From Deltaproteobacteria bacterium YD0425bin50 (GTDB taxonomy: Bacteria > Desulfobacterota > Desulfobacteria > Desulfobacterales > YD0425bin50): a stretch of DNA of 33,035 bases. Below, in pieces: positions 1-33,035 of the stretch; the first letter of the stretch is position 1; the number at the start of each line of letters is the position of its first letter. Position numbers and translations under genes: made by a program. The stretch covers positions 1-33,035 of the forward strand of contig PDZT01000015.1 of the NCBI GenBank assembly GCA_002753105.1. The letters run 5' to 3'. The notes under the pieces were generated by a model. It saw only the letters and a list, made by a program, of their open reading frames with translations. It did not search any database and was not told the origin of the DNA.

Positions 1-238
1 GGGCGTATCTAAAGGTTGGGGGACTGAATAAAGTGAACAAAAATGGAACGTCATTCCGGGGAAAAATAGAAAACCGATTAGGTTTTCTATTTTTAACCCG
101 GAATCCAGAGATGCTGCAAAATACATATATTCTGGATTCCGGATTAAAATTGAAAAATAGTCATTTTTCAATTTTCTCCGGAATGACGTGTTGGATTGTT
201 GCTTCAAAGAGTTCTCCCCCCAACCTTTAAATACGCCC
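1..238. mobile_element. MITE-like element with terminal inverted repeats
   Basis: Bases 1-22 (gggcgtatctaaaggttg...) are the reverse complement of 217-238 with one mismatch, giving 22-bp terminal inverted repeats around about 240 bp. The element may begin just before the window. Inside, 49-60 (cgtcattccggg) pairs with the ggaatgacg near 180-188, and further nested palindromes (ttttctattttt, gaatccag/ctggattc) lie between them. The only open frame (33-230) is built from these repeats and is not credible as a gene. It resembles a non-autonomous element carrying REP hairpins; no transposase is visible. Confidence 0.7.
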
Positions 239-239
239 G

Positions 240-353
240 TACAGATGTTCAGATAAATAATTGCACAGTATGAACGATTGTAGGGGCACGATGCATCGTG
301 CCCCTACATCTAATTTAATCTAACTTGTGAAATTTAATATCTGAAAATCTATA
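240..353. mobile_element. 114-bp MITE-like element, family A copy 1
   Basis: The 27-base ends 240-266 and 327-353 are imperfect inverted repeats (core ttcagataaataatt / aatatctgaa). A related element with the same ends sits at 2023-2129, so this is a dispersed family. The interior is almost wholly the perfect palindrome at 280-307. It abuts the 1-238 element directly. No coding capacity. Confidence 0.65.
280..307. repeat. Perfect 28-bp palindrome, REP type
   Basis: gtaggggcacgatg is followed directly by its exact reverse complement catcgtgcccctac. The same outer bases (gtaggggca...tgcccctac) recur in the 28-bp palindrome at 30730-30757, and a degenerate relative lies at 6823-6847. It could fold as a cruciform or a strong RNA hairpin. 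Confidence 0.85.
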
Positions 354-460
354 GCAAGTTGGGTTATATAGCGAAACTTGTGCATGAATTAGCTGTTTTT
401 CGTGACAAGTGGATGAATACCAACGACTCAGTACTATTAGTTGAGGCTATTTTCAGGGCT

Positions 461-506
461 CGTTCCCATGCTTTGCGTGGGAACGCAGTGTGGACGCTTT
501 GCGTCC
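461..506. repeat. Two tandem REP hairpins overlapping the gtrA start
   Basis: cgttcccatgc (461-471) pairs with gcgtgggaacg (475-485) across a ttt loop. Directly after, ggacgc (492-497) pairs with gcgtcc (501-506), again across ttt. The first hairpin is the same family as the one at 12823-12853. The GTG at 490, which opens the longest gtrA frame, lies between the two hairpins. Confidence 0.75.
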
Positions 507-918
507 TAATTTTTTGTTACCGACAAGGATAAATTACACACCATTGCTTTCTGTTGAAACATTTCGTTTTATCAGATTCATCATCGTAGGAGTTGTAAAC
601 ACTGCCGCCAGTTATGGTTTTTATGCAGCCTACTTATATATAGGAATGCCATATATAATGGCTGGAACATTATCATATATAACAAGTATTGTTTTCAACT
701 ATTTCGCTACTAAACGTTTTGTTTTTGACAAACCAACTCACAAGCACACTTTTTTTTATTATTTACTTTCATACGGGATTCTTTATGTTTCTAGCCTAGC
801 TTTACTTTGGCTTTTGGTTGATATCTGTAAACTTACTCCTTACATGGCTGGATTTGTAGCATTACCTATTAATGCAATTGTATCTTTTGTCTTGTTGAGG
901 ACTATTGTATTTCGCTAA
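490..918 (+). CDS. GtrA-like polyprenyl-phosphate-sugar flippase family protein
   Basis: A small, very hydrophobic protein of 142 aa (longest frame) with four predicted membrane segments. It has the family opening FRFIRFIIVGVVNTAASYGF, the central FNYFATKRFVF motif and the end SFVLLRTIVFR. GtrA-family proteins are thought to move polyprenyl-phosphate-linked sugars across the cytoplasmic membrane. The start is doubtful: the GTG at 490 lies in REP hairpins and the first 18 residues do not look like the family. TTG at 544 would give 124 aa, closer to the usual length, with aagga at 525-529 as a distant ribosome site. The gene precedes a GtrB-type glycosyltransferase by 41 bases, the classic pairing, so the two are probably cotranscribed. 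Family assignment is strong; the substrate sugar is unknown. Confidence 0.85.
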   Translation: MDALRPNFLLPTRINYTPLLSVETFRFIRFIIVGVVNTAASYGFYAAYLYIGMPYIMAGTLSYITSIVFNYFATKRFVFDKPTHKHTFFYYLLSYGILYVSSLALLWLLVDICKLTPYMAGFVALPINAIVSFVLLRTIVFR

Positions 919-959
919 ATTGGCGTTGTTCAACGCTGCTCACTTATTGTAGGTGACAA

Positions 960-1970
960 ATGAATTCAATCATTCACAGACTCTCATTGTCAGCCGTAAT
1001 ACCAGTTTATTGCGGTGCTGAATACTTAAATAAATTGGTAGAAGAATTGAATTCTATTCGGGTGAAATGGGAAAATGAAAATGCGCCTATTGCGTTAATA
1101 GAGTCAATATTTGTTATAGATGAGGCAATAGATACGTCTGCAGAAATTCTTGAAAGCTTAGCGGATGAACACGGATGGATTACGGTATTACATTTATCTC
1201 GCAATTTTGGGCAACATCCCGCCACTGCTGCTGGAATTTTACATACCTCTGGAGATTGGGTCGTCACTCTTGATGAGGACCTTCAGCATCACCCATTGAA
1301 AATTGAACAGATGCTTCATAAGGCAGCAACTCATAGTATTGATATTGTATATGCGTGTCCAAATCAAGCAGTACATGAAAACATACTTCGTGACTACGGT
1401 TCCCGTATCTACAAAAAATTGATGAGCTATATAGCTGGTAATGAAAATATCCAAATTTTTAATAGTTTTAGACTGATACGAGGATCAATAGCACGGGCAA
1501 CGAGCAGCGTTTGTGGTCATGATACTTATTTTGATATAGCGTTGTCTTGGTTCACACAGCGAGTTGGAACAGTTCCGATGGATTTGAAAGACGATCGAAT
1601 AATTCAAAGTGGAAAAAGCGGTTACAATATTCGAAAATTAATTTCTCATGCTCGACGAATGATGGTTTCGACTCATACGAAATTGCTTCGACTGGGTGCA
1701 TTGTTAGGTGGCACTGCGTTGATATCAAGTTTCGCTTATGGAGCATGGTTGTTATATTTAGAACTTGTTTTAAACTTGAAGTCAGGCGTTAGGGGCTGGA
1801 GTTCATTAATACTTGCCATTATTTTTTTCGGTGGTATATCGATTTTTATGATAGGCATTTTGCTCGAATATATTGCAGTAATACTCCTTCATACTCAAGG
1901 GAAACCTACTTTTTTTATAGTTGATCGTCGATCAGATGCTTTTCTATTAGAATGGTTTAAAGGGAGTTGA
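960..1970 (+). CDS. GtrB/CsbB-like polyprenyl-phosphate glycosyltransferase (GT2)
   Basis: A 336-aa family 2 glycosyltransferase with C-terminal membrane anchors. The GT-A fold runs over about residues 8-235: SAVIPVYCGAEYL near the start, NFGQHPATAAGIL at 82-94, and the metal/nucleotide motif DEDLQ at 105-109. The SGYNIRKLISHA segment (about 220-231) matches the conserved acceptor region of DPM1/GtrB/ArnC enzymes. Two hydrophobic helices follow, about 245-270 and 281-310. Such enzymes move a sugar from an NDP donor to undecaprenyl phosphate on the cytoplasmic face. It follows the GtrA-like gene, which would flip the product. The ATG is preceded by a weak taggtgac ribosome site. The sugar cannot be read from sequence. 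Confidence 0.9.
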   Translation: MNSIIHRLSLSAVIPVYCGAEYLNKLVEELNSIRVKWENENAPIALIESIFVIDEAIDTSAEILESLADEHGWITVLHLSRNFGQHPATAAGILHTSGDWVVTLDEDLQHHPLKIEQMLHKAATHSIDIVYACPNQAVHENILRDYGSRIYKKLMSYIAGNENIQIFNSFRLIRGSIARATSSVCGHDTYFDIALSWFTQRVGTVPMDLKDDRIIQSGKSGYNIRKLISHARRMMVSTHTKLLRLGALLGGTALISSFAYGAWLLYLELVLNLKSGVRGWSSLILAIIFFGGISIFMIGILLEYIAVILLHTQGKPTFFIVDRRSDAFLLEWFKGS

Positions 1971-2022
1971 TTATCCATTAAGGCTATTATTATAATTGTG
2001 ATAAATGGCTGCAAGGATCAAC

Positions 2023-2129
2023 TATAGACTTTCAGATAATTCATTTCACAAGGCTAGAGGGAGGAGATAATACATTTTAGTATATCTCCGACCGATAACG
2101 CCGTGAAATTATTTATCTGAAAGTCTATA
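2023..2129. mobile_element. 107-bp MITE-like element, family A copy 2
   Basis: Bases 2023-2049 (tatagactttcagataat...) and 2103-2129 are 27-base inverted repeats with few mismatches. They match the ends of the element at 240-353. The interior holds a different imperfect hairpin (ggagataatac ... gtatatctcc). It fills most of the gap between the glycosyltransferase and the epimerase genes. No coding capacity. Confidence 0.75.
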
Positions 2130-2151
2130 TAGTTTAAAAAGGCCGATCAAC

Positions 2152-3144
2152 ATGTTAATACTAAATCATATTTCTTTTGAGCCTCATGCATACCCAAAAA
2201 AAATTGTGTTGATATTTGGATTCGGTTTGTTGGGTTGGAACATTGTTGATTGCTTGAATATTCGAAAGTCGTTTGTCATACATTCATTGCAGTATTCATG
2301 GAAAAATTCCAAAGATCGTGCTTTACAAAATGCAACTATACTCAAATTTTTGACTGATAACGTAAAGGATAAAGCAAAGATCGATTCGATTCACATGCAG
2401 ATAAGCATTTTATGGAGTGCGGGTAAAGGCGGATTTGGGATGAATACAGGAGAAGCCGCAACTGAAATTGATGCATTTCGTGATGTAATTGTTTTAGCAA
2501 AGGATATTCGCCGTATTTTTCCGTATATTTCTATTTTTTTTCATATGTTAAGCTCTGCTGGTGGGCTTTACGAAGGTCACTGCAACGTGACACCAGATAC
2601 GCCACCGCACCCAATTCGTCCTTATGGTTTTCTAAAATTAGAACAGGAAAAATATGCTTCAACTTTATCCGATATAGAAGTGAATGTGCTCATTTATAGA
2701 CTGAGTTCCGTGTACGGATATGCTGGAAATTGGAGAAGACTTGGCTTGGTTCCCACTTTACTTCGGAATGCTAGGGAAATGAAAGTGTCATGTATTTTCG
2801 GTCGTATTGATACATTACGAGACTATGTTTTAGCAAGTGATGTGGGACGGTTTATTGCAGCATCCATTATGGAACCAGATCATGGATATAATGTGTTTAC
2901 ATTGGCTTCTGGGAAGCCAAGTACTGTATTTGAAATACTACGTTCAGTAGAAAGTCTTCTTCATAAAAAATTATACCTTCAGTTTATTGCAACTGATATT
3001 AATTCAGCTCACAACAGCTATTCAAGAAGTGTTTTACCAAAAACATGGAAATCAACTGATCTTCAGACAGGAATACGTCATACTTATTTGGAGTTAATTG
3101 GAAGGCCTCAATTATCGTTTCAATACCTAATAGTCAGTGCATAA
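2152..3144 (+). CDS. NAD-dependent epimerase/dehydratase (extended SDR)
   Basis: A 330-aa extended short-chain dehydrogenase/reductase. The glycine-rich NAD site GFGLLG is at 23-28 behind a hydrophobic strand (KKIVLIFGFG). The active-site segment has SSAGGLY (135-141) and YGFLK, giving the YxxxK pair Y158/K162. The region RLSSVYGY and the later FGRIDTLRDYVLASDVGRF match sugar-nucleotide epimerases, where RDYVhvxDV is typical. It would change a nucleotide sugar, perhaps the donor for the neighbouring glycosyltransferase. A MITE separates it from that gene, so shared transcription is uncertain. The start has no strong ribosome site. The 14-residue stretch before the first strand is slightly long. 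Substrate unknown. Confidence 0.8.
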   Translation: MLILNHISFEPHAYPKKIVLIFGFGLLGWNIVDCLNIRKSFVIHSLQYSWKNSKDRALQNATILKFLTDNVKDKAKIDSIHMQISILWSAGKGGFGMNTGEAATEIDAFRDVIVLAKDIRRIFPYISIFFHMLSSAGGLYEGHCNVTPDTPPHPIRPYGFLKLEQEKYASTLSDIEVNVLIYRLSSVYGYAGNWRRLGLVPTLLRNAREMKVSCIFGRIDTLRDYVLASDVGRFIAASIMEPDHGYNVFTLASGKPSTVFEILRSVESLLHKKLYLQFIATDINSAHNSYSRSVLPKTWKSTDLQTGIRHTYLELIGRPQLSFQYLIVSA

Positions 3145-3166
3145 TTTTCATATACACATCATGTTA

Positions 3167-5653
3167 TTACACCTTTTTTGGTGTATGTTTCCTTGAGGGA
3201 TCCCAAATAAAGGAGATTGCAATTAATAAAATTAGCGTAACCCATCCTACTGCTGTAATAATAAGCCATATAATATCCGTTTTAGGGTAACATGTTAACT
3301 CAACAAGTTGTTTAGTTCCTGTCTTTATTGGAAAGGCTCTCATAATGTAGTTGGCTTGATATAGTTTCACTGGATTTCCGTCAACTGTCACTGTCCATTT
3401 TGGATCATAATTATCACTGAGTACAATAAATCCATTTTGATCAGTTGAAACCTCAACTTGAATTTTATTTGGATTGTATGAAATCAAGTTGATCGTTGAT
3501 TGAATAGGATTGGCTGCATTGCTAACTTGTTTGAATTCATCAGGCGGCATGACTTCTAATACGACTTTATTTTTAAAATCTGATGCAGCGGTATATGTGG
3601 AAATTGTTTTATAAGCTTCCTGACGATTTTTACAGAATTGATAAGAAGGCACGAAAAAGACTCTTGGAAATACATTATTGTTTTCATATATTTTTATTTC
3701 ATTGTCATAAACTAGTTTTAGACTGGCCATATTTATTATCGTTGATGGTGGTACTAAAACGTATTTTACATTAAGAAGATCAAAAAGTGGAGAATTATAT
3801 GAACTGAAGTGGGACCATCTGCTGAAATTATCAGGAAACGGGGCAGCCGGTCCATATTGACTTAAATGAAGAAATTCAGCATAGCGTTTAGGGTACATAG
3901 AATCGTAGCCACCGATGTCTTCAATGTCAAACGGAGCAAATGAATTATGCATAAAATTTCCGAAGGTGATTATCCTATATTTTGATGTATCATCTTTTAA
4001 AAACTGGATTGCATCTGTCATTGGATATTCAAAGTTTTTAGGTGATGCTGTGTTATAATACCGGCCAAAAGAGATCAAATCATAGGAAAGTATGAGAATA
4101 CTTAAAACAAAAAAAATAGGTTGTGATTGTTTGCCCTTGAAAAAATAAATAGAAACAATTGATACAAATGACATAAAAACTAAACCGAGGGGGATAGATA
4201 TTATAGGTGATGAGAGGGCAAAATGGTTTTGTATGATGGTTTTAACTTGATTCCAATTCATTGAGTCAGTAAAATTGATTGCCCATTTTATACCTGTATC
4301 TGTCTGAACAACAAGAGATAATGTAATCGCTGTTAGCAAAACCAATGTCCATAAAAAAATCATTCCCCAACTTTTTTTATCTTCTCGAACCAAAATATCA
4401 GCACCAAGTGCCGCTAATACGCAAATTGAAAAACCAAATAGATATAAAATTCTTGTTGGAGTCGATAAATTTAATCCGGGAACATATTTCGCTAGCGGAT
4501 AATAGAGAATGCTTCCCATTGCCATAAGGATGGGTATAAACGCTGATAAAAAATAAAACAGAACGTATTTTTTTCGGGTAATGTAAGGAATACAGCCTAC
4601 CATTAAAAAAAGTGGCAAAATTCCTGAATAGATGCATAACTCATTGTAGTTATTATATGTTAATTTTGGTTTATGTCCCGGAGTAAAACATACCCCTCTG
4701 CCTGCAGGGGTTCCAAAGAAATCAGGGAATATCAATGTCGTTAAATATTTTTTTGGCAGTTCTCCTGTTCTCTGAAAAAGTTCATCAAATGAAAATTTGC
4801 GACGTTGAAAAGAATCCTCCTGAATTGTGGAAAAATGTCTAAAAATAAAATAAGATGATGAAGAGAACGTTATTATTAAAGTTAAAAGCAATGCAGGTAT
4901 ATCACGCATTACGATTTTTATTTTTGGTAAATCGCTCGTGTTGCTTCTCATCAAAAATAATCGATAAATACAATATAACGTAAGAAATAGGCATTGATAA
5001 ATAAGCGGCTGTGCATGGGCACCTGTAATCGACAAACCAATGACGCAAGCTATGCAAAGGATATGTAGCACTCTTTTTGTCTTCAGCCATAATTCAAAAA
5101 AATATAAAAAAGCTGGTAAGGTAGCTGCTAAATACATACAAAAACCATGCTCAAATTCAAACCAAACCATTACATATCCGTTGAACATCCATGCTACTGC
5201 GCCGATTAACGAAGAATATTCTTTGAGGCCTATTTCTTTAAGATATAAAAACATGAAGATACCGGACCCAAGTAGGTGAATCCAGAGCAAAAGATCATGA
5301 GCGTTTGTAAGGGAAAATAATGAATAGAAAAAAAATACTAAAGGATGTGTCGGCGGAGACGATCCTCTACCGCAAAGGTTCCTTCCATCCCAAAAAAAGA
5401 GCGTTTTTGAGTCAATCCCTTTTTTAAACAAATTCATGCCGGGATATGCACCATTAACTGGATCCGTTATTATTGGATTATGCGCACGGTAATTATCTAC
5501 TTGAGCAGACCATGGCAAAAACTGGAATAGATTATCAAAAGCGTAAAAGGTTTTGTTTTGAAAAATAACCGGATAAAAAAAAATAACTGTGAGTATGAAA
5601 ATATAGAATGTCGAGATTAATATGTTTTTTTTTGAAATGTTATTTTCTATCAT
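3167..5653 (-). CDS. YfhO-like polytopic membrane protein (putative GT-C glycosyltransferase)
   Basis: An 828-aa membrane protein with about a dozen hydrophobic segments over residues 10-510, then a soluble C-terminal region and one last helix near 795-817. The first periplasmic loop carries FDNLFQFLPW with an Asp at about 40, the expected GT-C acidic site. The C-terminal part has the YfhO signature: LSDNYDPKWTVTVDGNPVKL followed by YIMRAFPIKTG, a beta-sandwich seen in this family. In Bacillus, YfhO works with CsbB (a GtrB relative) to glycosylate lipoteichoic acid. Here a GtrA/GtrB pair lies 1.2 kb away, pointing to the same chemistry on another acceptor. The gene is convergent with the epimerase (22-base gap), so it has its own promoter. 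No clear Shine-Dalgarno sequence precedes the ATG. Confidence 0.8.
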   Translation of the reverse strand: MIENNISKKNILISTFYIFILTVIFFYPVIFQNKTFYAFDNLFQFLPWSAQVDNYRAHNPIITDPVNGAYPGMNLFKKGIDSKTLFFWDGRNLCGRGSSPPTHPLVFFFYSLFSLTNAHDLLLWIHLLGSGIFMFLYLKEIGLKEYSSLIGAVAWMFNGYVMVWFEFEHGFCMYLAATLPAFLYFFELWLKTKRVLHILCIACVIGLSITGAHAQPLIYQCLFLTLYCIYRLFLMRSNTSDLPKIKIVMRDIPALLLTLIITFSSSSYFIFRHFSTIQEDSFQRRKFSFDELFQRTGELPKKYLTTLIFPDFFGTPAGRGVCFTPGHKPKLTYNNYNELCIYSGILPLFLMVGCIPYITRKKYVLFYFLSAFIPILMAMGSILYYPLAKYVPGLNLSTPTRILYLFGFSICVLAALGADILVREDKKSWGMIFLWTLVLLTAITLSLVVQTDTGIKWAINFTDSMNWNQVKTIIQNHFALSSPIISIPLGLVFMSFVSIVSIYFFKGKQSQPIFFVLSILILSYDLISFGRYYNTASPKNFEYPMTDAIQFLKDDTSKYRIITFGNFMHNSFAPFDIEDIGGYDSMYPKRYAEFLHLSQYGPAAPFPDNFSRWSHFSSYNSPLFDLLNVKYVLVPPSTIINMASLKLVYDNEIKIYENNNVFPRVFFVPSYQFCKNRQEAYKTISTYTAASDFKNKVVLEVMPPDEFKQVSNAANPIQSTINLISYNPNKIQVEVSTDQNGFIVLSDNYDPKWTVTVDGNPVKLYQANYIMRAFPIKTGTKQLVELTCYPKTDIIWLIITAVGWVTLILLIAISFIWDPSRKHTPKKV

Positions 5654-5868
5654 TTAACAATTTGTTCATATTTCATATAAGTTTATAATCCAGACGTTGT
5701 TTTTATTTAGTATCTATAAGCGGCAAGTTTCATATTCCAGATAACACTTTATGAATAATGTTTTATTTTTAATTAGCATAGTTATCGATAATATGTGTAC
5801 TATAATGGACAGTGTTCATGAAGATGCGACATCACGAGTTCCCTTTTTTAAAAAAAATGTATTGTTGT
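5654..5868. other. Intergenic, AT-rich, no gene seen
   Basis: This stretch upstream of the YfhO-like gene has no credible open frame and no convincing promoter by eye. It ends at the 147-bp MITE-like element. Its end (ttgttgt, 5862-5868) is repeated just after that element. Confidence 0.4.
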
Positions 5869-6015
5869 CTATACTTTTGCATTTTTTTTCTTTTTGACGT
5901 AACTCAAAGTCCAGAATGCTTGATTTTACTGGATTCCCGCTTTCGCGGGAATGACGATCGCTATTTTTGTATAATAAGTCATTTCAATAGGTTATAAAAA
6001 AGTGCAAAAGTATAG
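5869..6015. mobile_element. 147-bp MITE-like element, family B copy 1
   Basis: Ends ctatacttttgcatttttt and aaaaaagtgcaaaagtatag are inverted repeats of about 20 bases with one mismatch. The body holds tccagaatgcttgattttac followed by ggattcccgctttcgcgggaatgac, a REP hairpin. A nearly identical 147-bp copy lies at 17010-17156. Direct repeats ttgttgt flank this copy (5862-5868 and 6016-6022), a likely 7-bp target-site duplication. Confidence 0.85.
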
Positions 6016-6239
6016 TTGTTGTGTCAAAATTCAAAATTAAACTACAAATGCACTGATTACTGATTTAGTCCAATATAGATATTGAATGTGAAGTTCAAGA
6101 TGTAATTTGTTTATCAGCAAATTTTTTTTATTTACACTATACATGGAAAAGTATAATCTAGCATTTAATGTGCCGCACTGCAGCGCTTATACCAAAAAAG
6201 AATATTAACTTTTACTACAATACAATAGGGAGAATAGAT

Positions 6240-6743
6240 ATGGAAAAAGAGAATGAAGTACTTGAAGATAAGAAAGAACCAGAAAAAATTGATCCTAATC
6301 TCATTGTAAAGAATCATGTCATCGGTGCTATGGCTGTTGGACTTTTACCTTTACCACTTATAGACCTTGTTGCGCTCACAGGCGTGCAGATAAATATGTT
6401 AAGAAAATTATCACAATTATATACTGTTTCCTTTCAGCATGATAAAGTTAGGAATATACTTGCTTCGTTAATAGGTGCAGGCCTGCCCGTTGCAGTATCA
6501 GGTGCTGTTAGTAGCTTTTTGAAATTTATCCCTGTTATTGGACAAGCAACCGGTGCAATAGCAATGCCTATACTTTCCGGCGCAAGCACTTATGCTGTGG
6601 GAAAAGTATTTATTAGACATTTTGAATCTGGCGGGACATTTTTGACTTTTAATCCTGATGCAGTCAAAGAATATTATGAAGCCATGTTCAAAGAAGGGCA
6701 AGAAGTAGCATCTCATCTGAAGAAAAACGATGCTGAGAAATAA
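6240..6743 (+). CDS. DUF697-like small membrane protein
   Basis: I place the start at the ATG at 6240, where an aggga ribosome site lies about 7 bases upstream; the frame opens earlier (6168) but that part looks non-coding. The 167-aa product has a charged N-terminus (about 20 residues), then alternating hydrophobic helices: NHVIGAMAVGLLPLPLIDLV (about 25-44) and two more at about 80-125 rich in Gly/Ala. The pattern with a LPLPLIDxxxLxxxQxxMxxxLxxLY segment is typical of the DUF697 family, found alone or fused to GTPases (YcjF-like). Its role is unknown. It stands alone, between a MITE and the convergent flagellar genes. Confidence 0.7.
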   Translation: MEKENEVLEDKKEPEKIDPNLIVKNHVIGAMAVGLLPLPLIDLVALTGVQINMLRKLSQLYTVSFQHDKVRNILASLIGAGLPVAVSGAVSSFLKFIPVIGQATGAIAMPILSGASTYAVGKVFIRHFESGGTFLTFNPDAVKEYYEAMFKEGQEVASHLKKNDAEK

Positions 6744-6748
6744 AAAAC

Positions 6749-6869
6749 GATCATCGTTTCGGCCGAACATTATCGCTGCCGTAACAGAATTGAAGGGGTG
6801 AACCTTGTGTTCTCCCTCCAAAAGGGCGATGACAAGCATCGCCCCTACTTTGTGGCCGAAATGATGATC
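6749..6869. mobile_element. 121-bp element with inverted ends and REP hairpins
   Basis: gatcatcgtttcggcc (6749-6764) is the reverse complement of 6854-6869 with one mismatch. Inside are two hairpins: ggggtgaac/gttctccct (imperfect, about 6796-6818) and gggcgatg/catcgccc (about 6824-6844), the latter ending in cccctac like the palindromes at 280 and 30730. It sits between the convergent DUF697-like gene and flgD, where it could also end transcription. Confidence 0.65.
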
Positions 6870-6909
6870 AATGCCATCGTAATTCGTTATTCCTAATTTC
6901 CAAGTACAA

Positions 6910-7785
6910 TTATTGTAATACCATTTGTGCTAGTGCTTGCCAATCAGGTTCAGCTACAGGTAAATCACCAATCGTTGTATTATTAGGTAATTGAATTGTA
7001 TCCTGTCCTTGACTATCAGAACTTGTAGCTGGTTGATTTGTTTCGTTAGATGCAGGCACTTGTTCACTCACTTTCAATACTTTTATTACTGACGATGGAG
7101 AAATCAGCGTATCATTCAACATGAGATATGGAATACCATTTTGATAAGTAACACCTGTCACTTCACCAGAAACTGTTGTTTTAACAGGCACGAAAGTGCC
7201 GCCTTCACTTTCCGCCACAACTTCATAGCTATAGCTCCCATCAGCAACACTCTTTCCAGAATTATCCCGTCCATCCCATTGGATATTATGTGTGCCGGGA
7301 TCAATGTTTCCAAGATTTATCCGTCTGACTTCAAGCCCATCTTTATTAGAAACAATCACTGTCGTTGATGCAGGCTGATCAATGGTAAATGATCCACCCC
7401 GAGCTGCACCTTCTGAAACAATGATATTATTGTTTTGTGTAAGAACTTCTTTGCCAATATAATCAATTAGATTCCCATCGGATTTTGCTTCAAGTGATTT
7501 CAGAATCGATGAGAGCGTATTATTTGCATTAAACTGTTGTTCAAGCGATGAAAACTGCGCTAATTGAGTTGCAAATTGAGTTCCTTCCTGAGGATTTAAT
7601 GGATCCTGATTTTTTAATTGGGCAATAAGCATTGTTAAAAAAGCATTTTTGCCAAGCGGATCTTCTTCCTTTTTTTTCTCAGTTGAAGGTGAACTATATA
7701 CAGCGTCAAGATTATAGTAATTGCCTGGAGCACTATAAGTGCTGTAATTGCTTGAAGTTGCTGAACTGACTTGGCTGAGTGACAT
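6910..7785 (-). CDS. flgD: Flagellar hook assembly scaffold FlgD
   Basis: FlgD caps the growing hook and is needed for FlgE subunits to add. The 291-aa product has the N-terminal signature GKNAFLTMLIAQLKNQDPLN (46-65) followed by EGTQFATQLAQFSSLEQ (67-83). The central part (about 105-235) fits the tudor/Ig-like FlgD_Ig region, with WDGRDNSGKSVADGSYSYEV at 170-189. A Ser/Gln/Asn-rich tail of about 50 residues extends past the usual end. The ATG follows a ggggg ribosome site by 5 bases. It lies downstream of fliK, separated by 245 bases with a candidate sigma-54 promoter of its own (7845-7859). No flgE follows; the next gene is convergent, so the hook operon is shortened here. Confidence 0.95.
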   Translation of the reverse strand: MSLSQVSSATSSNYSTYSAPGNYYNLDAVYSSPSTEKKKEEDPLGKNAFLTMLIAQLKNQDPLNPQEGTQFATQLAQFSSLEQQFNANNTLSSILKSLEAKSDGNLIDYIGKEVLTQNNNIIVSEGAARGGSFTIDQPASTTVIVSNKDGLEVRRINLGNIDPGTHNIQWDGRDNSGKSVADGSYSYEVVAESEGGTFVPVKTTVSGEVTGVTYQNGIPYLMLNDTLISPSSVIKVLKVSEQVPASNETNQPATSSDSQGQDTIQLPNNTTIGDLPVAEPDWQALAQMVLQ

Positions 7786-7844
7786 ATTTCCCCCTAATCT
7801 TTATTCGTAGCGTTGAGGTTTTTTGTTTTTTAGAATTCTAATCA

Positions 7845-7859
7845 GCATATATTATGCCA
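7845..7859 (-). promoter_or_regulatory. Candidate sigma-54 promoter of flgD
   Basis: On the minus strand the sequence reads TGGCATAATATATGC. The GG and GC doublets are exactly 10 bases apart, as sigma-54 requires, though the -12 box is ATGC instead of TTGC. It lies about 60 bases before the flgD ATG. The fliK promoter has the same TGGCATAA start and a similar distance, which supports both. Confidence 0.5.
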
Positions 7860-7891
7860 TTTTTTAATGGAGGAAATACTTGTTATTATTT

Positions 7892-7932
7892 CAATTGGTT
7901 AAAAAAACATGGACAATTCTTTTAACCAATTG
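7892..7932. terminator. 13-bp perfect stem between fliK and flgD
   Basis: caattggttaaaa (7892-7904) pairs perfectly with ttttaaccaattg (7920-7932), with a 15-base loop. It lies after the fliK stop and before the flgD promoter. There is no clear U-tract on the minus strand, so it may be a terminator of another kind, a binding site, or an element remnant. Confidence 0.4.
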
Positions 7933-7973
7933 CGTTGATAATTTTTCCTGCTGAGTCCATTAACTAGGAAAAA

Positions 7974-8029
7974 AATTCCTAATTCCTATTACTTATTACT
8001 TATTACTTATTCATTATTCATTATTCATT
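7974..8029. repeat. Tandem 7-bp repeats just after fliK
   Basis: Eight units of 7 bases run without a break: aattcct twice, attactt three times, attcatt three times. The tract ends two bases before the fliK stop codon (8031-8033). It looks like a slippage tract with three sub-expansions. Confidence 0.8.
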
Positions 8030-8030
8030 A

Positions 8031-11000
8031 TTATGCCATTAAATTGACGATACCTTGACCGATTGGACTTGACTTACGATTCGTTCCACTATCCTCATCA
8101 GCTAGTTGATCTGCATTTGTTTGCTGGCGGCTTCCTTTTCGTCTTCGTTCAAAAGCTCCGTTTTGTCCTTGACCTGTATCAGCCATTGCCTGATCAAATT
8201 GTTGAGTGAATTGAACATCCATTTTATCTAACTGAATACCCTGTTGAAGTAGAGCTGTTTTTAAATCAGCCATATATGATACAAGCAAATCACGGGTGCT
8301 CTTTTCTTCTGCAATGATATTGACTTTCATGTGATCATCAATTGTTTCGATTTGCATATGTAATCTTCCAAGATGCGGCGGACTTAACTGAAAACGAATT
8401 TCATTGGCCATAATCGGTACTGCTCTCACTAACTGGCGTTCAATTTGTGAAATAAGTTCCATAGCCAACTGACGATTAAACGCTCTCGTTTCAGGTGTGC
8501 TAATTGAATTTACATCCTCTTTGATTTGTTGAGTATGAGTAATTCCTGCTGATAATTCAGACCTGAATAATTCTTGTTTAGCGCGAATAACTGGTTCTTC
8601 AATTATATTTTTTACGGATGTCAATTTCCCCAATTCTGTGTTTATGGCGCTCATGTCAACATCACTAGACAATTTTGTCTGTGTTTTAAGTGATTGAAAC
8701 AGTTCTGATTCTTTGTTTGTACGTGATGTTTCCAATTCATTTATAGACGAAGCATTGAATCGCTTGGAAAAATCTGTAGATGCGGCTTTTTTCCTTGTAA
8801 CATCCTCAAACGATTGTTGGAACCACATTGGTTCTTTCGTTCCGCCTTGATTATTATTGGTGCCTTGTTCAGAAAAACTTCCAGAAGTGAGGACTTCATT
8901 TTTGGGCTGTTGTGAAATAGAAAACAATGGGCTTTCACTACGAAAAGATGCCAATGATTCCTTTCCTGAAACGATTGCTTGGGTAATCATGGGTTGAACA
9001 GTTTCTATTGGCGTTTGTGCTTGAACTTGACTTACCGGAGCACTTTTTTCAGAGAGTGTTTCAGCTTGAAATTGTTTTTGTCTTCCACCTATATTTTCTA
9101 ACGGATAAGATAGATTATGGTTGTTTTTTACGTATATTTGATTTGCCTCTTGACTTGGAATGGGTGTTTGTTTTGAATACATAGGTTTTTGTATTGCGCT
9201 ATTTTCAACTTGAATTTCAGGTAACTTTACCTCTTCAGTATTCTGAATAGAGTTGTTCGATAACCCAGTTACCATGCTTGGTGTTTTTAAATCTTTTTGT
9301 TGAGTTATGGTTTCAACAGGCCTGAGAACACCATAAGTATCAGCCTGAGCCTGAGCAATAGTATTTATTTGATTTATTATGGATATGATTTTTTCTCCAT
9401 TTATCGGAGAATCCGTTTTTATGGCGTTGCTTTCATCCTTTTTTGTTTCTGTATAAGTAGCTGTTCCTTTATTAATTATATTAGATTTTTCATCCTGTTT
9501 TACATTTAATGAAACAGATTTATCTTGTTTTGGCCACGTATCAGCTACTTGGTTAAATGGATCAGCGCGACCCGAACTATCAGAGACATGTTGGTCTTGA
9601 CTTGAGTCTATTGCCCTTGCTTCTTCACCAATGGGTATAGGAGTTGTATCTTGATCATTGATATTGCCTAACAAGGTTTCTTGTTTCTTTATAGTATGAA
9701 CACCTTGATTTTTGGCTGTTAAACCCACAGATTCACTTTTGGGTTGATCACTTTTGGGTTGAGCATTGTCGATAATAGCATCTGATCTTAATGTCAAATC
9801 ACTCAATGTTGATACTTGGTCTGATGTATTGACTATTTTTTTCTTATCCTGTTTTAACTCTTCAACTAATTGAATTAACTCTTTTTTAATTACAGATATC
9901 TCCTCGGGCAGTTGATTTGCTAATGTAGTTAATGTTTCAAGCGAATTGAGTTTGGTTATTTTTGGATCATTCACTTGAGTCTGTTGTGATTTTATTTCAA
10001 TCTGTTCTGGCATACGAACGAAATCAGTTTCCTTGTAATTTCCAAGCATAGATTTAAGGTTATTTAATTCTAGTATAATCTGTTTTTTTACAGGTAAATC
10101 CAGTTGACTCTGATTTACTGTTTTAGTCATGTTAGCAAAAATGGGTTGCACTTCTTGCATATCTATAGATGGCAATATACTGTCTTTTGGTATCATTGGT
10201 TTTGATATCATGGAGTTACTTTGAGAAGCTAAATCAGATTTAAGGCTTTCAATTCCTTTATTGATTAAATTCAGGATAGGTACATTGTTTTGTTTTGAAG
10301 CTAAAACATCGCCATTTTTTTCTACTGTAGCCAAAGTATTCAAACGAGTTTGTAAATCAATTAACCGTTCATAAAAAATCAAATTAGGATTAGTATTGGA
10401 CATGCTAGTACCTTCGGATACGGAAGATATTGGTTTAATATTTTGACTTGCACTGTTTTTGGAAATAGGATTTTTATCCATTGATTTCAAAATGATATCA
10501 TCTGTTTTGGTCTGAGCATTGACAGGCTTTTGACTTGTTTGGTCATTGGACATGCTAATAGCTTCAGATACGGATGATATAGGTTTTAAATTTTGACCCG
10601 TGCTGTTTTTATTTGTTGCGATTTCTGAATGCTGAATTGATCCAGATGGCACTTTTTTTTGGTCTTGCCTTGTATCATTCACTGTGACTGTCTTGGCAAT
10701 GTTATTAGGTATAACTGAAGCTGTCTGTGCTTTAATACGTTCAACACCTTGAAACAATAAGGGCTTGATCACTGGGTTTGTGATGGTGCTTTGGTCTAAT
10801 ATATCATTTAACTTTTTAACTAATTGATCCAAAGGTGAATTTTCATTTAATGGTGCTGCATTATGTATATCTGTTACCTGCGTTGTTCGTGCGTCATTAT
10901 TTTTTATCGGTTCTATGTATTTCGAATTGGGAGATGCTAGTTTTTCAGTATTCGTATCTTCCGGTTTTTGTATCTCAAAACGCTGAATCCGTTGATGGTT

Positions 11001-12197
11001 TGGTTTTGTTAAAAATGTAACATCTGAAGCAATTGTGGTTTGAGGAAATATTTCTAGTGTATTGATATCCGCATTAGAATTTTTTGCATTAATCAGTTGT
11101 GGTGTAATAAAAGACTGGGCAGCGATGGTATCCAATAAGCTACTATTCAATGGGCCAACGTTTTTTGTATTTAGATCATCTTGTTTTTTGACTGTTTTTT
11201 CAATCTGATTTTCCTGAGGTGTAGTCGAATTTTTTAGTTGTGTTCCAATTGTGGTGACCGTAGATGCCACATGAATATATGCATAAATCTGATGAGTAGT
11301 GTTTTTATTTTCAACAAGCTGATTTACTGGGAAAGATTTTTTATTCATCCCAAGCATGAGTTGTGGAGTTATTCCATGAGTATCATCTGGTGTAAAAGGG
11401 GTCATCGAGTCAAATTCCGAAGATAAATTTAATTGCATGGGATTCATTGTGTTACCTTGCCCCATAATATTGAATATAAAATCGTTGATTTGTCGATATG
11501 CGGAACTCAGATCAACCATAGGCATGTTCAATGGAGTAATAGTAGATGGGTCTTCGCTATCTTTATCCTTGTCTTGAATTTTTTCAGTTAATGCTGAGTT
11601 TATGGAGAATTGAGCTTTTTGCCCCCCTTTATTTTTGAAAGAAAGAATTATTTCATCCGATACCTCTTGATCTATGCCCATTCGAGACAACAATTCCTTC
11701 AACATGTGGACTGCATTGGGATCAGAAAAAACAGATTGAACATCGGATTGTAAAAATGCACTAGGAAAAAAATTCCCATGGGCAACCTGAGTCCTATGAA
11801 TGGACATAGCCATAACCTGAATCGATTCTGTGATGGTTGAGGCAGTTTTGTTTTCATCAATTGTAGCGTTTTGTGTTGTTTCTTTTTTTATTGTTTGCGC
11901 TGTATCTATAGTCTTCGCTGTATTTATACTCTGCGCTGTATCTATGGTTTGAGTTTTATCTATAGTCGATTTTTTTGCTGCAACACGTAGATTTTGTTTT
12001 GTATCAACAGTTGCAGCCTGATTTGTTTTTTCCTGTTTTATTCCAAGGGATTGCACCATATTATCCATAATACGCGCAAAAGAATGCGCTGTTTTGTTTT
12101 TTGGGGAATAAAATAAGCTTCCTTTTAGAGCTGAAGGTGATTTCTCTGTATTTTTCAGTTCAAACAAATTTCCCGGAATTGTGCCTTGAAAAAGCAT
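8031..12197 (-). CDS. fliK: Very large flagellar hook-length control protein FliK
   Basis: FliK sets hook length and switches the flagellar export gate to filament subunits. The C-terminal Flg_hook domain is clear at about residues 1240-1325: NEIRFQLSPPHLGRLHMQIE, then LLVSYMADLKTALLQQGIQLDKMDV. The other 1200 residues are low-complexity, rich in Gln, Asn, Ser, Thr and Lys, as in FliK ruler regions. At 1388 aa it is two to three times the usual length (about 400-600). Short internal repeats occur: 6-residue units (TIDTAQ, SINTAK) near residues 80-105, and a 65-bp direct repeat (KPISSVSE) spaced exactly 50 codons. The ATG follows an aagggggc ribosome site. A sigma-54-type promoter lies 52 bases upstream, and flgD follows. 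Confidence 0.9.
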   Translation of the reverse strand: MLFQGTIPGNLFELKNTEKSPSALKGSLFYSPKNKTAHSFARIMDNMVQSLGIKQEKTNQAATVDTKQNLRVAAKKSTIDKTQTIDTAQSINTAKTIDTAQTIKKETTQNATIDENKTASTITESIQVMAMSIHRTQVAHGNFFPSAFLQSDVQSVFSDPNAVHMLKELLSRMGIDQEVSDEIILSFKNKGGQKAQFSINSALTEKIQDKDKDSEDPSTITPLNMPMVDLSSAYRQINDFIFNIMGQGNTMNPMQLNLSSEFDSMTPFTPDDTHGITPQLMLGMNKKSFPVNQLVENKNTTHQIYAYIHVASTVTTIGTQLKNSTTPQENQIEKTVKKQDDLNTKNVGPLNSSLLDTIAAQSFITPQLINAKNSNADINTLEIFPQTTIASDVTFLTKPNHQRIQRFEIQKPEDTNTEKLASPNSKYIEPIKNNDARTTQVTDIHNAAPLNENSPLDQLVKKLNDILDQSTITNPVIKPLLFQGVERIKAQTASVIPNNIAKTVTVNDTRQDQKKVPSGSIQHSEIATNKNSTGQNLKPISSVSEAISMSNDQTSQKPVNAQTKTDDIILKSMDKNPISKNSASQNIKPISSVSEGTSMSNTNPNLIFYERLIDLQTRLNTLATVEKNGDVLASKQNNVPILNLINKGIESLKSDLASQSNSMISKPMIPKDSILPSIDMQEVQPIFANMTKTVNQSQLDLPVKKQIILELNNLKSMLGNYKETDFVRMPEQIEIKSQQTQVNDPKITKLNSLETLTTLANQLPEEISVIKKELIQLVEELKQDKKKIVNTSDQVSTLSDLTLRSDAIIDNAQPKSDQPKSESVGLTAKNQGVHTIKKQETLLGNINDQDTTPIPIGEEARAIDSSQDQHVSDSSGRADPFNQVADTWPKQDKSVSLNVKQDEKSNIINKGTATYTETKKDESNAIKTDSPINGEKIISIINQINTIAQAQADTYGVLRPVETITQQKDLKTPSMVTGLSNNSIQNTEEVKLPEIQVENSAIQKPMYSKQTPIPSQEANQIYVKNNHNLSYPLENIGGRQKQFQAETLSEKSAPVSQVQAQTPIETVQPMITQAIVSGKESLASFRSESPLFSISQQPKNEVLTSGSFSEQGTNNNQGGTKEPMWFQQSFEDVTRKKAASTDFSKRFNASSINELETSRTNKESELFQSLKTQTKLSSDVDMSAINTELGKLTSVKNIIEEPVIRAKQELFRSELSAGITHTQQIKEDVNSISTPETRAFNRQLAMELISQIERQLVRAVPIMANEIRFQLSPPHLGRLHMQIETIDDHMKVNIIAEEKSTRDLLVSYMADLKTALLQQGIQLDKMDVQFTQQFDQAMADTGQGQNGAFERRRKGSRQQTNADQLADEDSGTNRKSSPIGQGIVNLMA
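10396..10610. repeat. 65-bp direct repeat inside fliK
   Basis: 10396-10460 and 10546-10610 are near-identical 65-bp copies (both start attggacatgcta and end in ctgttttt). The offset is exactly 150 bp, or 50 codons, so it adds a unit in frame. Both code for a KPISSVSE-type segment. Confidence 0.75.
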
Positions 12198-12248
12198 AAT
12201 AGCCCCCTTCTTAAGGTTGAGATAGTGTTATTTTTTAAGATTCCAATC

Positions 12249-12263
12249 GCAACCTTTATGCCA
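12249..12263 (-). promoter_or_regulatory. Candidate sigma-54 promoter of fliK
   Basis: The minus strand reads TGGCATAAAGGTTGC, close to the sigma-54 consensus TGGCAC-N5-TTGC. GG and GC are exactly 10 bases apart. The -12 GC lies about 52 bases upstream of the fliK ATG, leaving room for a leader of about 40 bases. No sigma-54 activator site was identified. Confidence 0.65.
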
Positions 12264-12962
12264 AGCGAATATGTTTTATGTTTTATTTATTGCAATACTT
12301 GCTCGTTCCAACAATAAATGAATAAGAGGAAAAAATCACAAGTAAGGTAGCCCAAAAATTCCTTTCCAAAAAATTGGTTATGTGTTAGATATTACATGGG
12401 ATGATCGCGTTTTGAGAGTTGACTACTGTCTGGGAATCTTTCCGTTCCGTTGTTTTTTAGCTTGTCGGCGTGATACTGGCGCTTTCACGTCTTAAGTCTG
12501 ATATCGTCTTTTTTTCTCTTGCTTGGTTGCTTCTTTGGGTTCATGGTATTCGCTTTTTTCCTGTTACGCCGATCCGATCAATTTTGAATCGAAGGGGATG
12601 TTGGCTTGGACAGTTCGGCTGCGGTTGGATAGTCGAGCAGCTAATCGGGGGCACCCCTCATATGCATCAAGCTAAGGAATTATTCGTCCAATCAATAAGT
12701 TTCGTCATTCCGGGGAAAAACAGAAAATCGTTTAGATTTATACTGCCAAGAAAGTCTTCGTATCTATATGAAATTATAAGATTTTCTTATAGGGAAAAAT
12801 CAGGTCGCTGCCTGATGGTTTAGCTCGTTCCCACGCAAAGCGTGGGAACAAGCGATAGCTGCCAGTGAATCAAAGGCTTAGAAAAAAATTAAAAAAATGT
12901 GATTATTTTCAATAGGTGTAATTTTTTTAAAAAAATCTGTAAATTCCGGACTATAGGAGATT
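12264..12962. other. Intergenic region with repeat remnants, no supported gene
   Basis: About 700 bases between the divergent fliK and the TonB receptor gene. A block at about 12424-12665 is visibly richer in G and C than its surroundings. At 12703-12735 a copy of the repeat core found at 49-81 begins (cgtcattccgggg...). A REP hairpin lies at 12823-12853. A 117-codon frame from GTG 12470 crosses all three and I do not believe it codes. The block may be a mobile-element remnant. Confidence 0.5.
12823..12853. repeat. REP hairpin, same family as 461-485
   Basis: gctcgttcccacgc (12823-12836) and gcgtgggaacaagc (12840-12853) form a 14-bp stem with one mismatch around an aaa loop. It lies about 110 bases upstream of the TonB receptor gene. 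Confidence 0.8.
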
Positions 12963-15032
12963 ATGTCTATGAATCGATTATCAAGTCTTGCCTTTTTGTT
13001 ATTTTTATTAATCAATTCAAGTTACGTCTTTTCTCAATCTGACTCAACTTCAGAACCTACAAAACTTGATTCAGAATTGAATGAAGCATTCAAGTGGCTC
13101 CAAGTAGAATCAATCACCGAAACCGAGATCGCTACGAAAACGCGGTTGGATGCCGATCTTGCTCCCGGAATGGTAACCGTGCTCACCGGTGAGATACTAG
13201 AAAGAAAAGGATTTAGGACAGTAGGAGAAGCCATGAACTATATTCCCGGTTTTTCGAGCAGTACAGTTTCGACCATCGTGAGAGGAATTGGCGAGATATT
13301 TAATTCTGGAAAGGTCAAACTCCTTTTAAACGATGTCCCAATGAACGAAAACTTAAGCGGAGGATCATCTACACTTTTTATGATTCCGATTCAGCAGGTC
13401 AAAAGGATAGAAATTATCCGCGGACCAGGCTCCGCCATATATGGTAAATGGGCATATTCCGCTGTGATCAACATCGTTACAAAAGATCAGGAAAACTGTA
13501 TCTTTACTCAATATGGGACATTCGATGCATTTTCCATAGGAACGCTTCTTTCTTATAGCCAGCCTCAACAGGATTTTTCGATCAGCCTGAATACTGCTTA
13601 TTGGAAAAGGAATCAGTCAGATATCGTATCTGGTCCAGATGTTTTGTATGGTACGCCAAATGAATCTGTTTCTCTTGCACCAGGTCGGGTTGATGATTCC
13701 ATGAAATCTGGAACAGGTATTTTAAATCTCAATTACAAAGATTTTATTTTGACAGGTCAGTTTACTTCAAAAAAGATGAGCAACCCTTTTGGCTTTTTGG
13801 GCGCTCTCCCCTTGCAAGATGATGAAGATCGGAGTGACATTGAGCAAAATCATTCAGTAAGATTATCGTTGTCTCCTAAACTTACGGATACCCTTGATAT
13901 GAAATTTCATATGGGCTGCAAGGTAAGCATATATGATGAAGACAATGCTTATTTATATCCGCCCGGTTTTAGCATTCCAGATTTGGGCACGTATGAAAAC
14001 GGATGGATAGGCGGGCCTCATTATGAAGAGCGCTCTTTGGACAGCGGATTGGAGCTGCACTGGATAGGATGGAATGATCATCTGCTTATGGCAGGCGGAG
14101 AATATGAACGCATTGACATGATGGATATCTGGGCGAGAAAAAACTATGATCAAGACTATATGCCTCTACCCTCTCCCGAACATTTTACAGGTGAAGGAAA
14201 TTGGATCGATGAAGACAAACGCCGAGGCATTTTTGGGATATTTTTTCAGGATCAGTTCAAAGTTATTGATTCTTTCACGCTTACGGCAGGCTTACGATAT
14301 GATAACTATGATGATACTGCAAATAGACTATCCCCCAGAATCGCAGGTGTTTTTCATCCTTTTGAACAACATATTTTCAAAATTCAATATGCTGAGTCCT
14401 TCCGTCCCCCCACATTCATGGAAATGTATTCAAAAAATAACCCTGTGGTATCTGGAAATCCTGACATTGTTCCCGAAGTCATTAAGACGAGTGAACTTGG
14501 ATATATCTTCAGGATTGTTTCTTTTGTTTCAAAATTAAACCTCTTTTATTCGGAGCTTAAAAAATCGATCGTTCAAGACGGCTTCCAATATTCTAACAGT
14601 GGAGGTGCTCAAATAAAAGGAGGGGAGATTGAAATCAAATGGAAAATTCTTCACGGTTTGAGCTTGGATGGAAATCTGTCTTATGTAAAAACCAAAGACA
14701 AGGATACGGGAGAAGAAATAGCCGGTTCAGCCAATTGGATAGGTAATACGGGTATTACATACGAACCCGTGCAGGATTATCTCCTATCGCTTCACTATTT
14801 TTATTCAGGAAAGCGCAATCGGAGTCCAGAGGATGCCAGAGGCAAATTAGACAGCTATGATATGGTCAGGTTATCCGCCAGCGCTGAAAATTTTTTGATC
14901 AAAGGCCTTACCTTAAGACTAGCCGCAAACAATATTTTTGACAAAAACATCCGCTTTCCATCTTCTGATTATCCGGAGGATTATCCAACAGTAGGATATG
15001 AGATGTGGGGGCTGGTCTCTTATGAATTCTAA
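12963..15032 (+). CDS. TonB-dependent outer-membrane receptor
   Basis: A 689-aa outer-membrane beta-barrel receptor. A signal peptide (SSLAFLLFLLINSSYVFS) ends near residue 24. The plug domain covers about 65-174: MVTVLTGEILERKGFRTVGEAMNYIPG, then VKRIEIIRGPGSAIYGKWAYSAVINIVTK-type strand motif. The barrel holds the C-terminal signature FRPPTFMEMYSKNNP...GNPDIVPEV (about 480-505) and the chain ends in F after YEF, as outer-membrane insertion needs. ATG 12963 lies close (3 bases) after aggaga; ATG 12969 has better spacing and may be the real start. It heads a block with two periplasmic binding proteins and signalling genes, which suggests ligand uptake or sensing. Ligand unknown; no typical TonB box seen. 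Confidence 0.92.
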   Translation: MSMNRLSSLAFLLFLLINSSYVFSQSDSTSEPTKLDSELNEAFKWLQVESITETEIATKTRLDADLAPGMVTVLTGEILERKGFRTVGEAMNYIPGFSSSTVSTIVRGIGEIFNSGKVKLLLNDVPMNENLSGGSSTLFMIPIQQVKRIEIIRGPGSAIYGKWAYSAVINIVTKDQENCIFTQYGTFDAFSIGTLLSYSQPQQDFSISLNTAYWKRNQSDIVSGPDVLYGTPNESVSLAPGRVDDSMKSGTGILNLNYKDFILTGQFTSKKMSNPFGFLGALPLQDDEDRSDIEQNHSVRLSLSPKLTDTLDMKFHMGCKVSIYDEDNAYLYPPGFSIPDLGTYENGWIGGPHYEERSLDSGLELHWIGWNDHLLMAGGEYERIDMMDIWARKNYDQDYMPLPSPEHFTGEGNWIDEDKRRGIFGIFFQDQFKVIDSFTLTAGLRYDNYDDTANRLSPRIAGVFHPFEQHIFKIQYAESFRPPTFMEMYSKNNPVVSGNPDIVPEVIKTSELGYIFRIVSFVSKLNLFYSELKKSIVQDGFQYSNSGGAQIKGGEIEIKWKILHGLSLDGNLSYVKTKDKDTGEEIAGSANWIGNTGITYEPVQDYLLSLHYFYSGKRNRSPEDARGKLDSYDMVRLSASAENFLIKGLTLRLAANNIFDKNIRFPSSDYPEDYPTVGYEMWGLVSYEF

Positions 15033-15061
15033 GCAGGTTTGCTTCTAAAAGAGATATTTTT

Positions 15062-15949
15062 ATGCGAGCGCATCTCAATCGTATCCATAATAATATTTCT
15101 CCTACCTATCTTATGGGTAAGAGATTCACATCTTACATGTGGAAATTTCTGTTTATCATTATTATATTATTTTTTAAATCTGTTTGCTCGTATGCTGCTG
15201 ATCCTGATACTAAAATTATGATTTTTTTTTTCAGTTCTGAAACGAATATCAATAATTTTAAATCCTTGAAGACAGAATTTGATAAATACATAACTGCCCT
15301 TGGCCCCTATGAGTTTCAGCCATTTAGCGATAGAATTATATTTGAGGAACACATCAAAACTAAAAAGAATTATTTGTTATTCCTTTCGAGCTGGCACTAT
15401 CAAAAGATATACAAAAGTTATCTGCTTAGTCCTGTATTAGTGGGGAGCAAAAATAATACTGCTACTCAAAAGCGAGCTATCGTTGTTAAAGCAGGAACCA
15501 GCCTATCGAATGCTATTCGTTTCCACGACATTGAACCGATTGCTTCAGCTAGCAGTGTTGAGCACACCTATCATTACCTTATCGACATAATAAAAGATGA
15601 GCAGTCTCTGGAATCAACTCGGATTATAGCTGTACCCAAGGATATTGATGCATTAATGGCAGTGGGATTCGGCATGTCTAAATCCGCTCTGGTCACTGCA
15701 TATTCACTCAATACGCTTAAAACCGTAAATCCATTTCTTTTTAACAGTTTAAAAATATTGACTGAAGGCAAGGAATCCTTATTGCTAATTGCCGCTGTTC
15801 CGAAACCGTTTGCTCATCAATCGGAGCAAGCGATTTATATCATCCAGCAAATGGCGGCTGACCCTAATGGTGTAAAAATTCTTAAAATGTTTAATATTGA
15901 AGGATGGAAACAGATTGAAGCAACTGATATTTCCAAATTAGAAGGTTAA
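15062..15949 (+). CDS. Periplasmic substrate-binding protein, PhnD-like
   Basis: A 295-aa exported protein that looks like a type 2 periplasmic binding protein of the phosphate/phosphonate (PhnD-like) group. Support is the pattern of IIAVPKDIDALMAVGFGMSKSALVT (about 193-217), the later KILTEGKESLLLIAAVPK, and overall length. A signal peptide is clear at WKFLFIIIILFFKSVCSYAA, starting at Met 26. The longest frame starts at ATG 15062 after aaagagat; ATG 15137 would give a normal signal peptide but lacks a good ribosome site. It follows the TonB receptor by 29 bases and precedes a second binding protein by 16, so all three are probably one operon. No permease or ATPase of an ABC transporter is present. 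Specificity unknown. Confidence 0.6.
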   Translation: MRAHLNRIHNNISPTYLMGKRFTSYMWKFLFIIIILFFKSVCSYAADPDTKIMIFFFSSETNINNFKSLKTEFDKYITALGPYEFQPFSDRIIFEEHIKTKKNYLLFLSSWHYQKIYKSYLLSPVLVGSKNNTATQKRAIVVKAGTSLSNAIRFHDIEPIASASSVEHTYHYLIDIIKDEQSLESTRIIAVPKDIDALMAVGFGMSKSALVTAYSLNTLKTVNPFLFNSLKILTEGKESLLLIAAVPKPFAHQSEQAIYIIQQMAADPNGVKILKMFNIEGWKQIEATDISKLEG

Positions 15950-15965
15950 CATGTAAGATAAGATC

Positions 15966-16913
15966 ATGAGAATAGTTAAAATAAATCGGAAAAAAAATTT
16001 AAAATTAGCAGTAGCGTCAACAACTTTTGTATGCCTTTTATCGCTTTCCTTAATGACATGGAGCAATACCATTCCAAAAGTATTAGTGTTGAATTCCGAT
16101 GCAACAGTTGATAAATACACTATTGCTCAGGATGAATTCAGCAAGGAACTGCCTTGTTTTATTCAAAAAGTTGATTTGTCTCAAGATAAAAAAATCAAAG
16201 ATATTGAAAAAATAATTGAAAACAATTCTGTCAGTATCATCTATTGCATAGGCGTAAAAGCCTGTATGTCCTTACACCACTATAATCGTCAGGAATATAT
16301 CATATTTTCGTCCATTTTAAACTCATTTAGACTTCCGATGAGGTCAAAGACATACGGAATCTCAAACGAGATACTTTCAGGCATACAGATCACGCTTTTC
16401 CGTTACATCTTTCCTAAGATCAATAACATTGGCGTCTTATACAGTGAGAAATATAATCAAGAATGGTTTGATCAAGTGCAACTAGAAGCAGACAGATTGG
16501 GCATAAAAGTAATGGGCAGTCCTGTTTCGGAAAGTAAAAAGACCCTTTCGGAATTAAAAAATCTGTTATCGCAGATTCATGCTTTCTGGCTCATATCTGA
16601 TCCAATTATTACGCCTAACAAAGAATCCCTGTTAAAGATCATCTCTACATGCGATTCTGTGAAGATACCAATATTTTCCTATAATCAAATTTTTGCCGAA
16701 CTCGGCGTTACTATGACTGTGTCTGTAGATGATCAAACCATTGGCAGGCAGGCGGCTGATATTGCAAAACAGATCGTTTTAAGTAAAAAAATCGACGAAC
16801 ATGTACAATTTCCAGCCGGTTCGCATATTGTTTTAAATCTGAAGAAGGTTAATGCATACTCTCTCGAATATAATAAAGATGCTTTAAGCTCTATCAACAC
16901 GATTATTGAATAA
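15966..16913 (+). CDS. Periplasmic binding protein, ABC_sub_bind (PF04392)-like
   Basis: A 315-aa type 1 periplasmic binding protein. An N-terminal hydrophobic stretch (LAVASTTFVCLLSLSLMTW, about 14-32) acts as signal or anchor. The middle shows the family features: YCIGVKACMS, then PKINNIGVLYSEKYNQEWFDQVQLEA and WLISDPIITPNKESLLKI; the C-terminal lobe has IPIFSYNQIFAELGVTMTVSVDDQTIGRQAADIAKQI, close to the PF04392 pattern. It lies 16 bases after the PhnD-like gene. Family members are often found beside TonB receptors and sensor proteins without transporter genes, so a sensing role with the SiaA-like phosphatase downstream is possible. Ligand unknown. Confidence 0.75.
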   Translation: MRIVKINRKKNLKLAVASTTFVCLLSLSLMTWSNTIPKVLVLNSDATVDKYTIAQDEFSKELPCFIQKVDLSQDKKIKDIEKIIENNSVSIIYCIGVKACMSLHHYNRQEYIIFSSILNSFRLPMRSKTYGISNEILSGIQITLFRYIFPKINNIGVLYSEKYNQEWFDQVQLEADRLGIKVMGSPVSESKKTLSELKNLLSQIHAFWLISDPIITPNKESLLKIISTCDSVKIPIFSYNQIFAELGVTMTVSVDDQTIGRQAADIAKQIVLSKKIDEHVQFPAGSHIVLNLKKVNAYSLEYNKDALSSINTIIE

Positions 16914-17009
16914 ACACAATCCCCATGAACTGTTATTCACAAATCGAGACAGCGAATCAGTCGGTCGGGGTTTGATGTTTTTAATTTTTTAAGATGTTGA
17001 TGGAGATTA
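16914..17009. other. Intergenic, no gene seen
   Basis: Between the second binding protein and the 147-bp repeat. A weak pairing (aatcccc with ggggttt, followed by gatgttttt) could be a terminator but has a long loop. It may separate the receptor operon from the phosphatase operon. Confidence 0.3.
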
Positions 17010-17156
17010 CTATAGTTTTGCATTTTTTGTCATTCCCACGAAAGTGGGAATCCAGAATGCTTGATTTTACTGGATTCCCGCTTTCGCGGGAATAACGATC
17101 GCTATTTTTGTATAATAAGTCATTTCAATAGGTTATAAAAAAGTGCAAAAGTATAG
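17010..17156. mobile_element. 147-bp MITE-like element, family B copy 2
   Basis: Same length and nearly the same sequence as 5869-6015: ends ctatagttttgcatttttt and aaaaaagtgcaaaagtatag, REP hairpins cattcccacgaaagtgggaa and ttcccgctttcgcgggaa inside. In this copy the left hairpin is intact; in the other it has decayed. No clear target-site duplication here. It lies in the leader region of the SiaA-like gene. Confidence 0.85.
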
Positions 17157-17331
17157 GGGTTAATATAATGATGAATTTGCTATTGCGATTTTTAACCTGT
17201 TCAACTATAAATATGACGATTATCCTTTACGTTAGATATTGAACGAAGAATTATCGTCTCACAGTAGATGATATCATTTTAAGTTTGGACAATTTCCTTA
17301 CTGTTGCGACCATACAAAGAATGATTACATA

Positions 17332-19056
17332 ATGGGTGTTATTAAAAAGCATAAATCAAGAATACGATGGGGCATCAAATCAAAATTGATGAGCATGTTG
17401 ACCATCTCATTATCCACTGTAGTCATTATTTTAACCTATAATCATATTTCCTCACAAAAAAAAGTGTTGGAATACGAATTAACTAAACGTCATCAATTGA
17501 TGAAGGAAAATTTGATTGAACGTGGAAAAAGCAATATTATCAGCCTTACAGAGCAAATCGAAATTGATATATCCGCGTTTAATTTTTCTCATGTTATTGA
17601 AATACTAAATCACACAGTTTTGAACTCCAAGGATATAAAAGCAGCAATATTGGTCAATTTACAACATATTGTTATTGTTCATACCCAACATCCAAAAATG
17701 ATCGACAAAGAATTATCCGACGATATTACCTTAGATGCATTAAAATTGAATAATGTACATCATATCGAATATGTTATCGATTCTGAAAATGTCATAGAAA
17801 TTCAATCCCCTATTCAGATTAGCCAAGAACCATGGGGTGTATTACGTCTCGTCTATTCCTTACAGTCCTTAGAATCAGAAAGAATACTATCCACTCAAAT
17901 GATCAATGATCAGCTCAAAAAAATGATTGTGAATACGGCATTAACATCATTAGCCTGTATGCTATTTACCTTGTTATTTTCTGTAATTTTAGCCAATAAG
18001 TTAACAACTCCGCTTATTCTTTTATCTGAATTAGCCAAAAAACTTTCTCAAAAGAATTTTCAAATAGAAGAGTGTAAACCTGTTATAACATCAAGCAATG
18101 ATGAAATTGGCGTTTTAACAGATCGTTTTTTTGAAATGAGTTATGAATTAAAAAAAACCTATAATGAATTAGCATGGTACAATAGAACATTAGAACAAAA
18201 AGTAAAAGAGAGAACAGTAGCGCTTAATCAAAAAAATGTTGAACTCAATGAAACACTTCAAAAAATTGAAAAAATTAATAACGGACTCACAGAAAATATA
18301 AAATATGCAAAAATTATTCAACAATCTCTATTACCCAATCTGACACGAATCAAATTGTTTTTACCAAACAGTTTTATGATCTGGTTGCCAAGAGATATTG
18401 TTGGCGGAGATATCTACTATATTGATTCATTTATGGATGGAATTATTATTGCGGTATTTGATTGCACGGGGCATGGAGTTTCAGGGGCGTTTATGACGAT
18501 GCTGGCCTCTACTGCTATTCGTCAAATTGTAAGAAATGAAGCATGTTATGATCCTTCTGAAGTTTTAAAAAGATTAAACCACATTATGAAAACAACGCTT
18601 CAACAAGATAAAGATTTTGTTTCCTCAGATGATGGATTGGATGCAGCCATTTGTCTTTATATGCCAAATAAAAAAAAGCTCTTCTTTTCTGGGGCAAAAT
18701 TGCCGTTAATATATTGTAATGAATCTGGTATCCAAATCATCAAAGGAGATAAACATAATATTGGTTATAAAAAATCTGATTTGAATTTTTATTTTACTTG
18801 TCATGAAATTGATCTGTCAAAACGAATGATTTTCTATTTATGTACAGACGGATATTCTGATCAGGTTGGTGGGAATAAAGGGTATATTTTTAGTAATACA
18901 CGTTTACATGAGTTGATTAGTTTGATCCAAAGTAAGCCGTTGTATTATCAAGGTGAAAAATTTCTCGAAGTTCATAAAAATTACAAGGGAAGTTTTAAAC
19001 AAACCGATGACATAACCGTTATCGCGTTTGCTCATTATGATACTATTGAATTATAG
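17332..19056 (+). CDS. SiaA-like membrane PP2C (SpoIIE) phosphatase with HAMP domain
   Basis: A 574-aa inner-membrane phosphatase. TM1 at about 20-37, a periplasmic sensor region at 38-197, TM2 at about 198-219, HAMP at 220-273, a coiled coil at 275-325, and a SpoIIE-type PP2C domain at 345-570. Metal-binding acidic residues are visible: D360 in VGGDIYY, D377 in FDCTGHGVSG, D506 in TDGYSD, and D559/D560 in QTDDITV. In the Pseudomonas SiaABCD system, SiaA of this architecture dephosphorylates SiaC while SiaB phosphorylates it. A SiaB-like gene follows here. The periplasmic part could read the binding proteins coded upstream. The ATG has no strong ribosome site, and a MITE lies 175 bases upstream, so its promoter is unclear. 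Confidence 0.88.
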   Translation: MGVIKKHKSRIRWGIKSKLMSMLTISLSTVVIILTYNHISSQKKVLEYELTKRHQLMKENLIERGKSNIISLTEQIEIDISAFNFSHVIEILNHTVLNSKDIKAAILVNLQHIVIVHTQHPKMIDKELSDDITLDALKLNNVHHIEYVIDSENVIEIQSPIQISQEPWGVLRLVYSLQSLESERILSTQMINDQLKKMIVNTALTSLACMLFTLLFSVILANKLTTPLILLSELAKKLSQKNFQIEECKPVITSSNDEIGVLTDRFFEMSYELKKTYNELAWYNRTLEQKVKERTVALNQKNVELNETLQKIEKINNGLTENIKYAKIIQQSLLPNLTRIKLFLPNSFMIWLPRDIVGGDIYYIDSFMDGIIIAVFDCTGHGVSGAFMTMLASTAIRQIVRNEACYDPSEVLKRLNHIMKTTLQQDKDFVSSDDGLDAAICLYMPNKKKLFFSGAKLPLIYCNESGIQIIKGDKHNIGYKKSDLNFYFTCHEIDLSKRMIFYLCTDGYSDQVGGNKGYIFSNTRLHELISLIQSKPLYYQGEKFLEVHKNYKGSFKQTDDITVIAFAHYDTIEL

Positions 19057-19059
19057 TAA

Positions 19060-19090
19060 ATTTTCAAATTTTCGATTTTCGATTTTCGAT
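19060..19090. repeat. Short 7-bp tandem repeats
   Basis: attttcg occurs three times in a row at 19068-19088, after a related attttca. It lies in the short gap between the SiaA-like and SiaB-like genes, similar in period to the 7-bp tract at 7974. Confidence 0.7.
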
Positions 19091-19133
19091 CTGTAAAGTT
19101 AAAAATTATTTGATATTATTCAGGAATATTATT

Positions 19134-19718
19134 ATGCTAAATGATTTATGTGTATTTCAAAAAAATCTAAAAAATAAAGGTGTATTTTTTGCTTTTAGTG
19201 GACCTTTGTCTCAACAGGTAATCATTGATATAAGCAATATTATTAAAAAACGTATCACTATGGAGCATGAATCCACTTATACCAATTTACGAGTTTTAAG
19301 TATTGTGATCGAACTCGCCCAAAACATTGCAAAGTATTCTTCAGAAACCATTTTCGATGAAACTACCCCAAACATAAAAGAAAATTTTCGTTGTGGTATT
19401 ATTTTAATTGGGAAAAAAGATAATGAATACTTTGTAGTCAGTGGTAATAATATTCAGAACCAAAAAATTGAACCTCTATCATCAAGCCTAAATAGCTTGC
19501 TTCAAATGAACAAAGAAAGTTTAAAACAATTTTATAAAGAGCAACGAAGAAAAGGACCTTCGATGGTTGGAAGATTGGGTGCTGGTTTGGGATTTATTGA
19601 AATCGCAAGAAAAGTGAATAGACCATTTGAATTCGCGTTTAATACAATTGATGAGGATACATCCTTCTTTTCGTTTACTGCAACCGTTTGCCCTGTTACA
19701 TCTGGGGCAGAAATATAG
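19134..19718 (+). CDS. SiaB-like protein kinase (DUF6272 family)
   Basis: I start at ATG 19134, with cagga 8 bases upstream; the frame opens at a TTG at 19110. The 194-aa product has a GHKL-like ATP-binding fold: VIELAQNIAKYS (58-69, with E60 and N64 as the N-box), a hydrophobic strand pair near 87-104, and the glycine motif GRLGAGLGFIEIARK (146-160). In SiaB-family kinases these positions bind ATP-Mg, and the partner is SiaC, phosphorylated on Thr. The gene follows the SiaA-like phosphatase by 77 bases, the expected order. No SiaC-like (DUF1987) gene or SiaD diguanylate cyclase lies in the window, so the substrate here is open. Confidence 0.8.
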   Translation: MLNDLCVFQKNLKNKGVFFAFSGPLSQQVIIDISNIIKKRITMEHESTYTNLRVLSIVIELAQNIAKYSSETIFDETTPNIKENFRCGIILIGKKDNEYFVVSGNNIQNQKIEPLSSSLNSLLQMNKESLKQFYKEQRRKGPSMVGRLGAGLGFIEIARKVNRPFEFAFNTIDEDTSFFSFTATVCPVTSGAEI

Positions 19719-19759
19719 TCAGTTGACATTATAGAAGTTCATGAGGAGAACCCAAAAAA

Positions 19760-21118
19760 GTGAATCCTGTCCAAGATAACTCCATATTTTCAAAAGAAGA
19801 ACAAACCTTAGATATTGGGAAAGAAATATGTTTAAATCCACCTGCTTATGAAAAAATGATTGATGAATATGGAAATTTGTACAATGAATACAAAAAGCTT
19901 TTCAAACATTTTAAAAAATTAATCAAATTAAGTGATCTGCTGCAAAATGAGCTGAAACAGGCAAGAGATTCTCAAAAACAACTCAATCTCAAACTCAAAG
20001 AATCAAATGACCAATTAACAGAATTAAATTCAAAGCTAGAATATGCAAATATCCAGTTAAGCAAACGTCAACATTTCATTGTTAAACTCATCAATGACTT
20101 ATCCAAAATCCGGTTTTCAGGCGACCGTCATGCCATCAGAAATTTTATTCAACGAATTTTTGAAAACGAAAAAAATATACTGATAGGCAATATATCTCAG
20201 CTTGTATATCTAATATCTCAACTGCTAATCAAACAAAAAGCAGATCATGAATTATCGCTTTTCCAAGAGGCTTGTCAATCGTTTGGGTTGACTCCTGAAT
20301 CATTTTCCAATCCCAAATTAATTGAAAATAAACTCCATCGAATTGTTATCAAAAACCCGGTTGAACTTCACGTAGCAGATGTGGATAAACAAGAAGTTAA
20401 ATCCAAATTTTTTGGAAAAATTTTTTCAAAAGATATTTATCTCAATGATGCCTATTTAAAGTACAAAGAAACTCAAAAAAAATATCAGGCAAATGAAGCC
20501 GCTGAAGTACTTTGGCAGTATGATCCGTTTAGTTTATTTTATGCTTTAATGGCAATTCAGGAAATTATTCAGGAAGTAAATAAGCGCTTTCAAACATACG
20601 ACAATATCCGTTTTTTTAATGAGGTTCTCTTTTCTGAAGCCGTTGTTCAAGCTAAAGAACAGGCTATTTATGAAAAAAAATGTCAAAGCGATTTTAATTT
20701 TGATTTCGAGTTTAACCCAGTTCTTACGACTCAGGAAGATGCCTTGATCTATATGTTTAGGGATATATTTTACAATTCAATTGATGCGAAAGCGAGCATG
20801 ATAAAACTTGTCTGCAAACGGCCTACTCTTGAAATAGATATGCCCTATTTGCACATGTTTAATTTTGATATTTATCCTTCATTATACATATGTGTTGAAG
20901 ATAATGGTAGTGGGATTTCACCTGATAAAGCGAAGCAACTGAATGATTATCTGAATGGCTCCGAATATGAAGAGCATGTGTTATCCACAAAAGAAAAGGG
21001 TGGACTTGGTACAAAAAATCTTCGTGAATTTTTGCGGTTACATAGAGGAAAATGTCATTATGAAAGCGTACCGCAAAATACAAAAATTCATATTTTCTTC
21101 GAAAGGTTAGAAATTTGA
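19760..21118 (+). CDS. Coiled-coil protein with C-terminal GHKL ATPase domain
   Basis: A 452-aa soluble protein starting at GTG 19760 after gaggag. Residues about 40-120 form a long coiled coil. A helical region of unknown fold fills 120-320. The end is a GHKL ATPase: YMFRDIFYNSIDAKAS (331-346, N339), DNGSGIS (381-387) and KGGLGTKNL (413-421). There is no recognisable HisKA phosphoacceptor (no H-E/D-x-x-x-P box), so it is not a standard histidine kinase. It follows the SiaB-like gene by 41 bases and precedes a histidine kinase by 59. It may be a kinase or switch partner in the same pathway. Middle-domain function is unknown to me. Confidence 0.7.
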   Translation: MNPVQDNSIFSKEEQTLDIGKEICLNPPAYEKMIDEYGNLYNEYKKLFKHFKKLIKLSDLLQNELKQARDSQKQLNLKLKESNDQLTELNSKLEYANIQLSKRQHFIVKLINDLSKIRFSGDRHAIRNFIQRIFENEKNILIGNISQLVYLISQLLIKQKADHELSLFQEACQSFGLTPESFSNPKLIENKLHRIVIKNPVELHVADVDKQEVKSKFFGKIFSKDIYLNDAYLKYKETQKKYQANEAAEVLWQYDPFSLFYALMAIQEIIQEVNKRFQTYDNIRFFNEVLFSEAVVQAKEQAIYEKKCQSDFNFDFEFNPVLTTQEDALIYMFRDIFYNSIDAKASMIKLVCKRPTLEIDMPYLHMFNFDIYPSLYICVEDNGSGISPDKAKQLNDYLNGSEYEEHVLSTKEKGGLGTKNLREFLRLHRGKCHYESVPQNTKIHIFFERLEI

Positions 21119-21177
21119 AGCAGATGAATAGCATCTGCACCCAAATGATATTTACCATTTAATCAAGAAGTATTCGA

Positions 21178-22911
21178 ATGAAAAATTATTTTCAATTTTT
21201 AAAAGATATCTATTTTTTCAGTTCATTAACAGATGAAGAAATTAAAAAAATATTCAATTCCTGTTATGAAGAAAAATACAATACATCAGAAGTTATATTC
21301 AATGAGGGGTCTTTGGGGACAAAATTTTTCATTGTTTTAGATGGCGAACTCGAAGTATGGAAAAATTATAAAACAACAGGCGAGCAGTTATTAAGAACAT
21401 TGCAAGTAGGTGAAACATTTGGAGAAATTGCCCTAATTGATAAACTCCCACGAAGTGCAACCGTTGTTGCCAAAACTACGACTATACTTCTTTCGATCAA
21501 TCGAGATGACTTTAACAAACTGATTTCAGAAAACAATTCAATATTTCTTTCAATAATGCAGGCACTTTCCAAAAGTATTCGCAGAAGTACTGGTGATTTG
21601 GTTGAGGAACTCAAAAAAAAGAATGATTATTTGAATGAACTGATCAAACAGCTTTTGTTTGAAATTGAACATCGAAAAAAAATAGAAGCTGCTTTACGAG
21701 TATCCGAAGAAAAATACCGAAACATTTTTGAGAACGCGATAGAAGGGATTTTTCAAATTTCTATTGACGGACAATTTATTCATGTGAATAGGTCTATGGC
21801 AACCATGTTGGGTTATGACTCTACAGAGGCGCTTGTTGCGAGTCAGATCAATATGTTCACACACTGTTTTACCAGTTTCGAAACAAGTCAACTTTTTTGT
21901 GAAATACTTCAAACCATTGGTCAGGTTGTTGATTTTGAAACTCAAGGACTTCGCAAGGATGGTAGTATGTTTTACGCATCACTTTCTGCACGTAGTCAAA
22001 AAGATATGAACGGTAACATTCTTTTTTATGAAGGCGCTTTTGTTGATATAACGCTTCGTAAGCAAAAAGAAATTGCAGAAAGAGAGCGTGAGCATGCAGA
22101 GGAAGAGAATCTGTACCTCATAGAACTACAACGTAAAAAAACAGAATTTTTTTCAATCATTTCTCATGAACTCAGAACCCCACTTACATCAATTCTCGGT
22201 TTTGCAAGACTTATTCATAAAGATTTTTATGAACGCTTCATGCCAATACTTACCCAAACTCCTAAATTGACAGGGAAAGCCAATAAAATCGTACAGAATC
22301 TGGAAATCATTGTCCAAGAAGGAATTCGGCTGACTCGTCTGATCAATGATTTACTGGATTATACAAAAATAGAAGCAGGAAAAATTGAATTTTGTGATTC
22401 AGTTTTTCGTGTTGCAGAAGTACTTGAACAGGCAGTTGAACTGATTCGTGGTGAATTTTCATTAAAACCAAACGTTGATTTGCTGGTGTCAATTAAATCT
22501 CCAGATTTAAAGGTTAATGCAGACCCGGACAGGTTAATTCAAGTCCTGATCAATTTGTTAAACAATGCTGCAAAATTTACAGAACAAGGGTGTGTAGAAG
22601 TCACTCTGGAAAATGACGTTACAGGTCATTATGTTCGTATTAGCGTTAAGGATACAGGCTCTGGAATACCTGAGGAGCATATAAATAAAATTTTTGATAC
22701 ATTTCATCAGGTACTCAAAAGAAACAGCGTTTCAGAAATCAGAAAAATCACTGGTAAACAGCAGGGAACTGGTTTAGGTCTTTTTATCTGTAAACAAATT
22801 ATTGATCATTATCATGGAGAAATTTGGGTTGAATCTGTATTTGGCAAAGGGAGTACCTTTATTTTTATTCTGCCCAAGTATATTGATTTTCAAGAACATA
22901 TAGTAGAGTAA
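21178..22911 (+). CDS. Histidine kinase with cNMP-binding and PAS domains
   Basis: A 577-aa cytosolic kinase with no membrane segment. A cyclic-nucleotide-binding domain covers 1-135, with the phosphate-binding cassette FGEIALIDKLPRSATVVA (81-98; E83, R92 intact). A PAS/PAC pair lies at about 175-295 (YRNIFENAIEGIFQIS). HisKA follows with FFSIISHELRTPLTS (H330), then HATPase: NLLNNAAKFTE (459-469), DTGSGIPEE (492-500), GTGLGLFICKQ (530-540). No receiver domain is attached and no response regulator lies beside it. The intact cassette suggests cAMP or cGMP can bind. It is 10 bases from the next gene, so the two are probably cotranslated. Confidence 0.92.
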   Translation: MKNYFQFLKDIYFFSSLTDEEIKKIFNSCYEEKYNTSEVIFNEGSLGTKFFIVLDGELEVWKNYKTTGEQLLRTLQVGETFGEIALIDKLPRSATVVAKTTTILLSINRDDFNKLISENNSIFLSIMQALSKSIRRSTGDLVEELKKKNDYLNELIKQLLFEIEHRKKIEAALRVSEEKYRNIFENAIEGIFQISIDGQFIHVNRSMATMLGYDSTEALVASQINMFTHCFTSFETSQLFCEILQTIGQVVDFETQGLRKDGSMFYASLSARSQKDMNGNILFYEGAFVDITLRKQKEIAEREREHAEEENLYLIELQRKKTEFFSIISHELRTPLTSILGFARLIHKDFYERFMPILTQTPKLTGKANKIVQNLEIIVQEGIRLTRLINDLLDYTKIEAGKIEFCDSVFRVAEVLEQAVELIRGEFSLKPNVDLLVSIKSPDLKVNADPDRLIQVLINLLNNAAKFTEQGCVEVTLENDVTGHYVRISVKDTGSGIPEEHINKIFDTFHQVLKRNSVSEIRKITGKQQGTGLGLFICKQIIDHYHGEIWVESVFGKGSTFIFILPKYIDFQEHIVE

Positions 22912-22921
22912 AGACTAAACA

Positions 22922-23704
22922 ATGATGTGGGTCGCTGGATGTGATGTTGGATCATTAACCGCAAAAGCCGTTATTTTAGAAGATAAGAAAATTATTGCAG
23001 GTGAATGGATTCGTGTGGCATCTAACCCAGTAATATCTGCTCAGAAGGTGATTCAACAAGCATTATCCAAAGCAAGGCTATCTATGGATAGCATCGTCTG
23101 TTGTTGTACAACAGGCTATGGACGAACAGAAATTCCTTTTGCATCCTTGAATATGAGTGAAATTTCCTGTCATGGTATGGGGGCTTTTTTTCTTGATAAA
23201 CAGATACGCACAGTGATTGATATGGGGGGGCAGGATTGTAAAGTGATTGCTTTGGATGATCATGGTTATGTTTCACAGTTTTCGATGAACGATAAATGTG
23301 CCGCAGGAACAGGCAGGAGTCTTGAGATGTTGTCAGATTCTTTAGGTATTGAGTTTGAACAGTTAGGAGAAATTTCCTTAAAGTCAAGACATCCGGTCCC
23401 ATTAACAAATAAATGTACTATCTATATGGAACTTGAGGTAATGTCTTATGTATATGAAAAGAAAAAATTAAAAGACATTGCAGCAGGTATTACTTTGGCA
23501 TTAGCCAGACGTGTTGCCCAGCTTGCGTCATCGATACCTTTAAACACTCAAATTGCTTTTACCGGCGGTGTATCCAAAAACACCGCTGTGGTTAAACATC
23601 TTGAAAGTTTGCTTGATATTTCATTTACCAAACTCCCGTTTGATCCTCAACTTATTGGTGCGTTAGGTGCAGCGGTTTTTGCGTTGGCTAATACACAAGG
23701 ATAA
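22922..23704 (+). CDS. CoA-substrate-specific enzyme activase (BcrAD/BadFG/HgdC type)
   Basis: A 260-aa ASKHA-fold ATPase that holds a [4Fe-4S] cluster between two subunits and pumps electrons into 2-hydroxyacyl-CoA dehydratases or benzoyl-CoA reductases. Visible features: GCDVGSLTAKAVIL (6-19, phosphate 1), TVIDMGGQDCKVI (97-109), DKCAAGTGRSLEM (124-136) with C126, NKCTIYMELE with C165 and FTGGVSKNT near the end. C126 and C165 are the expected cluster ligands. Length fits the family. It follows the histidine kinase by 10 bases and no dehydratase subunit lies nearby, an odd setting for a metabolic activase. ATG 22922 or 22925 may be used; the ribosome site is poor. Confidence 0.88.
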   Translation: MMWVAGCDVGSLTAKAVILEDKKIIAGEWIRVASNPVISAQKVIQQALSKARLSMDSIVCCCTTGYGRTEIPFASLNMSEISCHGMGAFFLDKQIRTVIDMGGQDCKVIALDDHGYVSQFSMNDKCAAGTGRSLEMLSDSLGIEFEQLGEISLKSRHPVPLTNKCTIYMELEVMSYVYEKKKLKDIAAGITLALARRVAQLASSIPLNTQIAFTGGVSKNTAVVKHLESLLDISFTKLPFDPQLIGALGAAVFALANTQG

Positions 23705-23785
23705 TCTAAATTGTTTAATTTTTTGTGTTGTCTCTGCTGATGAGACTTTAGAGTAGCTAAGGTGAACTGGGATTTTTGTTTTGAA

Positions 23786-23811
23786 TTGGGCAACCACAAT
23801 GGGTTGCCCAA
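23786..23811. terminator. 10-bp perfect hairpin between convergent genes
   Basis: ttgggcaacc (23786-23795) pairs exactly with ggttgcccaa (23802-23811), with a 6-base loop. It lies between the activase gene and the convergent repeat-protein gene. It lacks a good U-tract in either direction, so ending transcription is likely from place, not from form. Confidence 0.45.
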
Positions 23812-23844
23812 AAGGGTGACTGGAAGGGTAATATTACGAGTTAA

Positions 23845-25005
23845 TTATCCATTATCTGTCTCGTTTTCTTCATCCTCAGTATCTTCAGTATCAGTTACAT
23901 CAGTTGCATCATCTGTAGTCGTGTCGGTTGTATCAGTTTCAACATCAGTTGCATCATCTGTTGTGGTGTCAGTTGTATCAGTTTCAACCTCAGTTGCATC
24001 GTCTGTAGTCGTGTCGGTTGTATCGGTTTCAACATCAGTTGCATCGTCTGTTGTGGTGTCAGTTGTATCAGTTTCGACATCAGTTGCATCGTCTGTTGAG
24101 GTGTCAGTTGTATCGGTTTCAACATTAGTTGCATCGTCTGTTGTGGTATCGGTTGTATCAGTTTCAACATCAGTTGCATCGTCTGTTGTCGTGTCGGTTG
24201 TATCGGTTTCAACGTCAGTTGCATCATCTGTTGTTGTGTCGGTTGTATCGGTTTCAACGTCAGTTGCATCATCTGTTGTGGTGTCGGTTGTATCGGTTTC
24301 AACATCAGTTGCATCACTATCATCTGTATCGTCGTCTGCATCATCATCCACATCATTGGTTACATCATCATCATCTGCGTCATCTTCAACGTCATCACCC
24401 TCATTTTCAGGATTGTCATATTCACCATCACAGTTCGCATCTTCTTGTCCACATCGATCTTTAAATTTAATTTTTGCAACGCTAACTAGTCCTGCAAATC
24501 CATTATACCAATCTTCTAAATTGAGAGGATTCCCTCCTTTTTCAGTTAAAATCATAGACAACTGATATATTCCCTGTGGAAGGACGTCTGTACCTAAATC
24601 AATATCAACTAAATTTCTGAGTTGATCAGGGATTTCAGTAGCAGCAGCAAGTGGATTTGAAACGATTTGACCATTTGGCATACGAACAACTAAATGCGCA
24701 TCTGCTTCGCCATTCCAAAATGCAGCGAGTGATCTTGGGAACACAAGTCGAACTGTTAACCGATTGCCCGGATACAAAATTGGCCGATTGAATCGAATGA
24801 GCCCGCCTCTTATGTTCAAGGTTTTAAAAACATTTAGTGTCCCGCCTTGGTTGTTGTTTACTGTTTCTTCGGAATGTTGGTTATTCTCAGTATTTTGTGT
24901 TGGATTTTCTGGACGGTTTGGACGATCATTACCTGCCATCGCAATTGAAGATAAAAAAGCAACCATAATAACGAGAATACAGCTTGTCTTAATCATTTTT
25001 TGCAT
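23845..25005 (-). CDS. Secreted protein with Asp/Thr-rich 15-residue tandem repeats
   Basis: A 386-aa exported protein starting at an ATG with a perfect aggagg ribosome site 5 bases away. The signal peptide is about residues 1-24 (CILVIMVAFLSSIAMAG). Residues 55-182 look like a beta-sandwich (NVFKTLNIRGGLIRF, YPGNRLTVRLVFP, DAHLVVRMPNGQIVSN, GFAGLVSVAKIKF). A short Cys-containing linker with Asp clusters (CGQEDANCDGEYDNPE, 185-200) may bind calcium. Residues 231-365 are nine units of DATDVETDTTDTTTD, then an acidic end. No anchor is seen, so it is secreted or periplasmic. The plus-strand frame over the repeats (23762-24565) is its mirror. I do not recognise the family; an acidic surface or mineral-binding role is only a guess. 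Confidence 0.8.
   Translation of the reverse strand: MQKMIKTSCILVIMVAFLSSIAMAGNDRPNRPENPTQNTENNQHSEETVNNNQGGTLNVFKTLNIRGGLIRFNRPILYPGNRLTVRLVFPRSLAAFWNGEADAHLVVRMPNGQIVSNPLAAATEIPDQLRNLVDIDLGTDVLPQGIYQLSMILTEKGGNPLNLEDWYNGFAGLVSVAKIKFKDRCGQEDANCDGEYDNPENEGDDVEDDADDDDVTNDVDDDADDDTDDSDATDVETDTTDTTTDDATDVETDTTDTTTDDATDVETDTTDTTTDDATDVETDTTDTTTDDATNVETDTTDTSTDDATDVETDTTDTTTDDATDVETDTTDTTTDDATEVETDTTDTTTDDATDVETDTTDTTTDDATDVTDTEDTEDEENETDNG
23911..24315 (-). repeat. Nine 45-bp in-frame tandem repeats
   Basis: Exactly nine 45-bp units (405 bp) code DATDVETDTTDTTTD with a few changes (DATN, DATE, TSTD). Unit length is a multiple of three, so unit gain or loss keeps the frame. Silent third-base differences between units (gtcgtg/gtggtg, atc/gtc) show they are not all recent copies. 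Confidence 0.9.
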
Positions 25006-25151
25006 AACGCCTCCTAAAATAAAAAAATATAAAAAAAAGTTGAATGAGTCTTAAACAATTTAAAAGCTTGTAGTTAAAATTGTTTAGGATTCTAGAAAAA
25101 TTACTAAAAAAATCTAATGCGGAATTGCCTACATTTTTTTAAGATAAGCAA

Positions 25152-25184
25152 AATTTATACCATATTTCTATCATGGTATAAATT
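25152..25184. promoter_or_regulatory. 11-bp inverted repeat upstream of the repeat protein
   Basis: aatttatacca (25152-25162) pairs exactly with tggtataaatt (25174-25184) across 11 bases. It lies between two minus-strand genes. It could end the selA operon or bind a regulator of the 25005 gene; no U-tract is seen. Confidence 0.4.
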
Positions 25185-25221
25185 GAAATTAATGAGACAT
25201 CAAAGACAATAAGGTTTACAT

Positions 25222-26175
25222 TTAGGGTGCATTCGTGATTCTTTCGATTACACCTGCAGCAATGATCGGAAACATAATTTCATGATGACCAATCAAGCTG
25301 TACCCTTTACCGCCGTGTGCAGTTGGTCGATGAACAACATTGGTTTCAGGTCGATAATGCCGAATAAAATCCATATTAACTGTAGTAAATCGAGATACCG
25401 GATATCCAAGATTTCGAGTTAACGTAATTGCTTTGAGAAACACTTCAGGTAAAATCACAGCAGAACCAATATTGAGATGCACACCACCTTCAAGCTTGGC
25501 AACCATTGTTGCAAATAATCTAAAATCTCTATGAGAAGCAGCACCTGCAGCGCTTGCATCAAAATCGGGATGCATATGAATAATATCTGTACCTATTGCA
25601 ACATGAACCGTTATGGGAATATCTAATGTCGCTCCTGTTGACAAAAGACTGTATGCCGCATACGGCAGCTTTGCCTGATTGATCTTATTACCTACGGCTC
25701 TGCCCAAGCCACTATTTTCTGATTCTGCATTTTTTATTGCATCACAGATGAATTCAGCAGTTTCTTTTGCCATTCCAAATGCGCCTTCACCTAATGATGC
25801 AGAAACGTCTTCGGATGTTTTTCCTAACATAGCGATTTCAAGATCATGAATAATTCCAGCTCCGTTCATGGCAATGGCCGATATAATTCCACGCTGCATT
25901 AAATCAATGATAATTGGGTTTAATCCGGTTTTAATGACATGCGCTCCCATCGCAAGAATGATCGTTTTATGATTTACATACGCATCATAAATTGCAGCAA
26001 TCACGTTTCGTATGTCTTTGGCAGCAAGGATATTCGGAAGAGTATCTAAAAATGTTTTGTACCTATTCCCTGATTTCCATGGGGTGCCAAAATCCTGAAC
26101 AGATACATTACTTTTTCGTTCGCTCAGTGGATATGTCTTTATACCTGATAAATCTATAGGAAATTCTGCCATCAT
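25222..26175 (-). CDS. Deoxyhypusine-synthase-like family protein
   Basis: A 317-aa protein. The core has HVIKTGLNPIIIDLMQRGII (about 79-98) then MNGAGIIHDLEIAMLGKTSEDV, a GDP-type glycine region, and later VAIGTDIIHMHPDF and GGVHLNIGSAVILPEV. The arrangement recalls deoxyhypusine synthase (SG...VD...AG/ED and the late GG strand), but bacteria have no eIF5A and such relatives have other, mostly unknown roles. Family naming is my recollection of the pattern, not proof. It overlaps gmhA by one base (TAATG), so the two are coupled in translation. That points to a role tied to heptose or surface sugars. Two ATG codons (26175 and 26172) are possible starts. Confidence 0.5.
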   Translation of the reverse strand: MMAEFPIDLSGIKTYPLSERKSNVSVQDFGTPWKSGNRYKTFLDTLPNILAAKDIRNVIAAIYDAYVNHKTIILAMGAHVIKTGLNPIIIDLMQRGIISAIAMNGAGIIHDLEIAMLGKTSEDVSASLGEGAFGMAKETAEFICDAIKNAESENSGLGRAVGNKINQAKLPYAAYSLLSTGATLDIPITVHVAIGTDIIHMHPDFDASAAGAASHRDFRLFATMVAKLEGGVHLNIGSAVILPEVFLKAITLTRNLGYPVSRFTTVNMDFIRHYRPETNVVHRPTAHGGKGYSLIGHHEIMFPIIAAGVIERITNAP

Positions 26176-26756
26176 TACACCACAACTTTTTCTGGAAACA
26201 GGTGTCTTTCCAACAGATCACATAAAATATGACCTAAGGTAATGTGAGACTCTTGAATTCTCGCAGTAACTTTGGATGGGACAGTAAATACCAAATCTGA
26301 AATTTCAGCAAGCCGCCCTCCATACCCCGTAAATCCTAGTGTATAAAGTCCTTGTGATTTAGCAGCTTCCATAGCCAATACAACATTTTTAGAATTGCCA
26401 CTTGTGCTTATACCCCATGCAATATCGTTAGGCCGTCCAAGCGCCTGAACCTGTTTTAAAAAAATTTCATTAAAATGATAATCATTACCAATACTTGTAA
26501 TTACAGAGGTGTCAGTCGTTAAAGCGATTGCTGCCAATGGAGGCCTTTCCATTTGAAATCGATTAATAAATTCAGCAGCAATATGCTGAGCATCGGCTGC
26601 ACTGCCGCCATTACCAAAAATAAGTACTTTATTGCCATTGGAAACGCATTGAGCAATTTTTTGGGCTGCTTCAATAATCACATTCATGTTCTGATGAATA
26701 CAAGCTTCTTTAACCTGAATACTGTCTTTAAGAATCTGTAAAACGATATCCTGCAT
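26175..26756 (-). CDS. gmhA: Phosphoheptose isomerase (SIS domain)
   Basis: GmhA turns sedoheptulose 7-phosphate into D-glycero-D-manno-heptose 7-phosphate, the first step to LPS inner-core heptose. The 193-aa product matches the family length. The SIS fold shows VLIFGNGGSAADAQHIAAEF (44-63), ALTTDTSVITSIGNDYHF (about 77-94), GISTSGNSKNVV (114-125) and the C-terminal QESHITLGHILCDLLE that carries metal/active-site His and Glu residues. ATG is preceded by aggagatcaagacatc, a good site. It is 26 bases downstream of the TPR gene and overlaps the next gene, so it sits inside an operon that starts at selA. It fits a Gram-negative outer membrane with heptose-containing LPS. Confidence 0.93.
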   Translation of the reverse strand: MQDIVLQILKDSIQVKEACIHQNMNVIIEAAQKIAQCVSNGNKVLIFGNGGSAADAQHIAAEFINRFQMERPPLAAIALTTDTSVITSIGNDYHFNEIFLKQVQALGRPNDIAWGISTSGNSKNVVLAMEAAKSQGLYTLGFTGYGGRLAEISDLVFTVPSKVTARIQESHITLGHILCDLLERHLFPEKVVV

Positions 26757-26782
26757 GATGTCTTGATCTCCTTTAATATGTT

Positions 26783-28144
26783 TTAAAATACGTTACCGGT
26801 CTTCTGTTGATGAATTTCGTTTATATAGTCGCTTGAATCTTTTCCAAAACGAGTTGCGTTTAAAAAAGCATCCAACGCTTCTTCAATTCGATGCTGTTTT
26901 AAATATACCATGCCTAATCGTTGATGAAATAGTCCCTCTTCAGGAAGAATTTTGATACTTTGCTCACAAAACATTGCAGCAATTTCTTGATTTTCTCCCT
27001 GAAGCTGGTAGAGATAGCCTAATGTAGAAAGAGATGCTGCATCATTTGGGTTATTCCGAAGTGCTTTTTGATACATGTCTTGTGCTTCTTTGATTTTATG
27101 TTGAGCAAAAAAACAATCGCCAATGTATCGTTGAGTTATTCCCAGCTCAGGTCGAAGTGTTACGGCTTTTTCAAAATAAGTGATTGCGGTTTCATAATCA
27201 TTCATTTCCATAAGCAATTTTCCGATTTGAAACGCAATTTCAAAAATATCAGGTTTGCATTCATGAGCCTGTTTGAAAGCAGACAATGCCTTATCAAAAT
27301 CACCAGAAAACATATATACCAATCCAGAATTATAAAAGGCCATATATTCATTCGGGTCTAAGCATAGTACATGTTCAAAGGCATTCAACGCATTTTTATA
27401 GTCTTGAAGCAGCCCATAACACACGCCCATACTGTTATGGATATTCACATTAAGCGGGTCTAACTGGATAGCCAATCGTAATTCATGCAGTGCATCTTCA
27501 ATCTTACCCTCCTGATAAAAAGCATCTGCGCTGATATTTAAGGTAATTGCATCGAAAACGACGGTTGCACCTATGCCAAAAAAATGGGCATTCATCAGCG
27601 CTTTTTCAGCGTTGGCAATCATGTCTTCTTTTTTAAAATTTAACAAGGGATACGCAGCAATTCCCGCTGTAATTGTATAATGCTCAGGCATACACATTAA
27701 TTTCATTTTGATGTCATTCACAAGTTTTATACAGTGTCCTGCGAGTTGATGCGGAAAAAAGAAAACAAAACAATGACTTTTCCATACTCCCCATATTCCA
27801 GACATGGATTTAGCAATGGATTCAAAATAATTGAGAATTTCTATATCATCTTGGGAATATTCACAGGTTTTTGCAGATTCGGTATGGGTCTCTTGAACTG
27901 CGGTTAAGTCGATTTGTAGCAAGACGACAGCAAAAGAGGAATAGTTACGAACCCAATCGGCTGCAAATGTGATCAATGAATCCCCCCATAAGATATTCGG
28001 TATATAGGATAACAGCTTCGCTGAATCGATTGTTTTTGTGTTCTCAATAGGTTTTTCGTTTTTTTGATACCATGTTGTGAACGGGTGAATTAAAAACGGT
28101 TGGAGCGTATCGAATTGATTCTTTTCTATATCATGTGATTTCAT
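26783..28144 (-). CDS. TPR protein with degenerate GGDEF-like N-terminal domain
   Basis: A 453-aa soluble protein. Residues about 55-200 look like a decayed GGDEF fold: the end TAGIAAYPLLNFKKEDMIANAEKALMNAHFFG (159-190) fits the conserved SIGIA-YP...AD-AL--AK--G pattern, but the GG(D/E)EF loop, expected near 120-128, is replaced by WKSHCFVFFF, so it cannot make c-di-GMP. From about 203 to 438 there are seven TPR units of about 34 residues (for example GLVYMFSGDFDKALSAFKQA). TPRs usually hold protein partners. The gene overlaps selA by four bases (ATGA) and precedes gmhA by 26. No known link to selenium or heptose is implied by sequence; it may be a scaffold or a binding protein for a nucleotide second messenger. 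Confidence 0.75.
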   Translation of the reverse strand: MKSHDIEKNQFDTLQPFLIHPFTTWYQKNEKPIENTKTIDSAKLLSYIPNILWGDSLITFAADWVRNYSSFAVVLLQIDLTAVQETHTESAKTCEYSQDDIEILNYFESIAKSMSGIWGVWKSHCFVFFFPHQLAGHCIKLVNDIKMKLMCMPEHYTITAGIAAYPLLNFKKEDMIANAEKALMNAHFFGIGATVVFDAITLNISADAFYQEGKIEDALHELRLAIQLDPLNVNIHNSMGVCYGLLQDYKNALNAFEHVLCLDPNEYMAFYNSGLVYMFSGDFDKALSAFKQAHECKPDIFEIAFQIGKLLMEMNDYETAITYFEKAVTLRPELGITQRYIGDCFFAQHKIKEAQDMYQKALRNNPNDAASLSTLGYLYQLQGENQEIAAMFCEQSIKILPEEGLFHQRLGMVYLKQHRIEEALDAFLNATRFGKDSSDYINEIHQQKTGNVF

Positions 28145-29568
28145 GATCTCTTACCTTCTAATAATTGCTTGAATGCCTGACAGATGTATTCAACATCCTC
28201 TTCTTGGACTGTTCTAAGGTCCATAATGAATCGTTCACCCTCTATCCTTCCAATAATTGGAGGAGAATGCTTCCGCATGAATTTTTCTATTTGATTTACA
28301 GATATACCTTGAACACGAATACCAAGACATACACTCGGAACTTCAAATTCTGGTAATGCTCCGCCGCCTGCCTGTGATGATAATTTAAGAATATCAATTT
28401 GCAGTTCAGAACTCCCAATCTGATTCAATACTTGATTGAGTTGATCTGCTTTCGTTGCGATGATCTCAATAGGTTGAAGCAATGAACGAAGTGTGGGAAT
28501 CTCACGAATTGCCTGATACTCGTCTAAATACAATCTGAATGTTGATTCTAAAGCTGCTAAAGTCAATTTATCAATCCGCAATGCGCGGGTAAACGGATTC
28601 CTTTTTATAGAATCGATTAAGGTTTTATTCCCAATAATAATACCGGCTTGAGGCCCTCCAAGAAGTTTATCTCCACTAAACGTAATGATATCAGCGCCTG
28701 TCTTGACTGAATCCTGAACTGTAGGCTCATAAATAAGACCATATTTGGAAAAATCAATCAGGGTACCACTGCCAAGGTCTTCCATCACAGGTATATTGGA
28801 TTTTTTTCCAAGCATTACAAGTTCATTTAATGGCACCTCAGATGTAAACCCAATAATTCTATAATTGCTTTTATGCACCTTGAGAATTAATGCTGTAGTT
28901 GATGAAATTGCCTTTTCATAATCAATAACTCGGGTACGGTTTGTGGTTCCCACCTCTTTTAAAATGGCTCCACTTTTTGTCATTACGTCCGGAATACGAA
29001 ATGAACCTCCGATTTCAACAAGTTCTCCACGAGAGATAATCACTTCTTTATCTCTTGCAAATGTATCCAGACACAGCATAACAGCCGCTGCATTGTTGTT
29101 GACGACCATCGCTGCTTCAGCACCGGTGATTTGACAGATGATAGCTTCAACACTACTGTATCGACTTCCCCGTTTACCAACAGAGAGATCAAATTCAAGG
29201 TTACTATAATGAAGCGCAACATCAAGGATGTGTTGCGTTGAAATGTGAGACAAACACGAACGGCCAAGATTCGTATGAACAACAATTCCAGTAGCATTCA
29301 CAACGCGGATTAATTTGGGTGATAGTATTTGTTTGGCTTTTTCGTAAATTTGCAAATATAAGCTGTCAATACCTACTTGGTCTTCTATGATATTGTGTGA
29401 ATCATTGAGTATTGCATGACGGTAGTGTTCAATCACTTTTCGTCCAGAGTCTATCCAGACATTTCTGGGTATTTGTGAAAAAGCATCTTGTTTTTGGCAG
29501 TATTCAATAATTCGGTCTATACTAGGAAGTTTTTGTAGAAGAGATTGTTTTTTTATTGTGATCGTCAT
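28141..29568 (-). CDS. selA: L-seryl-tRNA(Sec) selenium transferase
   Basis: SelA converts seryl-tRNA(Sec) to selenocysteyl-tRNA(Sec) with selenophosphate, using pyridoxal phosphate. The 475-aa product has the usual length. N-terminal LPSIDRIIEY fits the tRNA-binding region. The core shows VNATGIVVHTNLGRSCLS (90-107), NNNAAAVMLCLD (157-168), SRGELVEIGGSFRIPDVM (179-196), GTTNRTR (207-213) and the PLP lysine in TFSGDKLLGGPQAGI (K301). Presence of selA implies that the organism makes selenoproteins; selB, selC and selD are not in the window. It heads a minus-strand operon and overlaps the TPR gene by ATGA. ATG 29568 is the only good start, though its ribosome site is weak. Confidence 0.95.
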   Translation of the reverse strand: MTITIKKQSLLQKLPSIDRIIEYCQKQDAFSQIPRNVWIDSGRKVIEHYRHAILNDSHNIIEDQVGIDSLYLQIYEKAKQILSPKLIRVVNATGIVVHTNLGRSCLSHISTQHILDVALHYSNLEFDLSVGKRGSRYSSVEAIICQITGAEAAMVVNNNAAAVMLCLDTFARDKEVIISRGELVEIGGSFRIPDVMTKSGAILKEVGTTNRTRVIDYEKAISSTTALILKVHKSNYRIIGFTSEVPLNELVMLGKKSNIPVMEDLGSGTLIDFSKYGLIYEPTVQDSVKTGADIITFSGDKLLGGPQAGIIIGNKTLIDSIKRNPFTRALRIDKLTLAALESTFRLYLDEYQAIREIPTLRSLLQPIEIIATKADQLNQVLNQIGSSELQIDILKLSSQAGGGALPEFEVPSVCLGIRVQGISVNQIEKFMRKHSPPIIGRIEGERFIMDLRTVQEEDVEYICQAFKQLLEGKRS

Positions 29569-29597
29569 ATATAGTTCGTTCTTTTTGGCTTGGTCAT

Positions 29598-29625
29598 TTG
29601 ATGATTCAACTACATAATCTATAAC
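29598..29625 (+). promoter_or_regulatory. Candidate sigma-70 promoter of rfbB
   Basis: TTGATG (29598-29603), a 16-base spacer and TATAAC (29620-29625) lie about 50 bases before the rfbB ATG. The -10 box matches 5 of 6 consensus bases, the -35 box 4 of 6. Confidence 0.45.
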
Positions 29626-29639
29626 CTATTTGTTTTCAA
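29611..29639 (-). promoter_or_regulatory. Candidate sigma-70 promoter of selA
   Basis: On the minus strand TTGAAA (29634-29639), a 17-base spacer and TATGTA (29611-29616). The -10 is weak. It overlaps the rfbB promoter in this 106-base divergent gap, so the two genes might compete. Confidence 0.3.
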
Positions 29640-29674
29640 TATGAATTTTAGGGTGTTAAAAAGAAGGTGAATTT

Positions 29675-30724
29675 ATGGAAACCATTCTCATCACTGGTGG
29701 TGCAGGATTTATTGGTTCAAATTTTATTTCATATTTATTTAATGAAACGGATTTTCAAGGTAATGTTGTTAATGTGGATAAGTTAACCTATGCAGGCAAC
29801 CTTGAAAACCTTTCACATATCGTAAACGATTATCCAGATCGATATCGTTTTGAACATGTCGATATTTGTGACAGAAAACAACTCGATCGCATTGTTGAAC
29901 AGTACAAAATTGATATCGTTTGTCATTTCGCAGCAGAATCGCATGTGGATAGGTCTATTGTATCTCCAGATGCATTTATTCAAACGAATATTATCGGTAC
30001 ATACCAATTACTGGAGTGCGTTAAGGCACATAAAGAGCATGTCCGTTTATTTCATCATGTAAGTACAGATGAGGTATATGGATCTTTACATGATCAAGGC
30101 TACTTTACAGAAGAAACGCCATATAAACCGAACAGTCCTTATTCAGCTTCCAAAGCATCATCAGATCATCTGGTTCGCGCGTATAGAAAAACCTATGGAT
30201 TACCCATAACAATATCCAATTGTTCCAATAACTATGGGCCTTATCAATTTCCAGAAAAATTAATTCCTCTCATGATTTTAAATGCAATCGAAGGAAAATC
30301 CTTACCTGTGTATGGGGATGGTCAACATATTCGGGATTGGCTTTATGTAACAGACCACTGTCGGGCAATCTGGATGATTCTTAAGGCTCGACCTATAGGT
30401 AAAACGTACAATATAGGCGGGCGGTGTGAAAAAAAGAATATTGATGTGGTTATGGCTATCTGCAACCTCATCGATCATCTGATGCCAATGAGTGAGTATA
30501 AAAGAAAAGAACTCATTAACTGGGTAACAGATCGACCCGGACATGACAGACGGTATGCTATTGACTGTAGTCGAATTGAAGCCGAACTCGGATGGAAACC
30601 TCAAGAGTCTTTTGAATCAGGTATTGAAAAAACCATTCATTGGTATTTGGATCACATGGAATGGGTGAATCGGGTAAGAAGTGGTGAGTATATGGCATGG
30701 ATTCGTCAACATTATGGGCATTAA
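29675..30724 (+). CDS. rfbB: dTDP-glucose 4,6-dehydratase
   Basis: RfbB makes dTDP-4-keto-6-deoxyglucose from dTDP-glucose, the entry to dTDP-rhamnose and other deoxysugars of surface glycans. The 349-aa product has the NAD motif GGAGFIGS (8-15), [12 protein letters not shown] (35-46), [10 protein letters not shown] (86-95), the catalytic T131-D132-E133 in HVSTDEVYG and Y156/K160 in [18 protein letters not shown] and YNIGG near 228-255 fit the substrate-binding part. The ribosome site aaggtg precedes the ATG by 7 bases. It is divergent from selA. The other rml genes (rfbA, C, D) are not in the window, so rhamnose as end product is not shown. Confidence 0.93.
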
Positions 30725-30729
30725 TTTTT

Positions 30730-30757
30730 GTAGGGGCAAGGCATGCCTTGCCCCTAC
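30730..30757. terminator. Perfect 28-bp palindrome between rfbB and htpG
   Basis: gtaggggcaaggca is followed by its exact complement tgccttgcccctac. It starts 5 bases after the rfbB stop. T-runs lie on both sides (attttt before, tttct after), so it could end transcription from both convergent genes. It shares its outer bases with the palindrome at 280-307. Confidence 0.65.
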
Positions 30758-30799
30758 TTTCTAAAATTGCCTTGCGATACAGTCTCAGGAACAAAAAAA

Positions 30800-32734
30800 T
30801 TACAAAGCGCTATGAATCAATTCACCAACCATTTGACTAAATTGAGATGGATTTTCAATTTTGCCACCTTCACTGATGGTTGCTAAATCAAACAACAATT
30901 CAGAATACTGCTTTAATTTAGGATTATTGGTATCTGTCTCAAAAATCTTCTTCATCTTCATGATTGCGGGATGATCCATATTTAATTCAAGAACACGCTT
31001 TTGAACTGGCCCTTTTTGGCCAGTGGCTTTTAAAATTTTTTCCATATACGCGCTCATCCCATATTCATCCCCAGATAGACACGCAACGGAATTTTTAAGC
31101 CGGGTTGAAGCCTTAACTTCTTTAATTTTCTCGTCAAGTTTGTCTTTAATAAAATTAAAGAAGGTTTGGAATTCATCCTTTTTCTTATCATCCACTTTAT
31201 CCAATCCTAAATCGCCTTTTTCAGCACTTTTTAGTTTTTTGCCTTCATATTCAGTTAAATTTTGAACGACCCATTCGTCAATAGGATCAGTCATGAGCAG
31301 GACTTCAAAATTTTTCTCTTTTAAGATTTCAAGATGAGGACTATTGATGAGAGATACTAAATTATCACCTGTAATATAGTATAGTTCACTTTGATCTGAC
31401 TGCATTCGTTCAATATACTCTTTTAAAGAAATGAGCTTTCCATCAGATTTTGTGGTTTTATATCGAAGCAGGTGAGAAATTTTTTCTTTATTTTCAAAAT
31501 CTGTTGGAATACCTGCTTTCAAAGCCTGTCCAAATTCCTGATAAAATTTTTCATAGGTTTCTTTTTCCATTTTGTTGAACACATCAAATACTTTTTTAAC
31601 GAGATTTTTTTGAATATTCCGAACGAGCTTATCTTGTTGCAGTATCTCGCGACTAACGTTGAGATTTAAGTCTGGCGCATCCACAACACCATGAATAAAA
31701 CCCAAATATTCAGGCATTAATTCTTTGCAATCGTCTTTAATAAATACCCGTTTACAATAGAGATGCATACCATTTTTACGTTCATGATAAAACAAATCAA
31801 ACGGTGCTTTTGATGGAATATAGAGCAATACATAATACTCTGTAGTGCCTTCGAATTTCATATGCAGTTTTTCTACAGGCGGATTCCAGTCATGACTTAA
31901 ATGCTTGTAAAATTCCTCATAGTCTTTATCGCTGACCTCATCTTTATTTTTTAACCAGATCGCCTGCATTGAATTTAAGGTTTCATCTTTGCGTACTTTA
32001 CGGGTTGTTTCACCCATCGCTTTTCCGTCTTTATCTTTTAGCTGCTCGTTCTCTGGAATCGGTTCGATTTTTTCAACATTCATCATAATTGGATAGGCAA
32101 CATAGTCAGAATGCTGTTTTACAATTCTCCGTATTGTATATTCTTCTGTGAAATCAGGATCATCTTCATCTAAGGTTTTTAATTCCAAAATAATGTGAGT
32201 ACCTCTTGAGTCTTTTGTAGCTTCTTCAATGGTATATGATCCATCACCTATAGATTCCCATCTTGTAGCTTTTTCAGAACCGGCTGATCGAGTTATCAGA
32301 GTTACCTTATCAGCGACAATAAATGCACTATAAAACCCGACGCCAAACTGACCGATCAATTCAGGCGAAATCGATTCTTCTTTTTTGTTTTTCTCCAGAA
32401 GTTCTAAAAATGCGGCTGTCCCACTTTTGGCAATAGTTCCAATATTATCAATAACTTCTTCATATGTCATTCCAATACCATTATCTGATATTTCAAATAT
32501 CTTCTTATCTTTGTCTATAGCAAGCCGAATGTGAAGATCAGTATCATTACCTAAAATATCCGGTTCTGTTTGAGCACGAAATCGTAATTTATCCAAGGCA
32601 TCAGATGCATTTGAAATCAACTCGCGGACAAATATTTCTTTATTTGAATACAATGAATTAATAATAATGTTCATCAACTGCTTCACTTCTGTTTTAAACA
32701 CATGTGTTTCTTTTTTACCTTCCATACCTTCCAT
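30800..32734 (-). CDS. htpG: Molecular chaperone HtpG (Hsp90)
   Basis: HtpG is the bacterial Hsp90, an ATP-driven dimeric chaperone of the cytosol. The 644-aa product is full length. The N-terminal GHKL domain shows [18 protein letters not shown] (33-50; E38, N42), ISDNGIGMT (82-90) and [11 protein letters not shown] (about 123-133). The middle domain has [33 protein letters not shown], with the ATP-contacting Arg near the end; the C-terminal dimer domain closes at HSAL. ATG 32734 has aggag 6 bases upstream; a second in-frame ATG at 32725 is less well placed. It is convergent with rfbB and stands as a single gene. A possible promoter with TTGACA lies upstream. Confidence 0.97.
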
Positions 32735-32778
32735 ACATATCTCCTTTTTTCTTGTTCCAGTTATTTATTTTCATTGTT

Positions 32779-32831
32779 CATAACTTTTATGATTGTGTTC
32801 TATAAGTTATGGTAATTTTTTCGATTGTCAA
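32779..32831 (-). promoter_or_regulatory. Putative htpG promoter region with inverted repeat
   Basis: On the minus strand a perfect TTGACA lies at 32826-32831; the -10 box is poor. An 8-bp inverted repeat, cataactt (32779-32786) with aagttatg (32804-32811), lies between it and the start codon. The repeat is not the CIRCE heat-shock sequence. It might bind a regulator. Confidence 0.35.
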
Positions 32832-32890
32832 CCCCAACGGAAAAAATAAAAAAAAGATGATCCGCGAGTATTTACTATTCTAATTCCAAA

Positions 32891-33035
32891 TTATTGTGCT
32901 TCAACCCTACAAGGTACATATCTGTGTAAAGGGGTGGCGGCTAATGGATCACGATGAGTATTTTTGGTTAAACGATTCACATTAGCACCATATTTTTTTC
33001 CATCATAATGCAAACCAAATCCATGGGGAATAATG
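32891..33035 (-). CDS. Molybdopterin oxidoreductase, C-terminal end (partial)
   Basis: The last 47 codons of a minus-strand gene that begins beyond the window; the stop TAA is at 32891-32893. The peptide contains GFGLHYDGKKYGANVNRLT and RDPLAATPLHRYVPCRVE. The pattern G-NVN-LT----DP--ATP-HR-VPCRV is the usual end of DMSO-reductase-type catalytic subunits (molybdopterin dinucleotide-binding domain), as in polysulfide, thiosulfate or related reductases. The substrate cannot be told from this piece. Its stop lies about 150 bases upstream of htpG on the same strand, so it may be the last gene of a respiratory operon. Confidence 0.75.
   Translation of the reverse strand, partial: IIPHGFGLHYDGKKYGANVNRLTKNTHRDPLAATPLHRYVPCRVEAQ

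Follow-up and report, generated by a model that had tools for sequence, protein, structure and literature searches.

The workings of the SiaABCD switch are known from Pseudomonas aeruginosa, where it has one output, c-di-GMP (PMC7647112, PMC8457831). AioX-AioS and other solute-binding-protein-activated receptors are the precedents for sensors which are fed by a periplasmic binding protein (PMC5908839, PMC9602780). Here we describe a locus of Deltaproteobacteria bacterium YD0425bin50 which bears likeness to both. It is located in a stretch of 33,035 nt (contig PDZT01000015.1, hereafter the window). A first-pass annotation had recognized seven consecutive plus-strand genes at 12963-22911. All seven are present, and coordinates and domain matches agree. 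The features are:

12963..15032, plus strand: TonB-dependent outer-membrane receptor, plug and beta-barrel (PF00593 4e-50, PF07715 1e-15)
15062..15949, plus strand: BP1, periplasmic binding protein, divergent PF12974 (phosphonate/AioX-type; relatives reach PF12974)
15966..16913, plus strand: BP2, periplasmic binding protein (PF04392 2.5e-20)
17029..17096, no strand: MITE-like palindromic repeat in the gap upstream of the SiaA-like gene (27-nt arms, 89% complementary)
17332..19056, plus strand: SiaA-type sensor phosphatase (SpoIIE 1.7e-21)
19110..19718, plus strand: SiaB-family protein kinase (PF19788/DUF6272; NF038262 169 bits)
19760..21118, plus strand: stalk-GHKL kinase (stalk HMM 5.5e-13, HATPase_c 6e-8)
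21178..22911, plus strand: cNMP_binding-PAS-HisKA-HATPase_c sensor kinase (domain matches)
22922..23704, plus strand: BadF/BadG-type (acyl-CoA dehydratase) activase (PF01869 1.2e-52; TIGR00241 above cut-off)

The intergenic gaps along the seven-gene block are, in order, 29, 16, 418, 53, 41 and 59 nt. The 418-nt gap between BP2 and the SiaA-like gene harbors the 68-nt palindromic element. It had been called a MITE and has at least 45 matches genome-wide, many of them full-length at 97-99% identity. Promoter and terminator scans gave nothing better than shuffles. The activase is an eighth gene on the same strand, 10 nt 3’ of the cNMP-PAS kinase, and probably lies outside the switch. Based on sequence and gene context, we consider it rather likely that the block is a two-part line. 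TonB receptor, BP1 and BP2 would act on the sensor of the SiaA-like phosphatase, and SiaA and SiaB would act via a SiaC supplied in trans on the GHKL kinase.

The SiaA-like protein consists of a transmembrane segment, a single-cache periplasmic domain (~aa 31-199), a second transmembrane segment, a HAMP-like/coiled-coil linker and a PP2C (SpoIIE) domain, and thus combines a membrane sensor with a SiaA-type PP2C. The metal-binding Asp residues are intact, with D360, D377, D506, D559 and D560 being invariant. The best solved match to the PP2C domain is P. aeruginosa SiaA (6k4e, phmmer 7.8e-46), and the predicted fold agrees with this structure at a TM-score of 0.89. The match to NF038263 (SiaA) covers residues 190-566 of the protein and only positions 302-655 of the profile; its 258 bits are below the equivalog cut-off of 700. 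The periplasmic part is an extracytoplasmic single-cache-like domain with predicted ligand binding. Its predicted structure resembles the WalK ectodomain (TM-score 0.71), a likeness seen by fold search alone, and the sequence search with the sensor profile returned no solved relative. sCache_3_2 was found in 4 of 11 relatives. The window sensor forms a long branch in the sensor tree and hence may have diverged. None of 24 PP2C proteins from SiaB-selected loci carries a sensor of the window type.

The next gene encodes a SiaB-family kinase (169 bits against NF038262, cut-off 85) which remains below the strict SiaB equivalog NF038264 (106 bits, cut-off 225). E68/Q71/N72 and the GAGLG motif are invariant. 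The likely start is an in-frame ATG at 19134, which agrees better with the family start than 19110. SiaC lies inside 3 kb of SiaB at 49/56 SiaB places surveyed, but no SiaC (PF09345) is encoded in the window. A SiaC remnant hidden in the gaps was considered and dropped, since those around SiaB and the GHKL gene are just 41-59 nt long. The first-pass annotation had stated that SiaC, SiaD, ABC permease and response regulator are absent. This holds for the block. For SiaC it does not hold genome-wide: a search of the incomplete source genome revealed two SiaC genes outside the window, so the switch is probably not SiaC-free. One is part of a SiaB-SiaC-stalk hybrid histidine kinase unit (contig C35), the other is located beside another BP1-BP2 pair with a truncated BP2 (C220). 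The region of the phospho-site, YFNSSSSK, is kept in both proteins. In total the genome encodes two SiaB, two SiaC and two stalk proteins.

The GHKL protein starts with a putative SiaC-docking stalk of ~80 residues (aa 1-80), followed by a helical region and HATPase_c; a GGDEF domain is absent, and the predicted output is not the diguanylate cyclase SiaD. An earlier stalk seed of 95 residues also picked up HAMP/HisKA coiled coils. The stalk HMM was built from 82-residue stalks, leaving out the window sequence, and this window-free profile found the GHKL stalk at 5.5e-13 (48.4 bits vs 16.6 for the best of 2000 shuffles). SiaD as seen in the SiaC-SiaD crystal structure 7e6g can be aligned with the stalk family, the SiaD contacts S82/Q86 corresponding to S58/Q62 within the motif KLSDLLQ (aa 56-62) of the GHKL protein. 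All 33 stalk ORFs of the survey are found inside 5 kb of a SiaB gene. The stalk proteins bear HK, class III cyclase, GGDEF, CheW or HD domains. In one GHKL relative (L191), which has no SiaB in its vicinity, the N-terminus weakly resembles the stalk (2.5e-4) but lacks SD..Q, and the coiled coil may thus in part be ancestral to the GHKL family. His124 in ‘RHAIRN’ is invariant. We do not claim it as an H-box phospho-acceptor, since it is located ~200 residues ahead of the ATPase domain. The structure model of the protein is of low confidence (pTM 0.39).

The stalk means that the GHKL protein is no orphan, as it had been called, and points to it being an output. The proposal that two extra ATPases form the output layer is therefore retained for this protein. 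It is given up for the cNMP-PAS kinase, which has no close full-length relative among 242 genomes of the order and was rejected as a conserved partner. The latter is co-directional with the block; its membership in the system is unproven. Moreover, since the GHKL protein carries the stalk, SiaC is presumably used in trans.

A separate siaABCD operon had been envisaged as an explanation of the SiaA/SiaB pair. A related unit does exist on C35. It controls an output of its own, and it does not account for the window pair. The window SiaA and SiaB might nevertheless control the SiaC of the C35 hybrid kinase, with the GHKL protein being a vestigial or minor target and the window the sensing arm of a shared switch. 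C35 shows no visible SiaA, the contig beginning 41 nt before SiaB, and apart from the window gene no SiaA-like gene encoding a periplasmic sensor was found in the genome. However, the window has a SiaB and a stalk protein of its own, C220 carries the second SiaC beside BP1-BP2, and the PP2C proteins of C386, C389 and C335 could serve C35. We thus regard a shared switch as unlikely.

The TonB receptor scores below the cut-off of every specific TonB equivalog shown. BP1 alone has no Pfam match, searching the PDB with its profile returned no significant match, and AioX matches BP1 weakly (E 2.3). Its relatives pass the PF12974 cut-off (1.5e-6, 2.8e-7). They occur at 80 named loci, and BP1 is present in five copies in the source genome. 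BP2 is encoded within 2 genes of BP1 at 75/81 places, a TonB gene within 4 genes at 58/81 and a cache-type sensor domain within 4 genes at 55/81, 41 of the 81 being near contig ends. An ABC ATPase was not found within 4 genes in any of the 81 neighbourhoods (motif test). The locus thus lacks the permease and ATPase genes which accompany the binding protein of an ABC importer, and shows binding proteins encoded beside a receptor as in solute-binding-protein-activated receptors. Among the 242 genomes the sensor family occurs in 23, BP1 in 21 and both in 20, compared to 2.0 expected (hypergeometric 4e-25). BP1 is located inside 6 kb of 17 of the 43 sensor genes of the order; the other 26 are without it. 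The same sensor is fused to histidine kinases, chemoreceptors, cyclases, GGDEF, HD-GYP and, in the window, the SiaA-type PP2C. On C269 of the source genome it is joined to a histidine kinase beside TonB-BP2-BP1, and in Vecturithrix (L104) one run reads BP1-BP2-TonB-SiaA-SiaB-SiaC. Magnetobacterium (L156) has the run SiaA-SiaB-SiaC-stalk kinase-BP1. BP1-BP2 cassettes are also present in Desulfonema magnum, a cultured relative. None of the other genomes surveyed showed all seven genes in the order of the window.

Judged by gene context, TonB receptor, BP1, BP2 and one cache-type sensor domain form an input cassette which recurs at about 80 named loci in many phyla. This conserved neighbourhood, the sensor-BP1 co-occurrence and the Vecturithrix run argue for the suggested link between the binding proteins and the periplasmic sensor of SiaA. 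Of the two conditions under which the first-pass interpretation would be refuted, the absence of a conserved neighbourhood therefore does not apply. As a whole, the first-pass interpretation is partly supported. That TonB/BP1/BP2 are an ordinary uptake operon, a chance neighbour upstream of unrelated SiaA/SiaB, would fit the 418-nt gap with its repeat element and the BP1-BP2 pairs of C241 and C143, which have no sensor beside them within the available stretch. The lack of permease ATPase genes near BP1, the co-occurrence and the return of this cassette next to a kinase (C269) and next to SiaA-SiaB-SiaC (Vecturithrix) make this improbable.

In the two-part line, the TonB receptor would import a compound that is then bound in the periplasm by BP1, BP2 or both. 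As an ABC permease is absent, and in view of the conserved gene order, the loaded binding proteins may serve as co-ligands for the single-cache sensor. Liganded SiaA would dephosphorylate and SiaB phosphorylate a SiaC supplied from C220 and/or C35, presumably at the Ser matching T68 of Pseudomonas SiaC. Unphosphorylated SiaC would dock on the SD..Q motif of the stalk, stabilise the dimer and switch on the histidine-kinase-like GHKL enzyme, as SiaC does SiaD. We infer activation, not inhibition, and likewise the substrate of the enzyme. A SiaC-free derivative in which the direct substrate of SiaB is the GHKL protein or another STAS-like partner would match the lack of SiaC in cis, seen also in L058 and L086 (SiaB and stalk output, no SiaC within 3 kb), but is very improbable given that the SD..Q residues contacting SiaC are kept and the genome retains two SiaC genes. 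Points against the two-part line itself are the missing SiaC in cis and the repeat-bearing gap that splits the input genes from SiaA. The same applies to the lack of a second genome with the full order, the long sensor branch and the sensor genes without BP1. The stalk-like N-terminus of L191 and the low pTM of the GHKL model add to these.

On a broader scale, the locus could possibly represent the meeting of two general adaptors. The input cassette would connect, by way of the one cache-type sensor, to any output (kinase, chemoreceptor, cyclase, phosphatase), and the SiaC-stalk switch would be a portable partner switch, with SiaC perhaps acting in trans between loci. On the same tentative reading SiaC and the stalk would control, besides diguanylate cyclases, histidine kinases, class III cyclases, CheW- and HD-domain proteins and the GHKL kinase. 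Should this reading of the stalk be right, histidine kinases and class III cyclases of many bacteria are under the direct control of a Ser/Thr partner switch, which links phosphatase/kinase switches to two-component signalling. The cassette moreover suggests that many binding proteins filed as transporter parts are TonB-fed signalling co-receptors. Searches of open-access literature gave no description of the TonB-BP1-BP2-sensor cassette or of non-GGDEF SiaC outputs.

With P. aeruginosa SiaABCD the locus shares the SiaA-type PP2C, the SiaB-family kinase, an output with the stalk motif and SiaC homologues in the genome. It differs by another periplasmic sensor, by SiaC not being in cis, by a GHKL kinase instead of a diguanylate cyclase as output and by the TonB receptor and two binding proteins ahead. 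Compared to AioXSR, BP1 belongs to the broad PF12974 class of the PhnD-like AioX and is encoded beside a cache-type sensor with no permease. In contrast, the window has two binding proteins and a TonB receptor, its receptor is a phosphatase, and BP1 is weakly AioX-like. TonB-BP1-BP2-sensor histidine kinase cassettes were found in Planctomycetota, Methylococcales, Campylobacterota, Nitrospirota and others. They have receptor, binding proteins and sensor domain in common with the window, whereas HisKA/receiver, MCP, GGDEF or cyclase domains take the place of PP2C in sensor cassettes of this kind. The receiver-GHKL proteins L190 and L192 of the same order share the helical-GHKL catalytic region (up to 43% identity) but have a receiver domain where the SiaC stalk stands. 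As both halves recur in many bacteria, the design appears wider than the sole known Pseudomonas system.

All seven genes of the block lie on one strand at the positions of the first-pass annotation, separated by 29, 16, 418, 53, 41 and 59 nt, and Pfam and NCBIfam concur with its domain names.

12963-15032, plus strand: TonB receptor
15062-15949, plus strand: first periplasmic binding protein (BP1)
15966-16913, plus strand: second periplasmic binding protein (BP2, PF04392)
17029-17096: palindromic element of 68 nt in the gap upstream of the phosphatase gene, with 45 matches listed genome-wide
17332-19056, plus strand: SiaA-like phosphatase
19110-19718, plus strand: SiaB
19760-21118, plus strand: GHKL protein
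21178-22911, plus strand: cNMP-PAS kinase
22922-23704, plus strand: BadF/BadG-type acyl-CoA dehydratase activase, an eighth same-strand gene, separated from the preceding kinase gene by 10 nt

The kinase and the activase are tied to the block by strand and short gaps only. BP1 itself has no match in Pfam; since close relatives pass the PF12974 cut-off, it is classed, by sequence, as a putative divergent phosphonate/AioX-type periplasmic binding protein. The TonB receptor reaches no specific NCBIfam family at its cut-off. The palindromic element recurs at 5910-5961. On the minus strand, 8031-12197 encodes 1388 aa whose C-terminal sequence looks, by appearance, flagellar hook-length (FliK-type), and 23845-25005 an apparently secreted 386-aa protein with an Asp/Thr-rich repeat (DDATDVETDTTDTTT) across its C-terminal half.

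Searching 84,980 genomes of named species with BP1 gave 80 loci, spread over Desulfobacterota, Planctomycetota, Verrucomicrobiota, Methylococcales, Campylobacterota, Nitrospirota, Nitrospinota, Acidobacteriota and others. Together with the window's genome this gives 81 BP1 places, 41 of them near contig ends. Survey genes were labelled with profiles built in this analysis rather than curated models, except for the cited Pfam/NCBIfam calls. BP2 is found within two genes of BP1 in 75 of the 81 places; within four genes, a TonB receptor is found in 58 and a sensor of the window type in 55, while a motif test for an ABC ATPase gave 0/81. The outputs joined to the sensor are mostly histidine kinases, followed by MCP, PP2C, class III cyclase, GGDEF and HD-GYP. 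In a sensor-domain tree with 81 members (quick method), PP2C output takes 7 changes, at least 3 of them forced by well-supported branches. In four Methylococcales loci (L123, L126, L145, L147) TonB-BP1-BP2-hybrid kinase is followed by a separate PP2C protein of ~515 aa and a protein of ~140 aa, possibly a parallel PP2C coupling.

Because the survey loci had been picked by BP1, co-occurrence was checked independently in 242 genomes of the window's order (taken as Desulfobacterales). Strong sensor matches occur in 23 genomes, BP1 in 21 and both in 20 vs 2.0 expected (hypergeometric 4e-25, a value inflated by relatedness as kinship is ignored); 17 of 43 sensor genes lie <6 kb from BP1. The sensor travels with BP1 and not with SiaB, since none of 24 PP2C proteins in SiaB-chosen loci carries it. 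The recurring neighbourhood of TonB receptor, BP1, BP2 and sensor, together with the shared genomes, lends good support to the earlier proposal that the binding proteins may report a receptor-imported ligand to the SiaA sensor, judged, as are all results here, from sequence and gene context.

The predicted SiaA model (mean pLDDT 76) matches 6k4e, the PP2C domain of SiaA from P. aeruginosa, with TM 0.89 at 2.5 A, and a part of it spanning 138 alignment columns matches 4ywz, the ectodomain of WalK, with TM 0.71; 4 of 11 sensor relatives touch sCache_3_2. The PP2C acidic residues are invariant over nine relatives. SiaB retains the E..QN and GAGLG boxes, and Glu61, predicted to be the catalytic residue in Pseudomonas SiaB (PMC7647112), should fall inside the former.

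The window is one entire contig of an assembly of 4.97 Mb (589 contigs, about 75% complete). Five BP1 genes are present, in the window and on four further contigs: C241 (BP1-BP2-TonB), C143 (TonB-TonB-BP1-BP2), C269 (TonB-BP2-BP1-kinase) and C220, where SiaC is directly followed by a BP1-BP2 pair extending past the contig end. The C269 kinase matches SiaA residues 6-307 (6e-52), covering sensor, membrane and HAMP-like parts, and has a HisKA output, so that one genome appears to wire the same input cassette to a phosphatase and to a kinase.

The output half, in which both additional ATPases had been proposed to act, needs correction: the GHKL protein stands, and the cNMP-PAS kinase is doubtful. 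In P. aeruginosa SiaC binds SiaD at two motifs of its stalk, where S50/Q54 and S82/Q86 are important; phosphorylation of SiaC at T68 blocks this binding (PMC8457831). A stalk of this SiaC-docking type forms the N-terminus of the GHKL protein (...YKKLFKHFKKLIKLSDLLQNEL...), with S58-D59-x-x-Q62 at the place of S82-D83-x-x-Q86. A profile from 18 other stalks, window protein excluded, finds it at 5.5e-13, and its stalk scores 48.4 bits vs at most 16.6 in 2000 shuffles. Among solved structures, the best natural match is SiaD in the SiaC-SiaD crystal (7.5e-4, motif-aligned), for a profile containing the window row and with a designed coiled coil scoring higher via repeats. Each of the 33 stalk ORFs from the examined SiaB-linked loci sits <5 kb from SiaB; in a wider set of >1,700 ORFs including BP1 loci, only SiaB-linked proteins fall below 1e-9, and the SD..Q motif has a background of 23/1706 other ORFs. 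Domains on 32 stalk proteins are HATPase_c (12), class III cyclase (11), GGDEF (8), CheW (3) and HD (1). Adjoining SiaB, L058:8712-9698 and L050:9222-10688 encode fusions of the stalk with a class III adenylate/guanylate cyclase, to which L050 adds GGDEF; in L078:7991-10984 a hybrid histidine kinase bears the stalk at its N-terminus and a fused SiaB-family domain at its C-terminus.

SiaC lies <3 kb from SiaB in 49 of 56 SiaB places; a stalk protein without SiaC nearby is seen in the window, L058 and L086. The annotated lack of SiaC holds for the window and not for the genome, which has two SiaC genes (C220 and C35, the latter ordered SiaB-SiaC-hybrid kinase), two SiaB genes and two stalk proteins. 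Both SiaC proteins retain YFNSSSSK at the phospho-site, where Ser replaces the Pseudomonas Thr68. The simplest reading is that SiaC would be supplied to the window's switch in trans. Our guess for the partner is the SiaC of C220, because it neighbours BP1-BP2 and two SiaC face two stalk proteins in this incomplete genome.

Two loci unite input cassette genes with SiaA, SiaB and SiaC. L104, from record 'Bacterium UASB270', which we take to be Vecturithrix, carries BP1-BP2-TonB-SiaA-SiaB-SiaC as a single gene run, and L156 of Magnetobacterium casense carries HD-GYP sensor-SiaA-SiaB-SiaC-stalk kinase-BP1. The interest of the system is that input and output halves both generalise beyond the window's locus.

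The GHKL model consists of one long helix (40-116) and a histidine-kinase-like C-terminal ATPase fold, at low confidence. Its catalytic part is related to the receiver-GHKL proteins of the window's order, but whereas those carry a receiver domain, the window protein has the stalk instead.
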